From an uncultured Sphingomonadaceae bacterium (GTDB taxonomy: Bacteria; Pseudomonadota; Alphaproteobacteria; Sphingomonadales; Sphingomonadaceae): 64,000 nucleotides of DNA. The stretch spans positions 310,001 through 374,000 of the forward strand of contig CANLCX010000003.1 of the NCBI GenBank assembly GCA_947489315.1, given 5' to 3'. Position numbers and translations under genes: made by a program. Under the pieces are notes generated by a model. It worked only from the letters and a program-made list of their open reading frames with translations. It was not told the origin of the DNA and searched no databases. Every line of letters begins with the position of its first letter. Within the stretch, counting starts at the first letter, position 1. Positions 1 through 64,000 of the stretch are shown piece after piece.

Positions 1-572
1 ACATAGCCGGTTACAAAACGGCTGGTAACAATCGATAGAAAATCAGAAAAAACCCGATAGGGTTCGCTCAGGTCAGTGACGCTGTAATCGATCGGTGTGA
101 AGCTGACCGCGGCGATTTGCCCGAAAGGCAAATGCACTGGAATCAGGATGGCTGACTTGGCTGTGGCGCTGCCATCATAAAAGTCCTTGAGGTCAATTTC
201 GTCGAGATATTCATTCTGCCAATGGCCATGAAAGCCTTCGGCATTGCACCAGATGGGCTCACTTTCATAACGGCAAGCACGGGGCAGGGGAGAGCTCAGC
301 GCCAGTCTGGTATCTTCCCACCAGCGCTCACCTTCAGCGACCCAGCCGAAAATATCTTTGTTGATAAGCTCGCCCTCGGCATCGACCAAATGGGCCTTTG
401 ACGAGATGTCTGCGCTGACCGCAATGCGGAAGCCATAGGATTGCGCAATTTTGTGAATTGCTTCTGCCGCTGGCCGAATTTCAGCCGCACTGGTGATCGT
501 TACACTGTCCAGATTGCGGCGAAAAGTTGCCTTCGAAACATCAGGTATTTCTGCGACGAAATTCTCTGCCAT
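1..572 (-). CDS. LuxR-type regulator with autoinducer-binding-like domain, partial (C-terminus outside window)
   Basis: The frame is open from ATG at 572 to the window edge (190 residues). GGAGGAC lies 9 bases upstream, which fixes the start. The protein aligns along its length with the complete LuxR regulator at 50121-50930: both carry a DIFGWV segment, RACRYESEP(I/F)WC, GFHGH, and HLPFGQ. That relative ends in a LuxR helix-turn-helix, so the missing part here is probably the DNA-binding domain. It lies downstream of, and codirectional with, the E1 alpha/E1 beta/lipoyl genes, 136 bases after the lipoyl gene. Its ligand is unknown. Because it sits at the end of a steroid-type cluster, control of that cluster is a reasonable inference, but nothing in the sequence proves it. 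Confidence 0.75.
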   Translation of the reverse strand, partial: MAENFVAEIPDVSKATFRRNLDSVTITSAAEIRPAAEAIHKIAQSYGFRIAVSADISSKAHLVDAEGELINKDIFGWVAEGERWWEDTRLALSSPLPRACRYESEPIWCNAEGFHGHWQNEYLDEIDLKDFYDGSATAKSAILIPVHLPFGQIAAVSFTPIDYSVTDLSEPYRVFSDFLSIVTSRFVTGY

Positions 573-636
573 AATAACGCTTGTCCTCCACGGAGCCCTT
601 TGATCAAGGCTCTCGACTTGCGTTGCTTGTCGCGTT

Positions 637-660
637 GTTTGGTTTTGCAGTCAACCAAAC
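637..660. other. 8-bp perfect hairpin between lipoyl gene and LuxR gene
   Basis: GTTTGGTT (637-644) pairs with AACCAAAC (653-660) around an 8-base loop. It lies in the only non-coding gap between the lipoyl gene and the LuxR gene. No T-run follows on the minus strand, so it is not a clear terminator; it could attenuate readthrough or be an operator. Confidence 0.35.
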
Positions 661-708
661 ATTACTAATAATAATGATAGGGTTCTGGTCAGTCGCTACT
701 ATCGTAGA

Positions 709-942
709 TTATTCGATCGTTCCGATCAATTCGCCGACCGGATATTCTTCACCGGTCGTACTGACAATGATCTTGAGTTTACCGGTCGCAGGCGATTCTA
801 CTTCCTGGGTCGATTTGTCGTTTTCCAAGGCATAGATGTCCTGCCCCTCGGTGACGTCTGCGCCATCAGGAACCAGCCACTCGGCCAGCGTGCCGACTTC
901 CATGCTGAATCCCAATTTTGGTATGCGTATTTCAGTAGCCAT
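709..942 (-). CDS. Freestanding lipoyl/biotinyl domain protein
   Basis: The 77-residue protein is a single lipoyl domain. The ENDKSTQEVESP segment carries the lysine that is normally lipoylated, preceded by the usual acidic residue and followed by the beta-hairpin partner strand and GELIGTIE. No subunit-binding or acyltransferase domain follows, so this is not a complete E2. It starts 2 bases after the E1 beta stop, in one operon with E1 alpha and E1 beta. By family logic it should accept the acyl or aldehyde unit produced by E1; which transacylase then acts cannot be seen in this window. A biotin carrier role is unlikely because the neighbours are thiamine enzymes. Confidence 0.85.
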   Translation of the reverse strand: MATEIRIPKLGFSMEVGTLAEWLVPDGADVTEGQDIYALENDKSTQEVESPATGKLKIIVSTTGEEYPVGELIGTIE

Positions 943-944
943 TT

Positions 945-1937
945 TTACCCCAATATTTTGCGAATTTCGCGTTCAATATCATCTTCGCTGAACATCCAAG
1001 CCTTTTCGATGGTGGGAGAGAAAGGCACAGGCGCATAGCCTGATCCAACCCGTCCGACCGGCGCCTTGAGTTCAGAGAATAATTCTTCATGGATGCGCGA
1101 AGAGATTTCAGCGCCAGTGCCAAAATTCTTCACGGCTTCATGCACGACCACGGCTGCCTTTGTTTTGGCAACACTTTTCAGCACGGTTTCCTCGTCAAAC
1201 GGAGCGATGGTGCGCAGATCGACCACTTCACAGGAAATGCCTTCGCCAGCCAGCTTTTCGGCGACCGCATGGCACGCGGCAACGCCGCGGCTATAGGTGA
1301 TCAAGCTGATATCGCTGCCTTCACGAGGGACCGATGCCAAGCCGAGCGGAACAACATGATCAGGCGCCGGCGCCGGACCTTTGGTGAAATAAGTCGGCGT
1401 ATTCTCGATAAAGATAACCGGATTGGGATCCATGATCGAAGAATAGAGCAATCCATAGGCATCACAGGGATTGGAAGCAGCAACCACTTTCAGACCCGGT
1501 ACGTGGGCCAGCCATGCTTCGAGCATATCACTATGCTGCCCGCCCAGGCCGGTACCTGCACCAGTGGTGGTTCTTATGGTCAATGGGACGCTTGTCTGTC
1601 CGCCGGACATGAAGCGCAATTTGGCTGCGTGATTGACAATTTGATCCATCGCAACGGTGATGAAGTTCATCAACATGATTTCCGCGACCGGTTTGTAGCC
1701 GACCAAAGCAGAACCAACGGCAGCGCCGACAATGGCCTGCTCTGAAATCGGGGTTGAGCGCACGCGGTCCGTGCCAAATTGTGCTGATAGACCGGCCGTT
1801 ACTTTAAAAACACCGCCGCCTTGTTCATCGGCAATATCTTCACCCATTAGGATGACTTTGGGGTCGTCGGCCATCGCTTTTGCCATCGCCATGTTACAGG
1901 CTTGCGCGAACATGATTTCCTTTGGTGCGTCGCTCAT
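945..1937 (-). CDS. 2-oxoacid dehydrogenase E1 component, beta subunit
   Basis: This is the 330-residue transketolase-type beta subunit of a thiamine-diphosphate 2-oxoacid dehydrogenase (pyruvate, acetoin or branched-chain class). Visible family marks are MGEDIADEQGGGVFKVT near the N-terminus, the GPAPAPDH loop, and the C-terminal half of the transketolase fold with VVDLRTIAPFD and VVVHEAVK. Length is normal for the family. The ATG overlaps the stop of E1 alpha by 4 bases (ATGA), with GGAG just upstream, so translation is coupled. It pairs with E1 alpha to decarboxylate a 2-oxoacid or cleave a 2-oxo compound and pass the acyl group to the lipoyl protein. The substrate is unknown; the steroid-type neighbours suggest a product of ring or side-chain breakdown. 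Confidence 0.9.
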   Translation of the reverse strand: MSDAPKEIMFAQACNMAMAKAMADDPKVILMGEDIADEQGGGVFKVTAGLSAQFGTDRVRSTPISEQAIVGAAVGSALVGYKPVAEIMLMNFITVAMDQIVNHAAKLRFMSGGQTSVPLTIRTTTGAGTGLGGQHSDMLEAWLAHVPGLKVVAASNPCDAYGLLYSSIMDPNPVIFIENTPTYFTKGPAPAPDHVVPLGLASVPREGSDISLITYSRGVAACHAVAEKLAGEGISCEVVDLRTIAPFDEETVLKSVAKTKAAVVVHEAVKNFGTGAEISSRIHEELFSELKAPVGRVGSGYAPVPFSPTIEKAWMFSEDDIEREIRKILG

Positions 1938-2947
1938 GCTGCAATCTCCACGTCTAGTACATCGATGCGATATTCATCCCCGGGAGGATAAGGCGCGTCG
2001 AGCGCAAATTGTGCCGCCTCGTCGATAATCGCTTTGTTTTTGGCTTCAATGGCAGCGATGTCTGCTTCGCTCACCTGAATGTCGAGCAGTTGCTGGCGCA
2101 GGATCGGCATTGGATCATCTTTCAGCGCCTGTTCCATTTCCGCTTCAGGAATATAATGACCGGTATCGCCGAGCAAATGGCCGTGGAAGCGGAAGGTCAT
2201 CGCCTCGATCAACGTTGGCCCGTTTCCGGCGCGGGCATATTCAACCGCTTCCTTCGCTGCCGCATACATTTCGCTCGCATCATTGCCGTTCACACGCACC
2301 GAACGCATGCCTAAGCCTTCGCCGCGCTGTTTGATGGTGTCGGAACTGGTCGCAAAGGCCATCGGCGTATGTTCGGAATAGAGATTATTCTGGCAGAGGA
2401 AGATGACCGGCAGCTTCCAGACCTGCGCCATGTTCAAGCCTTCATGGAAGGCTCCAATATTGGTGGCTCCATCACCAAAGCAGCAGACCGTAACTTTACC
2501 GTCTTTGTCGAGCTGGCTCGCAAGACCCAAGCCGTTGGCGATCGGAATGCCGGAACCGACAATGCCGGTGGTGACCATTACGCCGGTTTCAGGATGGGTG
2601 ATGTGCATGGGGCCGCCCTTGCCTTTGCAAGTGCCAGCCATCTTGCCAGCAAACTCGGCCCAGAGATCTTTGGACGGAATACCTTTAGCGAGCTGATCAT
2701 GGAGACCGCGATAGATGGTAACCAGATAATCTTCCTGATTGATCGCTGCCATCATGGCGGAGGAGACAACTTCCTGCCCGCGCACGGGATAATAGACGAT
2801 TTGCAATTGTCCGGCGCCGATCATTTTGCGGAATTTAATATCCGACTGCATGATCAGGTCCGCGCGGGTGAAAATGTCGATCAGGACATCTTTGTCTGCC
2901 ATCTGTGTATCGCTCAAGGCTTTGCTCCTTTGGTGGTCATCCATCAT
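1934..2947 (-). CDS. 2-oxoacid dehydrogenase E1 component, alpha subunit (thiamine diphosphate-binding)
   Basis: This protein holds the thiamine diphosphate site: GDGATNIGAFHEGLNMA followed by PVIFLCQNN is the GDG-NN cofactor motif of E1 alpha. HGHLLGDTGHY is the phosphorylation-loop equivalent. Residue count (337 from the first ATG) fits the pyruvate/acetoin family. Start choice is open: ATG at 2947 or 2944 follows AGAGGT, but TTG at 2917 follows a better spaced AGGAG (7 bases). It is the first gene of the minus-strand operon E1 alpha, E1 beta, lipoyl protein, LuxR, and is divergent from the MDR reductase at 3281. Acetoin dehydrogenase alpha is an alternative name; the substrate cannot be told from sequence. 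Confidence 0.9.
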   Translation of the reverse strand: MMDDHQRSKALSDTQMADKDVLIDIFTRADLIMQSDIKFRKMIGAGQLQIVYYPVRGQEVVSSAMMAAINQEDYLVTIYRGLHDQLAKGIPSKDLWAEFAGKMAGTCKGKGGPMHITHPETGVMVTTGIVGSGIPIANGLGLASQLDKDGKVTVCCFGDGATNIGAFHEGLNMAQVWKLPVIFLCQNNLYSEHTPMAFATSSDTIKQRGEGLGMRSVRVNGNDASEMYAAAKEAVEYARAGNGPTLIEAMTFRFHGHLLGDTGHYIPEAEMEQALKDDPMPILRQQLLDIQVSEADIAAIEAKNKAIIDEAAQFALDAPYPPGDEYRIDVLDVEIAA

Positions 2948-3280
2948 CGGACCTCTTTCGGGTCTTTTGTTCTGAAATCTTCATAGCGCAGGCCAAGCCG
3001 CTCGCCACTATTGTTATAGGGAGTGTGCGATAAAGGCGTCCGTTTGGTCATGGCCTTTCCCGTTGCTGGATGGGACGGCTCCTTCATGGCCGAAATTGTC
3101 AAGAAATGGCAGAAAACAAAGCCCTTTGGAGCGATTTATCTTCAAGCTTCATAGCAATGTCATGTAATAAGAACGGCAGCAGCAAGTTCAGGCAAATCAA
3201 GCAGCTATCAAAGCTGGCAGTTATGTCGCGGCAGGACTCGGGTCTATCAGATCGAAAATAATGCGTAACGGGAGAATAAA
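2948..3280. promoter_or_regulatory. Divergent intergenic region between E1 alpha operon and MDR/acyl-CoA dehydrogenase genes
   Basis: This 333-base gap separates two divergent catabolic transcription units and must hold both promoters. I see no convincing gene in it; the short open frames lack ribosome sites and family marks. The plus-strand gene has a clear GGGAG ribosome site just before 3281. No strong operator palindrome stood out. Confidence 0.5.
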
Positions 3281-4282
3281 ATGACTGATAACAGGCAGTG
3301 GCTGATTAATGGACGTCCAAAAGGACGCGGGTTGGTGGATGATGACTTCAAAAAAGTCGTGACACCAGTTCCAGATGTTGCCGAAGGTCATGTCTTGGTC
3401 AAGAACGAGATTCTTGGTTTTGATCCTGCGCAAAAAGGCTGGATGGAAAATATTGGTGGTTATATGGCGCCAACCGAAATTGGTGAAGTCATGCGCGGTA
3501 GTGGTGTCGGCACCGTCGTCGAATCGCGCGATTCGAAATTTGCCGTTGGTGACAAGGTTATGGGCATGCTGCGCTGGCAGGATTACGCCATGGTTCCCGG
3601 CAGTGAGCTGAACAAAGTGCCAGACGATGAATTACTCGCCGCCAATCTTGGCGCGCTGGGTACAACTGGCATGACTGCTTATTTCGGATTGCTCAAACAT
3701 GGCCGGCCACAGCCGGGCGACACATTGGTGGTTTCCGGCGCTGCTGGTGCAACCGGCTCCATGGTCGGTCAAATTGGCAAGATTGCCGGATGTCGCACAA
3801 TCGGTATCGCGGGCGGCAAGGAAAAATGCGACTGGCTGACCCAGGATGTCGGTTATGATCATGCCATTGACTATAAAAATGAAGATGTTCGGGCGAAGCT
3901 AAAAGAGCTTTGTAATCAGTCGATCAACGTTTTTTATGACAATGTCGGCGGCAAAATCTTGAACGACGCTCTGGCGCATATAGCTATGAATGCACGCGTC
4001 GTCATATGCGGCGGAATTTCGCGTTACGAAAAAGGCGACATGCCTGCTGGTCCGGAAAATTATTTCAATCTGATCTTCAAGCGTGGGACAATGTCGGGCT
4101 TTATTGTGCTCGATTATATGAGTGAATATCCCGAAGCACAGAAACGCATGCGCCAATGGATCAAGGAAGGTAAAATCACCTTCAAGGAAGATATTCAAGA
4201 GGGTTTTGATAACATCCCTGATACCCTGAAACGGCTGTTCGCAGGGCAGAATTTCGGGAAGCAAATGCTTCGGCTGGACTGA
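3281..4282 (+). CDS. NADP-dependent medium-chain reductase (prostaglandin reductase / alkenal reductase type)
   Basis: This 333-residue zinc-free MDR protein belongs with leukotriene B4 dehydrogenase/2-alkenal reductases. The N-terminal half is the GroES-like catalytic domain (FDPAQKGWM is the family signature near residue 50). The Rossmann NADP motif is VVSGAAGATGSMVGQIGK near residues 147-165, followed by GIAGGKEKC, whose lysine is typical of NADP binding. Reduction of an alpha,beta-unsaturated ketone or aldehyde is the expected reaction. GGGAG lies 8 bases before the ATG. It is the first of a run of catabolic genes with two acyl-CoA dehydrogenases; a paralogue lies at 10963-11985. A role on unsaturated steroid intermediates is inference. 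Confidence 0.88.
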   Translation: MTDNRQWLINGRPKGRGLVDDDFKKVVTPVPDVAEGHVLVKNEILGFDPAQKGWMENIGGYMAPTEIGEVMRGSGVGTVVESRDSKFAVGDKVMGMLRWQDYAMVPGSELNKVPDDELLAANLGALGTTGMTAYFGLLKHGRPQPGDTLVVSGAAGATGSMVGQIGKIAGCRTIGIAGGKEKCDWLTQDVGYDHAIDYKNEDVRAKLKELCNQSINVFYDNVGGKILNDALAHIAMNARVVICGGISRYEKGDMPAGPENYFNLIFKRGTMSGFIVLDYMSEYPEAQKRMRQWIKEGKITFKEDIQEGFDNIPDTLKRLFAGQNFGKQMLRLD

Positions 4283-4379
4283 TCGGCTGTCGGGCTGGCT
4301 GATTTCTTGCGCTAACTATTTGCGCAGTGCCAGCCCTTCGCCGTCTGCAATATGACGGATTAATTACGAGAGGCAAAAT

Positions 4380-5591
4380 ATGAGCGATTTGGAACAATTT
4401 CGCGCAGAAACACGGGCTTGGTTAGCAGAAAACTGCCCAGAGGAAATGCGTGACGGCGACATTACAGCAGAGAATCAATGCTGGGGTGGGCGTCAATGGG
4501 AGTTCCAGTCTGAGGCTCAGAAGCGCTGGTTCGAAGCGGCTTTGGAAAAGGGCTATACAGTCCCGACCTGGCCCAAGGAATATGGCGGAGCCGGACTAAC
4601 CGCAGACGAAGCCAAAATTCTTACCGAAGAGCGCGACCGGATCAATGCGCGCAAGCCGCTTAGCAATTTCGGGATCTCAATGTTGGGCCCCGCCTTGCTG
4701 GCTTATGGGACCCATGAACAGAAACTGCAGCATCTGGGTGGTATCGCTCGCGGAGAAATTCGTTGGTGTCAGGGCTATTCCGAACCGGGCGCCGGTTCCG
4801 ACCTCGCTTCGCTGAAAACCAAATGTGAGGACAAAGGCGATCATTGGCTGATCAACGGCCAGAAAATCTGGACGTCCAATGCTGATATTTCCGACTGGAT
4901 ATTCTGTCTGGTCCGGACCGATTTTGACGCGCCAAAGCATAGAGGCATTACCTTCATCCTGATCGACATGGCGAGCGAGGGGATTAGCGTGAAGCCGATC
5001 GTCTTGATCTCTGGTCATTCCCCCTTTTGCGAGACATTCTTCGATGATGTCAAAGTGCCGAAAGCCTATGGCGATGGAAACTTGTCCGTTGTCGGAGAGG
5101 TGAATCGCGGTTGGGATGTAGCCAAAAATCTGTTGGTCCATGAACGCGGGATGTTGGGGACAATGTCACCTTTACGCGGTGCGAAGGGACCAGAAAATCT
5201 TGGCGGCTATGCGGCGGAAGAAATTGGTCTCGATGCAGCGGGCCGTCTTGATGACCCATCTCTGCGGCAAAAAATTGCTCAAGCCGAAATTGATGACTGG
5301 GCTTATACACTGACCGTTGAGCGGATGAATGATGAAGCCAATGCCGGCAATGGGCTCGGTGCTAAATCATCAATGCTCAAATATGCCGCTTCTGAACTTA
5401 CTAAGAAGGGTAGTGAGCTGCGCATGGACATTGGCGGGACTGACGCTGCGACCATTGGTGCGGATGGCATAGAATATGACAGTCTCGCCAATACCTGGCT
5501 TTATAATCGCGCTTATTCCATTCTCGGCGGAACGACCGAGGTTCAGCTCAACATTATTTCCAAGCGTGTCTTGGAACTTCCCAGCGCATAG
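4380..5591 (+). CDS. Acyl-CoA dehydrogenase, larger subunit of a probable heteromeric pair
   Basis: The 403-residue protein shows the flavin-binding motif YSEPGAGSDLASL, the substrate/FAD segment GQKIWTSNAD, and the C-terminal GGTTEVQLNIISKRVLELP that contacts FAD across the dimer. It oxidises an acyl-CoA to the 2-enoyl-CoA, passing electrons to ETF. The next gene starts 15 bases later and encodes a shorter acyl-CoA dehydrogenase lacking the GGTTE motif. In steroid degraders such adjacent long/short pairs (FadE26-FadE27, FadE28-FadE29 types) form alpha2beta2 enzymes that take the bulky steroid side chain; I infer the same here. GAGAGG precedes the ATG by 7 bases. Confidence 0.9.
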   Translation: MSDLEQFRAETRAWLAENCPEEMRDGDITAENQCWGGRQWEFQSEAQKRWFEAALEKGYTVPTWPKEYGGAGLTADEAKILTEERDRINARKPLSNFGISMLGPALLAYGTHEQKLQHLGGIARGEIRWCQGYSEPGAGSDLASLKTKCEDKGDHWLINGQKIWTSNADISDWIFCLVRTDFDAPKHRGITFILIDMASEGISVKPIVLISGHSPFCETFFDDVKVPKAYGDGNLSVVGEVNRGWDVAKNLLVHERGMLGTMSPLRGAKGPENLGGYAAEEIGLDAAGRLDDPSLRQKIAQAEIDDWAYTLTVERMNDEANAGNGLGAKSSMLKYAASELTKKGSELRMDIGGTDAATIGADGIEYDSLANTWLYNRAYSILGGTTEVQLNIISKRVLELPSA

Positions 5592-5606
5592 ATAGGCGAG
5601 AGCGAC

Positions 5607-6746
5607 ATGTCCCTTATTCTCACCGAAGAACAGGAAATGCTGCAAGATGCGGCCAGCGGTTTTTTGACTGAAAATGCCCCGGTTGCTTCCTTTCGCGAGA
5701 TTAGGGACAGTAAGAATCCCGATGGTTTTTCCCGTGATCTGTGGAAAGAAATGGCGGAGATGGGTTGGGCTGGGATCATTGTTGATGAGGAATTTGGCGG
5801 CAGTGAATTTGGCTATGTTGGCGCCGGTGTCTTGGCCGAACAAATGGGCAGAAACCTGACGGCTTCGCCTTTTTTCTCGACTTCTGTATTGGGTGCGACC
5901 GCTGTCCAGCGTTACGGTACGCAAAAGCAAAAAGACGAACATCTTGGGTCAATTTGTGACGGTTCAACTCTATTTGCACTGGCAGTGGATGAAGGGCCGC
6001 GTCACCGTCCGGAGCATATTGAATTTGCCGCTACACCGCATGGCAATGGCTATATATTGTCTGGTTCCAAGACATTTGTGGCGGACGGCCATGTTGCCGA
6101 TAAATTGATTATCGCCGCTCGTACTTCGGGCGAAGCCAATGATTCATCGGGTGTTACGCTATTTCTGGTCGATGCCGACGCAGCGGCGATAGAGCGCGCG
6201 CATACACCGATGATCGACAGTCGCAATGCCGCCAATATTAGGGTCGATGGTCTTGAAGTGACAGGTGATGATATATTGGGCGAAGTCGATGGTGGTTATG
6301 AAGCGCTGGAAGGAATCTTGTCGGCAGGCCGTGCGGTATTGGGCGCAGAAATGTCCGGTTCCTCGCAGCAGGCTTTTGCAATTACCACCGACTATCTGAA
6401 AGAGCGCGAGCAATTTGGTCAGAAAATCGGTTCGTTCCAGGGCTTGCAGCACCGCGCCGCGCATCTCGCGACCGAAATCGAAATGACCAAGTCTGCGGTT
6501 CTGAAATCCCTGCAGTTGCTCGATGACGATTTTGAAAGCGCTTCAGCAACCTGTTCGATGGCGAAGGCCAAATCGGGTATGACCGCGCAGCTATCCACTC
6601 AAGAAGCGATCCAAATGCATGGCGGCATTGGTGTGACCGATGAATATGATGTCGGGCTGTATTTCAAGCGCGTCCATGTTGCCCAGCAAATGTTCGGCGA
6701 TGCGGGTTTTCATGCAGACCGGTTGGCGAAGCGTTCAGGCTATTGA
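5607..6746 (+). CDS. Acyl-CoA dehydrogenase, smaller subunit of a probable heteromeric pair
   Basis: The 379-residue protein has the N-terminal helical domain (LTEEQEMLQDAASGFL), middle beta domain, and C-terminal segment with QEAIQMHGGIGVTDEYD. It ends soon after and lacks the GGT(S/T)E-type FAD-contact motif present in its upstream partner. That is the pattern of the non-catalytic or half-site subunit in heteromeric steroid acyl-CoA dehydrogenases. It follows the 403-residue subunit by 15 bases and is codirectional, so cotranslation in one operon is likely. If the pair were instead two independent homomers, each should carry a full FAD interface, which this one seems to lack. Confidence 0.88.
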   Translation: MSLILTEEQEMLQDAASGFLTENAPVASFREIRDSKNPDGFSRDLWKEMAEMGWAGIIVDEEFGGSEFGYVGAGVLAEQMGRNLTASPFFSTSVLGATAVQRYGTQKQKDEHLGSICDGSTLFALAVDEGPRHRPEHIEFAATPHGNGYILSGSKTFVADGHVADKLIIAARTSGEANDSSGVTLFLVDADAAAIERAHTPMIDSRNAANIRVDGLEVTGDDILGEVDGGYEALEGILSAGRAVLGAEMSGSSQQAFAITTDYLKEREQFGQKIGSFQGLQHRAAHLATEIEMTKSAVLKSLQLLDDDFESASATCSMAKAKSGMTAQLSTQEAIQMHGGIGVTDEYDVGLYFKRVHVAQQMFGDAGFHADRLAKRSGY

Positions 6747-6768
6747 ACGGTTGATAGGCGTTCCAAGC

Positions 6769-7143
6769 TCAGCTCATTGTAATATTGGATGGGCCGAAAT
6801 GCGCCGTCATTTTTTCGACTTTACCGTCATCATCAAACTCAAAAATGTCGATCACTTCCACGGTGAGGATCTTGCCATCAGCTTGACCGATATCAGCGCG
6901 AAATGGAAAGGCCGCCGTCTTAGAGCTTATTCTGATGCTATCGGTCAATTCCACTTTCGCACCGCCGGAAAACGCATTTTGGTAAAAGCTCAAGATATCG
7001 GCGCCCGTCTTTGGTTCAGTGCCAGCCGGATCTTCGACCGCAGCATTGTCAGCAAAAAGGTCCATGACCGCGTGCATGTCACCGGCGTTAATGGCCGCCA
7101 TATAGCGGTTGACGATCTCAGTCATATGTTCGGGCGTTGGCAT
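6769..7143 (-). CDS. Steroid delta-isomerase (3-ketosteroid delta5-delta4 isomerase)
   Basis: This 124-residue NTF2-fold protein matches the Comamonas-type ketosteroid isomerase in length and in all three catalytic residues at the same numbers: Tyr14 in NRYMAAINAGD, Asp38 in AAVEDPAG, and Asp99 in EVIDIF. The opening PTPEHMT and the ADNAAVEDPAGTEP stretch are also typical. The enzyme moves the C5-C6 double bond of a 3-oxo-5-steroid into conjugation. AAGGA lies 8 bases before the ATG. It is on the opposite strand to the flanking operon genes, convergent with the acyl-CoA dehydrogenase and divergent from the SDR at 7237. It is the best single indicator that this cluster acts on steroids; the SnoaL-like alternative does not explain the full triad. 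Confidence 0.88.
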   Translation of the reverse strand: MPTPEHMTEIVNRYMAAINAGDMHAVMDLFADNAAVEDPAGTEPKTGADILSFYQNAFSGGAKVELTDSIRISSKTAAFPFRADIGQADGKILTVEVIDIFEFDDDGKVEKMTAHFGPSNITMS

Positions 7144-7236
7144 CGGACTTCCTTTCTGAAGATATGAATGAATAATAGGGGCGCAAGGTGGTCACCGGCG
7201 TCTCCCTAATTTGATAGGGACTTGAGGAGAATGGAT

Positions 7237-8007
7237 ATGACGAAGCGGTTACAGGGAAAAGTGGCGATTATCACCGGCGGTGCTAGCGGCATTGGTGCGG
7301 CGATGGTGAAGCGCTTTTCAGAAGAGGGCGCGAAGGTGTTTTCCACGGATGTCCAGGTTGAGCTCGGTCAAAGCGTGGCTGACGATGCTGGCGCGTTGTT
7401 CATGGAGCAGGATGTGTCTACCCAAGCGGGTTGGGAAGCCGTTGTCGCGAGAGCGCAATCAGAATTTGGCCGTCTCGATATTCTTGTCAATAATGCGGGG
7501 ATCGTGGCGGCGAAATCGATTGAGGATATTGATCTGGCAAGCTGGCACCATTTGCTCGGCATCAACCTGACCGGAGTCATGCTCGGTTGCCAGAATGCAA
7601 TAAAAGCGATGAAGCAAAACCCTGGTGGATCATCCGGTTCGATTATCAATATCGCCTCTACATCGGCCTTTGCCGCGCTGCCCGGGGATGTTGCTTATAC
7701 CGCATCCAAGAGTGCCGTGCGCATGTTGACCCGATCCGTGGCGGTACATTGCGCGCAAACGGGTTTGAACATCCGCTGTAACAATATCGTGCCGGGCGGG
7801 ACCCATACCGGGATTATCGATGCCGCCAAACAGGTCGTGCCTGATATATATGATCGGGTCGCCGCCATGTCGCCAATGAACCGCATGGGGCAGGGCGCGG
7901 ATATGGCCGGAGCAGCGGTCTATCTGGCAAGTGAGGATGCAGCGTTCGTGACCGGCAGCGATTTGCTGGTCGACGGCGGTATGCTTGCTGTCCATCCTGG
8001 TTATTAA
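7237..8007 (+). CDS. Short-chain dehydrogenase, hydroxysteroid dehydrogenase-like
   Basis: The protein has 256 residues from ATG 7237, chosen because GAGGAGA sits 6 bases upstream; an ATG at 7231 abuts the ribosome site. The classical SDR plan is complete: TGGASGIG (residues 13-20) for NAD(P), NNAG (85-88), Ser near 141-143, and YTASK with Tyr154 and Lys158. The opening MTKRLQGKVAIITGGASG closely resembles the 3beta/17beta-hydroxysteroid dehydrogenase of Comamonas. The probable reaction is oxidation of a steroid hydroxyl to the ketone, which would feed the isomerase encoded divergently 93 bases away. Substrate position is inference. Confidence 0.88.
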   Translation: MTKRLQGKVAIITGGASGIGAAMVKRFSEEGAKVFSTDVQVELGQSVADDAGALFMEQDVSTQAGWEAVVARAQSEFGRLDILVNNAGIVAAKSIEDIDLASWHHLLGINLTGVMLGCQNAIKAMKQNPGGSSGSIINIASTSAFAALPGDVAYTASKSAVRMLTRSVAVHCAQTGLNIRCNNIVPGGTHTGIIDAAKQVVPDIYDRVAAMSPMNRMGQGADMAGAAVYLASEDAAFVTGSDLLVDGGMLAVHPGY

Positions 8008-8102
8008 ATTGGCAGGCTATTAGAAATCTAACTAGCCGTTTTGGCAGTTATTGGCCGACCGGCTTTGGCCTAATGTCTACGCAATAAAAAGGGAGAGAGC
8101 GA

Positions 8103-8510
8103 ATGGGCGCACAGCCAATCGCAGATAATCTGTTCACAGATGACAATATGACCGCCTTGATCGGCGCACGGAACAAACAGACGGGCCATATATTTTTCCC
8201 GCTGCCGCTAACAGAGAATGACGATATCGAGCCGATAGCTTTGGCGACCCGCGGCACCGTCTGGACCTATACGGTTCAGCGCTTTCCGCCGAAAACGCCT
8301 TATGCGGGTCCAGCCGATCCGATGAATTTCAAACCTTATGTGGTGGCCTATGTTTCATTACCGGGCCAGACCATGGTGGAGTCGCGGTTGACGGGTGTGG
8401 AACCGGAAGACGTCAAAATCGGCATGGAAGTGGAGCTAACGGCGATCCCGTTGGACCCTGACGCCCCTGCCGATGAGCAAGTTATGATTCACGCTTTCCA
8501 GCCTGTTTGA
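8103..8510 (+). CDS. DUF35 OB-fold protein, partner of the downstream thiolase
   Basis: This 135-residue protein carries the DUF35/ChsH2-C-type OB domain (WTYTVQRFPPKTPYAG, then KPYVVAYVSL). In typical members an N-terminal zinc ribbon with two CxxC pairs precedes the OB fold. Here the equivalent stretch, GARNKQTGHIFFP, has no cysteine at all, so the zinc site is lost. The thiolase-like gene starts 12 bases downstream; DUF35 proteins usually form complexes with thiolase-fold enzymes and supply part of the CoA-ester binding surface. In steroid degraders such pairs work as retro-aldolases or thiolases on side-chain CoA esters. GGGAGAGAG precedes the ATG. Confidence 0.85.
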   Translation: MGAQPIADNLFTDDNMTALIGARNKQTGHIFFPLPLTENDDIEPIALATRGTVWTYTVQRFPPKTPYAGPADPMNFKPYVVAYVSLPGQTMVESRLTGVEPEDVKIGMEVELTAIPLDPDAPADEQVMIHAFQPV

Positions 8511-8522
8511 GGAGATATTGAT

Positions 8523-9668
8523 ATGAGCGACGTATGTATTGTGGGCGCAGGTATTCACCCCTTTGGCCGGACGGAAGGCCGCGATGGCATGGATCAGGGT
8601 GTTTTTGCAGTTCGACAGGCTTTAGCGGATACAGGCATAAAATGGGAAGATATCGAATTTGCCTTTGGCGGCTCGGCTGCCTCTGGCGCCGCTGATACCA
8701 TGGTGTCGAAGCTGGGGCTGACCGGCATCCAGTTTATCAATGTCTCCAATGGCTGCGCAACAGGCGGCTCAGCACTTAATGCCGCGGCCAGCGCGATCAA
8801 GTCGGGTGAATATGAAATGGGCATGGCGGTCGGTTTCGACAAGCACCCGCGTGGCGCATTTAACGCCGATCCGGCGGCTTATGGCTTGCCCAACTGGTAT
8901 GGCGAAGCAGGCTATATGCTGACCACGCAATTTTTCGGCGCGAAGATCATGCGCTACCTGCATGAGAATGGTTTGAGCACCGAAGCATTGGGACGGGTTT
9001 CTGAAAAGGCGTTCCGCAATGGGGCCAAGACAGATCATGCGTGGCGGCGCAGCGAGGTTGATCTTGAAACCATCATGAACGCGCCGATGATCAGCGATCC
9101 GCTCAATAAATATATGTTCTGTTCGCCAGCAGAAGGAGCGGTTGCCCTGATCCTCGCGAGCGAGAAAAAGGCCAAGGAACTCGGCGGACCGATGATCCGT
9201 CTGAAGACTTCCGTCATGCGCACCCGTCCACCGGGATCGTTTGAGGTGTTTGCGGCATCCATCGATAATGAGCGCGGCGGCACGGCTACCGAACTCGCGG
9301 CCAAGGCGGCGTTCGAACAGGCGGGCATGGGGCCGGAAGATATTGATGTTGCGCAGCTTCAGGATACCGAGGCCGGTGCTGAAATCATGCATATGGCGGA
9401 AAACGGTTTCTGTGCGCATGGTGATCAGGAAAAATGGCTGATCGAGGGGCGCACGGAAATTAACGGCGCGTTGCCGGTCAACACCGATGGTGGTTGTCTG
9501 GCTTGCGGGGAACCCATTGGCGCTTCTGGTCTGCGGCAAGTCTATGAAAATGTCATCCAGCTGCGTGGCACGGCGGGCGAGCATCAGGTGCCGGGTGATC
9601 CGAAGACCGCTTACACGCAAGTTTACGGCGCGCCCGGTGTGGCCGCTGTAACGATTTTGCAGCGTTAG
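8523..9668 (+). CDS. Thiolase-fold enzyme of the SCP-x/lipid-transfer type
   Basis: The 381-residue protein is a thiolase of the SCP-x class. The N-terminal nucleophile cysteine is present (Cys78 in NVSNGCATGGSA). The C-terminal motif that is normally GHPxGxxG reads CGEPIGASG, so the catalytic histidine is replaced by glutamate; a second cysteine (CLACGEP) precedes it. It may therefore be a specialised CoA-ester thiolase or a retro-aldolase rather than a standard thiolase. GAGGAG lies 8 bases before ATG, and the DUF35 gene ends 12 bases upstream, as expected for an interacting pair. The likely job is C-C cleavage of a steroid-derived CoA ester (inference). Confidence 0.85.
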   Translation: MSDVCIVGAGIHPFGRTEGRDGMDQGVFAVRQALADTGIKWEDIEFAFGGSAASGAADTMVSKLGLTGIQFINVSNGCATGGSALNAAASAIKSGEYEMGMAVGFDKHPRGAFNADPAAYGLPNWYGEAGYMLTTQFFGAKIMRYLHENGLSTEALGRVSEKAFRNGAKTDHAWRRSEVDLETIMNAPMISDPLNKYMFCSPAEGAVALILASEKKAKELGGPMIRLKTSVMRTRPPGSFEVFAASIDNERGGTATELAAKAAFEQAGMGPEDIDVAQLQDTEAGAEIMHMAENGFCAHGDQEKWLIEGRTEINGALPVNTDGGCLACGEPIGASGLRQVYENVIQLRGTAGEHQVPGDPKTAYTQVYGAPGVAAVTILQR

Positions 9669-9681
9669 ATATATTGAGAAT

Positions 9682-9758
9682 GTGCTCGGCACTTGATGCG
9701 GAGCCCAGAGTTACGGAGAGCGAGAGCTATCCTAGGCTCCGCATCAAGTGCGGAGCAC
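9682..9758. repeat. Long imperfect inverted repeat (REP-like palindromic element)
   Basis: Two 24-base arms, 9682-9705 and 9735-9758, are reverse complements with one mismatch, around a 29-base spacer. The core of each arm is GCACTTGATGCGGAGCC or its complement. It fills the gap between the thiolase and the third acyl-CoA dehydrogenase genes. Extragenic palindromes of this sort occur scattered in sphingomonad genomes; I saw no second copy in this window. It may stabilise the upstream mRNA end or act as a terminator, though no T-run follows. Confidence 0.8.
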
Positions 9759-9784
9759 GTCGTGATAATTATTGAGGAAGACCA

Positions 9785-10948
9785 TTGAACCACGAAATTA
9801 GTGCTGAAGCCCGTGAGATTGCCGACAAAGTTGAAACTTTCGTCCGCGAGAAAATCTTTGCTTATGAAAAAGACCCGCGTTGCGAGGATCACGGCCCCAC
9901 TGATGAACTGGTTCAGGAAATGCGGGCATTGGCCAGAGAGGCCGGTGTCCTTACCCCTCATATTCGCGACGATGGCAGCCATTTGACGCATTTCGAAACC
10001 GCTTTGGTATTACGTAAATCGGGACTGTCGCCACTTGGTCCACTGGCGGTGAACACATTCGCCCCGGACGAAGGCAATATGTATCTGCTCGGCAAATGCG
10101 CTTCGCCGGAACAGAAAGACCATTTCCTCAAGCCGCTTATTGAAGGCACCACGCGCTCCGCTTTTTTCATGACCGAACCGGCCAGTGAAAATGGTGCGGG
10201 TTCTGATCCCATGATGATGCAGACGACGGCCAAGCCGGACGGTAATCATTGGGTTATTAACGGCCGCAAGACTTTCATCACCGGCGCTAAAGGCGCGACC
10301 GTCGGGATTGTTATGGCAAAATCTGACGATGGCGCCTGCATGTTCCTTGTCGATCTGCCGGATCCAGCGATCACGATCGAACGCGTCCTTGATACGATCG
10401 ATAGTTCCATGCCCGGCAGCCATTCGGTTGTGAATATTGACAACCTTCGCGTACCCGCTGACCAGATGCTTGGGCAAAGCGGTGACGGCTTCAAATATGC
10501 GCAGGTCAGGTTGGCGCCGGCGCGGCTGACCCATTGCATGCGCTGGCTTGGTTGCTGTGACCGGGCGCAGGAAATTGCCACCGATTATGCCTGCAAGCGG
10601 ATGGCTTTTGGCAAGCCGCTGGTTGATCATGAAGGCGTAGGTTTCATGCTGGCAGAAAACCAGATTGATCTGAAGCAGGCGGAGCTGATGATCGACTGGT
10701 GCGCGAAGGTACTTGATACCGGCGATATTGGTACAACCGAAAGTTCGATGGCCAAAGTCGCGGTGTCCGAAGCCCTGTTCCGCATTGCCGATAAATGCGT
10801 CCAAGTCATGGGCGGCACCGGCCTCAGCCGGGACACAGTGGTGGAGCAGGTCTTCCGCGAAGTCCGCGCCTTCCGCGTTTATGACGGTCCGACTGAGGTT
10901 CACAAATGGTCGCTCGCCAAGAAGATCAAGAAATCGCATCAGGTTTAA
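9785..10948 (+). CDS. Acyl-CoA dehydrogenase, ACAD10/11-like
   Basis: The 387-residue protein starts at TTG, supported by GAGGAAG 5-6 bases upstream; no in-frame ATG lies near. FAD motif: FFMTEPASENGAGSDP; substrate segment: INGRKTFITGAKG; C-terminal VQVMGGTGLSRDT and YDGPTEVHKWSLAKKI. The YDGPTEVH ending is that of the ACAD10/11 branch and differs from the GGTTE ending of the gene at 4380. It should oxidise a further acyl-CoA intermediate. It lies just after the inverted repeat and 14 bases before the second MDR reductase gene, probably one operon with that gene and the epoxide-hydrolase-like gene. Confidence 0.88.
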   Translation: MNHEISAEAREIADKVETFVREKIFAYEKDPRCEDHGPTDELVQEMRALAREAGVLTPHIRDDGSHLTHFETALVLRKSGLSPLGPLAVNTFAPDEGNMYLLGKCASPEQKDHFLKPLIEGTTRSAFFMTEPASENGAGSDPMMMQTTAKPDGNHWVINGRKTFITGAKGATVGIVMAKSDDGACMFLVDLPDPAITIERVLDTIDSSMPGSHSVVNIDNLRVPADQMLGQSGDGFKYAQVRLAPARLTHCMRWLGCCDRAQEIATDYACKRMAFGKPLVDHEGVGFMLAENQIDLKQAELMIDWCAKVLDTGDIGTTESSMAKVAVSEALFRIADKCVQVMGGTGLSRDTVVEQVFREVRAFRVYDGPTEVHKWSLAKKIKKSHQV

Positions 10949-10962
10949 GCAGAGGAAATCCC

Positions 10963-11985
10963 ATGACCAAGAACCGCAAATTCACGCTTGTTAGCCGCCC
11001 CGACGGAGAACCCAAGCCGAGCGATTTCGCGCTGGTCGAGGAAGACTTGCCCGAATTGGAGGATGGTTCTTTCCTCGTCCGCAACCACTATATCTCGCTC
11101 GATCCAGCCCAGCGCGGATGGATGAGTGATGCAGAAAGCTATATGCCGCCAATCGCTCTGGGCGCGGCGGTAACGGCGAGCGCTGTGGGCCGGGTTCATG
11201 CCTCGAAAAATCCGGATTTTCCGGAAGGCCAATGGGTTGTTGGCCTTGCCGCCATGGAGGAATATTCAGTTGTTCAGGCTGGCGGTTTTACCGCGCCAGT
11301 CGACGCATCGCTGGTTCCCTCGCCGACCAATTTCCTTTCGGTATTGGGCGCGGTCGGCATGACCGCCTATTTCGGGATGATCGATGACGGCAAACCCAAA
11401 GAAGGTGAGACGCTGCTCGTTACCGGCGCGGCGGGAGCCGTCGGGTCGCTGGTCGGACAGATTGGCAAAATCAAAGGGTGCCGGGTCGTCGGCATTGCAG
11501 GCGGCGCAGACAAATGTGCGAAGCTGGTCAATGATTATGGCTTTGACGCGGCCATTGATTATCGCGGCAAGAGCCAGGCGCAGCTTGAGGCTGAAATCGC
11601 GGCTGCGGCACCCAACGGTGTCGATATTATCTGGGAAAATGTTGGCGGCATTATCATGGATGCGGGGATCGCCTCGATCAACGAATATGGCCGGATGGTG
11701 CTGTGCGGATTGATCAGCGAATATAATAGTCCGGAGCCGGTCGGCACGCGCAATCTATGGTATCTGATTTCGCGTCAGGCGACGATCAAGGGCTTTCTCG
11801 TCCGCGACTATCCGCCGCGCTTTCCGGAAGGCATTGCACAAATGGGGCAATGGCTCGCCGAGGGCAAAATCAAGCATGACGAAGATATCGAAACGGGTAT
11901 CGAGAATAGCTATGATGCCTTCATGAAGCTGTTCTCTGGCGGCAATAAGGGTAAATTGATTTTGGATGTCTCCCCACAAGAATAG
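10963..11985 (+). CDS. NADP-dependent medium-chain reductase (second copy)
   Basis: The protein has 340 residues from ATG 10963, chosen for GAGGAAAT 5 bases upstream; longer in-frame extensions run into the preceding gene. It parallels the gene at 3281: SLDPAQRGWM signature, LVTGAAGAVGSLVGQIGK nucleotide motif, and GIAGGADKC with the NADP lysine. The two are clearly paralogues but diverged, which fits different substrates along one pathway. The predicted reaction is reduction of an activated C=C bond. It sits between an acyl-CoA dehydrogenase and a small epoxide-hydrolase-like protein. Confidence 0.88.
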   Translation: MTKNRKFTLVSRPDGEPKPSDFALVEEDLPELEDGSFLVRNHYISLDPAQRGWMSDAESYMPPIALGAAVTASAVGRVHASKNPDFPEGQWVVGLAAMEEYSVVQAGGFTAPVDASLVPSPTNFLSVLGAVGMTAYFGMIDDGKPKEGETLLVTGAAGAVGSLVGQIGKIKGCRVVGIAGGADKCAKLVNDYGFDAAIDYRGKSQAQLEAEIAAAAPNGVDIIWENVGGIIMDAGIASINEYGRMVLCGLISEYNSPEPVGTRNLWYLISRQATIKGFLVRDYPPRFPEGIAQMGQWLAEGKIKHDEDIETGIENSYDAFMKLFSGGNKGKLILDVSPQE

Positions 11986-11996
11986 GAATTTCAATC

Positions 11997-12392
11997 ATGT
12001 CCAATGCTGCTGAAAAAATCGTTCTCGACTTTATCGAAAGCTGGAACAGGCTCGACTATGATTCCATCTACGCCGTAATGGCCGAGGATATTTTCTACCA
12101 CAATATCCCGATGGAACCGTGCAACGGCATAGCCGAGATTAAAGCACTTTTCGGCGGCGGCGCGTTCGACTTTGATGAAGCACAATGGGATGTGCACGCC
12201 ATTGCAACCAATGGTGATGTCGTACTAACCGAGCGCACGGACAGATTCAAAATGGCAGGCCAATGGATCGCCATCCGGGTGATGGGAACCTTTGAAATTG
12301 AAAATGGCAAGATCGCCAAATGGCGGGACTATTTCGACCTTGCCGAATTTCAGGGTCAGGTGGCTGCCGTTCTGGAATCAAAAGAGTCCTGA
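11997..12392 (+). CDS. Limonene-1,2-epoxide hydrolase-like / SnoaL-fold protein
   Basis: This 131-residue protein has the cone-shaped NTF2/limonene-epoxide-hydrolase fold pattern. An Arg-x-Asp pair is present in LTERTDRF and a further Asp in KWRDYFD; together they match the Asp-Arg-Asp catalytic triad of limonene-epoxide hydrolase. It follows the MDR gene by 11 bases in the same operon. Hydration of an epoxide or a related hydrolytic or isomerase step on a terpenoid or steroid substrate is possible. The fold is used for many reactions, so only the family call is firm. It ends 3 bases from the convergent SDR gene. Confidence 0.75.
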   Translation: MSNAAEKIVLDFIESWNRLDYDSIYAVMAEDIFYHNIPMEPCNGIAEIKALFGGGAFDFDEAQWDVHAIATNGDVVLTERTDRFKMAGQWIAIRVMGTFEIENGKIAKWRDYFDLAEFQGQVAAVLESKES

Positions 12393-12395
12393 TCT

Positions 12396-13160
12396 CTATT
12401 GATGGGGTTGGTAGAGCGCTCCATTGTCCACCGGATATTCCCCCGCCGTCATAAAGCGCGACGCGTCGCTCGCCAGATAGACGCATAACTCCGCAACATC
12501 ATTAGGATGGCCCAATCCGCCGAGCGGGATCATGCCGGTGGCCGGTGTGGCATCGCCATCGGCACCCACTGAGGGCTGCCGGACCATCGGCGTATCGATA
12601 CCGGCGGGATGCAGGCTGTTGCAGCGGATCGGGTAATTTTCGACCTTGCAATGCATCGCCACGGATTTGGTCATGGACCGCACGCCGCCTTTGGCTGCGG
12701 CATAAGCGAGGAAAGGCGCATAGCCTTGCAGCGCCGCCATCGAACTGAGATTGATGATCGAGCTCGGCTGATCATTGGACTTCATCGTCCGCACCGCTGT
12801 CTGACACCCCAGAAAAACGCCCTCCAGCATGATCGAATTGGTGAGCCGGAATTGTTCCAGCGTGCAATCCTCAATAGAAGCAGGAATGACGAGGCCGGCA
12901 TTGTTGACTAATATATGCGGTGTTCCAAAGGCTTTTTCCGTTTCGTCAAACACCTCCTGCCAACGCTTTTGATCGGCGACATCCTGATGCAGAGCCATTG
13001 CGTTGGAGCCGATGCCCGCAGCGACCGCTTCGGCGCTTTCGGCATTAACATCGGTGACGACAACCTTTGCGCCTTCAGCGGCAAAGGTCTCGCTGATCGC
13101 CTTGCCAAGGCCTGATCCTGCTCCTGTGACAATCGCAATTTTACCGTCTAACCGTTTCAT
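12396..13160 (-). CDS. Short-chain dehydrogenase, hydroxysteroid dehydrogenase-like
   Basis: The 254-residue classical SDR shows TGAGSGLG for the dinucleotide, NNAG, a Ser in IINLSSMAAL, and YAAAK for the Tyr/Lys pair. It resembles the SDR at 7237 and Comamonas-type 3beta/17beta-hydroxysteroid dehydrogenases, notably in LGCQTAV and the HPAGIDTPM segment. AGGGAG precedes the ATG by 5 bases. It is transcribed towards the epoxide-hydrolase-like gene and away from the TonB receptor at 13433, with which it shares a 272-base divergent control region. The exact hydroxyl oxidised cannot be deduced. Confidence 0.87.
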   Translation of the reverse strand: MKRLDGKIAIVTGAGSGLGKAISETFAAEGAKVVVTDVNAESAEAVAAGIGSNAMALHQDVADQKRWQEVFDETEKAFGTPHILVNNAGLVIPASIEDCTLEQFRLTNSIMLEGVFLGCQTAVRTMKSNDQPSSIINLSSMAALQGYAPFLAYAAAKGGVRSMTKSVAMHCKVENYPIRCNSLHPAGIDTPMVRQPSVGADGDATPATGMIPLGGLGHPNDVAELCVYLASDASRFMTAGEYPVDNGALYQPHQ

Positions 13161-13432
13161 AGTAGCTCCCTAAAAACCTATATTTTAGATAGTATAGGCT
13201 GCCATTGGGCCACTCATAGCAATACCCATTATCGTTAGTATCCGTAACGGATTCTCGATCGAGGCTGAACATTTGTTGCGCGAATGCCACAGTTCGGCAT
13301 ATTTGCTATCAAATTGGCTAGCAGAGCCTCTGCAAACTCCTGCTTAAGATGATCCCATAAATAAGGCGGAAGAACCGCCAGTTATTTTGGATGGGCCTCA
13401 GTTCAGTGAACGGGGTTTTTTGGGAGAGACTG
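13161..13432. promoter_or_regulatory. Divergent control region between SDR and TonB receptor, with palindromes
   Basis: The region holds three candidate operator-like palindromes: CCTATA...TATAGG (about 13178-13199), ATCCGTAACGGAT (about 13239-13251) and CTCGATCGAG just after it. Both flanking genes read outwards. No gene is seen. Which regulator binds is unknown; the LuxR protein at the left end is the obvious local candidate. Confidence 0.45.
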
Positions 13433-16009
13433 ATGATTAAACAATCAACACGCTATAATAGTATTTTTGCAACAAAGTCCATGCGGGGATTGCTGATGGG
13501 TTCCGCTGCAAGTCTGGCGCTCGCCGGTGCCGCTGCTCCTGCCCATGCGCAGGACGCTGCCGAAGATGATGATAGCAATGTCATCACGGTTATCGCTCGT
13601 AAGCAGACAGAGACCTTGCAAGAAGTACCCGTAACAGTGACAGCCATTGGCGGCGATACTCTGGAAAAATTCCAGGTCAATGAAATTGCCGACGTGGTGA
13701 GCCGCGTACCAGCCCTCAACGTTCAGGTCGGTGGTTCCGGTTCCGGTGGCCAGATCAGTCTTCGCGGCGTGGGTTCCTCCAATATTTCCGCTTCGTTTGA
13801 CTCTGCTGTCGCATTTGATTTTGACGGTGTTCAGGTCAGCACGATGCGGATCGTGCAAGCCGGTTTCTTTGACGTTGAACAAATTGACGTTCTTAAAGGG
13901 CCGCAATCACTCTTCTTCGGGAAAAGTGCTTCGGCCGGTGTGTTTTCTGTTCGTTCGGCCAATCCGACTCCCGATTGGGAAATTGGCGTAAAAGCTTCGC
14001 AGGAATTTGAAGAAAATGGCACGACCATCAGTGGTTATGTTTCTGGTCCGATCTCTGATGCCTTAGGTATCAGGGTTGCAGCCCAGTTTAATAATATTGA
14101 AGATTATGTTGATTTGGCGCCTGGCACACCAGCGTTTAATCCAAACGGGTCGCCCAGGACAAGCCGCGGTTTGGAAAATTTCGTTAGTCGTCTGACGTTC
14201 CAATGGGACCCATCCGACAATTTCAATGCAAATTTGAAACTGAATTATATCAGAAATGAAAATGACGGTGCGATTGGACATTCCGATATTAATTGTGGGC
14301 CAAATGGCGTAGCGGACTCGGTATTCTTGCTACAAGGCGGGCTTGTCATTCCGTCCAACGCAGATTGTAACGACAGAGACGGTCTCTATCATCATGCCGA
14401 TGCTGCGGCTGCCTTATCCGGGCGTTTACCTGATGGTTCTGCCGGCCAAGGACGGTTTGAAAATGGTATTCCTTACGGTGAGACCGATATTTTCTTTGGC
14501 CGACTGAAATGGGACCTCGACGTATCGGACACACTAACTATTTCCTCGGTCTCCGGTTATCTTGGTATGGATGCTGTAGATACCGATTGCTATGCTTATG
14601 TCGGAACTTTTGGGCCGGGCATACCGGCAGGCTCCGGGTGTAGTGATCCCGAAAACAAGATTGAACAATTTACGCAGGAGTTAAGGCTTGCCAGTGATTA
14701 TGATGGCATATTCAACTTTATGATTGGCGCTTTTTATGAAAGCCGTGAAATAGACTTTAACACTTCTCAGCAAGCAGTGAACATCTCGTTTGCGGCAGCC
14801 GATCCTACGCTTCCCATTTTTACAATTCCTGATCCGACACAGGCTGTGTCAGCAACTAACGTTCCGGTATTTCAAGGCCTTGTAGCTGGAACCGGCACGA
14901 CATATGACTGGCTCAAGCAACACAAAACAAAAACAGAAGCTTTTTCCGTTTTCGGCAGCATCACGCTGGATCTGACCGATAAGTTGCAGATTTCCGGCGG
15001 TGTCCGTTGGACCGACGAGAAAAAAGTAAACACAATACGTGTGCCATACCTGCACAATCTGCTGGAGTTTACCGGCAATGATCCTGTGACGGGTAATCCA
15101 TTGCCAGCTGGAGTTTTTGTGGATAGTCCTGGCTTCGTAACTGAAGGTTTCTTCTCCGGGCCAATCAACTTTTCGGACTCAAATTTTTCACCGGAAGTTT
15201 CGATAAAGTATCAGGCAACGCCAGATATTAATATTTATGCAGCATTTAAGACAGGTTTCAAGTCGGGCGGTATTGACAATAGCGCTTTGCCTTCAAATTC
15301 ACTGCAGGCTGCTGCTGCGTCCGGTAGTTTTGACTCCTTAATCTTTGACTCAGAAACCGGCCTTGGCGGCGAAGTCGGTGTCAAAGCCCAATTTGCTGAT
15401 CGTTCGATCACATTGAACACATCAGTTTTTTATTATGTATTTGATGACCTGCAGGTACAGAATTTTGATGCAACTACCATCCAGTTCCAGACATTCAATG
15501 CCAGTCAGCTGACGAGCCAAGGCGTTGATGTGGAATGGGCATGGCGTACTCCGGTTGAGGGTCTGAACCTTTCCGGTTCGCTGGCTTATACGGATGCTGA
15601 GTTCACTGCTCCGTTCGTCACTACATCGGGCGAAGATATCAACGGCCGAGCAGCGGCACGTGCTCCGAAATTTGCTGCCAATGCCGCATTTGATTGGTCC
15701 ATTCCCATAGGGGAATCATTTGAATTCGGGTTGAATGGCAACCTGCAATATAGCGGGTCTTATTTCACCAACGAGGATTCACTGACCGATCTTAAGCAAG
15801 ACAGCTATGTATCGATCGATGGTTCTATCTCGGTCGGCGACCCTGATGGAGCATGGAAATTGTCTCTGGTGGGCGTGAACCTGACCGATGAAATCTGGAT
15901 CAATACCAGCGGTGGCCGTCCATTCCTTGAGCCCGGTGTGGGTGATGACCTTGTCGTCACGCAAAACCGTGGCCGTCAGGTCTTTGTGGAAGCCAGCTTC
16001 AAGTTCTGA
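13433..16009 (+). CDS. TonB-dependent outer-membrane receptor
   Basis: The 858-residue protein starts at ATG 13433 because GGGAGAGA lies just upstream; an upstream ATG at 13391 lacks a ribosome site. A signal peptide ends near AAPAHAQ. A TonB-box-like region (NVITVIARKQTETLQEVPV) leads into the plug, and the chain ends in a C-terminal aromatic residue (EASFKF), as outer-membrane barrels do. Ligand is unknown; at the edge of a steroid-type cluster it probably imports the growth substrate. It is a close paralogue of the receptor at 47289-49832, sharing long near-identical plug segments such as GDTL, DVVSRVPALNVQVGGSG and SLFFGKSA. Confidence 0.92.
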   Translation: MIKQSTRYNSIFATKSMRGLLMGSAASLALAGAAAPAHAQDAAEDDDSNVITVIARKQTETLQEVPVTVTAIGGDTLEKFQVNEIADVVSRVPALNVQVGGSGSGGQISLRGVGSSNISASFDSAVAFDFDGVQVSTMRIVQAGFFDVEQIDVLKGPQSLFFGKSASAGVFSVRSANPTPDWEIGVKASQEFEENGTTISGYVSGPISDALGIRVAAQFNNIEDYVDLAPGTPAFNPNGSPRTSRGLENFVSRLTFQWDPSDNFNANLKLNYIRNENDGAIGHSDINCGPNGVADSVFLLQGGLVIPSNADCNDRDGLYHHADAAAALSGRLPDGSAGQGRFENGIPYGETDIFFGRLKWDLDVSDTLTISSVSGYLGMDAVDTDCYAYVGTFGPGIPAGSGCSDPENKIEQFTQELRLASDYDGIFNFMIGAFYESREIDFNTSQQAVNISFAAADPTLPIFTIPDPTQAVSATNVPVFQGLVAGTGTTYDWLKQHKTKTEAFSVFGSITLDLTDKLQISGGVRWTDEKKVNTIRVPYLHNLLEFTGNDPVTGNPLPAGVFVDSPGFVTEGFFSGPINFSDSNFSPEVSIKYQATPDINIYAAFKTGFKSGGIDNSALPSNSLQAAAASGSFDSLIFDSETGLGGEVGVKAQFADRSITLNTSVFYYVFDDLQVQNFDATTIQFQTFNASQLTSQGVDVEWAWRTPVEGLNLSGSLAYTDAEFTAPFVTTSGEDINGRAAARAPKFAANAAFDWSIPIGESFEFGLNGNLQYSGSYFTNEDSLTDLKQDSYVSIDGSISVGDPDGAWKLSLVGVNLTDEIWINTSGGRPFLEPGVGDDLVVTQNRGRQVFVEASFKF

Positions 16010-16033
16010 TCAACCCTCCCGTTGATCACAAGA

Positions 16034-16070
16034 GGCCGGGACAGTGGGGGCTGTTCCCGGCCTTTTCTTT
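16034..16070 (+). terminator. Intrinsic terminator of the TonB receptor gene
   Basis: GGCCGGGACAG pairs with CTGTTCCCGGCC (one bulged T) around a short G-rich loop, followed by TTTTCTTT. It stands 25 bases after the receptor stop. Confidence 0.85.
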
Positions 16071-16172
16071 GCGCGGCTGATTCAGAGGGGGATAGCCATA
16101 TTGAGAGTGGCGAGCCGTCGGTGTCCGGTTAATAAGACTCCATATAAATTCATATAGGTTGAGGAGCAAAAC

Positions 16173-16967
16173 ATGGGACGTCTTGAAGGTAAAAAAGCCA
16201 TTGTTCTGGGCGCAGCAGGCGTGGGCAATATGGGGCAGGTCATTGCCAAGCGGTTTCGTGATGAAGGGGCCGATGTTCTGGTCGCCGGTCGTAAGGAAGA
16301 CGAACTCAAGCGCTTCGCCCAAGAATTAGGCGGCCATTATGCGCTCTGCGATCTGACCAACGAAGAGGATGTCAACGCGCTGGCAGAAACTGCGACCAGC
16401 AAAATGGGCGGTGTCGACATTGCGATCAACGCGACCGGTCTCGGTTTTCTGAAACCGTTTCTGGAAAATACCAGAGAAGAACTGGAAATGATGTCAGCCT
16501 TGCAATTGGTTGGCCCGTTCCAATTTTATCAGGCGATGATTAAGGCGATGAAAGATGGCGGTTCGATCATTCAGATCAGCTCTGCCACGGCAACCATCAT
16601 GCTCAATGACCATGCGGCTTATATGGGTACCAAGGCCGCGACCGATCATATCATCCGTTGCATAGCGCATGAATTTGGCGAGCGGGGCATAAGAGCAAAC
16701 AGCATCTCGCCGGGTCTCACCCGCACGCCGATGACGGCTGGCGTCGATCAAGTACCCGGCTTGGTTGAATCCTTTGAAGCGCGTTATCCGCTCGGTCGCA
16801 TTGGTACGAGCGAAGATATCGCCGCCGCCGCAGTATTTCTCGCCAGCGACGAATGCTTCATGACCGGTGAGAATTTGCAGGTCAATGGCGGCCTGTGCCT
16901 GCGCGGCAATCCCACCCGCAAGGATCAGGAATTGATGATGGGGGCTGTCGCCGCCGCCAATAGCTGA
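16173..16967 (+). CDS. Short-chain dehydrogenase/reductase
   Basis: The 264-residue SDR has a slightly unusual dinucleotide motif, GAAGVGNMG near residues 13-21, closer to enoyl reductase-like SDRs than to the TGxxxGxG form. INATGLGF replaces the usual NNAG. A Ser (IIQISSATAT) and YMGTK supply the catalytic Ser, Tyr and Lys. GAGGAG lies 7 bases before ATG. It stands alone between the receptor terminator and the nucleoside transporter. It may serve the steroid-type pathway, but the context is weaker than for the two other SDRs. Confidence 0.82.
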   Translation: MGRLEGKKAIVLGAAGVGNMGQVIAKRFRDEGADVLVAGRKEDELKRFAQELGGHYALCDLTNEEDVNALAETATSKMGGVDIAINATGLGFLKPFLENTREELEMMSALQLVGPFQFYQAMIKAMKDGGSIIQISSATATIMLNDHAAYMGTKAATDHIIRCIAHEFGERGIRANSISPGLTRTPMTAGVDQVPGLVESFEARYPLGRIGTSEDIAAAAVFLASDECFMTGENLQVNGGLCLRGNPTRKDQELMMGAVAAANS

Positions 16968-17046
16968 CTGCGTAAAAGCCGGTTGGCGCTTTGGTAATTT
17001 TCCGCCATGAAGGTGCATTGATGCATCGGTACGGGGAAGATCGCTA

Positions 17047-18315
17047 TTGCTTGACATATTGAGCCAGTTTCAGGGCGTAATCGGCATTGTCTTCATCCTG
17101 ACCATCGCCTGGGCCTTGTCTGAAAACCGCAAGGATCGACCAAGCTGGCGCTGGATAGCCGGAGCTATCGCGGTCCAGTTTATCCTGGCCGTGTCGATTG
17201 TTCGCATTCCCTTCATCTGGGACATTATCGGCCTCGCCAATCAGGGCGTGCAGGCGATCGAACAGGCGACACTGGCCGGTTCCAGCTATATGTTTGGTTA
17301 TGTCGGCGGGGCGGAATTGCCCTTTGTCTTGAAAGAAGGCGCGGCCCCGCCGCTGATTATCGCCTTTCAGATATTGCCGCTCGTCATTGTTTTCTCGGCT
17401 CTGGCCGCCCTGCTTTGGCATTGGCGCGTGTTGCAGATCATCGTCAAAGTCCTGTCCTGGGCTTTGCAGAAAACCTTGGGGGTTAGCGGCGTGGTGGGAC
17501 TGAGCGGCGGTGCGAACATCTTCCTCGGCGTAGTGGAATCGCCGCTTGTCGTGCGCGCCTATTTTGAAAAGATGAGCCGAGCGGAACTGTTCGCGATCAT
17601 GGTGCTGGCCATGTCGACCATATCCGGCGCGATATTGGTGCTTTATGCGACAACGCTGGAAAAGACTGTTCCGAATGCGGTGGGCCATATGATCTCGGCC
17701 TCGTTGATATCCCTGCCCGCGGCCATCCTGCTCGCGCGGCTGATGGTGCCGGGACTGTCCGATACCAAAGTGAACCGTGAAGAACCCGGTCTCAAATATG
17801 AGAATAGTTTTGATGCGATCATCAAGGGTACGATTGACGGCGTGCAGCTCTTCCTGGCGGTCATCGCGGTGATTATCGTGATCTTTGCCTTTGTCGCTTT
17901 GATTGACCAGATGCTCTCGGTTCTGCCATTCGTCTCCGGCGAAGCGCTGACATTGAAACGGATATTCGGCTGGATATTCGCGCCGCTTATGTGGATGATC
18001 GGTGTGCCATGGGAGGAGTCCGCTGCGGCAGGATCGCTGATGGGGACAAAGGCCATTCTCAATGAATATGTCGCTTATCTGGAACTGGCGGCGCTGCCCG
18101 CCGATACGTTCAGTGCCAAGGGGCAGTTGATTGTGACCTATGCGCTCTGCGGGGTCGCCAATCTTGCCAGTGTTGGCTTGATCATTTCTACCATCGGAAC
18201 GCTGTGTCCAGAGCGCCGTGCGGAAGTCGCGGGACTGGGCATGAAAAGCTGGTTTGCTGGCAATTGCGCGACGGCGATGACAGGTGCGGTGATTGGGATT
18301 ATCACATGGGTATAG
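17047..18315 (+). CDS. Concentrative nucleoside transporter, NupC/CNT family
   Basis: The 422-residue polytopic membrane protein shows the CNT signature: a GGANIFLGVVESPLVVR loop, then SGAILVLYATTLE and the C-terminal YALCGVANLASVG segment. The N-terminal helix, a hydrophilic KDRPSWRW stretch and repeated hydrophobic helices fit proton- or sodium-coupled nucleoside uptake. It starts at TTG 17047 with GGGGAAGA about 6 bases upstream; no ATG is in a good position. The next gene begins 12 bases after its stop. Confidence 0.9.
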   Translation: MLDILSQFQGVIGIVFILTIAWALSENRKDRPSWRWIAGAIAVQFILAVSIVRIPFIWDIIGLANQGVQAIEQATLAGSSYMFGYVGGAELPFVLKEGAAPPLIIAFQILPLVIVFSALAALLWHWRVLQIIVKVLSWALQKTLGVSGVVGLSGGANIFLGVVESPLVVRAYFEKMSRAELFAIMVLAMSTISGAILVLYATTLEKTVPNAVGHMISASLISLPAAILLARLMVPGLSDTKVNREEPGLKYENSFDAIIKGTIDGVQLFLAVIAVIIVIFAFVALIDQMLSVLPFVSGEALTLKRIFGWIFAPLMWMIGVPWEESAAAGSLMGTKAILNEYVAYLELAALPADTFSAKGQLIVTYALCGVANLASVGLIISTIGTLCPERRAEVAGLGMKSWFAGNCATAMTGAVIGIITWV

Positions 18316-18327
18316 GGCCTTCTTGCC

Positions 18328-18933
18328 ATGTTTGACGCCAAGATCAGGCCGCTGATCGATCCGCCACTCAATGCGGTAGGCCGGGCTTTGGCGCGGATTG
18401 GCTTTACTGCGAACAGCATTACCCTTCTGGGTCTGGGTTTTGGCCTGGGCGGGGCCTATGCCGTTTCTCAAGAACAATATGGCTGGGCCCTGGCGCTCGT
18501 CGTGCTTAGCCGGATATTGGATGGCCTCGACGGCGCCGTTGCGCGGGCGACCCAAAAAACCGCCTTTGGCGGCTATCTCGATATCGTCTGCGATTTCATC
18601 TTCTATGTGTCTATCCCGCTGGCCTTCGGGATCGCGAACCCCGCAAATTTGCTCCCCGCCTTGACCTTGGTCGCAGCCTTCACAATTACCGGCATCAGCT
18701 TTCTCGCCTTCGCCGTCACCGCTGGGGAGCAAGGCGCCGAAACCAGCGCCCATGGTGAGAAAAGCTTTTTTTACAGCACCGGTATTGCGGAAGGCGGTGA
18801 GACCATCGCCTTCTTCCTGATCATGTGCCTGTTCCCGATGCATTTCGCGACGCTGGCCTATATCTTCGCCGGATTATGCGGGGTGACCGTATTGCAGCGG
18901 ACGGTTTTGGCGTGGCTGAGCTTTCGTGATTGA
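18328..18933 (+). CDS. CDP-alcohol phosphatidyltransferase family membrane enzyme
   Basis: The 201-residue integral membrane protein holds the complete family signature DGLDGAVARATQ...GGYLDIVCD, i.e. DGx2DGx2ARx8Gx3Dx3D, whose aspartates bind two metal ions and the CDP-alcohol. It transfers a phosphoalcohol headgroup onto an acceptor alcohol in phospholipid synthesis. The acceptor cannot be fixed; it is not obviously PgsA or PssA. It is 12 bases downstream of the nucleoside transporter and may be cotranscribed. Confidence 0.85.
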   Translation: MFDAKIRPLIDPPLNAVGRALARIGFTANSITLLGLGFGLGGAYAVSQEQYGWALALVVLSRILDGLDGAVARATQKTAFGGYLDIVCDFIFYVSIPLAFGIANPANLLPALTLVAAFTITGISFLAFAVTAGEQGAETSAHGEKSFFYSTGIAEGGETIAFFLIMCLFPMHFATLAYIFAGLCGVTVLQRTVLAWLSFRD

Positions 18934-19184
18934 GCCCACTATCGGCTTTCCTACACAAGGTGCGTTGTGATAATTTGAGGCTGGCTCTGTCTCATTTTTG
19001 AATATTCAGAATCGGCTGTTTTCTGGGCGAGAGTCACTGTGACTTGTGTGAACTTTGAAATTTTTCTGTGCCGCGGGAAATCCTAAAAGGACTGTGTGCA
19101 TGTTGTGAACTTCGCCCCATTGCGGCCTCGTTTGAAAACCCCAAATGGACTATGTCAAGATTGTCAACTTCGTGGTGCTCCGAC

Positions 19185-21338
19185 CTAGCTGCGCGCCCAA
19201 TTGAAATAGCGTTCCAGCCATTTCAACACCAATTCCGGCTTATGCTTCTTGCGCCATTCGCCAGCGGCAAATTTATTCGCTTCGGCCATGGTCGGATAGG
19301 TGTGGATCGTGCCCAATATCTTGCCGAGCCCAAGGCCATGTTTCATCGCTAGCACATATTCGGTCAGCAATTCCCCAGCTCCATGACCGACAATGGTCAC
19401 ACCCAATATCCGGTCCTTGCCCGGCGGGGTCAGTACTTTGACAAAGCCTTCGGTCGCGCTTTCGGCGATGGCGCGGTCGAGATCGTCGAGGCCATATTTG
19501 GTGACCTCAAATTCCACGCCTTCCTTGATGGCCTGCTGTTCGTTGAGGCCGACATGGGCAATTTCGGGGTCCAGAAAGGTGGTCCACGGCAGGAATTCAT
19601 AGCTCGGCTTGAACTTCTTATACCGGCCGAACAGCGCATTGACGGTCGCGAACCACGCCTGATGCGAGGCATTATGGGTCAGCTGATAAGGGCCTGCAAC
19701 GTCGCCCGCGGCATAGATATGCGGGAAGGTGGTCTGGAGATGGTCATTGGTGACCAGCGTCCGCTCGGTTTCCACGCCGAGTTTTTCAAGGCCAAAGCCC
19801 TCGAGCCGCGCCGCGCGGCCAACGGCGATGAGCAAGTCGTCAAAGGGCAGGGCCTGTTCGCCGCCATCATTCTCGACGATGATCATTTTGGTGCCGTCCT
19901 GCATCTCGGTGCGCAGCGCCTTGTGTTTGCAGAGCAAGGTAACGCCGGAATCCGTCAGCGCCTTGGAGGCGATCTCGGAAACATCCTCGTCCTCGATGCC
20001 CATGACCCGGTCGGCCATTTCGATGAGGGTAACATTGCTGCCAAGGCGGGCAAAGGATTGCGATAATTCGCAACCAATCGGGCCGCCGCCGAGCACGACC
20101 ATTTTTTGGGGAACAGCATCGCGTTTGGCCATTTCTTCCCACAGCGTGTCGCTGGTCAGATAGCCGGTCTCTTCCAAGCCGGGCAACGGCGGGACAAATG
20201 GCCGCGCGCCGGTGGCCAAAACAATCGCCTTGCCGGTTAGCGTTTGAGTGCCGCCGTCATTGCGCTCAATTTCAACGGTCCAAGGGTCGGTTAGCGTCGC
20301 ATAGCCTTGCACCACATCCACGCCGAGGCCTTCAAATCGTTCGACACTGTCATGGGGTTCGATGGTTTTGATGACATTTTCAATCCGCGTCATGACGTTT
20401 TTGAAGTCGAATGTCGGTTTGCTGGCGGTTAGACCATAGCGATCCGCATGCTGCATCTGTTCGGCAACCTTGGCGCTTTTAATCAAGGCTTTGGATGGAA
20501 TACAGCCGTAGTTGAGGCAATCGCCGCCCATTTTACCGGATTCGATCAACGTGACTTTGGCATTGATCGTGGCGGCAATCAGCGAAGAGACTAGTCCGCC
20601 CGAACCGGCACCAATAACGATCAAGTTGCGGTCGAATTTCTTCGGTCTGGTCCAGCCTTTGTAGATTTTACGGTTCTTGAAAAAGCCGATAATCCCTTTG
20701 GCAATCCACGGGAATATCGCCAGCAGGACAAAGGAACCGATGACCGAGAGGGAGAAGACCCCGCCAACCGAATCGACTTGCGACAGCTGCGTACCCGCGT
20801 TCACATAGACGATGGTGCCAGCGAACATCCCAATCTGACTGGCGATGAAATATTTCCACACCCGCATTTTGGTAAGGCCCATCAGCAGGTTGACGACAAA
20901 AAACGGAAAGGCGGGGACCAGCCTGATGGAAATCAGGTAGAAAATGCCGTCGCGTTTAATGCCTTCGTTGATATTTTTGAGCCGCTGGCCAAATTTACTC
21001 TCTACCCAGTCGCCCAGCAAATAGCGGGACGTGAGAAACGCAATGGTCGCTCCAATGGTTGAAGCGAAGGAGACAACGATCGTGCCGACCACAACACCAA
21101 ATAAGGCGCCAGCAGCCAGCGTCATCACCGCAGCGCCCGGAATGGACAGGGCCGTGACCGCGACATAGATCAGGAAAAACACGCCAATGATCAGCAGCGG
21201 ATTGGCCCGATATTGCGCGTCTATCGCGTCTTGTTGCGCCTTCAGATTTTCAAGCGTGAGCTGCGAACCGAGATCATAGTGAAAAAATGCAAATATCGCC
21301 GCCACGATGACGGCCAGTAGTAATAATTTCTTCGCCAT
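19185..21338 (-). CDS. Fusion of TVP38/DedA-type membrane domain with flavin disulfide oxidoreductase
   Basis: This 717-residue protein is a two-part fusion. Residues 1 to about 225 form a TVP38/TMEM64 (SNARE-associated, DedA-like) membrane domain with several helices. From about residue 235 a pyridine nucleotide-disulfide oxidoreductase follows: VIGAGSGGLVSSLIA binds FAD, GGDCLNYGCIPSKAL carries the redox-active CxxxxC, VVLGGGPIGCEL binds NAD(P), and HTYPTMAEA carries the catalytic His/Glu pair of the dimer domain. It resembles mercuric reductase and dihydrolipoamide dehydrogenase, but lacks a heavy-metal domain. A membrane-tied thiol redox role is inferred. Transcription is monocistronic here. 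Confidence 0.88.
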   Translation of the reverse strand: MAKKLLLLAVIVAAIFAFFHYDLGSQLTLENLKAQQDAIDAQYRANPLLIIGVFFLIYVAVTALSIPGAAVMTLAAGALFGVVVGTIVVSFASTIGATIAFLTSRYLLGDWVESKFGQRLKNINEGIKRDGIFYLISIRLVPAFPFFVVNLLMGLTKMRVWKYFIASQIGMFAGTIVYVNAGTQLSQVDSVGGVFSLSVIGSFVLLAIFPWIAKGIIGFFKNRKIYKGWTRPKKFDRNLIVIGAGSGGLVSSLIAATINAKVTLIESGKMGGDCLNYGCIPSKALIKSAKVAEQMQHADRYGLTASKPTFDFKNVMTRIENVIKTIEPHDSVERFEGLGVDVVQGYATLTDPWTVEIERNDGGTQTLTGKAIVLATGARPFVPPLPGLEETGYLTSDTLWEEMAKRDAVPQKMVVLGGGPIGCELSQSFARLGSNVTLIEMADRVMGIEDEDVSEIASKALTDSGVTLLCKHKALRTEMQDGTKMIIVENDGGEQALPFDDLLIAVGRAARLEGFGLEKLGVETERTLVTNDHLQTTFPHIYAAGDVAGPYQLTHNASHQAWFATVNALFGRYKKFKPSYEFLPWTTFLDPEIAHVGLNEQQAIKEGVEFEVTKYGLDDLDRAIAESATEGFVKVLTPPGKDRILGVTIVGHGAGELLTEYVLAMKHGLGLGKILGTIHTYPTMAEANKFAAGEWRKKHKPELVLKWLERYFNWARS

Positions 21339-21491
21339 GCCGGTTTTTCCTTAACCCCTGAACAGAATGATTTTCTATAGTTCGTGGCTAAGGCATAACC
21401 GGTTACAGGCTCGCCGTCGATGTTGCTTTTGGAGTTTGCTGGGCCGGAAAACTATCTATCTTTCAAGCCCATGGCGTCGAGCGCCGGGCAG

Positions 21492-22058
21492 TCATTTTTT
21501 TGTGCTGCTGTCGTAGAGCGGGAAAGTATTGGTGTAAGCCCAGGCACACATGCCGATGCCGACCGCGTCAAACGCGGTCCGGACCGCCTTTTGATACTGC
21601 ACGCGTTCGGCCACCGGGATCAGGTCGATCGCGCCAAATTCGCCCATAAATGGCGTTTTACCGGTGCGAGCGATATAGTCGCGGATCTTCTGAACATCGT
21701 CATCAAGCGCCTTTTGGTCTTCCGCCCCACCATATTTGCGGCCCATGGGCGGCGGATTATCAACCCAGGTAGCCCCCTGATGGGTGAACGGGAAAGGATC
21801 ATAATAGTGAAAGGTTGGCACGATATGCGGATCATCGGGCAGCGGCAGTGTCGCGAGAGAATTGATACCGCTCCAAAGCTCTCCGCCGATAATGACCGGG
21901 CGATCCGGATTGGTTTCGCGGATGGCGTTTAAGGCTGGCTGCAAGGTGGCGAGCAGGTTTTCATGGGTGAGCTTGTCATGCGGTTCGTTCTCAATCTCGA
22001 ACCAGACATGCGCGGTTGGCTCATTGGCAAAGGCTGCTGCAATCTGTGTCCATAGCCC
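21492..22058 (-). pseudogene. Glycoside hydrolase family 5, 5'-truncated
   Basis: From about 22058 down to the stop at 21492 the minus strand encodes the C-terminal half of a GH5 endoglucanase: GLWTQIAAAF, the acid/base glutamate in EIENEPHD, HYYDPFPFTHQG, and the nucleophile glutamate in FMGEFGA. Upstream of 22058 the frame stays open but the amino acids no longer resemble GH5; instead the plus strand there encodes GH3. The signal peptide and first half of the barrel are therefore missing. The fragment ends normally (FPLYDS). It is the remains of a polysaccharide-degrading gene. Confidence 0.82.
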
Positions 22059-22061
22059 TGC

Positions 22062-23095
22062 GAAGCGGACCTGCGCGACTTGCAAGCGTCTGGCTATGTG
22101 CATGCTATCGAAGCGGGCGTGCGGGTTGTGATGGCTTCCTGTAATAGCTGGCATGGCGAGAAGATGCACGGCTTCAAACCGATGCTGACCGACGTGCTGC
22201 GGGGCCGAATGGGTTTTGACGGATTTGTCGTCGGTGACTGGAATGGTCACGGGCAAGTCGCGGGTTGCAAACCAACCAGCTGCGCGGCGTCGTTCAATGC
22301 CGGTCTCGACATGTTCATGGCGCCCGATACGTGGAAAGAGCTTTACGAAAACACGCTGGCGCAGGCCAAGCCGCGCATGATTTCAAAGGGCGCCTCAGTT
22401 TTTCGTGGCCCAACTCCTCCTATCAAACCGGTGTGAACAAGGGCGATGTCGAATATGCACCGCTCTTTGCTTATGACTATGGTCTCAGCTATAGCCAGCC
22501 CCGACGTGTCGCTATGCTCAGCGAGAGCGAAGAGCTCGCCGGCGCTACTAAATCTGACATTACATCGATGATGATGGCCGGTGTTGCGCAATCGCCATGG
22601 GTGATGGGTGCAACAGATGCCCGGGGTTACCGCGCGTTGGGCGACAGTCGTGGTAAGTCGCTAGCCGAAACTCTCAACATCATTGCAACAGACCGCGCGG
22701 CACAGGAAGATGTCCGGCAATTGACCTGGTCCGGTCCGGCCGACTTCATGATCTCGACCAATCCGGTGGATATTTCCCGTCAAGCCAATGGCGATATGGC
22801 TGTCCAGTTCGATTACCGCGTCGAAAGCGCGCCGCAAGGCACCGTCATGCTTGGCGGAACATGCAAGGCGGATGAGCCCTGCGATGGCTTTGTCGACATG
22901 ACAGATGGTATGAAAGCAGCCGCCGGCAAAGGTTGGAAAACCGCCAATATCAAACTGAGTTGCATGGGTGAGGCCGGCGCGGATATGAGCCGCATCACAT
23001 CGCCCTTTACCTTGCGCAGCGCAGGCGCGTTTTCCGTCTCGCTCTCAAAAATCACGATTGTGGAAAATACCGGGGAAGCAGGTTGTTCCCTTTGA
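22062..23095 (+). pseudogene. Glycoside hydrolase family 3 (ExoP-like beta-glucosidase), 5'-truncated with internal deletion
   Basis: GH3 similarity starts abruptly at about 22062 (EADLRDLQASGYVHAIEAG) right beside the GH5 truncation point. It continues through [25 protein letters not shown] with the nucleophile aspartate, and [19 protein letters not shown]. At about 22366-22380 the frame jumps: the second reading frame resumes at [20 protein letters not shown], a C-terminal part of the same family, and runs to TGA at 23095. Some hundreds of residues between the two segments are missing and the N-terminus is gone. The gene cannot make a working enzyme. Confidence 0.85.
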
Positions 23096-23115
23096 GGGCA
23101 GCATATTTGGAAACG

Positions 23116-24408
23116 CTAGGCTCTATTTTCGGTTCCCGTCTCAACTTGTTTCGCCAGTAGCTGGGCCGACATAGTAGACCAGTCGGAGAAACCACATTCT
23201 TCGGGATCTTCTACCGTAAGCACCTTTCGAGATCTTTTTCGGCCCGTGTCGATATCTTGAGGAGCAATGGGACCATCTTTGTCGAGCGAATGGAAACTGC
23301 GGACAATCGGTGCTGCATAGTCAGATGGCGATTCCCCAATCACCACGGCAAGCTCATTTCGATCGAGTTTAACCAGTGTTCCAACCGGCAATATGCCAAG
23401 GCTATCGACAAACTCGCGGAGGATCAGCTGGTCGAAATGACCCGACCAGGATTGCATTTTGGCAAGCGCCTGTGATGCGGACAATGGCACATTATAGGGC
23501 CGCTGCGATGTTATCGCGTCATAAACATCGCAAATGGCAGCCATGCGGGTGAAAATACTTAAATTATCAGCTGTCACTTTGCCCGGATATCCGGTCCCAT
23601 CCATCTTCTCATGATGCCTAAGGCAGACTTCCAGAGCGATGTCACAAACGCCTTCTGATGCTGACAAAATTTCGTGACCTCTTTGCGGATGGTTGCGGAT
23701 AGTGGTCCATTCCGCCGCTTCTAGTTTACTGGGTTTGAGAAGGATGCTGTCGGGAATCGAACTCTTGCCGACATCATGCAGAAGACCGGCCATGCCGATA
23801 TCGTGAATTTGCGCTTCTGGCAGACGCATTTTGCGGCCGAGATTTATCATCAGGGCGCAAACGGCAACAGAATGAAGATAGGTATATTCGTCTTTGTTTT
23901 TGAGCCGCGCCATATTGAGTATGATCGTTGGATCAATGGTGACCGAACTTGATATCCGCTCAACCAAAGGAGCCATTTTTTCGGATTTGATAGAATTGCC
24001 GAGACGCGCATCTTCAAACAGATTCATGACCTCAGTTCGCGAACGCTTGAGAGCTGTTGAAGCCTTGCGAACCTCGGCTGCCCGTTCTTGAGAGGAAAGT
24101 CGCACTATTACTTGCTTTTCAACAGGGCGGAAGACCGGACGATTTTCAGTCGGTATCGGTGAAGATGAGGCACTGGGCTTTGTCTTTACTTTCGCACCAG
24201 CGGGACTTTGAGCCGGTTGAGGCAATCCTTTGCCCTTGGTATCATCGATCTCCACCCAAGATACGCCGCTAGATATTATTGTTTCCAGCTGCTCGGCGTC
24301 GGTCAAAAGAAACCGTGGGCGCCAAAAAGGATGCTCAAACCAAGAGCATTCGAGAGATTGGACGAACATCCCAAACTCCAATTGGCTGGTCTTTATCCTG
24401 TGCAGCAT
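23116..24408 (-). CDS. HD-GYP domain cyclic-di-GMP phosphodiesterase with DUF3391 N-terminus
   Basis: The 430-residue protein starts with a DUF3391-like region (MLHRIKTSQLEFGMFV), a Pro/Ser-rich linker near residues 65-95, then an HD-GYP domain. HD is at His211-Asp212 (HDVGKSSIPD), followed by NHPQRGHEIL and HHEKMDGTGYPG near 265-276, so all metal ligands and the GYP motif are present. It should degrade cyclic di-GMP and thus favour motility over biofilm. It lies between the GH3 remnant and xylA, with no obvious functional link to sugar use. Confidence 0.9.
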   Translation of the reverse strand: MLHRIKTSQLEFGMFVQSLECSWFEHPFWRPRFLLTDAEQLETIISSGVSWVEIDDTKGKGLPQPAQSPAGAKVKTKPSASSSPIPTENRPVFRPVEKQVIVRLSSQERAAEVRKASTALKRSRTEVMNLFEDARLGNSIKSEKMAPLVERISSSVTIDPTIILNMARLKNKDEYTYLHSVAVCALMINLGRKMRLPEAQIHDIGMAGLLHDVGKSSIPDSILLKPSKLEAAEWTTIRNHPQRGHEILSASEGVCDIALEVCLRHHEKMDGTGYPGKVTADNLSIFTRMAAICDVYDAITSQRPYNVPLSASQALAKMQSWSGHFDQLILREFVDSLGILPVGTLVKLDRNELAVVIGESPSDYAAPIVRSFHSLDKDGPIAPQDIDTGRKRSRKVLTVEDPEECGFSDWSTMSAQLLAKQVETGTENRA

Positions 24409-24520
24409 ATGCCGGTACCCTGTAAAATAGCCGATTATGACTTCTGTTTACGGATGGACCGGTGTTTATTTAACCATATATTTCTGGGCTTTGTGTTTGA
24501 AATCCTTGTTTCAGCAACGA

Positions 24521-25858
24521 CTAGCGGACCAGCTGCGTCACCACATTTTCCAGCCATTCCTGTCTGCCGGAAACCGGGGCCGGGGCATGATTGCTGGACA
24601 GGGCGAAGTCCGCGACCTCGTCGAGATTGGTGCTGCCAGCCAGCATTTTGGCGCCAATACCGTCTTTCCAACCGGCGTAACGCTGTTCCTTGAACTGGTC
24701 GAGCCGGCCATCGTTGATCATAGCCTCTGCGTTTAACAGCGCGCGAGCTATCAGGTCGACCGCGCCGATATGCGATTGCGCGAGATCTTCCGCGGCAATG
24801 CTCTGACGGCGGACCTTGGCATCGAAATTCATCCCGCCATTTTTCATGCCGCCCGCCGACAGGATGGATTTCATCATCAGCGTCATTTCGCGCATGTCAT
24901 TGGGGAATTGGTCCGTGTCCCATCCATTTTGCGGGTCCCCGCGGTTGAGGTCGAGCGATCCGAATATATCGAGGGCAAAGGCCATATCGACTTCATGTTC
25001 AAAGCTCAGCCCTGCGAGTGTCGCATGGTTGGCTTCGATATTGACGCGTACTTCGCCTTCCAGACCATAGCGTTGCAGGAAGGAATGAACGGTCTGCACA
25101 GTGCTGTCACATTGATGTTTGGTCGGTTCATGCGGCTTGGGTTCGATCAATATATCGCCGGTAAAGCCGATCTTATGTTTATGCTCGACAACCAAGGCGA
25201 GGAATTTACCAAGCTGATCGAGCTCCTGACCGATATTGGTGTTGAGGATCGTGTCATAGCCTTCGCGGCCGTCCCATAGCACATAGTTGGCGCCGCCGAG
25301 CCGATGGGTTGCGTTAAGCGCTTCGCGGACTTGCAGGCCAGCAAAGGCGGCTATTTCGGGATTGGGATTGGTGGACGCCCCGGCCATATAGCGCGGGTGG
25401 GAGAAATTATTGGCGGTGCCCCACAGCAATTTGCGGCCTGAGCTCGCCATCAGCTCTTCGAGATGGTCGACCGCTTCGCTGAGACTGGCGACATGCTCTT
25501 GCGCTGTTTCAGCCGGGGCCATCACATCAACATCATGGAAGCTGTAAAAGGGCAGGTCGAGCAGATTGAAGAGATCAAAGGCCGCTTCCCGTTTGGCCTT
25601 GGCCGCCGCTTTGGGATCATCCATTTGGTGCCATGGCCGGTTAAACCCACCAGCACCAAAGACGTCTGATCCATCCCAGCAGAACGTGTGCCAGAAACAA
25701 ACGGAGAGCCTTAGATGCTCTTCCATCGTCTTGCCCATGACCACCTGGTTTTTGTCATAATAGCGATAGGCAAAATCATTCTTGCTATCCGGCCCCTCGT
25801 AGCGGGCCTGGGGCAGTGATTTGAAATAGGCGCTGGAGGCGGTTTGATGATCGGTCAT
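24521..25858 (-). CDS. xylA: Xylose isomerase
   Basis: The 445-residue protein matches XylA in length (about 440) and motifs: FCWHTFCWDGSDVFG, VLWDGREGYDTILNT, and NIEANHATLAGLSFEHE with metal-ligand Glu and Asp residues. It converts D-xylose to D-xylulose. AAGGAG is 8 bases before the ATG. It lies just downstream of the xylB remnant (13 bases), the usual xylBA order. The open frame looks fully intact although its partner kinase is destroyed, so xylulose made here would need another kinase. Confidence 0.95.
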   Translation of the reverse strand: MTDHQTASSAYFKSLPQARYEGPDSKNDFAYRYYDKNQVVMGKTMEEHLRLSVCFWHTFCWDGSDVFGAGGFNRPWHQMDDPKAAAKAKREAAFDLFNLLDLPFYSFHDVDVMAPAETAQEHVASLSEAVDHLEELMASSGRKLLWGTANNFSHPRYMAGASTNPNPEIAAFAGLQVREALNATHRLGGANYVLWDGREGYDTILNTNIGQELDQLGKFLALVVEHKHKIGFTGDILIEPKPHEPTKHQCDSTVQTVHSFLQRYGLEGEVRVNIEANHATLAGLSFEHEVDMAFALDIFGSLDLNRGDPQNGWDTDQFPNDMREMTLMMKSILSAGGMKNGGMNFDAKVRRQSIAAEDLAQSHIGAVDLIARALLNAEAMINDGRLDQFKEQRYAGWKDGIGAKMLAGSTNLDEVADFALSSNHAPAPVSGRQEWLENVVTQLVR

Positions 25859-25870
25859 TGAAGATACTCC

Positions 25871-26440
25871 TTATCCCTGACGGGTATTTCTGTATAAATT
25901 TTTGAAAATCTCGCGCTTTTCGGCAAGCGGTGCGACAAGCTGCGGATCGGGCTCGATGGTTTCGATAATCTCTGGAGCAGCGAGCACGTTCGGGGCATCT
26001 ATCCCTTCGATCATGATGCGAGCGAGCCGCGCCGCGCCAAAGGCCGCGCCTCTGTCCGCGCCTTCACGATAGACTAACGGTTTGCCAATCGCTGACGTCA
26101 AAATCCGGCCCCAGTAAAGAGAGCGCGATCCGCCGCCGATGACGTTGAGCTGCTTAATCTCATTGCCGCAGGCTGCAATGGCGTCCGCGCCATCGGCATA
26201 GTCAAAGGCAACGCCTTCGAGCGCCGCTTGTCCCAGTGCTGCCGGATCGGTTTATCGACAGCTTGCATCCAGTGTTCAGGATTTTGTTCGCTGTGCAAGG
26301 GGTGTGGACGCTAGACTTCGAGAGGAGCATCGGCGTCGGCAAGGACCGAATCCTGATTGTCCATGACAACCTTGTCAAAATCTTGTTCTTGTGCCAATTT
26401 GATTCTAAGCACAATACCGAGGATGAACGGCGTTCGCCGA
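25871..26440 (-). pseudogene. xylB: Xylulokinase, degraded (internal stop and large deletion)
   Basis: Minus-strand pieces of XylB are recognisable in two parts. The 5' part (about 26440-26255) reads VVMDNQDSVLADADAPLEV, then TAG, then RPHPLHSEQNPEHWMQAVDK, an N-terminal xylulokinase segment with a nonsense codon. It then jumps to the C-terminal part (about 26252-25871): LGQAALEGVAFDYADG, LNVIGGGSRSLYWGRI, and REGADRGAAFGAARLA, ending 13 bases before xylA. Roughly 300 middle residues and the normal ATPase phosphate-1 motif are missing. No functional kinase can be made. Confidence 0.85.
26364..26377. promoter_or_regulatory. Candidate LacI operator upstream of the LacI gene
   Basis: TGACAACCTTGTCA shares 11 of 12 core bases with the perfect palindrome at 27539-27558 (GACAACGTTGTC). 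It lies 76 bases before the LacI gene start, suitable for autoregulation, and inside the xylB remnant. It could also be chance because the bases were once codons of xylB. Confidence 0.45.
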
Positions 26441-26452
26441 AAGGGATGAGGT

Positions 26453-27496
26453 TTGGAGAATAGTACGAGCGAGAGTCCGCCCCAGCGCGCGACCATGATC
26501 GACGTGGCTAAGGACGCCGGTGTATCGTTCAAAACAGTATCCCGGGTGCTCAACGGCGAAAGCAACGTCCGGGAAGAAACCCGTCGGCTCGTCATGAATG
26601 CGGCGGAAAGGCTGGACTATAAACTAAATGTGGCGGCCCGCAGCTTGCGCGTTGGCGGCCCGCAAATTATTGCGCTGCTCGTCCAGAACCCTAGCCGCAG
26701 CTATATTGAGAGCGTTCACTTGGGTGCGCTGCAGCGATGCCATAAAACCGGCATGCATCTGATCATGGAAGAATGTGAAGATGGCTTGGCTGAGATTGAG
26801 GCGATGATCAACAATACCTCGCCGGTTGGAGTGGTCGTGACCCCGCCATTATGCGACGATGTTGAATTGATCGAGATGCTCAAGCGGAAGAAAATCCGCT
26901 ATGTTCTGATCGCGCCGCGCAGTGCCGATGCAACACAGGCTTCAATCGACATCAACGATGCGATCGCTGCGCAGGAAATGACCGAATATCTTCTGTCGCT
27001 CGGGCACGAACGGATCGGTTTTATCAAGGGCCATCCCGACCATAGTGTGTCTGCGAAACGCTATGAAGGCTATTCCAGGGCCATGAAAGCGGCTGATATC
27101 GATATTGATCCTGAGCTGATTGAGCAGGGCGAGTTTTCCTGGGCCTCCGGTCTGGCGGGCGCTGAAAAATTGCTCGATTTGCCGAACCCGCCAAGCGCAG
27201 TTTTCGCGAGCAATGATGATATGGCAGCGGCGGTTATCGCAGCGGCCTATCGCCGTAATATCCATGTACCCAATGACCTGTCGGTTGTCGGCTTTGATAA
27301 TACGCAGGTCGCCGCGGTGATCAGTCCGCAATTGACAACGGTGAACCAGCCGATTGCCGATCTGGTTTCGGAAGCGGTTGGTCTTTTAACCGATCAGACA
27401 TTCCAGTCGGGCGATAAGTCCAAGCCGATATTTCTCGACCATCATCTTATCATACGCGAGTCCGCCGGGCCCGCGAACGCCAAATTTTCAACCTAA
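26453..27496 (+). CDS. LacI/GalR family transcriptional repressor
   Basis: The 347-residue protein has the N-terminal LacI helix-turn-helix (MIDVAKDAGVSFKTVSRVL), hinge helix (NVAARSLRVGG), and a periplasmic-binding-like sensor domain with GFDNTQVAA. TTG at 26453 is chosen because AAGGG precedes it and a later ATG (26495) would cut into the DNA-binding helix. Divergent from xylBA and upstream of a sugar transporter, it probably senses a xylose- or glucose-type sugar. Three matching palindromes, before its own gene, the transporter, and zwf, suggest it also controls the Entner-Doudoroff operon (inference). Confidence 0.9.
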   Translation: MENSTSESPPQRATMIDVAKDAGVSFKTVSRVLNGESNVREETRRLVMNAAERLDYKLNVAARSLRVGGPQIIALLVQNPSRSYIESVHLGALQRCHKTGMHLIMEECEDGLAEIEAMINNTSPVGVVVTPPLCDDVELIEMLKRKKIRYVLIAPRSADATQASIDINDAIAAQEMTEYLLSLGHERIGFIKGHPDHSVSAKRYEGYSRAMKAADIDIDPELIEQGEFSWASGLAGAEKLLDLPNPPSAVFASNDDMAAAVIAAAYRRNIHVPNDLSVVGFDNTQVAAVISPQLTTVNQPIADLVSEAVGLLTDQTFQSGDKSKPIFLDHHLIIRESAGPANAKFST

Positions 27497-27538
27497 ATTT
27501 GATTAAGTAACAAGCATATAGCGACGACGTGCAACGAC

Positions 27539-27558
27539 AAAAGACAACGTTGTCTTTT
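27539..27558. promoter_or_regulatory. Perfect palindromic LacI-type operator before the sugar transporter
   Basis: AAAAGACAACGTTGTCTTTT is a perfect 20-base palindrome with a central CG, the usual form of a LacI-family operator. It ends 22 bases before the transporter ATG and just downstream of the LacI gene. Confidence 0.85.
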
Positions 27559-27580
27559 ATTGGAAGGGGAGGATGAGTCC

Positions 27581-28986
27581 ATGCAAACGCATGAAAATGA
27601 ACAGGTCAATATCGGTTTCATTGCGCTGATTGTGTCGATTGCGACGATTGGCGGATTTCTATTTGGTTATGATAGCGGTGTTATCAACGGCACGGTTGAC
27701 GGGCTGCGGACCGCATTTAATTCCGATAGCGTTGGCACCGGTTTTAACGTGGCGTCGATGCTGCTGGGCTGCGCGGTTGGCGCTTTTGCCGCCGGTAAGC
27801 TGTTGGATATGTTCGGGCGTCGGAACCTTTGCTCGTCGCGGCTATATTTTTCCTCATCAGCGCCTTTGGGTCCGGTATTGCCGAATCCTCGATTGAGTTT
27901 GTGATTTATCGGATCTTGGGCGGTCTTGCCGTGGGCGCAGCCAGTGTGACGGCACCAGCCTATGTCAGCGAAGTGACACCGGCTTCGATGCGGGGCAGAC
28001 TGTCCAGCATTCAGCAGATCATGATTATTGTCGGTTTGACCGCTGCGTTCCTTTCCAACTATTTGCTCGCCGCTTCTGCTGGTGCATCCACCAACGCGTT
28101 CTGGTTGGGTTATGAAGCATGGCGCTGGATGTTCTGGATCGAAATGGTCCCGGCAACGATATTCCTATTAGCGCTTTTGGCTATTCCCGAAAGTCCGCGC
28201 TTCCTGGTTGTTAAGGGCTGCGATGCACAGGCGGAAGGCGTGCTTACGCGGCTTTTCGGCGCAGAGACAGCTGCGTCTAAAGTGAAAGAAATTCGGGCCA
28301 CATTATCCGATGATCATGCACCGAAATTTTCGGATCTCATGGATAAGGCCACGGGCAAGGTGCGGACCATTGTCTGGGTCGGTATCGGCCTGGCCACTTT
28401 TCAGCAACTGGTCGGGATCAATATTGTTTTCTATTACGGCGCCGTGCTTTGGCAGGCCGTTGGTTTCAGCGAGAGTGACGCACTGCTGATCAACATCCTG
28501 AGCGGGTCGCTGTCGATCGTTGCTTGTCTCGCAGCCATTGCCTTGATCGACCGGATTGGCCGCAAGCCTTTGCTGATCATCGGATCAGCCGGGATGGCAA
28601 TTACGCTGGGCATCATGGCTGTTGCCTTTTCCAGCGGATCACTGGTTGATGGTCAATTGGTATTGTCTGACAATGCCGGTACGATCGCGCTTATCAGTGC
28701 CAATGCCTATGCGGCCTTGTTCAATTTTAGCTGGGGACCTGTCATGTGGGTCATGCTCGGTGAAATGTTCCCGAACCAGATTCGTGGTTCGGGTCTGGCG
28801 GTCAGCGGCCTGGCGCAATGGTTGTCTAATTTTGGCATCACCATGGCCTTTCCGATCATGTTGGTCAGCATCGGCCTTGCTGGAGCCTATGGTTTCTATG
28901 CCCTCTGCGCTGCGATCTCGGTGATCTTTGTCTACAAAATGGTCAAGGAGACACGCGGCAAGGAACTTGAGGAAATGGAAGGCTGA
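27581..28986 (+). pseudogene. MFS sugar porter (xylose/glucose type), frameshifted
   Basis: Reading starts at ATG 27581, behind GGGGAGGA. The first frame encodes GFLFGYDSGVINGT (sugar porter signature) and GKLLDMFGRRN. At 27827-27829 one base is missing: the family continues LLVAAIFFLISAFGSG only in the next frame, which then runs to 28986 with YRILGGLAVGAASV, PESPRFL, and the C-terminal helices of a sugar porter. Joined, the product would be about 468 residues with 12 helices. A single-base sequencing error would give the same picture. If real, sugar uptake by this porter is lost, in line with the broken xylB. Confidence 0.8.
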
Positions 28987-29005
28987 ACCCATTTGCCGAA
29001 CATGT

Positions 29006-29035
29006 GAGCTGCGGTCCTTTTCGGGACTGCAGCTC
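29006..29035 (+). terminator. Hairpin after the transporter gene
   Basis: GAGCTGCGGTCC pairs imperfectly with GGGACTGCAGCTC around TTTTC, 20 bases after the transporter stop. No T-run follows, so it may be a weak or Rho-assisted terminator. Confidence 0.4.
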
Positions 29036-29077
29036 CTGCATTCGAATTCAGCAATCATATTGCGGCTTTTTCGCACA

Positions 29078-29090
29078 AGACAACGTTGAC
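29078..29090. promoter_or_regulatory. Candidate LacI operator upstream of zwf
   Basis: AGACAACGTTGAC matches the perfect transporter operator except for one base of the right half. It lies 113 bases before the zwf start in the only promoter region of the Entner-Doudoroff operon. Confidence 0.6.
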
Positions 29091-29202
29091 ACCATGCTGT
29101 TGCAGATTAAAAGAATGGCTCGTCATGGTTGCTTCAACAGGCTGTTTTGTTTGAGTAAGCACCACATCATATGAAATATGTTTCGCCAACAGGGATGATA
29201 GA

Positions 29203-30657
29203 ATGCCGATGAATTCCATTCCTTCCAATACACTGCTTCTGTTCGGAGCCACGGGTGACCTGGCACGGCGTATGTTGTTGCCGTCGCTCTATGCTCTGCA
29301 CGTGGATGGCCTAATCGCTAAAGACTTGCGGATATTTGGCACCGCGCGCAGCGGTTTGAGCGACATCGAATATAGGCAGATTATCGGGGAGGCACTTAAC
29401 GAATTTCTGCCCGAAGAACGCAAGGATGTGGCCGCCATTGAAGCGTTTCTCGAACGGCTTTTCTATCAACCGCTCGATGCGTCAAAGACCGAAGGCTTTG
29501 CCGATCTCGCAAAGAAGCTGGGTGACATATCGTCCGGCATGTCGATTTTTCTGTCGACGGCACCGTTTCTGTTTGAACCGACGATTAAGGGACTGCAGTC
29601 GGCCGGATTGGCAGGCGACAATGTCCGCATCGGGCTTGAAAAACCGCTGGGTAATGATTTCGCCTCCTCCACCGAGATTAACGATGCCGTAGTGGCGGCC
29701 TTTCCCGAAGATCGGATTTTCCGGATCGATCATTATCTTGGCAAGGAAACCGTGCAGAATATATTGGCGTTGCGTTTCGCCAATATGATGTTCGAGCCGC
29801 TGTGGAATGCGGGCGGGATTGATCATGTTCAGATCACGGTATCCGAAGTTGTCGGTCTCGAAGGCCGGCATGGGTTTTACAATGATACCGGTGCGCTGCG
29901 GGACATGGTGCAAAATCACATGCTCCAGCTGTTGGCGATTACCGCGATGGAACCGCCGGCCAACTATGATGCCACCGCCATTCGCGACGAGAAAGTGAAA
30001 GTGCTGCGGTCGCTGCGCAAGCTTGATCCGTCGGAAGTGGTGACCGGGCAATATGATGCCGGAGCCGTCAATGGCACGGCAGTCGATGGGTATAAGAGCG
30101 ATTTGGGCGACCACTCGAAAACCGAAACCTTTGTCGCGCTCAAAGCTCATGTCGATAATTGGCGCTGGCAGGGTGTGCCGTTTTACCTGCGCACCGGCAA
30201 GCGTCTTGCCGAGCGCCGCAGTGAAGTGGTGATCCAGTTCAAGGATGTGCCGCATAGCATTTTCGGGGAGCGCTCTGGAAAACCGATTGCCAACCGGCTG
30301 GTCATTCGCTTGCAGCCAGAGGAATATGTCCGCTTGCAAGTCATGGCCAAGGAACCGGGCCTCGATCGCGATGGTATTACTCTGCGCGAAGTGCCGCTCG
30401 ATCTGTCGCTGACGCAAGCCTTTGCCAGCGCACGGCGACGCATTGCTTATGAACGATTGTTGCTTGACCTGATCGAGGGCGATCAAACCTTGTTTGTTCG
30501 CCGCGATGAGGTTGAGGCGCAATGGTCCTGGGTCGATGCCATCCGCCAGATTTGGAGCGATCATGCGATGGTTCCCAAAAGCTATGGTGCCGGCAGCTGG
30601 GGGCCGTCCTCAGCCATTGCTTTGACCGAGCGGGATGGAGTGAGCTGGCATGAATGA
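29203..30657 (+). CDS. zwf: Glucose-6-phosphate 1-dehydrogenase
   Basis: The 484-residue protein has the NADP motif LLFGATGDLARRMLLPS and the active-site stretch FRIDHYLGKETVQNI with the catalytic histidine and lysine. It oxidises glucose 6-phosphate to 6-phosphogluconolactone. Starts at ATG 29203 or 29209 are both possible. It is the first gene of zwf-pgl-edd-glk-eda, a compact operon that contains the complete Entner-Doudoroff route from glucose to pyruvate and glyceraldehyde 3-phosphate. A LacI-type site upstream suggests sugar-dependent control. Confidence 0.96.
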   Translation: MPMNSIPSNTLLLFGATGDLARRMLLPSLYALHVDGLIAKDLRIFGTARSGLSDIEYRQIIGEALNEFLPEERKDVAAIEAFLERLFYQPLDASKTEGFADLAKKLGDISSGMSIFLSTAPFLFEPTIKGLQSAGLAGDNVRIGLEKPLGNDFASSTEINDAVVAAFPEDRIFRIDHYLGKETVQNILALRFANMMFEPLWNAGGIDHVQITVSEVVGLEGRHGFYNDTGALRDMVQNHMLQLLAITAMEPPANYDATAIRDEKVKVLRSLRKLDPSEVVTGQYDAGAVNGTAVDGYKSDLGDHSKTETFVALKAHVDNWRWQGVPFYLRTGKRLAERRSEVVIQFKDVPHSIFGERSGKPIANRLVIRLQPEEYVRLQVMAKEPGLDRDGITLREVPLDLSLTQAFASARRRIAYERLLLDLIEGDQTLFVRRDEVEAQWSWVDAIRQIWSDHAMVPKSYGAGSWGPSSAIALTERDGVSWHE

Positions 30658-31291
30658 AGTCGCCTCATCAAGACATGTCACATGGGCAAGTCGTGCCGAT
30701 GCTGAAGCTGTCGCTGCGCATATTGCAGACGCGATCACACAAAAAGATGCGCGGCTATTGGCTGTTCCGGGCGGCAATACGCCGCTGGCGATATTCGATA
30801 GCTTGTCGACACTGGACTTGCCGTGGAGTGACCTGTCCCTGATGCTGACCGACGACCGGATTGTCGCCAAAGATCATGAGGCCAGTAATTTTGGTAAGTT
30901 GACCACAGCCTTTGCGGACAAAGAGGTTGCGCTGATCGACCTAAGCGATGGCATCGCTCCACCGCGAGCGGATTTGGTCTGGATCGGAATGGGCACCGAT
31001 GGGCATATTGCGTCGTTATTTCCGACCATGAAAGCGCCGGTGCAGGATGGTGGTAATAGCCCGTTGGTCATCCGCACCGTACCGGATCCCTTGCCGCCGG
31101 AAGCCCCCTTTGAGCGGCTCAGCCTCAACATGGCAGCGCTGATCGATACGGATGAATTGATTATTGTCGTGCGCGGAGCCGATAAGAAAACTATATTGGA
31201 ACAGGCAATTAAGGAAGAGCATGATTTGCCGATTGCAAAGCTGATCAAGGCCGCTTCCTGCCCGATAACAATTTTCTGGAGCGAGTCATAA
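30650..31291 (+). CDS. pgl: 6-phosphogluconolactonase
   Basis: The 213-residue DevB/Pgl-type protein starts 8 bases inside zwf. Family marks: [34 protein letters not shown], and [15 protein letters not shown]. It hydrolyses 6-phosphogluconolactone to 6-phosphogluconate. Its stop TAA at 31289-31291 overlaps the presumed edd start by four bases (ATAA), where an ATGA coupling would be expected. Confidence 0.95.
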
Positions 31292-33108
31292 GCCTGCACC
31301 CCATTCTGGACGCGGTAACCAGCCGCATTATCGAGCGCAGCAAGGCATCGCGCGCAGCCTATCTCGACCTGATCGATCGCGAAGGCGACAAGGGCGTTCA
31401 CCGGCCTAATCTGTCCTGCGGCAATCTCGCCCATGGCTTTGCCGCCAGCGGCGATGACAAGCCAGCGATCCGATCCGGTGCAGCGATGAATATCGGGATT
31501 GTCACGGCCTATAATGACATGCTGTCGGCGCATCAGCCCTATGGCCGCTATCCCGAACAGATCAAGATTTTTGCCCGTGAGGCTGGCGCGACAGCACAGG
31601 TGGCCGGCGGTGTTCCGGCGATGTGTGATGGCGTTACCCAAGGGCAATTGGGCATGGAGCTCAGCCTTTTAAGCCGCGATAATATCGCAATGGGTGCGGC
31701 CATCGGGCTTAGTCATGGGATGTTTGAAGGCACATTGCTGCTTGGCATCTGTGACAAGATCGTGCCCGGCTTGCTCATCGGCGCGCTTCGCTTTGGGCAT
31801 TTGCCGACGATATTGGTACCCGCTGGTCCGATGCCATCAGGGTTGGCGAACAAGGAAAAGCAGCGCGTGCGCCAGCTATATGCCGAGGGCAAGGCGACCA
31901 AGGACGAGCTGCTGGGAGCGGAAGCGGCGAGCTATCATGGCGCTGGCACCTGCACCTTTTATGGCACAGCCAACTCCAATCAGATGATGATGGAAATGAT
32001 GGGACTGCATGTTCCCGGCGCGGCCTTTGTCAATCCGGGCACCAAGCTGCGGCAAGAGTTGACTCGTGCGGCCGTGCATCAGCTTTCCGCCATTGGTAAA
32101 GCGAGCGAGGATTATCGCCCTCTCGGTCGCTGTATCGATGAAAAGGCGATTGTGAATGCGGCTGTCGGGCTTTTGGCCACCGGCGGGTCGACCAACCATC
32201 TGATCCACTTACCCGCCATCGCAAGGGCAGCAGGAATCATGATCGACTGGGAAGATTTTGATGCGCTGTCAGCAGTTGTTCCGCTGGTCACGCGCATTTA
32301 TCCTAATGGCTCGGCTGATGTGAACCATTTCCACGCAGCGGGCGGTATGGCTTTCGTTATCCGCGAGCTTCTTGATGCCGGACTTTTGCATGATGATATC
32401 ATGACCGTCGCCGGCGAGAGCATGGATGATTATGCCAAAGAGGCGGTGTTGGACGACGACAAGCTGAGCTGGAGCGCCGCGCCAGCAACAAGCCGCGACG
32501 ATGAAATTCTTCGTCCGGTGTCCGACCCCTTCTCACCGGATGGTGGCATGCGGTTGCTGACCGGTAATTTGGGACGCGCGGCGATTAAGACCAGCGCCGT
32601 CGACCCGAGCCGGTTGACGATTGAAGCGCCGGTGCGGGTCTTTGCGGATCAAAATGATATAAAGACCGCCTTTGATGCTGGAGAGCTGGATCGCGATGTG
32701 ATCATTGTAGTTCGTTTTCAGGGACCGCGCGCCAATGGCATGCCAGAGCTGCACAAGCTGACCCCGCCCATGGGCGTGCTGCAGGATCGCGGTTATCAAG
32801 TCGCTTTGCTGACCGACGGGCGGATGTCGGGCGCGAGCGGTAAGGTTCCCGCAGCGATTCATTGCTGGCCAGAGGCAAAAGACGGCGGTCCGTTAGCGAA
32901 ATTGCAGGATGGCGATATCGTCCGGATTTGCGCCAAGACAGGGGAATTGACGGCGCTGGTTGATGAAACCGAATGGCAGCAGCGGGCCCTGGCTGCGACG
33001 CCCTTGGAAACAGCAGGCACAGGACGGGAGCTATTTGCGCTCATGCGTAACCTATCGGACAATGCAGAAGCAGGCGCCTCGGCCATGCTCAATCAGGCGG
33101 GGCTTTAA
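31288..33108 (+). CDS. edd: Phosphogluconate dehydratase, with apparent ATA start codon
   Basis: This 606-residue IlvD/Edd-family iron-sulfur dehydratase makes 2-keto-3-deoxy-6-phosphogluconate. The typical N-terminus is plainly encoded from 31291 on: [17 protein letters not shown], then [15 protein letters not shown]. No ATG, GTG or TTG lies in frame at that place; the codon just before Ser is ATA at 31288, with GGAGCGAG at the right distance and a 4-base overlap with the pgl stop. The first in-frame ATG (31486) would remove 66 conserved residues, including a probable cluster cysteine. An ATG changed to ATA, kept alive by coupling to pgl, is the simplest reading. Total length fits E. coli Edd (603). 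Confidence 0.92.
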
Positions 33109-33110
33109 GT

Positions 33111-34085
33111 TTGACTCAGGAAATTGTGACAGCAGATATTGGCGGTACCCATGCCCGCTTTGCCATTGCTCAGGTGGATGGCCATCATGTGCAGGAATTG
33201 ACCGATCAAGTCGTGATGAAAAGCGCCGATCATGCGAGCTTGCAAACTGCTTGGGAAGCTTATGCGGAGCAGATTGGCCGTGCGCTGCCGAAGGATGGCG
33301 CTATTGCGGTCGCTGGTCCCGTGGGTGGGTCGCTGCTGCGTTTGCCCAACAATCCATGGATTGTCCGGCCCCACGCGATAACTGACAAATTGGGACTCGA
33401 CCGCTACACATTGATCAATGATTTCGGTGCGGTCGCGCATGCCATAGCTCATTTGAACGGAGATCATCTCGTGCATTGCTGTGGCCCGGATATATCGTTA
33501 CCGGCCGCTGGGCCGATTTCGATTTTCGGTCCGGGTACTGGCTTGGGAACAGTACAGTTGTTGCGCACCAAAGACGATTATCATGTCATCGAAGCCGAAG
33601 GTGGCCATATTGATTTTGCACCACTCGACAGCATCGAAGACAAGATTCTGCAGGTTTTGCGGAAACGCCACCGGCGCGTTTCGGTCGAGCGGATTGTATC
33701 TGGTCCCGGGCTGGTCGCTATCCATGAGGTACTGGCCAGTCTTGAGGGACGATCAGCTGCACCCATGAGCGACCGGGAATTATGGGAGTTGGCGCTGGCT
33801 GGCGAAGACAGTCTGGCAGCGGCAGCGCTGGATCGCTTCTGTCTCAGCCTTGGCTCGGTTACCGGCGACTTGGCTTTAGCACAGGGCGCAAAAGCGGTGG
33901 TGATCGGCGGGGGAGTGGGCGCGCGGATCGCTGATATTCTTCCTAAATCCGGTTTCTGCCAGCGCTTTGTCGCCAAGGGCCGCTTTGAAACGGTCATGCA
34001 GAATATTCCTGTTAAGCTGCTGAACCATCCGCAACCGGGCCTTTTTGGCGCGGCTTCTGCCTTTTTGCAGGAGCATGACGTTTGA
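33111..34085 (+). CDS. glk: Glucokinase
   Basis: The 324-residue ROK-independent bacterial glucokinase starts ADIGGTHARFAIA (ATP phosphate site), with INDFGAVAHAI (catalytic aspartate region) and FGPGTGLGTVQL. It phosphorylates glucose with ATP. TTG at 33111, two bases after the edd stop, gives the usual family N-terminus; GTG 33126 is an alternative. It feeds zwf, the first gene of the same operon. Its stop overlaps the eda start by four bases. Confidence 0.94.
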   Translation: MTQEIVTADIGGTHARFAIAQVDGHHVQELTDQVVMKSADHASLQTAWEAYAEQIGRALPKDGAIAVAGPVGGSLLRLPNNPWIVRPHAITDKLGLDRYTLINDFGAVAHAIAHLNGDHLVHCCGPDISLPAAGPISIFGPGTGLGTVQLLRTKDDYHVIEAEGGHIDFAPLDSIEDKILQVLRKRHRRVSVERIVSGPGLVAIHEVLASLEGRSAAPMSDRELWELALAGEDSLAAAALDRFCLSLGSVTGDLALAQGAKAVVIGGGVGARIADILPKSGFCQRFVAKGRFETVMQNIPVKLLNHPQPGLFGAASAFLQEHDV

Positions 34086-34699
34086 AACCGATCGAGAAAC
34101 TCATGCGCACTGCACCGGTAATTCCGGTGCTGGTGATCGATGATATTGCCAGTGCACGTCCGATTGCAGAGGCTTTGGTTGCTGGCGGTCTACCGATATT
34201 GGAAGTCACATTGCGGACCGATTGCGCACTCGAAGCCATTGCGGAGATGAAAAAGGTTGAAGGCGCGATTGTCGGTGCAGGGACAGTATTAAATGATGCG
34301 CATCTGACGTCGGCAATGGATGCCGGTTCTGAATTTATCGTGTCGCCCGGGCTGACAGAAGGATTGGTCGAATCTGCGCTTAAACATGATGTGCCTCTGC
34401 TCCCCGGCATTTCTAGCGCCAGCGATATTATGCGCGGCATGGATATGGGGCTCTGTCATTTCAAATTTTTCCCTGCCGAAGCCTCTGGCGGAGTTGCGGC
34501 CTTAAAGGCGATCGCCGGACCCTTTAAGGACTGCCTCTTTTGTCCAACCGGCGGCATTAATCCGCAGACGGCGGGCAATTGGCTGGCTTTGGATGCGGTG
34601 CTTTGCGTCGGTGGCAGCTGGATTGTGCCAAAAGGGACGCGTGATTTCGATCAGGTCAAACAATTGGCGCGAACGGCTTCGGCTATTCAGCCCAATTGA
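34082..34699 (+). CDS. eda: 2-keto-3-deoxy-6-phosphogluconate aldolase
   Basis: The 205-residue class I aldolase carries EVTLRT with the catalytic glutamate near residue 41 and the Schiff-base lysine (Lys128) in HFKFFPAEASGG. It splits KDPG into pyruvate and glyceraldehyde 3-phosphate. It starts at TTG inside the glk stop (TTGA), so it is translationally coupled. The 3' end overlaps the convergent epimerase-like gene by 13 bases. Confidence 0.94.
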   Translation: MKPIEKLMRTAPVIPVLVIDDIASARPIAEALVAGGLPILEVTLRTDCALEAIAEMKKVEGAIVGAGTVLNDAHLTSAMDAGSEFIVSPGLTEGLVESALKHDVPLLPGISSASDIMRGMDMGLCHFKFFPAEASGGVAALKAIAGPFKDCLFCPTGGINPQTAGNWLALDAVLCVGGSWIVPKGTRDFDQVKQLARTASAIQPN

Positions 34700-35526
34700 T
34701 TTTTTGGCGTTACCGCAAATATAATTTGCGTTGACCAGCTTTCGCCCGGCGCCAAGATATTGAGCCCATCCCGATTAATCGCATCAGTCATATGGCTGAC
34801 GGGTTCCACGCAGAAATAATCCTCTCCGGTCGGGGCATAAATATGCGTTTCGGGTAGGTCCGCATCGGGTGTCATGGTCAATCGGTAGCCAGGCCAGTCG
34901 ATATGATGAGCGGTTTTTCGGCCGGTAAATATCGTGTCAGCAGGATCGTCTGCTGAGAGGTCATAGGGCCCGGTTTTAGCGATCCATTCTATCGGCAATC
35001 CGTCATCTGTCACATCCCATAAACCGTCAAATATGGTTCGCAATTGAGCGCCTTCGCGCGGGAAATAGGGATGGAAACCCAGCCCCGCTGGCATGTCGGT
35101 GGGGCTTTGGTTTGTAATCGACAGGTGATGAACATAGCCGTCCGCAGTCAGAGTCATTTTCTGTTCGCTGAGATAATCCCACGGCCAACTATCGGCAGCA
35201 TGGTGATAGTGCAGATGTAACGTTTCATCCGTTTTAGCGACAACGTCCCATGCAGCCGTCCAACCATGCCCGTGTATAGCATGGCGTGATGATGCCGGTG
35301 CATAAGTGGGCGGCACGTTTATGGATTGATCGGCGAACTCAAAACTGCCCTCTGCGATCCGGTTGGAAAACGGAACCAGCACAAAATTCGCTAACTCCAA
35401 TGGGCCGCCGTTCTTGTTCCGAGCCGGCAGAAACATGTTTTTCCCGCGCCAGTCAAATCGCAATATTCCGCCCCCGCGTTGGGGGTCGATATGCAAGGCT
35501 ATGTCATTGTTATGGAGCGAAATCAT
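34687..35526 (-). CDS. Aldose 1-epimerase-like protein
   Basis: The 279-residue galactose-mutarotase-fold protein shows RIAEGSFEFADQ, a HAIHGHGWTAAW motif with the catalytic-type histidine, GLGFHPYFP with a second histidine, and a C-terminal FCVEPVSHMTDA carrying the conserved glutamate. It should interconvert alpha and beta anomers of an aldose. It is convergent with eda and overlaps its last 13 bases. Location beside the glucose operon fits supply of the correct anomer to glucokinase. Confidence 0.88.
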   Translation of the reverse strand: MISLHNNDIALHIDPQRGGGILRFDWRGKNMFLPARNKNGGPLELANFVLVPFSNRIAEGSFEFADQSINVPPTYAPASSRHAIHGHGWTAAWDVVAKTDETLHLHYHHAADSWPWDYLSEQKMTLTADGYVHHLSITNQSPTDMPAGLGFHPYFPREGAQLRTIFDGLWDVTDDGLPIEWIAKTGPYDLSADDPADTIFTGRKTAHHIDWPGYRLTMTPDADLPETHIYAPTGEDYFCVEPVSHMTDAINRDGLNILAPGESWSTQIIFAVTPKNQLG

Positions 35527-35546
35527 GATTCCGCAAAGATAGGCGC

Positions 35547-35939
35547 TTATTGGTTGTCAGAATAGCTAATAAATGGTCCCAGCGCGATGGAACCGCGATA
35601 CCCCACGGGCGAGCTATCGAGAAAGCGGACGATGTCTCCCGAACAGAGCCTGTTGCCGCCGCTTTGCGTGACCATGACCAAATCGTCATTGAGGGCGGAA
35701 GCCCCCCATGTGGGCCTATTTAGCCAGACTTTTCGGTTGGGCATTTCATAAGCAATACCGACACGATCAATAACTTTCGTAGAGCGCACCTGATTGAGAG
35801 AAATGCAATTTGTCGTTTCATATATATCGATAGGAGGAACAAAGATCATCTCGCGGTTACCCGCAAAATTCTCGCCAGACGTCGATGATGCACAACCCGC
35901 AAGCATGAATGGCAGCATTAATAATCCCATATGTTTCAA
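35547..35939 (-). CDS. Small predicted lipoprotein, function unknown
   Basis: The start is placed at TTG 35939 because AGGAG lies 8 bases upstream and the product then begins with a short charged region, hydrophobic core and the lipobox LAGC (MKHMGLLMLPFMLAGC). The mature part of about 115 residues has two cysteines (TNCISL, NRLCSGD) that could form a disulfide, and no domain I recognise. An ATG at 35930 is a shorter alternative. It is transcribed behind the sigma-factor control region in the opposite direction. Confidence 0.7.
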   Translation of the reverse strand: MKHMGLLMLPFMLAGCASSTSGENFAGNREMIFVPPIDIYETTNCISLNQVRSTKVIDRVGIAYEMPNRKVWLNRPTWGASALNDDLVMVTQSGGNRLCSGDIVRFLDSSPVGYRGSIALGPFISYSDNQ

Positions 35940-36287
35940 TGTGCTTGCTCCTGAAATTCGAATATCCGAAAAGACCCGGAGGAAGATCAAATGCAACCTT
36001 CCCCCGGGGGTTCCGATCTTCGGGGAAAGATTCGGAAAAATTGGACCCGCAGGGTTCGGGATGGGTCCGATATTTGAGACGTCATCGCTTTGCGAAACCC
36101 GCAAACTTTTTTGAACTTTTTTTCAAAACAAACCAAACACTATGTATCCATGTGTAAATTTACACGATGACACAGTTGCAAAATACGTTATATCGGCATC
36201 AAGATTCGCATTTATCGGGGCTTGCAGAATGAAATCCATCCATTCATTAAAGCCCGCCCTCCCCCGAACGCAGAGATTCTTCAGATT
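35940..36287. promoter_or_regulatory. Divergent region between lipoprotein and ECF sigma factor genes
   Basis: This 348-base region separates the lipoprotein gene from the sigma factor gene. It contains a T-rich stretch near 36112-36125 and AT-rich sequence before 36190, suitable for promoters. No convincing gene is present; an open frame in front of 35940 lacks a ribosome site. Confidence 0.45.
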
Positions 36288-36797
36288 ATGAAGCATCAGA
36301 AACTTCAGGCCGTTTTCCTCGCGCATCGCGATGCCCTCTTGCGTTTCTTGAGCGCGCGCGGCGCTGGCGACAATGCGGAAGATATTTTGCAGGATCTGTG
36401 GCTGAAGCTGTCCGATGTGGACGACAGCAATATCGCCAGCCCGCTGCCTTATCTTTACCGCGCCGCCAATAACGCCATGCATGACCGTTATCGCAAGGAT
36501 GAGCGCGCGCGGCAGCGGGATAATGAATGGAGCGATATCAGCAGAGGTACCGGTGAAGCATCTGATCTGCCACTTCCTGATCGTGCGCTGATCGCAAACC
36601 AGCAGCTTGCTGCGGTCGAGGAGAGGCTTGGCCAAGAGGGGCCGCGGGTGTTCCGGGTTTTTCGCCGATTCCGCATTGACGGCATCGGCCAGCGCCAGAT
36701 TGCCGAGGAAATAGGGATCAGCCTGAGCGCCGTCGAGAAAGATTTGCAGAAAGCCTATCGGGCGCTGGTGGAGTGGCAAGATGGGGAAGATACGTGA
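36288..36797 (+). CDS. ECF sigma factor, FecI type
   Basis: The 169-residue sigma-70 family protein has region 2 (FLSARGAGDNAEDILQDLWLKL and the PLPYLYRAANN stretch) and region 4 (RQIAEEIGISLSAVEKDLQKAY). ATG 36288 gives the usual start; a TTG at 36222 would add residues of no evident role. It is followed by a FecR-type regulator and a TonB receptor with signalling domain, the classical surface-signalling set for iron-chelate or other ligand uptake. Confidence 0.9.
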   Translation: MKHQKLQAVFLAHRDALLRFLSARGAGDNAEDILQDLWLKLSDVDDSNIASPLPYLYRAANNAMHDRYRKDERARQRDNEWSDISRGTGEASDLPLPDRALIANQQLAAVEERLGQEGPRVFRVFRRFRIDGIGQRQIAEEIGISLSAVEKDLQKAYRALVEWQDGEDT

Positions 36798-36857
36798 TGA
36801 TGAACGGGATGCAATGCGGGATCGGTGCATTGGCAACGTCTATGTCACAGGACATAT

Positions 36858-37838
36858 ATGATGGCTGAAAAACACGATAATATCCAAGATCAGGCTGTTG
36901 CCTGGGCAATCAGAATCCGCGCGATTGATTTCGCTGATTGGGAAGAGTTTACCCTGTGGTTAGAGGCCGACCCGCAGCATAACCTGGCCTATGAAAATGT
37001 GCTTGGTGCGGAAGACCAATATGTCGACCTAACGACAACTATCGAACAGGAAGACGAAAGCGAAACTCTCCTTCCGGTGCCTGCCAATGATGAATTTATC
37101 ATGCCCGGCGCGCAGACCAATCGTCGGCGCGTCATGTTCGGAGCGATAGCGGCGTCGCTGGTATTTGCCGTCAGCGCTGGTGTCTGGACTCAGATGCCGC
37201 AGCCTTATGATATCATGACAGGGCCCGGCCAACGGGAAATTGTTGCCTTGCCTGATGGTAGTAAAATTGCCTTGAACGGCAATACGAAAATTGCCCTGGA
37301 TCATAAAAAGCCACGCTATGCGCGTCTGGAACGTGGTGAGGCATTATTCACGGTTGTCCATGATATTGAAGACCCGTTTATAGTGGATACAGGCGACGTT
37401 CGCCTTGTCGATGCCGGCACCGAGTTTAATGTCATACGCAGCACTGCAGCCCTTGATGTTTCGGTTTCTGAGGGTTTGGTCATCTATAATCCGGATCGAG
37501 AGAATGTGAGCTTGCCAGCTGGCAAGCGCCTCTATCGGCCGGCCTCGGAAAACCGCGTGACTGTCTCGACCATTACCATCGAACAGGTCGGTTCCTGGCG
37601 CACTGGACGGCTCAGCTTCGCCGGCGAAACGCTGGGTGAGGTTGCGCAGGCGCTGAACCGGAATTTGGGGATCAATATCGTGGCGTCCCCGGATGTCGCA
37701 GCGCGGCCGTTTAGCGGCGTGATCCAGTTGAACAACGATGATCAGCAAAATATCGAGCCTATTGCAGCCGTTCTTGGGGTGCAGGCAAGAAAACAAGGAA
37801 AGGGTTGGATTTTGATCGGGGATGATGCGGTACCATAG
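36858..37838 (+). CDS. FecR-type anti-sigma/transmembrane sensor
   Basis: The 326-residue protein has the N-terminal DUF4880 region (AVAWAIRIRAIDFADWEEFTLWL), one membrane helix near residues 93-113 (VMFGAIAASLVFAVSAGVW), a periplasmic FecR domain (GQREIVALPDGSKIALN), and a DUF4974-like end (ALNRNLGINIVASPD). It should hold the sigma factor inactive until the outer-membrane receptor signals. Start ATG 36858 is preceded by AGGACA. The end overlaps the receptor start by 17 bases. Confidence 0.9.
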   Translation: MMAEKHDNIQDQAVAWAIRIRAIDFADWEEFTLWLEADPQHNLAYENVLGAEDQYVDLTTTIEQEDESETLLPVPANDEFIMPGAQTNRRRVMFGAIAASLVFAVSAGVWTQMPQPYDIMTGPGQREIVALPDGSKIALNGNTKIALDHKKPRYARLERGEALFTVVHDIEDPFIVDTGDVRLVDAGTEFNVIRSTAALDVSVSEGLVIYNPDRENVSLPAGKRLYRPASENRVTVSTITIEQVGSWRTGRLSFAGETLGEVAQALNRNLGINIVASPDVAARPFSGVIQLNNDDQQNIEPIAAVLGVQARKQGKGWILIGDDAVP

Positions 37839-40257
37839 CAGTTTAGTGGCCGCTGTTCTGAGTGTTGCGATTGCAGCTCCTGCTCATGCCCAAAATCAGA
37901 TTGAAGTGGATATTGCCGCAGGTCGTCTAGACTCTGCGATTTTTGCGCTTGGGGAACAGGCGGGTATCAGTATCGGCCTGGCCGATCCGCATATGGGCGC
38001 AAAACGTGTGCCGCGCATCAAGGGGCGAATGACCTCTCACCAGGCATTGACCCGGTTGCTGGCCGGTAGCGGTGCAAAACCACAACGCGTGGATGACCGT
38101 CACTGGCGGATTGTGCAGGTGCCCAAACGGCCCAAGCGAACCGTGCGGGGGCGAAAATATGCTGCCGCCAAACCGGTGCTGCCGCCGGTCGTTAATCCAG
38201 ATATTGTTGTTACCGGCCGGCTGATGCGCGACATCATAAAAACGGATGCGACGGGCAATCGGTTGACGGTGTCGCTCGATGAGGTCGGGCCATCGGTAGA
38301 GATTCGCGGGACCGACGCGCTGATAGAGACGCTACCCAGTCTTAGCTCGACTCAATTGGGTCCTGGCCGCAACCGCTTGTTTATCCGCGGTATTGCGGAT
38401 TCCAGTTTTAACGGCCCCAATCAAGCGGTGTCGGGCCAATATCTTGGCGAAGCACGGCTGAACTATAATGCACCGGACCCGGATTTGCGGCTCATCGATC
38501 TCGGTTCCATCGAAGTCTATCAGGGACCGCAAGGCACGCGCTTTGGGGCAGGGACTTTGGGTGGTGTTATTCGTCTTGTCCCCAATGCTGTGCAGCTTGA
38601 CGAACTGAGCGGGAAAACGTCAATTGCGCTAGCAGCGACTCAAGATGGCGATCCGTCGGCGGACGCCAATGCGACGCTCAATCTGCCGTTAGTGGCCGGG
38701 ACCATGGGCATTCGGGCGTCGGTCTATGGCGGCCGACAGGGCGGCTATATTGATGACCGGCGGCGCGACCTGAAAGATGTCAACCAGATCGATACGATTG
38801 GCGGCCGGTTCATGCTGCGTGCTGATCCCGGTGCGGGATGGTCGGTTGAGGTGATGGCGGCGGCCCAGGAAATTGAGGGGCGCGATGGCCAATATGCCGA
38901 CCGTGCCGGAGACAAGCTTGATCGTGCGGTGCCTTTTGCGCAGCCTTTTCGCAATCGCTTTGCTTTGGGACAACTGGTGGTCCGCAAACAGTGGGGCGAT
39001 ATGGAGCTGATGACAGCGGTCAGTCTTGTCGACCAGAAAGTTTCCGAGATATTTGATTTGACGCTGCCTGCTTTTGAACCCTGGTTTCCCGAACAGCCCG
39101 GCCTTTTCCATCAGCGTGGCGAGATTCGTCTGTTCACATCGGAAACGCGGCTGTCCCAGTCGCTGGATAATGGCGGTAGCTGGTTCGTCGGCACTAGTCT
39201 GATCAATAATCGCTATCGGATCAGGCGCATGATCGAGAATGATCTGTTCACCAACGGCATCGCCGGTATCGAGAATGAAGTGAGCGAGGCGACCGCCTTT
39301 GGCGAGATTAGCTGGCCGCTGTCAAACCGCTTGATGGTCAATGCTGGTGGCCGGTTCAGCCATGTCTGGCTCAAAGGCAAGACGCTCGATCAACCAACCT
39401 TTTTCAGACTTGCAGAAGCAGTGAATCCGAAAAGAACCCAGACAGCATTTCTACCCTCGATAGGGGCGCAGTACCGGTTTGCCGATGGCCTGACCGGCCA
39501 TGTACGTTATCAGGAAGGGTTTCGCGCTGGCGGTATCGCGGTCCGCGACGATGTTGTGGAATATTTCCGAAAAGATCAGGTGGCCGCGATAGAAGCGGGG
39601 TTGGTTTACAGCAGCGGCGGCGAAACCGGTTTTGATGCCGGTATTACTGTGGCGCATACCAATTGGAACGATATCCAGGCCGACCTGATCGGCAATGATG
39701 GACTGCCGGGCACGCAAAATATCGGCAATGGTCGCATATGGACGGTCGATGCGTCGATGAACTGGCGGCCGCTGCGCGGATTATCGATCGAAGCCAGCGC
39801 GATCTGGGCCGACAGCAGCCTGACGCAGCCAGCGGAAACAATTTTTATCGGTAATTCAGCGGATGAATTTGTTAGCGACGTTCCCGAAGGAGCGGTTATC
39901 GCCAACAGCGATAACCTGCCCAATGTCGCCGATTTTTCGGGACGACTGGGGGTGAGCTACTCCGCCGCCCTGTCCGAAGACGCGGCTCTCTCGCTTGCCG
40001 GTTGGGCGCGTTATACCGGAGAATCCCGGCTCGGTATTGGTCAGATACTGGGCGTCAAACAGGGTGATTTTTTCGATACCGGTCTGTCGGCAAGCCTTGA
40101 TCTCGGTTCGCGGTCGATCTGGTTGGAGGCGTCGAATATTTTCAATGCGACCGGCAATCGCTTCGCCTTGGGGTCGCCTTTCACACTGCCCTTTGGGGAT
40201 CAGATAACCCCGCTGCGTCCGCGCACCATCAGAATTGGCTTTGACGCTAAATTTTAG
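37822..40257 (+). CDS. TonB-dependent receptor with N-terminal signalling (STN) domain
   Basis: The 811-residue protein has a signal peptide ending APAHAQ, then an STN domain (about residues 28-95: VDIAAGRLDSAIFALGEQAG), a plug domain from about residue 128, and a 22-strand-type barrel ending in RIGFDAKF. The STN domain contacts the periplasmic part of FecR, so receptor, anti-sigma and sigma form one signalling chain. Plug motifs DALIETLPSLSSTQLGPG and LFIRGIADSSFNGPNQ are typical. Ligand is unknown, often a ferric siderophore. Confidence 0.93.
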   Translation: MMRYHSSLVAAVLSVAIAAPAHAQNQIEVDIAAGRLDSAIFALGEQAGISIGLADPHMGAKRVPRIKGRMTSHQALTRLLAGSGAKPQRVDDRHWRIVQVPKRPKRTVRGRKYAAAKPVLPPVVNPDIVVTGRLMRDIIKTDATGNRLTVSLDEVGPSVEIRGTDALIETLPSLSSTQLGPGRNRLFIRGIADSSFNGPNQAVSGQYLGEARLNYNAPDPDLRLIDLGSIEVYQGPQGTRFGAGTLGGVIRLVPNAVQLDELSGKTSIALAATQDGDPSADANATLNLPLVAGTMGIRASVYGGRQGGYIDDRRRDLKDVNQIDTIGGRFMLRADPGAGWSVEVMAAAQEIEGRDGQYADRAGDKLDRAVPFAQPFRNRFALGQLVVRKQWGDMELMTAVSLVDQKVSEIFDLTLPAFEPWFPEQPGLFHQRGEIRLFTSETRLSQSLDNGGSWFVGTSLINNRYRIRRMIENDLFTNGIAGIENEVSEATAFGEISWPLSNRLMVNAGGRFSHVWLKGKTLDQPTFFRLAEAVNPKRTQTAFLPSIGAQYRFADGLTGHVRYQEGFRAGGIAVRDDVVEYFRKDQVAAIEAGLVYSSGGETGFDAGITVAHTNWNDIQADLIGNDGLPGTQNIGNGRIWTVDASMNWRPLRGLSIEASAIWADSSLTQPAETIFIGNSADEFVSDVPEGAVIANSDNLPNVADFSGRLGVSYSAALSEDAALSLAGWARYTGESRLGIGQILGVKQGDFFDTGLSASLDLGSRSIWLEASNIFNATGNRFALGSPFTLPFGDQITPLRPRTIRIGFDAKF

Positions 40258-40409
40258 GCGGCTCAAACCGTAACTGAATAAAAATCAACCATTATAGTAT
40301 GTTAGTGGAAGATCGCGGGCAAATTCCCACGGCCTATTACTGTTCATCCCTGTCGGTGACGTCTTGTCGAATATCCAAAGCAAGATTTTCAGACAAGGAC
40401 CCACCCCCC

Positions 40410-43400
40410 ATGCGTTTATTACTCGCCTGCACCAGTCTCACCCCCATAATGTTAATCGCGGCAGGCCCTGTCCATGCCGATACGGAGATCAGCACCGCGC
40501 GCACAACACCGATAGCGACCGGCACGGATAATGATGATATCCGGATCACAAATCAGGGCTCGATCAGGCCGACGACCGGCACGGCGGTAACGATTAACAG
40601 CGATCATGATGTCACCAATCAGGGCACGATCCAGATTACTGACGCCAACGGCGCCAGCGGGATTGTCGCAGAAGCAGGCCGCTCGGGCACGATTACCAAC
40701 AGCGGCTCGATCATCATGGATGAGGATTATACACCCGAGGATGCGGACGAAGATGGCGACCTGGATGGCCAGTTTGCGACCGGTCAAGATCGCTTTGGTA
40801 TCCGCACGCTTGGTGCGTTTACTGGCGCGGTCGTCAATAGCGGTACGATCACCATCGAAGGCAATGACAGTGCCGGGATATCGCTGGAAGGCCCGCTCAC
40901 CGGATCGTTCAATCAAAGCGGCCGCATCACAGTCACTGGTGATGACAGCGTCGGCATCCGCACTGGCGCTGTGTCCGGGGACGTAGCGGTACGCGGTTCG
41001 GTCACGGTACGCGGCGATGGTGCGGTTGGTGTGACGGTCACGGGCCCGGTTGATGGCGCATTGTTGATCCAGAGCGAGATTACGGCAAGCGGTTATCGCA
41101 GCACAACACGGCCGGCCGATGTTTCCAATCTGGATGCCGATGACTTGCTGCAGGGCGGCCCTGCTCTCGCGATATCGGATGATATTGCCGGCGGCATATT
41201 ATTCGATATCCGACCGGTCAATAATGATCCCGATGAGGATGATGAAGATGGTGACGGAATTGATGATGACGAGGAAGGCAGTGCTTCTGTCACATCCTTT
41301 GGCGAAGCCCCGGCCGTTCAGATTGGTTCGACCAGTGATGCGGTAACCATCGGTGCTGTCGCTGGCGACGCGGCCGACGGCAATGGCATCGTGATTAACG
41401 GATCCATCCGCGGCAGTGGGGTTTACGACGGCGTTGCTGGCAATGGCTTGTTGATTGGCGGCTTGGGCGGCGCGACGGAAATTATCGGCGGCATTCTGGT
41501 CAATGGTACGGTCAATGCCCAATCCTTTGATGATGATGCCACCGCCATCCGCATTGGTGACAGAGCCACGGTACCCACCATCACCAATACAGGCGAGATA
41601 AGCGCGCGCGGCGGTGAGGCAGCCGATTCGGCCGTCTATGCCATTTTGGTGGATGAAGGCGGTTCGCTCGATTCCCTTTATAATAGCCGGACGATTAGCG
41701 CCGCTGCGGCGGAAGACGGAACAGCCGGTGCGATTATCGATCGCTCTGGCACGCTGAACTATATAGAGAATAGCGGCACCATTCAGGCGTTCAGCGAAAA
41801 TGGCGGTGCGGGCAAGGCCATAGCTATTGACCTTTCTGAAAATGGCTCCGGCACCGATATCATTCAATTTCGCGAGGAGGATGCTGCCGCACCTGCAATT
41901 ATCGGCGACATCCTGCTCGGCTCTGGTGATGATACTGTCGATATTTCAGAGGGCTTGGTAGCAGGTCGACTGGATTTTGGCGGCGGCGCGGACGCGTTTG
42001 CATTGAATAATGGTGCGCAATTTATCGGAACGCTAGCCGGAGCGGCAGGCACAGCCATCGTCATTGACGACAGTGCGATGCTGCTGACCGACACGGCGAC
42101 AGTGGATATCGCATCCATTGTTACCGGGGACGACAGCACCATCGGCGTCACCATTGACGGCCGGTCGGGAGATTTCACGCAGTTAAAGGTCGCGGATACC
42201 GCGGAGTTTGGCGAGGGAACGAATCTGGAAATCCAATTGGTCAGCGTCAGCGAGTCTGAAGGACGCTATCAGATTGTCGATGCGACCACCCTGATCGGCA
42301 GCGATAATCTGGCCTCGGACGGCGTAGTGAGCGCCTATATGTTCAAGAGCAGCGTGTCGGGCGATGATGACGCGGGAGAGGTCTGGGTCGAGATTGAGCG
42401 CAAGACCGCCGCCGAGATGAACCTCACGCGGTCGCAAACCAGCGCCTATGATGCGATATTCAACGTGCTCGACAATGACGCGGCCGTGGCTTCCGGTTTT
42501 CTGGGCGCTACAACGGCAGAGACATTTGACGAAACAATTCAGCAGATGCTGCCAGACCATGCGGGCGGCGTATTTGCAACGGTTAGCCAGGGGTCACGCT
42601 CGACCGCGCGTTTCCTGACCGATCCGGTTGCACCTTATAGCGATCAGGGCGGCTGGGGCTTCTGGCTGCAGCAAACGGTGTGGGACTTGTCCAAAGACCG
42701 TGGTCAGACCGACAGCTATGATATTACCGGCCTTGGCACGACGGCGGGTATCGAGGTGGAAACCGGCGCCATCGGCAATTTCGGCATATCGGTGGGCTAT
42801 CTCAACAGCAATGACAGCGATGACGATGCGGCTAATGAAGTGGACAGCGATCAATATGAATTTGCCGCTTATTGGCGGGCGCGGTGGGGCGGCTTGCGCG
42901 CTTTTGCCCGCGGCTCCTATGCCAAGATCGAATTTGATTCACAGCGCCGGTTTGAATCGAAAGTCGGGGATGATGAAGAAACGGAAAGGCGCTTTGCGGT
43001 CGCGGACTGGTCCGGTGATCTTTACAGCCTCGCTGGTGGCCTTGCCTATGAACTGGATATTGGCCGCGTCTCCCTGCGTCCTTCGGTATCGGTCGATTAT
43101 TATAATCTTTCAGAAGAAGGCTATACCGAAACCGAAGGCGGCGATGCGTTTAACCTGATTGTCGAGGATCGCGATAGCGACGAGCTGGCGCTGAACACCA
43201 CATTGGCGGCGGCCCTGAACTTTGGCGACACCGATTCCGATGGTGTCTGGTTCCGTGCCGAGGTTGAGGGCGGTTATCGCCAGATTATCGGCGGCGAAAT
43301 TGGCAACACCGTTGCGAAATTTGAAGATGGTGACGCATTCACATTGTCTCCCGATACTCGCACCGACGGCTGGCTTGCCGGATTGCGGCTGGTGAGCGGT

Positions 43401-43499
43401 ACCGGCAATCTGCTCTTCGCGGGTGAAGTCAGTGCTGAGGAACAGTTGCAGGATGAAGTTTCACTGGGTGTGCGTTTGTCGCTGCGGATCGGCTTTTAA
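40410..43499 (+). CDS. Autotransporter (type Va) outer-membrane protein
   Basis: From ATG 40410 the product is 1029 residues; it begins with a signal peptide (MRLLLACTSLTPIML...AGPVHA) while longer forms have none. The passenger (about 30-740) is made of repeating short strands with ITNSGSI, VTNQGTI and similar motifs, a beta-helix pattern. An acidic insert near residues 269-292 (DPDEDDEDGDGIDDDEEG) resembles calcium-binding loops. The C-terminal 280 residues (from about 747, GWGFWLQQTVWDLSKD) form the autotransporter barrel ending with RLSLRIGF. A surface adhesin-like role is inferred. It follows the FecIR-receptor set, 152 bases downstream. Confidence 0.88.
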   Translation: MRLLLACTSLTPIMLIAAGPVHADTEISTARTTPIATGTDNDDIRITNQGSIRPTTGTAVTINSDHDVTNQGTIQITDANGASGIVAEAGRSGTITNSGSIIMDEDYTPEDADEDGDLDGQFATGQDRFGIRTLGAFTGAVVNSGTITIEGNDSAGISLEGPLTGSFNQSGRITVTGDDSVGIRTGAVSGDVAVRGSVTVRGDGAVGVTVTGPVDGALLIQSEITASGYRSTTRPADVSNLDADDLLQGGPALAISDDIAGGILFDIRPVNNDPDEDDEDGDGIDDDEEGSASVTSFGEAPAVQIGSTSDAVTIGAVAGDAADGNGIVINGSIRGSGVYDGVAGNGLLIGGLGGATEIIGGILVNGTVNAQSFDDDATAIRIGDRATVPTITNTGEISARGGEAADSAVYAILVDEGGSLDSLYNSRTISAAAAEDGTAGAIIDRSGTLNYIENSGTIQAFSENGGAGKAIAIDLSENGSGTDIIQFREEDAAAPAIIGDILLGSGDDTVDISEGLVAGRLDFGGGADAFALNNGAQFIGTLAGAAGTAIVIDDSAMLLTDTATVDIASIVTGDDSTIGVTIDGRSGDFTQLKVADTAEFGEGTNLEIQLVSVSESEGRYQIVDATTLIGSDNLASDGVVSAYMFKSSVSGDDDAGEVWVEIERKTAAEMNLTRSQTSAYDAIFNVLDNDAAVASGFLGATTAETFDETIQQMLPDHAGGVFATVSQGSRSTARFLTDPVAPYSDQGGWGFWLQQTVWDLSKDRGQTDSYDITGLGTTAGIEVETGAIGNFGISVGYLNSNDSDDDAANEVDSDQYEFAAYWRARWGGLRAFARGSYAKIEFDSQRRFESKVGDDEETERRFAVADWSGDLYSLAGGLAYELDIGRVSLRPSVSVDYYNLSEEGYTETEGGDAFNLIVEDRDSDELALNTTLAAALNFGDTDSDGVWFRAEVEGGYRQIIGGEIGNTVAKFEDGDAFTLSPDTRTDGWLAGLRLVSGTGNLLFAGEVSAEEQLQDEVSLGVRLSLRIGF

Positions 43500-43548
43500 G
43501 CGCACTGCCCCTGGCGAGCCGGAGCGCCCGAAATCTCAATGACCCTAT

Positions 43549-43575
43549 TCGGGCGGCGAATGACTCGCCGCCCGA
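43549..43575 (+). terminator. 11-bp perfect hairpin after the autotransporter gene
   Basis: TCGGGCGGCGA pairs perfectly with TCGCCGCCCGA around ATGAC, 50 bases past the stop. Only a short TTTT comes later (about 43580), so termination may be partial. The rest of the 319-base gap 43500-43818 is AT-rich upstream of the next gene and contains no recognisable gene. Confidence 0.6.
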
Positions 43576-43818
43576 CATGTTTTGGTGACCCACGGTCTAA
43601 GATTTGCAAGAAAAAATAGACTATTGTTTGACAAAAACGGCCTAATTTGCGCCAAAAATTAAATAATCTTTAACCAATTGCCAAATCGCAACAAGCGGAT
43701 CAGCGAATCGTCATATCAAAGGGATGTCGCATGAAGCGGCACATAACAGGGCCTCTTAACCCCCTTCCTTGTTTCGACAGGGAAAGAGAAGATGCCTTAG
43801 ACCCTAAGGAGAATAACG

Positions 43819-44340
43819 ATGAAAACGATGAAACTAATGGCGGCATCAGCTGCAGTAGTTGCTTTGGCCGTTGGCGCCCCTGCCATGGCTCAGCAAAATC
43901 AAGACAACGACAATGACACGACAGGCGCTGCTGGCAACAACAGCGACACAATCGTGGTCAATGATTTGCTTGATGTATATCTGGCAGCAGATGCCAGCAC
44001 AAACAACACGCTGGACGACATCAACAGCAACAACAACAACAACAACGATCTTGTTATTGCTACGCAAACGCTCACAGCAACCAACGCCGCCCAAAATTTC
44101 GACGAAATTGTCGATCTTGATGGTGAAGATGGTTCACCTGCACCTGTAGGCTATAACAGCGGTAACGCCTATAACCGTGGAAACGCTTTTTCAGCCTTCG
44201 CTGGTATCGTGAACCAGTCAATGAACACTGGCGTTTACTCCAACGCTCAGTCTGCAACCAACGTTGCAGCACAAGGCACGATTAACTTCGGTGATGGCGC
44301 TGCAGCAGCAGCTGACGGCGCTGGCGGCGGCGGCGATTAA
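43819..44340 (+). CDS. Secreted Asn-rich protein, candidate fibre subunit of a Fap-like system
   Basis: The 173-residue protein starts behind AAGGAG and has a clean Sec signal peptide (MKTMKLMAASAAVVALAVGA...AMAQ). The mature part is rich in Asn, Asp, Ala and Gly, has no cysteine, includes six AAC-encoded asparagines (44029-44046), and near its end shows FAGIVNQSMNTGVYSNAQ. The same spacing F-x-G-x-x-N-x3-N-T-G-x2-S-x2-Q occurs in the next protein. The end is a Gly/Ala tail. I know no named family for it; composition and context suggest an amyloid-like or surface-polymer subunit. It is first in a four-gene run with the C39 peptidase. Confidence 0.8.
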   Translation: MKTMKLMAASAAVVALAVGAPAMAQQNQDNDNDTTGAAGNNSDTIVVNDLLDVYLAADASTNNTLDDINSNNNNNNDLVIATQTLTATNAAQNFDEIVDLDGEDGSPAPVGYNSGNAYNRGNAFSAFAGIVNQSMNTGVYSNAQSATNVAAQGTINFGDGAAAAADGAGGGGD

Positions 44341-44437
44341 TCGTCCCTCGTTGACTTGATGAAGGGCGGGCCGGTTTCAGCCGATGGAGCCGGCCCCTCC
44401 ATCCCCCAAATCCGATCCCCAACCGGGAGTAAAGACG

Positions 44438-44809
44438 ATGAAAAACTATTTTTGGCTTCTTACGATAGCCCCCCTTGCCATGACCGCATCCCATGCGAGT
44501 GCGCAGGTGGCGGATCAAGGCGCTGCGTCCCAGGCACCCGCAACTTCCGCGCAGCAATCTGCATCTCCGCTCATGTCGATGGATGAACTCGATGAATTGC
44601 GCGGCGGTACACAGATCGCGATCAACGAACAGACCTTTTCCTCGGAAAATACCGGCAACACGATCGGCGGCGATTATACCGCTGGCGATGTCAACTTGTC
44701 GGACAATTCCCTGTCCAGCTTTAACGGTTTGGGTAATATTGTGATCAACACCGGCGCACAGTCGGCGCTCCAGGCAGGCCTGGGCGTGACGATCAATATT
44801 ACCGACTAG
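44438..44809 (+). CDS. Secreted small protein with LRGG site, candidate amyloid minor subunit
   Basis: The product has 123 residues from ATG 44438 (GGGAG upstream). A Sec signal peptide ends ASHASAQ. A Gln/Ala/Ser linker follows, then MSMDELDELRGG with the double glycine at residues 56-57, a pattern like the leader end of C39 peptidase substrates. The remaining 66 residues contain FSSENTGNTIGGDY and FNGLGNIVINTGAQSALQ, sharing the motif of the preceding protein. The C39 peptidase gene is 14 bases downstream. I infer that the LRGG bond is cut in the periplasm to mature this protein. Confidence 0.8.
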   Translation: MKNYFWLLTIAPLAMTASHASAQVADQGAASQAPATSAQQSASPLMSMDELDELRGGTQIAINEQTFSSENTGNTIGGDYTAGDVNLSDNSLSSFNGLGNIVINTGAQSALQAGLGVTINITD

Positions 44810-44823
44810 GTAAGGTATAGGCC

Positions 44824-45630
44824 ATGACCCTCACTCCCCCCATCAAATATGGCCTATTCCCAGCCTTTCCGCCCTTCAAGAGCGGCTTGAAAACTTTCTT
44901 GAAGGGCGGACTGCTGGCCCTGACCGGTGCCGCCCTGTTTTGTGGTTCCGTGGCCCAAGCCGAAGTCCGCTTGGGGCGGGAATCAATTGGCGGGGACTAT
45001 TATGTCGGCGTGATGACTTGGTGGGATATCCCCTTCCGTTCGGTCATTCGCCAGCGCTATGATTTTAGCTGCGGCTCTGCAGCGGTGGCGACCCTGCTGA
45101 CCTATCATTATGACCGGCCCACTAACGAACGCACGCCGTTTAAGGCAATGTGGGATCTCGGTGATAAAGAGGCGATTAAAAAAGTCGGCTTTTCGATGCT
45201 CGACATGCGCAATTATCTGAAATCCATTGGCTACCGCGCCGAGGGTTTTAAGCTGACGCCGGATCAACTTTCCCAGGTCAAACGGCCGGTGATCGTGCTG
45301 CTCGACCTCGACGGCTTTAAACATTTCGTCGTGGTCAAGGGTCAGACAGATGACCAAGTGTTAGTGGGAGATTCCGTGCTTGGCATTAACAAATATTCTA
45401 CTGAGGATTTTGCGAAATATTGGAATGGCGTTGCGCTGGCAATTGTCGATGGCCCGATAAAAAGCCGGCCTAAATATAATCTTTCCGGCGACTGGAATCG
45501 CTGGTCCACCGCGCCCATGGATCAAGTGTCCGCGACTGCCGCAATTGGCGATTTAACCAACCACCTTCCCCCCTTGTACCAGCTCTCGCCAGAGATCCTG
45601 CTCGACGTGCAGGTTGGTACCGTCAGATGA
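44824..45630 (+). CDS. Periplasmic C39-family peptidase (FapD-like)
   Basis: The 268-residue protein has an N-terminal hydrophobic segment ending SVAQAE (near 47), so the enzyme is exported rather than being the cytoplasmic domain of an ABC exporter. The C39 catalytic set is complete: Gln77 and Cys83 in RQRYDFSCGSAAVATLL, His167 in GFKHFVVVKG, and Asp183 in VGDSVLG. Freestanding exported C39 peptidases are known from the Fap amyloid operon of Pseudomonas (FapD). It stands between two genes for exported proteins with LRGG sites, its likely substrates. It lacks any ABC-transporter domains. Confidence 0.88.
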   Translation: MTLTPPIKYGLFPAFPPFKSGLKTFLKGGLLALTGAALFCGSVAQAEVRLGRESIGGDYYVGVMTWWDIPFRSVIRQRYDFSCGSAAVATLLTYHYDRPTNERTPFKAMWDLGDKEAIKKVGFSMLDMRNYLKSIGYRAEGFKLTPDQLSQVKRPVIVLLDLDGFKHFVVVKGQTDDQVLVGDSVLGINKYSTEDFAKYWNGVALAIVDGPIKSRPKYNLSGDWNRWSTAPMDQVSATAAIGDLTNHLPPLYQLSPEILLDVQVGTVR

Positions 45631-45640
45631 GAGAAAAGTC

Positions 45641-46234
45641 ATGAACTACAAACAAAGACATTCCGCTACGGTCGCCTGCATCGCGCTCTTCACCGCGATG
45701 CTTATGCCCCAAACCGCCAAAGCTGACCCCGTGGCGGCGGTTGGTCTGCCCGCACTTGTTCCGGACGAAGATCTGGACAAGTTGCGCGGTGGGTTTGTGG
45801 TCAACGGATTGGGTGTCAATTTTGGTGCCGATATCCGCACTTACGTCAATGGTGAGCTGCTGCTGCAAACCGTGATGAGCTTGAGCGACGAGGGCGCGCA
45901 TACCACCCAGACGGCCGCTGCGGGTCTAAGTCCCGTCGATGTCTCGACCCTTGAAAATGGCGTCCTGTCCAATGGTAACATCCGGATGAAAGTGGGCGAC
46001 ACACCCGTCTATCTGCTCAACAACGGGCAAACCGCGATTGTTCATGAGACCGCCAATGGTATCCAGAACATGCTGATCAACACGGCCAACGGCTTTGAAG
46101 CCGTTCAGGAAGTGGACGCAACGCTGACCCTTTCCGGCTATGAGAATTTCAATAATGGCCTGATGATGGACCGGATCGGCAGCGCGCTTGATGATATTGC
46201 CGGTCAAGCTGGCATCGGCGCCCTGGGAAATTAA
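45641..46234 (+). CDS. Secreted protein with LRGG site, partner of the C39 peptidase
   Basis: The product has 197 residues from ATG 45641, just 10 bases after the peptidase stop, with GAGAGAAAAG ahead. Sec signal peptide ends QTAKA. PDEDLDKLRGG puts a double glycine at residues 50-51, at nearly the same place as in the protein at 44438. The mature part (about 146 residues) has NGIQNMLINTANG, a relaxed copy of the G-x2-N-x3-N-T motif in the two other secreted proteins, and no cysteine. It is the last gene before a strong terminator. Function is unknown; an accessory or surface-anchor subunit is plausible. Confidence 0.78.
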   Translation: MNYKQRHSATVACIALFTAMLMPQTAKADPVAAVGLPALVPDEDLDKLRGGFVVNGLGVNFGADIRTYVNGELLLQTVMSLSDEGAHTTQTAAAGLSPVDVSTLENGVLSNGNIRMKVGDTPVYLLNNGQTAIVHETANGIQNMLINTANGFEAVQEVDATLTLSGYENFNNGLMMDRIGSALDDIAGQAGIGALGN

Positions 46235-46275
46235 GGCCGAATTGATCGGCTGCCAATCCGGCCGATAACTGAAAG

Positions 46276-46312
46276 CGCCGTGAACTGGAGAGGGAGTTCG
46301 CGGCGTTTTTTT
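46276..46312 (+). terminator. Intrinsic terminator of the C39/secreted-protein operon
   Basis: CGCCGTGAACT pairs with AGTTCGCGGCG around GGAGAGGG (one G-T type mismatch), followed by seven T. It lies 42 bases after the last gene of the run. Confidence 0.88.
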
Positions 46313-46410
46313 ATTCCACAACATCCGTCATCCCAGGCTGTGCTGGGGAACAAGGCGATCTTTTTAAAACCGAATGCGTTTGACCACAGGTTGGCGCGGA
46401 GATTTTTCAC

Positions 46411-47155
46411 ATGAAAAGACTGATAGTGTGCTGCGATACCGCGGGCCATGGAACTCTATCGCGATCGCGATATCCTGCCTGACCATGATGAATGCATTAC
46501 ATTTCGCAATTCCAACTCAATCTTGGAGGACCACACGCCGCCCCAGATTTGCTTTCTGGGATGCTGGGATACTGTTGGCGCATTGGGCATTCCCGACACC
46601 ATTCCCATCATACCCGTGGATAACTGGTTTGACCGCAAATATGAATTTCATGACACGCAAATTGGTTCGCACATCAAGAACGCGCGTCACGCGGTCGCCA
46701 TTGATGAACATCGCCGGGTTTTTGATGTAACGTCGATGCAGCAATCCGATAGTCCCCATGATCAAGAAGTGCTGCAAGAACGTTGGTTCCCCGGCAATCA
46801 TGGTGGCATCGGCGGCGGCGTGCGCGAATTGCGCCAATGTTCGGACGGACCGTTATTGTGGATGATGGAAGAAGCAAAGCGTTTCGGTCTTTCGTTCGAT
46901 GACAGCCATGTCAGCAAATATACCGACAGCAATCCTCTGGTCGATTTACCCCCAAAAGAGGGCCGGCTATTTGGATTGGTTGGCAAGTCATTCGATCGGC
47001 AAGGGCCGACCCATATGACTGACGTTTCGCCGGAAGCACATTATCGATGGAATGAGACTGATAGCTATAATCCAAAGACCCTTCATCGCGTTTTTCCCGA
47101 CAAGAAACTAGATCGAGCAGCGGGTGATGCCACGATCAGAGGGCTGAGGAACTGA
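46411..47155 (+). pseudogene. DUF2235 (alpha/beta hydrolase, T6SS phospholipase-like) gene with internal deletion
   Basis: ATG 46411 opens the normal DUF2235 N-terminus, MKRLIVCCDTAGH, but the frame ends soon after. At about 46448 a different frame enters a central part of the same family: ELYRDRDILPD, FLGCWDTVGALGIP, PGNHGGIGGG with the catalytic-type histidine, and continues to the natural end at 47155. The region that should hold the GxSxG nucleophile is missing, roughly a hundred or more residues. The gene is therefore dead despite a long remaining open frame. Confidence 0.82.
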
Positions 47156-47229
47156 AGGAGACATTGCTTTTTCCTTTCGAAGACTGGCTATAAAACCCGG
47201 TCCCTGACCCGCTATAACAAAATTCAGAC

Positions 47230-47264
47230 AAAAAAAGACCGGAATGACCTGCGCCATTCCGGTC
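47230..47264 (-). terminator. Intrinsic terminator of the second TonB receptor gene
   Basis: Read on the minus strand, GACCGGAATG pairs with CATTCCGGTC around an 8-base loop and is followed by seven T. It lies 25 bases past the receptor stop. Confidence 0.88.
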
Positions 47265-47288
47265 AAATTTGATCAACGGGAGAGTCGA

Positions 47289-49832
47289 TCAGAACTTAAA
47301 GGCGGCTTCGATAAACACCTGGCGGCCGCGGTTTTGGGTGACGACACGGTCATCACCACCGCCTGTTGCACGGCCAAGGGTATTTCCGGCGTCAAGAAAC
47401 GGGCGGTCGCCGACTGTATTGGCCCAGATTTCATCGGTGAGATTTACCCCAATGAGGGACAATTTCCATTTTCCATCAGGATCACCAATCGATGCGGACG
47501 CGTCGAGAGACACATAGTCATCCTGGACGAAATCAGCAAAATTATTATTACCGGCAAAATAGGAACCGCTGTAAGCTGCATTACCGTTCAAACCAAATTC
47601 CAGAGCATCGCCCATTGGGATGGACCAATCGAAAGCAATATTGCCTGACCATTTTGGCGCACGAGCGGCGCGGCGACCGTCAATGTCAATGTCATCGGCG
47701 GTTCCGCCCACACCATCAACTCCAGCGTCCGCAAGGAACGTATCGGTAAATTTGGCATCGGTGTAACCAAAGGCGCCAGAAAGGTTTAGTCCCTCTAGCG
47801 GCGTCCGCCAGGACCAATCGACATCAAAGCCTTTGGTGGTAAGCTCACCCGCATTGACGGTTAGGAAGCGTGTGTTGGCCCCATCGAAATTCTGAACCTG
47901 CAAATTGTCAAATACGAAATAATAGACCGACGTGTTCACCCGCAATGCGCCGCCAGCCAACAAGGCCTTCATACCGACTTCGCCACCTTTGGCGGTTTCA
48001 GAATCATAGACAATCGAGCTAAGTGCAGCTTCCCGCGCAGCTTCAGGATCCGGGAAAAGGGCGGGAAACATTTCAGCAAAGCCGGGGACGACCAACTGAA
48101 CCGAAGCGGTCGGCAAGATGCTATTGTCTATGCCCCCTGATTTAAAGCCGGTCTTATAAGACGCGTAGAAATTGAGATCGGGCGTAGCCTGATATTTCAA
48201 CGTGACTTCTGGCGAAATATTGCTGTCGGAAAATTTGATCGGCCCGGTATTAAAGCCTTCCGGAACAACCAGTCCCAGTCCGCCAACGATCGGATTCAGG
48301 AATGATAGCGCATTGTGAACAAACGGGAAGTTCGATCTATGCGTCTTCTGCTCATCCGTCCAGCGCACGCCACCGGATAGTTCCAATTGATCTGTAATAT
48401 CAAAGGTCCCGCTGGCAAAGAAGGACAGTGCCTCACTTTTCGTCGCCCGCTGTGCGACCCAATCATAAGTGATCCCGCGGGAATCTGGGAAGAGGAATGT
48501 GCCGAGAAACGCGTTTTGGGACGTCTCTAAAGGCTGTTTCCTACTTTCCCAAAAACCGCCAACCATAAAGTTGAACCGGCCATCAAAATCACTGGCCAAC
48601 CTTATTTCCTGGGTGAATTGCTCCAAGGCATCAGAAAATGGGGCCGGAGCACCGCCTGGTAGACCATCAGTCCGAACGCCCACATAGCTGAAGTGATCAA
48701 TATGTTCATTTTCGAGATCAAGATAGCCGCTTACGGTCGATAATGTCAGCGTGTCGGAAATGTCGAGGTCCATCGCCAATCGAGCGAAGAACGTGTTGGT
48801 TTCATTATAAGATTGACCAACATAGCGACCCGCGCCGGTTGTCCCTGGCGCAATCACCAGCAAATCGGGATTGCCATCGGGGTGCGGATAGAGACCATCT
48901 TGAATATCGCACGATGCGTTTGATTCAAAGAACGTACCGGTAAGTGCAAAAAAGACCGGATCGGCGACACCATTGGCGCCGCAATCAATGTCGGAATGCC
49001 CGAGCAGGCTGTCGCCTTCGTTGCGATTATAATTGAGTTTTAGGTTGGCAGAAAAATTATCTGCCGGATCCCATTGCAAAGTCACGCGGCCGACAATGTT
49101 CTCCAAACCTTTGCCGGTATTCAAAAATACCGACGGGGTACCCGCCTCCAGCTCGACATATTTCTCGATATTCTGATATTGGCCCGCGACCCGGATACCA
49201 AGATTGTCATTAATCGGTCCTGATATATATCCGCCAATCGTTGTGCCGTTTTCTTCAAATTCTTGAGAGACTTTTACGCCCACTTCCCAATCGGGAGTCG
49301 GATTGGCTGATCGAACAGAGAATACGCCTGCGGTCGCACTCTTACCAAAGAATAGAGATTGTGGACCTTTCAAAACATCAATTTGTTCGACATCAAAAAA
49401 GGACGCTTGGACCAAACGCATCGTGCTGACTTGTACACCATCAAAATCAAACGCGACGGCAGAGTCAAAGGCAGCGGAAATATTGGTTGTACCAACACCG
49501 CGCAGACTGATCTGACCGCCAGCTCCGGAGCCACCAACTTGCACGTTGAGAGCAGGAACGCGGCTCACAACATCGGCCACTTCGTTGATTTGATATCTAT
49601 CAAGCGTGTCGCCGCCAATGGCTGTAACCGTCACCGGCACTTCTTGCAGTGACTCTGTCTGCTTCCGGGCTGTAACCGTTATGATAACACTTTCATCCAC
49701 TTCTTCGGCGTCCTGCGCGAAGGCCGGAGTGGCGAAGGTCGAAATAGCCAAGGTGGCGGCGGTTCCCATCAAAACACCTTTTACAGATTTTGTGATGAGC
49801 CCGGATTTTTCATGGTGCGCGCGTAAGTTCAT
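47289..49832 (-). CDS. TonB-dependent outer-membrane receptor (paralogue of 13433-16009)
   Basis: The product has 847 residues from ATG 49832, with GGGAGAGA upstream; longer in-frame starts have no ribosome site. Signal peptide ends TPAFAQ. TonB-box-like IITVTARKQTES, plug segments DVVSRVPALNVQVGGSG, SLRGVGTTNISAAFDS and SLFFGKSATAGVFSV, and end EAAFKF all parallel the receptor at 13433, with strongest identity in the plug and last barrel strands. It has its own LuxR regulator upstream, as the first receptor's cluster has at its left end. A steroid- or terpenoid-like ligand is inferred from this pairing only. Confidence 0.92.
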   Translation of the reverse strand: MNLRAHHEKSGLITKSVKGVLMGTAATLAISTFATPAFAQDAEEVDESVIITVTARKQTESLQEVPVTVTAIGGDTLDRYQINEVADVVSRVPALNVQVGGSGAGGQISLRGVGTTNISAAFDSAVAFDFDGVQVSTMRLVQASFFDVEQIDVLKGPQSLFFGKSATAGVFSVRSANPTPDWEVGVKVSQEFEENGTTIGGYISGPINDNLGIRVAGQYQNIEKYVELEAGTPSVFLNTGKGLENIVGRVTLQWDPADNFSANLKLNYNRNEGDSLLGHSDIDCGANGVADPVFFALTGTFFESNASCDIQDGLYPHPDGNPDLLVIAPGTTGAGRYVGQSYNETNTFFARLAMDLDISDTLTLSTVSGYLDLENEHIDHFSYVGVRTDGLPGGAPAPFSDALEQFTQEIRLASDFDGRFNFMVGGFWESRKQPLETSQNAFLGTFLFPDSRGITYDWVAQRATKSEALSFFASGTFDITDQLELSGGVRWTDEQKTHRSNFPFVHNALSFLNPIVGGLGLVVPEGFNTGPIKFSDSNISPEVTLKYQATPDLNFYASYKTGFKSGGIDNSILPTASVQLVVPGFAEMFPALFPDPEAAREAALSSIVYDSETAKGGEVGMKALLAGGALRVNTSVYYFVFDNLQVQNFDGANTRFLTVNAGELTTKGFDVDWSWRTPLEGLNLSGAFGYTDAKFTDTFLADAGVDGVGGTADDIDIDGRRAARAPKWSGNIAFDWSIPMGDALEFGLNGNAAYSGSYFAGNNNFADFVQDDYVSLDASASIGDPDGKWKLSLIGVNLTDEIWANTVGDRPFLDAGNTLGRATGGGDDRVVTQNRGRQVFIEAAFKF

Positions 49833-50120
49833 AACTCTCTCCCAGTCCTGTCCACCACTTTTGTGACGGACTTTCATTGTCTGCTGGTTTTCCCAGCTTT
49901 GTTGTAAAATGAGACTGGCGCGGGTCGCTGACTTACTCAACTGGCCAAAAGGTCAAGATATCAGCATCAGAAGAAATATTATTGTTAGAATCATGCTAAG
50001 TGGAGTATTAATATTACAGAATTGGCATCGTAGAGCGATGGAGAGATAGGCGATATCGATTTGCCAATCTGAATTCGCCAGAAATTATCTGTGATCGTAA
50101 ATCCCGGCCATGCCAATCAA

Positions 50121-50930
50121 TTAATGATGGCTATTGCCCAGATAACCCAATTGGGTAGCTTTGAAAACGGTCTGCGTTCTGTTGACTGAATCCAGCTTTT
50201 CACCCGCCCGACCGATATGATAACGCACCGTTGATCGACATACAGAAATTATCTCCCCGATCTCCTCATCCGTTTTTCCAATGGATGCCCAGCGGATACA
50301 TTCCGCTTCACGCTTGGACAAACCACAATCTGCAGGAATATGTTTCGATTTTCGGGATAGTGATACGTAACCGGAAATAATCCGGCGTGTTAATGCCCCC
50401 AGCAAATTCCCATATTTGGCAAATTCAATGGAAAAACTATCAGCACTGGCATTTATGGCCGGAAAACTATTCGCTGACACCTGCCCAAAGGGCAAATGCA
50501 CCGGTACAACAATGAGTGCATTATATCGGCCTTTCAGTTTGGCAAAATAATTCTGCAGATCTATTTCATCTAAAAAGCTGTTCGGCGCGTGACCGTGAAA
50601 GCCATATTCATCGCACCAAAAGGGTTCACTTTCATACCGGCAGGCGCGGGGTATGGCGCAATGCAAAGCAAATTGGGGGTCTTTCCACCAGAGTTCAGTT
50701 TTTTTTACCCAACCAAAAATATCCGAATTGAGACAATTGCCGTCAGCGTCCGTCATCGGTTTCCCTGATGATATATCTGCGCAAAGAGCAACTCTGAGCC
50801 CTCGCTTGTCCGCTATATTTTGCAGATTATAGGCAGCTTTGCGAATATCCGCCGGCTTTCGAACTGAAACGCGTTCGAGCAACTCGTCCAAATTGGGATC
50901 GCTCTCAATCTTGTGTTCTTCCGCCGGCAT
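50121..50930 (-). CDS. LuxR family regulator with autoinducer-binding-like domain
   Basis: The chosen start (ATG 50930, AGGTGG 5 bases upstream) gives 269 residues; longer starts at 50966 or 50999 are possible. The N-terminal sensor domain resembles LuxR autoinducer-binding domains (RACRYESEPFWC, GFHGH, VPVHLPFGQVSA). The C-terminal helix-turn-helix reads LSKREAECIRWASIGKTDEEIGEII and VRYHIGRAGEKLD, the GerE/LuxR form. It is 289 bases upstream of the TonB receptor gene and codirectional. It is a clear paralogue of the truncated regulator at 1-572. No LuxI synthase is seen, so it is a solo; the ligand may be a growth substrate. Confidence 0.88.
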   Translation of the reverse strand: MPAEEHKIESDPNLDELLERVSVRKPADIRKAAYNLQNIADKRGLRVALCADISSGKPMTDADGNCLNSDIFGWVKKTELWWKDPQFALHCAIPRACRYESEPFWCDEYGFHGHAPNSFLDEIDLQNYFAKLKGRYNALIVVPVHLPFGQVSANSFPAINASADSFSIEFAKYGNLLGALTRRIISGYVSLSRKSKHIPADCGLSKREAECIRWASIGKTDEEIGEIISVCRSTVRYHIGRAGEKLDSVNRTQTVFKATQLGYLGNSHH

Positions 50931-51160
50931 GTTCGCCACCTGAAATTCCTCTCCCGAAGACATGTGACCGGATGAAGCTTTTTGCCCCTTTCCGATCAAT
51001 CTTGAAATGAAGAAGCGGCTTTCTCGTTAAGAAAATCAACTCTCAATATTGGCAATGCGATGGATTAGGGGGAATGTGGATGCCGCTCAGGGAGGCATAT
51101 CGGCGGATAATGCTCTCTTGATATGGTTTTGGGCTATATGTTCTGGCCAAAGAACGAGCC

Positions 51161-51439
51161 TCACAATTTGCTGGATTTCAGCTTGAATATTCCTTGAACT
51201 CCGGCCGCATTCATCTTCAAGAATCCTGCCTTGATCGCACAAGCAACCATGTGGGTTCGGTTTCTCGCGCGCAGCTTCAGTTTGGCACTTTCTATATGCC
51301 GATCAACGGTGCGCGGGGAGATGTTGATATGTCGGGCCACTTCCTTGGCGGATAGCCCCATAGTGACATATTCGAGTATTTCGATCTCTCTTTTGGAGAG
51401 TACCGGATCATTTATCAAAGTAAGCGATTGTACCATCAT
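51161..51439 (-). CDS. Small LuxR-type helix-turn-helix protein
   Basis: The 92-residue protein is little more than a LuxR DNA-binding domain: LSKREIEILEYVTMGLSAKEVARHINIS and PRTVDRHIESAKLKLRARNRTH. ATG 51439 or 51436 is chosen; a longer frame upstream has no ribosome site. No receiver or sensor domain is present, so activity must be set by expression or by partners. A near twin lies at 56442-56711 (same PRTVDRH and NRTHMVACA segments), one on each side of the barrel/Crp genes. Confidence 0.8.
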   Translation of the reverse strand: MMVQSLTLINDPVLSKREIEILEYVTMGLSAKEVARHINISPRTVDRHIESAKLKLRARNRTHMVACAIKAGFLKMNAAGVQGIFKLKSSKL

Positions 51440-51599
51440 GTTGATTGCCTTTTCGAACGAGCTGCCTTGAAAAACTGGGCAGAATTGGGTTGCTTTTGAA
51501 AAATGGGGACTGCACTTTCGTGCAGCCCCAGTCGGCAAGAAAAACACTGAGGTTGTTTCTTCTCGCGAGCGGTTTTCGGGTCGTGTGATAAGTGTAAAC

Positions 51600-51974
51600 T
51601 TAGTTTTTTGGCCGCGTCTCCGTGGTCAACATTGAAATCTTTTGCTCAAGATTCTGTAGAGCTTCTGCCCGCGCATCATCGAAACAGTCGTTCATCTTAC
51701 TTTTTCGAGCAAGGGCAGCAATGCCGGGCAGCGAACAAACATTCCTCGCTGCCCGACTCACCCTGCGGTGAAGCTCGGTGACATCTTTTGGGTTTGCCAG
51801 ATCCAGATCATCGTGGCGGACCAATTCGACGTTATATTCAGAGTTTTTTGCAGATGCGGCAGATGGCATCATAGCAACAATGGCTGTCACGAGCGCCATC
51901 GTTGCCAAAACGGCGCAACCAGCAAGTGATCCTTGTTTTCGTCGTCGTCTAACCATGTTTGATGGGGATAACAT
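51600..51974 (-). CDS. UrcA family protein
   Basis: The 124-residue exported protein has an Arg-rich N-terminus, a hydrophobic segment ending SAASA, and the UrcA pattern: DLDLANPKDVTELHRRVSRAARNVC, a second cysteine in NDCFDDARAEAL. The two cysteines may pair. UrcA proteins are common in sphingomonads and their role is unknown. AAGGA stands 7 bases before the ATG. It is divergent from the hydrolase fusion gene. Confidence 0.82.
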   Translation of the reverse strand: MLSPSNMVRRRRKQGSLAGCAVLATMALVTAIVAMMPSAASAKNSEYNVELVRHDDLDLANPKDVTELHRRVSRAARNVCSLPGIAALARKSKMNDCFDDARAEALQNLEQKISMLTTETRPKN

Positions 51975-52191
51975 TATCGATTCCTTCTATTCATCGGGGG
52001 GTTGAATATGCTTTCAAGTAGCGGCATCCCTTTGATGCCCTTGCGTGTTACGCAGCATGTTCATGGGCATGTCATTTGCGTTGTTTTTTCAATCAATGGG
52101 ATTAAAAGATGCGTCGGCCACAGGGGTGGCCATGACCACGAACTGCCAATGGAAATCCAGACGACTCGCGGGGCTAGTGAGTAATGTAACG

Positions 52192-53589
52192 ATGATTGAC
52201 TTGGAAATTGGCGTGCTAGGCGGCCTATCTGTGCGCCGTGCCGGCCAACCCGTGAAGTTACCGGCGTCGCGCAAAGCTCGGGCGATGCTGGCATTCCTGT
52301 TGCTGACAGGAAAGCCGCAGCATCGCGAAAGGCTGTGTGACCTGTTTTGGGAGGGGCCGGATGACCCCCGGGGAGCGCTTAGGTCGGCCATCTGGAAACT
52401 GCGCCGATTGCTCAACGATCCAGAGGCCGAACGGATCGTCGCCGACAGGGAATGGATCCGCTTTGAACCGGTTGCGGTAGAGTGTGATTATGCAAATTTG
52501 AAGGAGCGCGCGCAGCGCGATGAAGAGTTGGTGGGGCAGGAATTTGCTGACGTTCGCGGGGCTCTGGATCAACCCTTACTGACCGGGCTCGATCTGCCGG
52601 ACCATCCCGAATACCAGGCTTGGCTAGTGGCGATGCGAGAGGAAGCAGAAGCACTGCGCGCGCGCTTGCTGCCGGATTTGGGGGCGAGGACTGGGTTACC
52701 GATCGACAAACCGGGGCAGCTCCATCTGGCGCGGCAAAAAATCGGTTTTGCTGGTGCTAAAGACGGCACGCGGATCGCATGGGCGCGCATCGGAACGGGC
52801 CCGCCGTTGCTGAAAGTCGCTAATTGGCTCAACCATCTCGAACTGGATTGGGATAGCGAAGTCTGGTCGCCCTTGTTTCAGGAATTGGCGCGCGACCATT
52901 GCCTTGTTCGCTATGATGAGCGTGGGAACGGTATGTCTGATTGGGAAGTGGTCGATCTCGGGTTTGACGCATTCGTTACCGATCTGGAAAGCGTGGTCGA
53001 ACAAAGCCGTGTTGAGCGATTTCCTCTGCTTGGCATATCGCAAGGCGCGGCTGTCGCGATTGAATATGCCGCGCGGAACCCGGATCGTGTCAGTCACCTG
53101 ATCTTATGGGGCGGCTATGCGGCGGGTTGGCGCGTTGATGGCGATGCTGAATCGATGGCTGAAAGAGAAGCGCTGATTACGCTGGTCGCAAATGGCTGGG
53201 GACGCGACGATTCAAGTTATCGAAACCTGTTTTCCCGCGCCCTTATTCCTGGCGCAACCGAGGCAGAAAGAACGGCATTTGATGAATTTCAAAGAAAGAC
53301 CATCTCTCCGGCCAATGCGGCCCGTTTCCTGGAAACCTTTGCGGATATTGATGTGCGCCATCGCTTGAGTGAAATAAAATGCCCGACTTTAGTAATGCAT
53401 GCGCGCGGGGATCAACGCGTTCCGGTAGCCAAGGGCGCGGAACTAGCCAGCCAGATCGGTGGAGCGGAATTCGTCACATTGCCGACCGATAATCATCTCT
53501 TGCTCGGCCGGGAACATAGTTCCGAATTGTTTGTTGCCCATGTCCGGCAATTTCTGTCGGATGAGGCTGACAGCATAAAGACCGCTTAG
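52192..53589 (+). CDS. SARP/BTAD-like DNA-binding domain fused to alpha/beta hydrolase
   Basis: About 465 residues from ATG 52192 (GTG 52177 is also possible). Residues 1-90 look like a winged-helix of SARP activators: EIGVLGGLSVRRAG, ASRKARAMLAFLLL, LCDLFWEGPDDPRGALRSAIWKLRRLL. From about residue 180 an alpha/beta hydrolase follows: YDERGNGMSDW, nucleophile elbow GISQGAA (Ser near 283), the acid in HARGDQRVPV, and His in PTDNHLLLGR. The full triad suggests the hydrolase part is active or binds an ester ligand. A ligand-responsive regulator is a fair guess; targets are unknown. Confidence 0.85.
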   Translation: MIDLEIGVLGGLSVRRAGQPVKLPASRKARAMLAFLLLTGKPQHRERLCDLFWEGPDDPRGALRSAIWKLRRLLNDPEAERIVADREWIRFEPVAVECDYANLKERAQRDEELVGQEFADVRGALDQPLLTGLDLPDHPEYQAWLVAMREEAEALRARLLPDLGARTGLPIDKPGQLHLARQKIGFAGAKDGTRIAWARIGTGPPLLKVANWLNHLELDWDSEVWSPLFQELARDHCLVRYDERGNGMSDWEVVDLGFDAFVTDLESVVEQSRVERFPLLGISQGAAVAIEYAARNPDRVSHLILWGGYAAGWRVDGDAESMAEREALITLVANGWGRDDSSYRNLFSRALIPGATEAERTAFDEFQRKTISPANAARFLETFADIDVRHRLSEIKCPTLVMHARGDQRVPVAKGAELASQIGGAEFVTLPTDNHLLLGREHSSELFVAHVRQFLSDEADSIKTA

Positions 53590-53646
53590 GCGTAAGACAT
53601 GAGCAAAGGGACGTGTGAACATGCCCCGTTGCTGTAAATCATTAAG

Positions 53647-55158
53647 CTAAAAGCGCAGGGGAATACGCGCAACGATGCTGACATCCGGTGCATCCTCGGT
53701 CACACCAAATTGGAAGCCGAGGTTCAGCGATTGTTTTTCGCTGAGGCGGTAGGACATGCCAAAGTTGAGCGCTCCGACTTGAATGTCATTGCTTTCCTGC
53801 AGCGTGTCGCCGAGCTGGGTCTTGGTCGAGAATATATAATTGTGGCGATAGCCGAGCGAAAAGGAAAAGCGCGGATTGAGCGCAAAACCAAAGCCGACGC
53901 TGGCGTTAATCGCATCGCCCGGATCCACTTTGCCGACAGGGACATCGCCGACGATCCTGTCGATATTGCGTTCGATATTCCACAAATAGCCGGTGCCGCC
54001 ATAGATCACGACCGGATCAGAGGGGAGCAGAAAGCTGATGCTAGGCTGAACGCCCCAGAAGCCGGAGCCTGTGGCAAGGCCGGTCGCCACACCAAATTCG
54101 TCGAACGGAATTTCAAAGGGACTGGAGCCGGTATCGGTTTTTACGCGCAGCCCAGCAACCCAGATTGGGCTTTGCGGTTTGGGTCGATTTAACTGGTAAC
54201 GCAGCGAAATCTCGGCATCCCCTATGCCGGTTTCTTGCAGACCCACTTCCCGTGTAATCTGTTCTTCGCGTTGCTGGACAACCTGAATCCGGTCCTTGCG
54301 ATGGAGCAGAGGTATCCGGCCTTCGATTTCCAACCGGTTGGTCAGACCATAGCGCATCGCAAATGTTCCGACAACGGTATCGCGGTCCGCGTCGCTGGCT
54401 TCAATGGCGCCAATTTGAATGCCTGGAATAAGCTCGATACCCCTGAAGACCAGCCGGTTGGTCGACGAGCGCGTATATTCGATCGAGGGATCAAGCACGA
54501 ATTGCCCGCGCGGCGTCAGCACGCCTTGGCCCTCCGGCACGGCCTCGACCTTTTGTTCGATATTATTGGCCGCCGGGGGGGCTTCGCCAACGGGTCGATC
54601 CGGCAAGGTCAGCTCGTCATCTGGGGTTGTGCCGATTTGCACGGCAGCTGTTTCAACTTGGCCTCGCTGAATGCCGGCTGCGCGCATTTGTGACAGAGCA
54701 AAAGGTGTTTCGACCGGGGCTGCGGCACGAACGAGCTGGTTATGCAATTCCAACTGCTGAATTTTGTCATTTTGTGATTGGATGAGCGCGTTCTGGCTAG
54801 CGATCAGTTTTTTCTGATCCGATAGCTCGGATTGGATGGCCTGCAAGGCGGCGGTAATATTGGTCGTTTCCTGATCTGTGACCTTAACCGGCGGCTGTTT
54901 GGTGGGGACAACTGCCAGATTGACCGGCCGTTTCTCCGGCTCAGCCGCTTGTGGCAGCGCCGGAGATTGGACCGCACGTAAACGGGCCATGATTCGAGCC
55001 GATTCTGCCTCGGCTTCCGCAGCGGTTAGCGGGGGAGCGGGACGGACATGATCGGTCTCCGCAGTGTCGGTGGTGGCCGCGGTTGCTGATCCACCATATA
55101 AAGTGGCAACCGGTAGGGCGATAAGGGCGGTGAGGGGGTTTAAACGATTGGTGGTCAT
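53647..55158 (-). CDS. Outer-membrane beta-barrel protein with N-terminal coiled coil (FapF-like candidate)
   Basis: The product has 503 residues from ATG 55158 (GGAGAAAA 5 bases upstream). A signal peptide ends GSATAA. A Pro/Ala-rich stretch and a coiled coil near residues 97-145 (heptads such as IQSELSDQKKLIASQN) precede a barrel of about 290 residues (216-503) with alternating strands and terminal aromatic (VARIPLRF). Coiled coil plus roughly 12 strands is the layout of FapF, the trimeric exporter of Pseudomonas amyloid; phenol meta-pathway porins share the barrel type without the coiled coil. It follows a Crp-type regulator by 36 bases. Export of the secreted proteins at 43.8-46.2 kb is inference. 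Confidence 0.8.
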   Translation of the reverse strand: MTTNRLNPLTALIALPVATLYGGSATAATTDTAETDHVRPAPPLTAAEAEAESARIMARLRAVQSPALPQAAEPEKRPVNLAVVPTKQPPVKVTDQETTNITAALQAIQSELSDQKKLIASQNALIQSQNDKIQQLELHNQLVRAAAPVETPFALSQMRAAGIQRGQVETAAVQIGTTPDDELTLPDRPVGEAPPAANNIEQKVEAVPEGQGVLTPRGQFVLDPSIEYTRSSTNRLVFRGIELIPGIQIGAIEASDADRDTVVGTFAMRYGLTNRLEIEGRIPLLHRKDRIQVVQQREEQITREVGLQETGIGDAEISLRYQLNRPKPQSPIWVAGLRVKTDTGSSPFEIPFDEFGVATGLATGSGFWGVQPSISFLLPSDPVVIYGGTGYLWNIERNIDRIVGDVPVGKVDPGDAINASVGFGFALNPRFSFSLGYRHNYIFSTKTQLGDTLQESNDIQVGALNFGMSYRLSEKQSLNLGFQFGVTEDAPDVSIVARIPLRF

Positions 55159-55194
55159 AAGTTTTCTCCGGTCATGCTTACGCATGCGCAATTT

Positions 55195-55911
55195 TTAAGC
55201 GGCTGATAGTTCGCCGAGGCAAAAATCTGATGCGGGATGAATGTCAGCGTCAATATCAGGTGTCAGGCTGTCGTGATATTCGCCAGCGAGGCGGCACAGT
55301 CCGGCATTGTCGGTGATGATGACAGAGTCTCGGCCATTGATTTCGATAAGGCCGCGTCGCGCCAAGTCGGTAAAGGTCCGGCTGACGGTATGAACCGTGA
55401 GGCCCAAGAAATCGGCTATATCGCTCCGTGACATCGGAACACAGATGTTCGGATCGTCATTTGCCTGTTGTTTCAGGCAGAGCAAAAAAGCAGCTAGCTT
55501 CTCAGTAGCAGTCCGGTGGCCCATGATGAACAGGTAGCGCTGAGCGGTCGACATGGCGCGAAACAATATCGAAACCGCCTCATCCAGCTGTGGCTTGGGC
55601 GTTGAGTCGTCGGTAATATCTCCGACCCGGTAACAGCGCACGGTGACATCCGTGACCGCCTCAGCCGCCGTTCCATAGGTGCCATAATCGGCCCCGAAAA
55701 CGTCGCCGCTGAAGAAAAATCCGGTCAGGTGCCGGTGGCCATCCATATGGAAGCGGCACGTGCGAACGGTACCCTGCACCACCTCATACCAGCGGCTGGC
55801 TTTCTGTCCTTCGTCAAAGATTAATTGACCTGCGCGAAACCGCAAAGTGGTTGAGCGCAACTGTGAGTTTAGCCCCTGCATCATGGCAGGTGCGGTGATT
55901 AGCGATTGCAT
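55195..55911 (-). CDS. Crp/Fnr family transcriptional regulator
   Basis: The 238-residue protein has the cyclic-nucleotide-binding-like beta-roll (FRAGQLIFDEGQKASRWYEVVQG, FFFSGDVFGADYG) and a C-terminal helix-turn-helix with the FixK/FNR-type SRSDIADFLGLTVHTVSRTFTDL. The N-terminal cysteine cluster of oxygen-sensing FNR is absent, so it is more like FixK or a Crp-like protein without iron-sulfur centre. It heads an operon with the barrel gene 36 bases downstream, and reads away from the small LuxR-type gene across a 530-base gap. Confidence 0.9.
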   Translation of the reverse strand: MQSLITAPAMMQGLNSQLRSTTLRFRAGQLIFDEGQKASRWYEVVQGTVRTCRFHMDGHRHLTGFFFSGDVFGADYGTYGTAAEAVTDVTVRCYRVGDITDDSTPKPQLDEAVSILFRAMSTAQRYLFIMGHRTATEKLAAFLLCLKQQANDDPNICVPMSRSDIADFLGLTVHTVSRTFTDLARRGLIEINGRDSVIITDNAGLCRLAGEYHDSLTPDIDADIHPASDFCLGELSAA

Positions 55912-56441
55912 CCGTGCTGTCTCCTCTAAGACCTCAGCACGACCCTTTTTCGTTCATTCCGCGCCCATATTCCGAGAATATAAACGCGGCCTCAGATGCG
56001 ACCTTGTTTTTGTTTTGTGAGCGTTATGTACGGCAGGAGACCGAATTTGGTCTATCCAGCGATTCGCCTGCCTTGTTCCCCAAGGGATTTTACATGCTGG
56101 TTTTTACTAGGTAAATTTACCAATGGATTGGACATCCGATGTAAATTACTGTAAATACAAGCAGTTGGTATGGACGTTTTTGTCCTATCTCCAACCTGTG
56201 CTAAGCGAGTAAAAGATTGATCATTGTCGGATCGCAATGTTGCGACAATATGAATTATGCGACGATTTGTTGGGGAGGGAACCGCCAACAATCAAAGGAA
56301 TAGGTCCTTCGGGACCGCACTATGTGCGTGCCAGCGCGCAGGGTAATTATTGCTGGCGGCCATAGGACAGAGACAAATGGGGGCATTTGTTCGTCGGCAG
56401 GTTTTGTGACCTGTCCGATAATATAGAAGGTAACCCTCGTG
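55912..56441. promoter_or_regulatory. Long divergent control region between Crp-type gene and small LuxR-type gene
   Basis: This 530-base gap carries no recognisable gene. It holds an AT-rich stretch with GTAAATTACTGTAAAT near 56141-56157 and an inverted repeat ATTGTCG (56223-56229) with CGACAAT (56243-56249) whose inside also contains GCAATGTTGC. Such a length suggests several regulated promoters for the two flanking regulators. Confidence 0.5.
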
Positions 56442-56711
56442 ATGTTACAGCAAAAGAGTTTGACCAATGGTCCCGTACTCACGCTGAGAGAGCATGAGAT
56501 ACTGGAGTTTATCGCCCAGGGGCTCTCGACCAAAGAAGTGGCACAGCATATAGATATCGCACCGCGGACGGTGGACCGGCATGTCGAGAACGTGCGGCTG
56601 AAGCTTCGGGCAAAAAACCGCACCCATATGGTTGCGTGCGCAGTGATGGAGGGGCTTCTACGGGTTGACGGACATGATCTGGATGAAGCTGTCGATAATG
56701 ACGTGGCTTAA
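56442..56711 (+). CDS. Small LuxR-type helix-turn-helix protein (twin of 51161-51439)
   Basis: The 89-residue protein consists of a LuxR DNA-binding domain: LREHEILEFIAQGLSTKEVAQHIDIA and PRTVDRHVENVRLKLRAKNRTH. GTG at 56439 is an alternative start; AGAAGG lies upstream. Compared with the twin, the recognition helix is the same (PRTVDRH), so both could bind the same sites. It sits opposite the Crp-type regulator of the barrel gene. Confidence 0.8.
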   Translation: MLQQKSLTNGPVLTLREHEILEFIAQGLSTKEVAQHIDIAPRTVDRHVENVRLKLRAKNRTHMVACAVMEGLLRVDGHDLDEAVDNDVA

Positions 56712-56814
56712 ACGCCGCCACCCATTCCAGTCGCTTAGGGGATGGGCCTGTTGTAAAAATTGATAAGATGAGCCAAGCCGTCTGATAATATTGGCAATTA
56801 AGGGCATCATCAAC

Positions 56815-57999
56815 ATGACGGCAAATATCGGCGGTACGACCTCTGCAAAATTTCAACGTGTACAGGATGAATTTGCTCGCAATTTTGCCGAGCGCGGCGA
56901 AGTTGGTGCATCGGTTTGTGTCAGCGTCAATGGCGAGACGGTCGTCGATCTGTGGGGCGGATTGGCTGATCCTGCGACGAACACCCCTTGGGAACGCGAC
57001 ACAATCTCGATTATCTTCTCCTGCACCAAGGCGGCTACCGCTTTATGCGCTCATATATTGGTGGATCGCGGCCTGTTGAAACTGCATGCGCCGGTTTCGG
57101 ACTATTGGCCGGAATTTGCCAAAAATGGCAAAGAGACAACCACCGTGCAGATGATGCTCAACCACGAAAGCGCGGTTCCAGCGCTGCGGGATCCGGTCAA
57201 GCCGGGTGGCTATCTCGACTGGGATTATATGATCAAACGGCTGGAGGATGAAGAAGCCTTTTGGGAGCCGGGTACCCGCAATGGCTATCATATGGTCAGT
57301 TTTGGCTGGACGGTTGGCGAATTGGTACGCCGCGTATCCGGCAAGTCGCTAGGGCAGTTTTTTCAGGACGAGGTCGCGGGACCATTGGGTGCGGATTTCT
57401 GGATCGGATTGCCGGATGATGTCACCCATCCGATTGCTCCGATCATTATGGCTACACCCGATCCCGGCGTAGAATTTAGTGCGTTCACCAAGAAACTGCT
57501 CACGGACCCGCAATCGATACAGGCGCTTTCTTTCCTCAATAGCGGCGGCTGGAACCAAAATGATCCGACTGCCCACAAAGCCGAAATTGGCGGGGCAGGC
57601 GGACTGTCCAATGCTCGCGGTCAGGTGGCGATGTATGAACCTCTCGCCCTTGGCGGATCGCATAAAGGTGTCACTTTGGTATCGCCAGAGCGCTTGGTGC
57701 ATATGGCCCAAGTATCCACAGCGACTCAGGTCGATGCGACATTGCTCGCCCCGACCCGTTTTGCATCGGGTTTCATGAAATCCATGGACAATCGCGCCTA
57801 TCCCGGCGGTGACCAAATGACCGCCATTATTGGCGATGCCGCCTTTGGTCATGTCGGCGCAGGCGGTTCTATCGGCTTTGCTGATCCCGAATATGGTCTG
57901 GCGTTTAGCTATACGATGAACCAGATGGGGATGGGATTATTGCTCAATGATCGTGGCCAGTCACTGGTCGATGCGACTTATGCCATATTGCGCGAATAG
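56815..57999 (+). CDS. Serine hydrolase of the beta-lactamase/EstB esterase family
   Basis: The product has 394 residues from ATG 56815 (AAGGGC upstream; an ATG-like start at 56791 is less well placed). The class C-type nucleophile motif is S-C-T-K in IIFSCTKAATAL, the YxN-like tyrosine is in VSDYWPEF, and a late HVGAGGSIGFAD replaces the KTG box. No signal peptide is seen, so it is probably a cytoplasmic esterase rather than a resistance enzyme. The substrate is unknown. It is alone between regulators. Confidence 0.86.
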   Translation: MTANIGGTTSAKFQRVQDEFARNFAERGEVGASVCVSVNGETVVDLWGGLADPATNTPWERDTISIIFSCTKAATALCAHILVDRGLLKLHAPVSDYWPEFAKNGKETTTVQMMLNHESAVPALRDPVKPGGYLDWDYMIKRLEDEEAFWEPGTRNGYHMVSFGWTVGELVRRVSGKSLGQFFQDEVAGPLGADFWIGLPDDVTHPIAPIIMATPDPGVEFSAFTKKLLTDPQSIQALSFLNSGGWNQNDPTAHKAEIGGAGGLSNARGQVAMYEPLALGGSHKGVTLVSPERLVHMAQVSTATQVDATLLAPTRFASGFMKSMDNRAYPGGDQMTAIIGDAAFGHVGAGGSIGFADPEYGLAFSYTMNQMGMGLLLNDRGQSLVDATYAILRE

Positions 58000-58131
58000 T
58001 GGTTGATTGGTCTTTCTACGAACCGCAAATCCGTTAACCTTATCCGTTCGATGTTGATTTATCTCCTAGGCGCTATTTTTCTTTTGCGGGGCAAGCGCAG
58101 AGAAATGCCGACTGGCATGTAAGAGGTAAAT

Positions 58132-58422
58132 ATGATCGAGAACCAACGTCCAAGACCAGCTATTGTCATCGGCCCTTTAGGGGAAGCCATGACCAAAGCT
58201 GATTTACCCCATCAATCCACCACCAGATGGGTCGTACGCCGAAAAGCCGAAGTCGTGGCGGCCGTCAATGGCGGGATGCTGACCACGGATGAGGCCTGCG
58301 ATCACTATAATATATCGCTCGAGGAATTTATCTCCTGGCAGCAGGCGATTGAACGCGCTGGCATGCCTGGACTGCGGGTCACCCATTTACAGGATAGTCG
58401 CGAGCATTATCAGCGAGCCTGA
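58132..58422 (+). CDS. sciP: CtrA inhibitor SciP (DUF1153)
   Basis: The 96-residue protein shows the SciP core: RWVVRRKAEVVAAVNGGML, TTDEACDHYNISLEEFISWQ, and GLRVTHLQDSR. In Caulobacter SciP binds DNA and blocks CtrA-activated transcription in G1. Presence of the gene supports alphaproteobacterial origin and a CtrA-type cell-cycle network. GAGG lies before the ATG. It is monocistronic, convergent with the Lrp gene. Confidence 0.93.
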   Translation: MIENQRPRPAIVIGPLGEAMTKADLPHQSTTRWVVRRKAEVVAAVNGGMLTTDEACDHYNISLEEFISWQQAIERAGMPGLRVTHLQDSREHYQRA

Positions 58423-58485
58423 AGCTAAGCCGGTTTCAAGGTGCAATTCCTCAGTCAACGCAGGAACTTATTGTTCAAATCAGGG

Positions 58486-58938
58486 TCATGCCCGCTTGTC
58501 TGTGGGTGAACCCAGGCAAATATGGGACGTAATGCTGCCGACCTGCGATAATGTACCCAGCACATCGGCATGAAAGGCTTTATAGGCCGCCAGGTCCGCG
58601 ACTTCCACACGCAGCAGATATTCGACTGATCCTGTGATATTGTGGCATTCGCGGACTTCTGGCGCCTGGGCAACCGCCTGTTCAAAAGCCTGGGCATCTT
58701 TTTTGAGATGTTCGGACAGGCCGACCATGACGAAAATCGTAATGGCCGCGCCGCGAACGGCTGGATCAAGAACCGCCCGATAGCCTTGGATCAAGCCCCG
58801 ACGCTCCATATCCTGCACGCGCCGTAAACAGGCTGACGCAGACAGCCCGACCTTGGCAGCAAGGTCGATATTAGTAAGGCGACCATCTTGTTCCAATGCC
58901 TGCAATATATTGCGGCTGATAGCGTCTATTTCGATCAT
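58486..58938 (-). CDS. Lrp/AsnC family regulator
   Basis: The 150-residue regulator starts with IDAISRNILQALEQDGRLTNIDLA and VGLSASACLRRVQDMER, the Lrp helix-turn-helix, then a RAM ligand-binding domain (ECHNITGSVEYLLRVEVADL). It is divergent from the indoleamine dioxygenase gene, 99 bases away, and so probably controls tryptophan breakdown in response to tryptophan or a product. This is the standard arrangement for Lrp-type local regulators. Confidence 0.9.
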   Translation of the reverse strand: MIEIDAISRNILQALEQDGRLTNIDLAAKVGLSASACLRRVQDMERRGLIQGYRAVLDPAVRGAAITIFVMVGLSEHLKKDAQAFEQAVAQAPEVRECHNITGSVEYLLRVEVADLAAYKAFHADVLGTLSQVGSITSHICLGSPTDKRA

Positions 58939-59037
58939 ATATTGCGTATAATGTCTATATTTCCGTCAATAGGCAAGCACCTTGCGCCCTATTTGCTGTA
59001 ATATTGTGTTCTTAGAAATCATCGCAAGGAACATGAT

Positions 59038-60207
59038 GTGGCCGCCTTTCATCTCAGCAAATATGATATCTCCCAAGAGCGCGGTTTCCTGTCTCCCTTT
59101 GATCCCGAAAAGGTCCAGCTGCCCCAAGACCTAGCAATAGTCCGCGAAGCCGCGATGGCGTTGCCGAAAACAATCCCTTCCGGATCAGTGCGGCGCTATA
59201 TCGAGAGCTTGCCGCGATTGGATCTGACCGATTTCTGCGCCTCATCCAGCCTGGGGGAACGGCGGGTTGCGATGGTGCATTATTCCTTCCTCGTGCAGGC
59301 CTATATATGGGGAGAGCCGGAGCCGCCGAAACATTTGCCCCAATGTCTCGCGGTCCCGATCTGGCAATTGGGCCGATCGATCGGACAACCGCCCTTGCTG
59401 ACTTATTCCAGCTATGTTCTCGATAACTGGGCGCGGATGGATGCTGCTGGCCCGATAGATCTGTCCAATACTTATATGCTCCAACCCTTTTTGGGCGGGC
59501 AGGATGAAGCATGGTTCGTGCTGATTCATGTCGCGATCGAAGCCCGCGCCGGGGAAATGCTGGCCGCTATTCCCGCGCTTGTGCAAGCGTGCCGGGATCA
59601 GGATGCCGACACGATAGAATCAGGCTTGTCGGCCATGACAGCGGTGTGGGATGATATGAACGACATTTTCAGTCGCATGCCGGAACGCTGCGATCCTTAT
59701 ATCTATTTTCATCGCGTCAGGCCCTGGATTCACGGGTGGAAAGACAATCCGGCTCTGTCCGGCGGTTTGATCTACGAAGGCGTCGAAGAAACCGCCGGGC
59801 AACCGCAAGTGTTTCGCGGACAAACAGGATCGCAATCCTCCATCGTGCCATCCATGGATGCCTTTTTAGGCGTTGATCATGCCGGCGATCCGTTGCGCAC
59901 CTATCTGGATGAGCTGCATATTTATCGTCCGCCCGAACATCGTCAATTTATCGATGATATTCGTGCAAATAGTGTCTTGCGGTCTTTCATACAGTCGGCA
60001 GGCTCGCCGATTTTAACGGGCCTTTATAATGATTGCGTGGAAAATCTGACCCGGTTCCGGACGCGGCATCTGGAATATGCCGCGAGCTACATCAACAAGC
60101 AGTCAAAGGGTGGAGCCGGCAACACCGCCGATGTCGGAACCGGCGGCACTCCGTTTATGAAATATCTCAAAAAACATCGCGATGAAGCGGCTGCGCATAT
60201 GCTTTAA
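59038..60207 (+). CDS. Indoleamine 2,3-dioxygenase family haem protein
   Basis: The 389-residue protein has the proximal haem-ligand histidine at His344 in RFRTRHLEYAASY, close to His346 of human IDO1, plus VPIWQLGRSIGQPPLLTYSS, FLGGQDEAWFVLIHV, and a C-terminal GTGGTPFMKYLKKHR. It should open the indole ring of tryptophan to N-formylkynurenine. Starts at GTG 59038, with AAGGA 7 bases upstream; nearby ATGs are out of frame. It is divergent from an Lrp regulator and convergent (4-base overlap) with a TANGO2-like gene. Confidence 0.92.
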   Translation: MAAFHLSKYDISQERGFLSPFDPEKVQLPQDLAIVREAAMALPKTIPSGSVRRYIESLPRLDLTDFCASSSLGERRVAMVHYSFLVQAYIWGEPEPPKHLPQCLAVPIWQLGRSIGQPPLLTYSSYVLDNWARMDAAGPIDLSNTYMLQPFLGGQDEAWFVLIHVAIEARAGEMLAAIPALVQACRDQDADTIESGLSAMTAVWDDMNDIFSRMPERCDPYIYFHRVRPWIHGWKDNPALSGGLIYEGVEETAGQPQVFRGQTGSQSSIVPSMDAFLGVDHAGDPLRTYLDELHIYRPPEHRQFIDDIRANSVLRSFIQSAGSPILTGLYNDCVENLTRFRTRHLEYAASYINKQSKGGAGNTADVGTGGTPFMKYLKKHRDEAAAHML

Positions 60208-60965
60208 ACCGGCCAGGAAAAGGAAAGGGCGGTTTGCCCTGTCGATTGCCCAGACGGTGCATAGCGCCGTTCGACCATTGATCCTTCGCCGTTGTGATCA
60301 ACCGCGACCACTGTGCTGCACCGCGTTCCGTAAACTGGATTGCGTATGAATATCGGCGAATATTCCGGCTCGAAGGCAGAACCCTTATCGGAGGGCGTTT
60401 CCTGCTGTGAGTGGTGAGTTTTCTCATCAAGCAGAGCATCCAGCAAAAGCTCAGGATGTTCGGCATCCTTATCAAGCCACTGTTGCATAAAATTGTTGAG
60501 ATAGCCGGATTTTGGCCACGGCCTGTCCAGCGGCCCATTGGACAGCCCATATAACCCCGGTTCTAAACCATGGCTGACGGAGTCGGGCCGATTGGAATGG
60601 ACCAGCGCCTGATCGCCGACGACCGTAATCAAATTGAACGGATTAAAATCAGAAAAATCAGCCGCCGGCACATCCGAATAAGGCCCGTCACCGGATAGAA
60701 AATCCTTCAAAAGATCGCCGCGCGAGTTCTTTGTGCTGTCGGGCGTGCCATGCCCGCTGACGTTGGTGACGACCGCAAAACGCCCCTGTTCAGAGAGGCC
60801 CAGCCACGTGCCACCCGCCTCTACATCGCGCCCGGCGAGCAAGTGGGTCGCGCTGTCCCAACGGCCCAGCGGCTCTGCTGGCCGCGCGTGCATTTCATCA
60901 CGGTTACCGATAGCAATCAGTTTCCAGCGCGGATGGGATTGCCATGCAAAAGCGACGATACACAT
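60204..60965 (-). CDS. NRDE/TANGO2 family protein
   Basis: The product has 253 residues from ATG 60965, which puts the conserved Cys at position 2 (MCIVAFAW) as in the family; upstream extension is unlikely. GNRDEMHARPAEPL supplies the NRDE motif, then GGTWLGLSEQGRFAVVTNV and SRGDLLKDFL. Eukaryotic TANGO2/HRG-9 proteins have been linked to haem movement. It overlaps the end of the haem enzyme gene by 4 bases on the other strand, which may be more than chance, but no joint function can be shown. Confidence 0.88.
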   Translation of the reverse strand: MCIVAFAWQSHPRWKLIAIGNRDEMHARPAEPLGRWDSATHLLAGRDVEAGGTWLGLSEQGRFAVVTNVSGHGTPDSTKNSRGDLLKDFLSGDGPYSDVPAADFSDFNPFNLITVVGDQALVHSNRPDSVSHGLEPGLYGLSNGPLDRPWPKSGYLNNFMQQWLDKDAEHPELLLDALLDEKTHHSQQETPSDKGSAFEPEYSPIFIRNPVYGTRCSTVVAVDHNGEGSMVERRYAPSGQSTGQTALSFSWPV

Positions 60966-61207
60966 GACGCTTCTATTGCGCAGCGAGATCGATTTGGCGA
61001 GAAATATTCCGCTTGTTAGCAATGCAATGAGCGATCAGATCGGACTTTCAGTTATGGGCTAGCGTCCGCTATGGGCGCAAAAGCGGATGCCAAACATAAA
61101 GCTCCATGTGTTCGGAGGATATCCGTTAAAACACGTATTTGTGCATTCAGAACCAACGCATATTCCTGATCGAACCAATTTTCCGATAATTGACGGGAGA
61201 AAAGTGG

Positions 61208-62305
61208 ATGCAAAGACGCACTCTTTTGATTGGCGGTGGGGCTGTGATTGTCGCAGGTGGCACTGCAACTGCAATCGGAATTAAACAAACAGGATCAATG
61301 GATGAATATGAGGAAGTCGCAAAGCAATTGCGCTTGCCGCTTGCTGTGCAACCAAACGACCGCGAGCTGATCCGTTACGCAACGCTCGCAGCCAATGGGC
61401 ACAATACACAGCCTTGGAAGTTTCGAGTTCGGGAGGGCAGTTTCGAGATTCTACCGGATTTCACGCGAAGAACGATCGTAGTTGATCCTGACGATCATCA
61501 TCTCTTCGCGAGCCTTGGCTGCGCTGCCGAAAATCTGATGATTGCATGCACATCCGCCAATCGCACGAGCGAGCTTCGCTTTGACTCGGCTGAAAACGGA
61601 AAAGTTGTGGTCGATACGGCGACGGGTGGGGAGGGTCGCTCACCCCTGTTTGAGGCTATTACCAAAAGGCAATCGACCAGAGCAGACTATGATGGCAGGT
61701 CTGTCGGTACTGCCGATTTGGCCTTGCTGTCCTCTGCATCGCAAATTTCCGGCGTCGCAACGATCCTGATAACCGACAGAATGCAGATGAACCGGATTCG
61801 GGATCTGGTAATCGCCGGGAACAGCTTTCAGATGGAGGACAAGGGATTTGTTGAAGAACTGAAGCATTGGATCCGCTTCAATCCCAATGATGCGATGGAA
61901 AAGCGAGATGGTCTGTTTGGGGCGAGCAGTGGTAATCCCACTTTGCCAAACTGGCTCGGGCGTCGGATGTTTGATCTGGCGTTCCGGAAAAACACGGAGA
62001 ACGACAAATATGCCCGTCAGATCGACGGTTCTGCTGGCATTGCAGTATTTGTTGGAGAGAAGGATGATCCGGAGCATTGGGTGCAAGCGGGCCGCGCCTG
62101 TCAAAGATTTGCTTTGCAGGCGACTGCTCTGGGGCTGAAGCAAGCGTATATAAATCAGCCCGTTGAAGTCTCGAAATTGCGTCCGGAACTGGCGGCCTTG
62201 GTTGGAACGCCGAAGCGGCGGCCCAATATCATCATGCGCTTTGGCTATGGACCAACAATGCCAATGTCACTCCGACGCCCGGTTGATGCCGTGCTAGCGG
62301 TCTGA
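61208..62305 (+). CDS. Tat-exported nitroreductase-like protein (Acg family)
   Basis: The product has 365 residues from ATG 61208 with GGGAGAAA upstream. MQRRTLLIGGGAVIVAGGTATA is a twin-arginine signal. The mature part has RYATLAANGHNTQPWKF, a nitroreductase-like flavin segment, and C-terminal GRACQRFALQATALGLKQAY typical of Acg/nitroreductase members. Flavin-dependent reduction or flavin storage in the periplasm is possible. It is monocistronic. Confidence 0.83.
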   Translation: MQRRTLLIGGGAVIVAGGTATAIGIKQTGSMDEYEEVAKQLRLPLAVQPNDRELIRYATLAANGHNTQPWKFRVREGSFEILPDFTRRTIVVDPDDHHLFASLGCAAENLMIACTSANRTSELRFDSAENGKVVVDTATGGEGRSPLFEAITKRQSTRADYDGRSVGTADLALLSSASQISGVATILITDRMQMNRIRDLVIAGNSFQMEDKGFVEELKHWIRFNPNDAMEKRDGLFGASSGNPTLPNWLGRRMFDLAFRKNTENDKYARQIDGSAGIAVFVGEKDDPEHWVQAGRACQRFALQATALGLKQAYINQPVEVSKLRPELAALVGTPKRRPNIIMRFGYGPTMPMSLRRPVDAVLAV

Positions 62306-62455
62306 TTATCAAGAAACAGGTCAATCTGACCGTAAATTTAATGTCTGCTTTCGGGATAAAGCGGACCTTCCGCCAACCTTCGACTTGTGCGCAAAAGCCG
62401 ACTTTAAGTCTTAGCACTGCTAGACACAGGACGGCTTTTTGATTTTAGCAGAATG

Positions 62456-63061
62456 TCATTCCACTTGGCGGGCGGAATACCATATTGCGCAACCGGCGAA
62501 AAATGTTGCAATTGCTCCGCTTGCGCCAGCCAGTGGCACTGCACCCAGCCCCAAACGCACGGCGGCCACATTTAAGGCGATCGCGATTACTCCGGCGATC
62601 AAACTGACCAAGCCGACCACTCGGCCAATGGTCTCGCCATTGCGGAATAGCGATAGCCCGAAAAACACAGCAGCCAATCCCAGAACGACCTTGGCCAAAT
62701 AATAGAACAGAAATGATCCGGCCAGCACCGTGCCCATAAGCGGCGCAAACTCTTCGCCGGCCTTGGTCGCTGGCAGAAACATAGACAGTCCAATGCCAGA
62801 TTGGACCATGTTTACCAATCCGGCCACTACCAGTGCAGACCAACCCAACTGCATATCCGAAGATCGGACCAGGCCAACGAGCGAGGCGATAGCAATGGCG
62901 GTAAATAACAGCAGTTCGATGGTCCAGATTGTCGATCGCAGAGGCCAACCTTCGACAATCCCGACACCGCTGAGGGTCATTGTATAAATTATCTGTGAAA
63001 TCACGGTGAGCAGAAGCATAATCGACATAAATGTTGCTATTTGTCGCATTGTCTGGGGCAT
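62456..63061 (-). CDS. Polytopic membrane protein of unknown function
   Basis: The product has 201 residues from ATG 63061, where GGAGAAATC gives a good ribosome site. Six hydrophobic stretches are visible (FMSIMLLLTVISQIIYTM, TIELLLFTAIAIASLVGLV, ALVVAGLVNMVQSGIGL, VLAGSFLFYYLAKVVLGL, VGLVSLIAGVIAIALNVAA, ASGAIATFFAGCAIWYSA). No family or catalytic motif is recognised. Confidence 0.75.
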   Translation of the reverse strand: MPQTMRQIATFMSIMLLLTVISQIIYTMTLSGVGIVEGWPLRSTIWTIELLLFTAIAIASLVGLVRSSDMQLGWSALVVAGLVNMVQSGIGLSMFLPATKAGEEFAPLMGTVLAGSFLFYYLAKVVLGLAAVFFGLSLFRNGETIGRVVGLVSLIAGVIAIALNVAAVRLGLGAVPLAGASGAIATFFAGCAIWYSARQVE

Positions 63062-63610
63062 GATTTCTCCGGAATCTAAGGAATATCGATTGCTGTTCGA
63101 TCTGATACGCAAACTGGTTACAACAGAAGCAAATATAAATACCGGGTCGCTCTTGCACTGGCGATGAGCGAAGATTGTTTAGCTCGTGGACATAGCTTCC
63201 AAGCATCACGTTATCGCAATGCCCACCGAAACAATAAGGCGGAGCTTGCCATTGGTGCGATAATGTCGGTTTTTGCGACGAAGCCGCCATCAGGTGATTG
63301 TGTGTAAATTGTCGAGCCAGAAGGCGACCCAAAGGAAGGAAACTTCATTTCCCATTTAGCAGCTATTGTGAGCTGATATTTTCCGGCTCGACAAACATAT
63401 AAACAACTATTGGTCGAGGAGTATAATCTGCCTGTTAGGCCGTAGTAAGATCGAGCAACAAGGCAGACGAAGGCTCGCGGCAACATGCAAGGTCCGCTTT
63501 TGGGATATTTTCAACGTTCCGATATTGACGCCATTTCAAATCAAAGCTTTCCTACATATTACCAAATAGGTTATTATATGTGTTTCAAAACACCAAATAT
63601 GGAGATATTT
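63062..63610. other. Intergenic stretch without a recognisable gene
   Basis: About 550 bases between the divergent membrane-protein and DNA-binding-protein genes. A minus-strand open frame at 63211-63486 lacks a ribosome site and has no family mark. AT-rich sequence before 63600 probably holds the promoter of the next gene. Nothing else was seen. Confidence 0.5.
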
Positions 63611-64000
63611 ATGACCGCCTCATCCCCTGAACATAACGAACAGTCCCTGCCCGAACCCACAAAGCGGCCACAGCATAATGGCTGGAGCAAAGCCAAAATG
63701 CGGACCTTTCTCGAAGCGCTGGCGGCTTGCGGATCGGTTACGGCGGCGGCCAAGTCTGTCTATATGTCACGCGACAGCGCTTATAAGCTGCGCGCGCGCT
63801 TAATGGGTACGCCGTTTGATTTGGCCTGGGAGGCAGCGCTGGAAAACGGTATGCGGCAAGTGGCCCATGAAGCGCTTGACCGCGCGATTAACGGCGTGAT
63901 GCAGCCGGTTTTCTGGAAAGGCGAGCAGATTGGCGAGAAGCGCGTGTTCAATGAAAATCTGACCAAGTTCATATTGACCAATCCCTCGCGCATCGGGCGC
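63611..64000 (+). CDS. Putative helix-turn-helix DNA-binding protein, partial (cut by window end)
   Basis: The frame is open from ATG 63611 (GGAGATATTT upstream) to the window edge, 130 residues. KMRTFLEALAACGSVTAAAKSVYMSRDSAYKLRARL is a helix-turn-helix of the type seen in small terminase-like or resolvase-like proteins; later residues (VMQPVFWKGEQIGEKRVFNE) are typical of a conserved sphingomonad family with no assigned function. Confidence 0.75.
   Translation, partial: MTASSPEHNEQSLPEPTKRPQHNGWSKAKMRTFLEALAACGSVTAAAKSVYMSRDSAYKLRARLMGTPFDLAWEAALENGMRQVAHEALDRAINGVMQPVFWKGEQIGEKRVFNENLTKFILTNPSRIGR

Follow-up and report, generated by a model that had tools for sequence, protein, structure and literature searches.

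Two of the proteins encoded beside an exported C39 peptidase in the window (the whole stretch of 64,000 nucleotides analysed, from an uncultured Sphingomonadaceae bacterium) carry a predicted double-glycine leader of the C39 type behind their Sec signals. These leaders, on proteins B and D, are absent from the initial annotation and constitute the main point of this report; a leader on two exported proteins would point to the target of the exported C39 protease. It is considered quite probable that export proceeds in two steps, first by Sec and then, once the C39 peptidase has cut the leader off FapE/D and B in the periplasm, through a FapF-type barrel. Proteins A and B, the C39 peptidase, D and the barrel together are, as read from their sequences, a divergent Fap-like export system.

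Organization of the gene cluster

The four open reading frames initially reported at 43819-46234 are all present there, on the forward strand. Protein A (43819..44340, 173 amino acids) is rich in Asn, Ala and Gly and begins with a Sec-like signal. Protein B (44438..44809, 123 amino acids), whose start is most likely the ATG at 44438, possesses a Sec-like signal, the C39-type leader and one C-terminal repeat-like segment. It is followed by the exported, free-standing, FapD-like C39 peptidase (44824..45630) and by protein D (45641..46234, 197 amino acids), a putative divergent FapE. The ATG at 45641 is the most likely start of D because the alternative, 45614, is a TTG overlapping the C39 gene. 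Signal-like hydrophobic N-termini were recognized in A, B, the peptidase and D, from visual inspection and a rough hydropathy score. The description of the three small proteins as cysteine-free holds for A and B but not for D, which has one Cys, located within its signal peptide.

The FapF-like outer-membrane barrel, with a periplasmic coiled-coil-like N-terminal part (53647..55191, reverse strand), and an adjoining Crp/Fnr-type regulator (55195..55911, reverse strand) lie 7.4 kb from the A-D stretch, separated from it by a 7.3-kb block (46314..53642). By eye, this block contains a TonB-type receptor gene, two LuxR-type genes and a regulator-hydrolase-like gene, along with a UrcA-family gene identified by its NCBIfam profile. 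The A-B-C39-D stretch aligns as a single unit with the two closest relatives (86 and 88% C39 identity), which argues against a chance cluster. The block is absent at the same place in these relatives, where only about 0.3 and 0.5 kb separate A-D from the barrel and Crp genes, so it was either inserted here or lost there. With the barrel and Crp gene beside D in both relatives, the initial assignment of these two genes to the A-D system is upheld. In 11 of 144 loci (24 + 40 + the best 80 of 570), a relative of the window's Crp-type regulator lies at the barrel.

The catalytic residues Gln77, Cys83, His167 and Asp183 of the peptidase are present as first described and are invariant in 23/23 aligned exported C39 proteins. 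The NCBIfam model FapD (NF058616) matches the peptidase with 157.2 bits (E 3.6e-46), under its equivalog cut-off of 330 bits, and its matches among PDB chains are the C39 domains of transporters (best E 9e-6). The barrel is matched best, among curated NCBIfam models, by FapF (NF058560; 131.7 bits, E 3e-38, cut-off 700).

Neither Pfam nor NCBIfam yields a match above any profile cut-off for A, B or D, and no FapB or FapC match to A or B was found in NCBIfam at E<=1. No match bearing the name FapA turned up among the NCBIfam results either, though these profiles may lack a FapA model. A C-terminal segment is common to proteins A and B (hhalign 93%, E 3e-7). The alignment of B with FapB/C repeats is weak (61%, E 8e-5, 26 columns), and nothing is detectable for A against the FapB/C profiles (4.8%). 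Protein A is a candidate for the main secreted subunit. The initial reading of the cluster as Fap-like thus stands in part: the FapD-like peptidase, the FapF-like barrel and D as a probable remote FapE speak for it, while A and B lack a FapB/FapC match and the scores are far under the equivalog cut-offs.

Predicted leaders of proteins B and D

The C39 leader consensus consists of an acidic residue at -8, hydrophobic residues at -7 and -4, and Gly at -2 and -1. The predicted leader of B, MSMDELDELRGG (residues 46-57; 44573..44608, forward strand), gives a junction reading SMDELDELRGG/TQIAI, and that of D (residues 40-51; 45758..45793, forward strand) reads VPDEDLDKLRGG/FVVNG, ending in DEDLDKLRGG. 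Both fit the consensus at all five positions, and both begin roughly 12-25 residues past the apparent end of the signal peptide.

In an alignment of 26 D homologues, with a mean column identity of 25%, M1, R49, G50 and G51 are the only invariant columns; these proteins were hand-picked, partly by motif, with the RGG-bearing D proteins of L042, L107 and L108 left out and FapE-type proteins aligned separately. RGG is also found in 12/12 D proteins identified by similarity to the window D alone. Among 24 B homologues the Gly at -2 is invariant and the residue at -1 is variable. Overall, position -1 is G in D, K or R in FapE, and G, R, K, M or Q in B, and because of this variation the register of the cut is uncertain.

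In the structural model of D (pLDDT 66.7), the part up to residue 42 lacks regular structure; a helix follows at 42-48, then RGG, and strands from 51. A Foldseek comparison with PDB chains gave no match at E<=0.001; with a model of this middling quality, D cannot be argued to be an enzyme or to have a known amyloid fold. The model of B is poor (pLDDT 58.4) and gives no support for a beta-solenoid. No Pfam family was assigned to any of the 26 D proteins, and no NCBIfam family to the 24 B proteins.

Leader scans and controls

A DNA pattern encoding [DE]-h-x-x-h-R-G-G (h, hydrophobic) gave 6 matches in the whole genome of the window and 5 in the reversed control, so a genome-wide excess of the pattern was dropped as a claim. 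Only the matches in B and D follow a Sec-like signal.

The position of the leader beside C39 genes was assessed with a matrix of 13 residues, which was derived from 14 sphingomonad D leaders and applied to held-out loci. Scores of at least 6 were obtained for 35/41 downstream neighbours versus 18/500 other signal-like ORFs, a control set that includes spurious frames and some of whose top scorers belong to the same systems, being their barrels or C39 proteins. Three of the six misses (L086, L087 and L089) carry the leader in their full ORFs and reflect the choice of start, that of L108 lies beyond the span scanned, and L090 and L091 score 5.7. Among upstream neighbours, a set mixing B, A, FapC-type proteins and spurious ORFs, 12/59 reach at least 6. 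Three FapC-type proteins (one in L053, two in L093) reach 8-15 where the signal peptide ends, probably a chance result. No segment comparable to the leader was found by reading the first 100 residues, after the signal, of the FapC-type upstream proteins of L085-L101; FapB-type proteins were read in sphingomonad loci only.

In the named loci from the best 80 of 570 stretches, a score of at least 8 is found in 71/79, versus 7/785 control anchors treated by the same rule, and a score of at least 10 in 67/79 versus 2/785, both of these anchors being second C39-barrel systems in the same Massilia loci. Under a strict pattern, a D leader lies beside 121/147 C39 genes from overlapping samples. The 26 failures comprise 7 Fil-like loci (L118-L124), 3 cut-off or damaged ones (L036, L116, L138), 12 with a looser leader, and 4 without a recognizable D (L109, L149, L178, L190), three of which (L109, L178 and L190) have the leader on B.

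Distribution of the C39-barrel system

The co-occurrence proposed as a check in the initial annotation was found, both as linkage of C39 and barrel genes and as association of D with C39. The C39 peptidase and barrel are encoded together in 23/24, 40/40 and 75/80 loci of three samples, the last being the best 80 of 570; the samples partly overlap, and L194/L108, L195/L037 and L201/L039 look like identical loci, duplicates having been retained.

In the same-family sample, C39 matches occur in 27/149 genomes, three of them weak and located in frames of 744-779 amino acids, the size of ABC transporters. The 24 regions examined come from 23 genomes other than the window's own, and the barrel is present in 23, the exception (L036) being at a contig end. 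Protein D is found in 18/149 genomes, and all 18 possess the C39 gene; since the D profile was built partly from the sampled genomes, the informative part of this count is that no D occurs where the C39 gene is absent. In six further genomes with an exported C39 peptidase (L049-L054), a FapE-type or other protein occupies the position of D.

In the phylum-wide sample, the FapD model matched 93/398 genomes. The 40 regions analysed are the strongest additional matches and all contain the barrel (40/40), and the matches outside them are weaker and mostly lie in frames of ABC-transporter size. In the best 80 of 570 confirmed stretches, the barrel is found in 76/80 and an intact C39 frame in 79/80. 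The record titles of these 80 include Sphingopyxis, Novosphingobium, Sphingomonas, Caulobacteraceae, Rhodospirillales, Marinobacter, Ectothiorhodospira, Vibrio, Massilia, Cupriavidus, Lysobacter, Geotalea and a deltaproteobacterial bin. The phrase "sphingomonad version" in the initial annotation is therefore too narrow, as the same type of system spans other proteobacteria among these best 80 of 570, and the idea of a sphingomonad speciality was dropped. The C39-barrel class looks, from these sequences, like a common exported-matrix system of proteobacteria.

Relationship of protein D to FapE and of the cluster to Fap

Profiles of D and FapE align with a probability of 95.6% in hhalign (E 1e-8) over a 35-column stretch that takes in the leader, and the FapE model is matched directly by 3/26 D proteins (best E 1.2e-4); together these results make a divergent FapE the best reading of D. 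The window D by itself has no NCBIfam match at E<=1. Its leader piece alone gave a weak FapE match (E 0.17) in a scan of seven such pieces, from which those of L037 and L041 were excluded.

In the eight loci whose peptidase exceeds the FapD cut-off, the model identifies the following gene as FapE; 7/8 are over the FapE cut-off, and the FapE of L092 reaches 213 bits against a cut-off of 250. The leader is present on FapE in all eight, ending in RGR or RGK. It follows LKDxE[LM]A.LRG[RK][YF] in seven, and in L092 it reads VPEHELAEMRGRY. Since it bears the same leader, FapE is the likeliest substrate for FapD. The sphingomonad loci L047-L053 form a second subtype, in which the leader ends in RGK or HGK. 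In the two of these loci that were scanned, the protein in the D position matches FapE (68.8 bits in L048 and 66.6 in L051), and the upstream proteins of L051 match FapC and FapB.

The cluster shares with Pseudomonas fapABCDEF an exported C39 peptidase, a FapE-like protein directly downstream with the same post-Sec leader, an Asn-rich secreted protein upstream, and a FapF-type coiled-coil barrel. The pair of an exported C39 peptidase with its catalytic residues and a FapF-type barrel is found side by side in the nearest relatives. The cluster differs from Fap in that its leader ends in RGG rather than in the RGK or RGR of Pseudomonas-type FapE, its small B protein also carries a leader, its barrel and Crp genes are convergent to the other genes, no FapB/FapC repeat match is found in NCBIfam, and its scores are under the Fap equivalog cut-offs.

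Proposed mechanism and alternatives

Gene linkage, homology, the conservation and position of the leader, and intact catalytic residues are observed, and a mechanism may be proposed on this basis. Sec would carry A, B, the C39 peptidase and D across the inner membrane, after which B and D would still have a second, double-glycine leader. The peptidase would then recognize the helix of that leader in the periplasm through the hydrophobic residues at -7 and -4 and the Gly at -2, and would cut at the end of RGG, freeing the mature chains. The exact bond may lie after RGG/RGK/RGR or instead after the invariant first Gly. Removal of the leader would license exit of the mature chains through the FapF-like barrel, and fibre or amyloid formation may follow.

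The most serious alternative, though an unlikely one, is that the conserved segment is a targeting tag for the coiled coil or barrel of FapF, the peptidase acting elsewhere or as a chaperone. Leader-like motifs do occur in 25/114 barrel linkers (shuffled sequences, mean 5.05 and maximum 16 in 300; barrel-domain control, 3), a count in which the window barrel is included through GIQRGQ, adjoining its weak site, and in which L183 and the first match of L052 are among those that look accidental. The linker of the window barrel itself has a weaker form only, the candidate site TPFALSQMRAAG (54673..54708, reverse strand), with MRAAG, and its relative L132 has MRGAG. Against a mere tag, the segment has the textbook pattern of a C39 leader and the catalytic residues are conserved in 23/23 aligned peptidases. 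Non-catalytic, chaperone-like C39-like domains do exist, but a Cys-to-Ala mutant of FapD abolishes FapC secretion (PMC5557850).

The barrel might instead be an uptake channel of the COG4313 type for hydrophobic compounds, which the secreted proteins would capture. Its score of 38.2 bits against Pfam Phenol_MetA_deg (PF13557) exceeds the gathering score of 22, yet this is a broad superfamily, uninformative on the direction of transport. FapF is both the best curated model and the best solved structure for the barrel (FapF crystal sequences, E 9e-30; next family, E 0.27), and the steady linkage with an exported C39 peptidase and FapE-like proteins also makes this explanation very unlikely. Double-glycine leaders and C39 peptidases are typical of microcin and signalling peptide systems, and the leader piece of the window B has a weak match to a bacteriocin-like model (E 0.087), but a role of B and D as such precursors, with the exported C39 maturing antimicrobial peptides, is the least credible reading of all, given parts after RGG of 66 (B) and 146 (D) amino acids, a FapF-type barrel as partner, and no ABC exporter or immunity-type gene in the stretch common to the nearest relatives.

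A broader proposal stands at about even chances: that Fap, Fap-like and Fil-like systems share a two-step code of Sec signal and periplasmic C39 leader, in which one exported peptidase processes FapE/D and B, and in certain lineages the linker of the barrel as well, its proteolysis switching on secretion of the matrix.

Comparison with other systems and the literature

The putative pilus system Fil (FilB/FilC) likewise combines an exported C39 peptidase with a barrel. In the Fil-like loci L120-L124, a secreted protein encoded upstream has, following its signal, a segment of similar kind, [ML]DDxxL(S/A)xxTGQ; no such protein was found upstream in L118 and L119. The window differs from Fil in its scores, with 106.1 bits for the peptidase against FilB and 66.2 for the barrel against FilC, far under the cut-offs of 475 and 630, and loci of the Fil layout differ in having no D gene and, by eye, a FadL-like gene downstream. 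The C39 domains of ABC transporters, such as PCAT1, share the leader pattern and the peptidase family, whereas in the window a Sec signal precedes the leader and the peptidase itself is exported, so that cutting would be periplasmic.

Rouse and colleagues place the action of FapD in the periplasm, report that its catalytic Cys is needed for FapC secretion, already propose FapE as a likely FapD substrate, and suspect the linker of FapF as well (PMC5557850). A 2016 review mentions that FapF has a double-glycine motif which could be a site (PMC5135000). The target of FapD is given as unclear in papers of 2017-2018 (PMC5557850, PMC6173800), as is its role in a 2022 review (PMC9268375), and a 2024 paper has "putative protease" (PMC11787515). 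A search of the open-access literature, largely in partial texts, with no preprints and few subscription papers covered, found no paper that names a motif in FapE as cleaved by FapD. What appears new here is a specific leader, widely conserved on FapE and its relatives and predicted to take the form of a canonical double-glycine site in the wider family. As divergent relatives show the site in its canonical GG form, the target and bond of FapD can be named and directly tested.

Fap was at first reported to occur only in beta-, gamma- and deltaproteobacteria (PMC3792158). A 2018 paper added Erythrobacter, Porphyrobacter and Novosphingobium and described co-localized FapD and FapF homologues in five further phyla (PMC6173800). 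A 2025 survey required FapBC-repeat matches plus three other fap genes (PMC12392863). Judging from the NCBIfam results, the window cluster would probably fail this filter. Published surveys sought FapBC-repeat matches or four fap genes, and the wider class is probably uncounted in them.

Finally, Tyr79 of the peptidase is the residue just before the motif Asp80 and four before the catalytic Cys. Its position is occupied by Tyr or Phe in 89/95 loci whose leader ends in Gly and by Thr in 22/26 ending in Lys or Arg, in overlapping samples in which lineage and function are not separated. The residue at this position may thus track the last residue of the leader.

Leader-like segments on further exported proteins

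Predicted leaders, the double-glycine-type C39 segments that lie behind the Sec signal of B (window 44438-44809), D (45641-46234, a divergent FapE) and FapE, have possible counterparts on other proteins. Near the C39 locus L102, an apparently exported protein encoded at 8257-8751 carries a strong leader match (LDDQVLSRQRGG) and is a possible additional C39 substrate. In the Fil-like loci L120-L124, whose C39 and barrel layout resembles the putative Fil pilus system, the secreted protein upstream of C39 contains, after its signal, the segment [ML]DDxxL(S/A)xxTGQ, which may be a related C39 tag with GQ at its end. The genomes of two of these loci, L122 and L123, also contain Fap (L091 and L090, respectively).

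A lipobox-like Cys occurs within the first 75 residues of 40 of the 147 exported C39 proteins across loci and is absent from this region of the window peptidase (44824-45630). Some lineages may have a peptidase that is anchored to the membrane.

Gene content and duplication around the C39 genes

Five sphingomonad Fap loci (L048, L049, L051, L052 and L053) encode an additional exported protein between the fapE-type gene and the fapF barrel. In L051, the only locus subjected to a domain scan, this protein possesses a peptidoglycan-binding domain, and its N-terminal start is weakly HdeA-like, below the cut-off.

Upstream of A (43819-44340) in the window lies a large autotransporter (40299-43499), which locus alignment found to be absent from this position in both nearest relatives. 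The block parting D from the barrel includes a UrcA-family gene (51600-51974; NCBIfam TIGR04433, 65 bits). A, B and C39 genes stand in tandem, as near-identical copies, at L104:3988-8873. At the Massilia loci L193 and L191, two C39-barrel systems within one genome are separated by about 6-7 kb.
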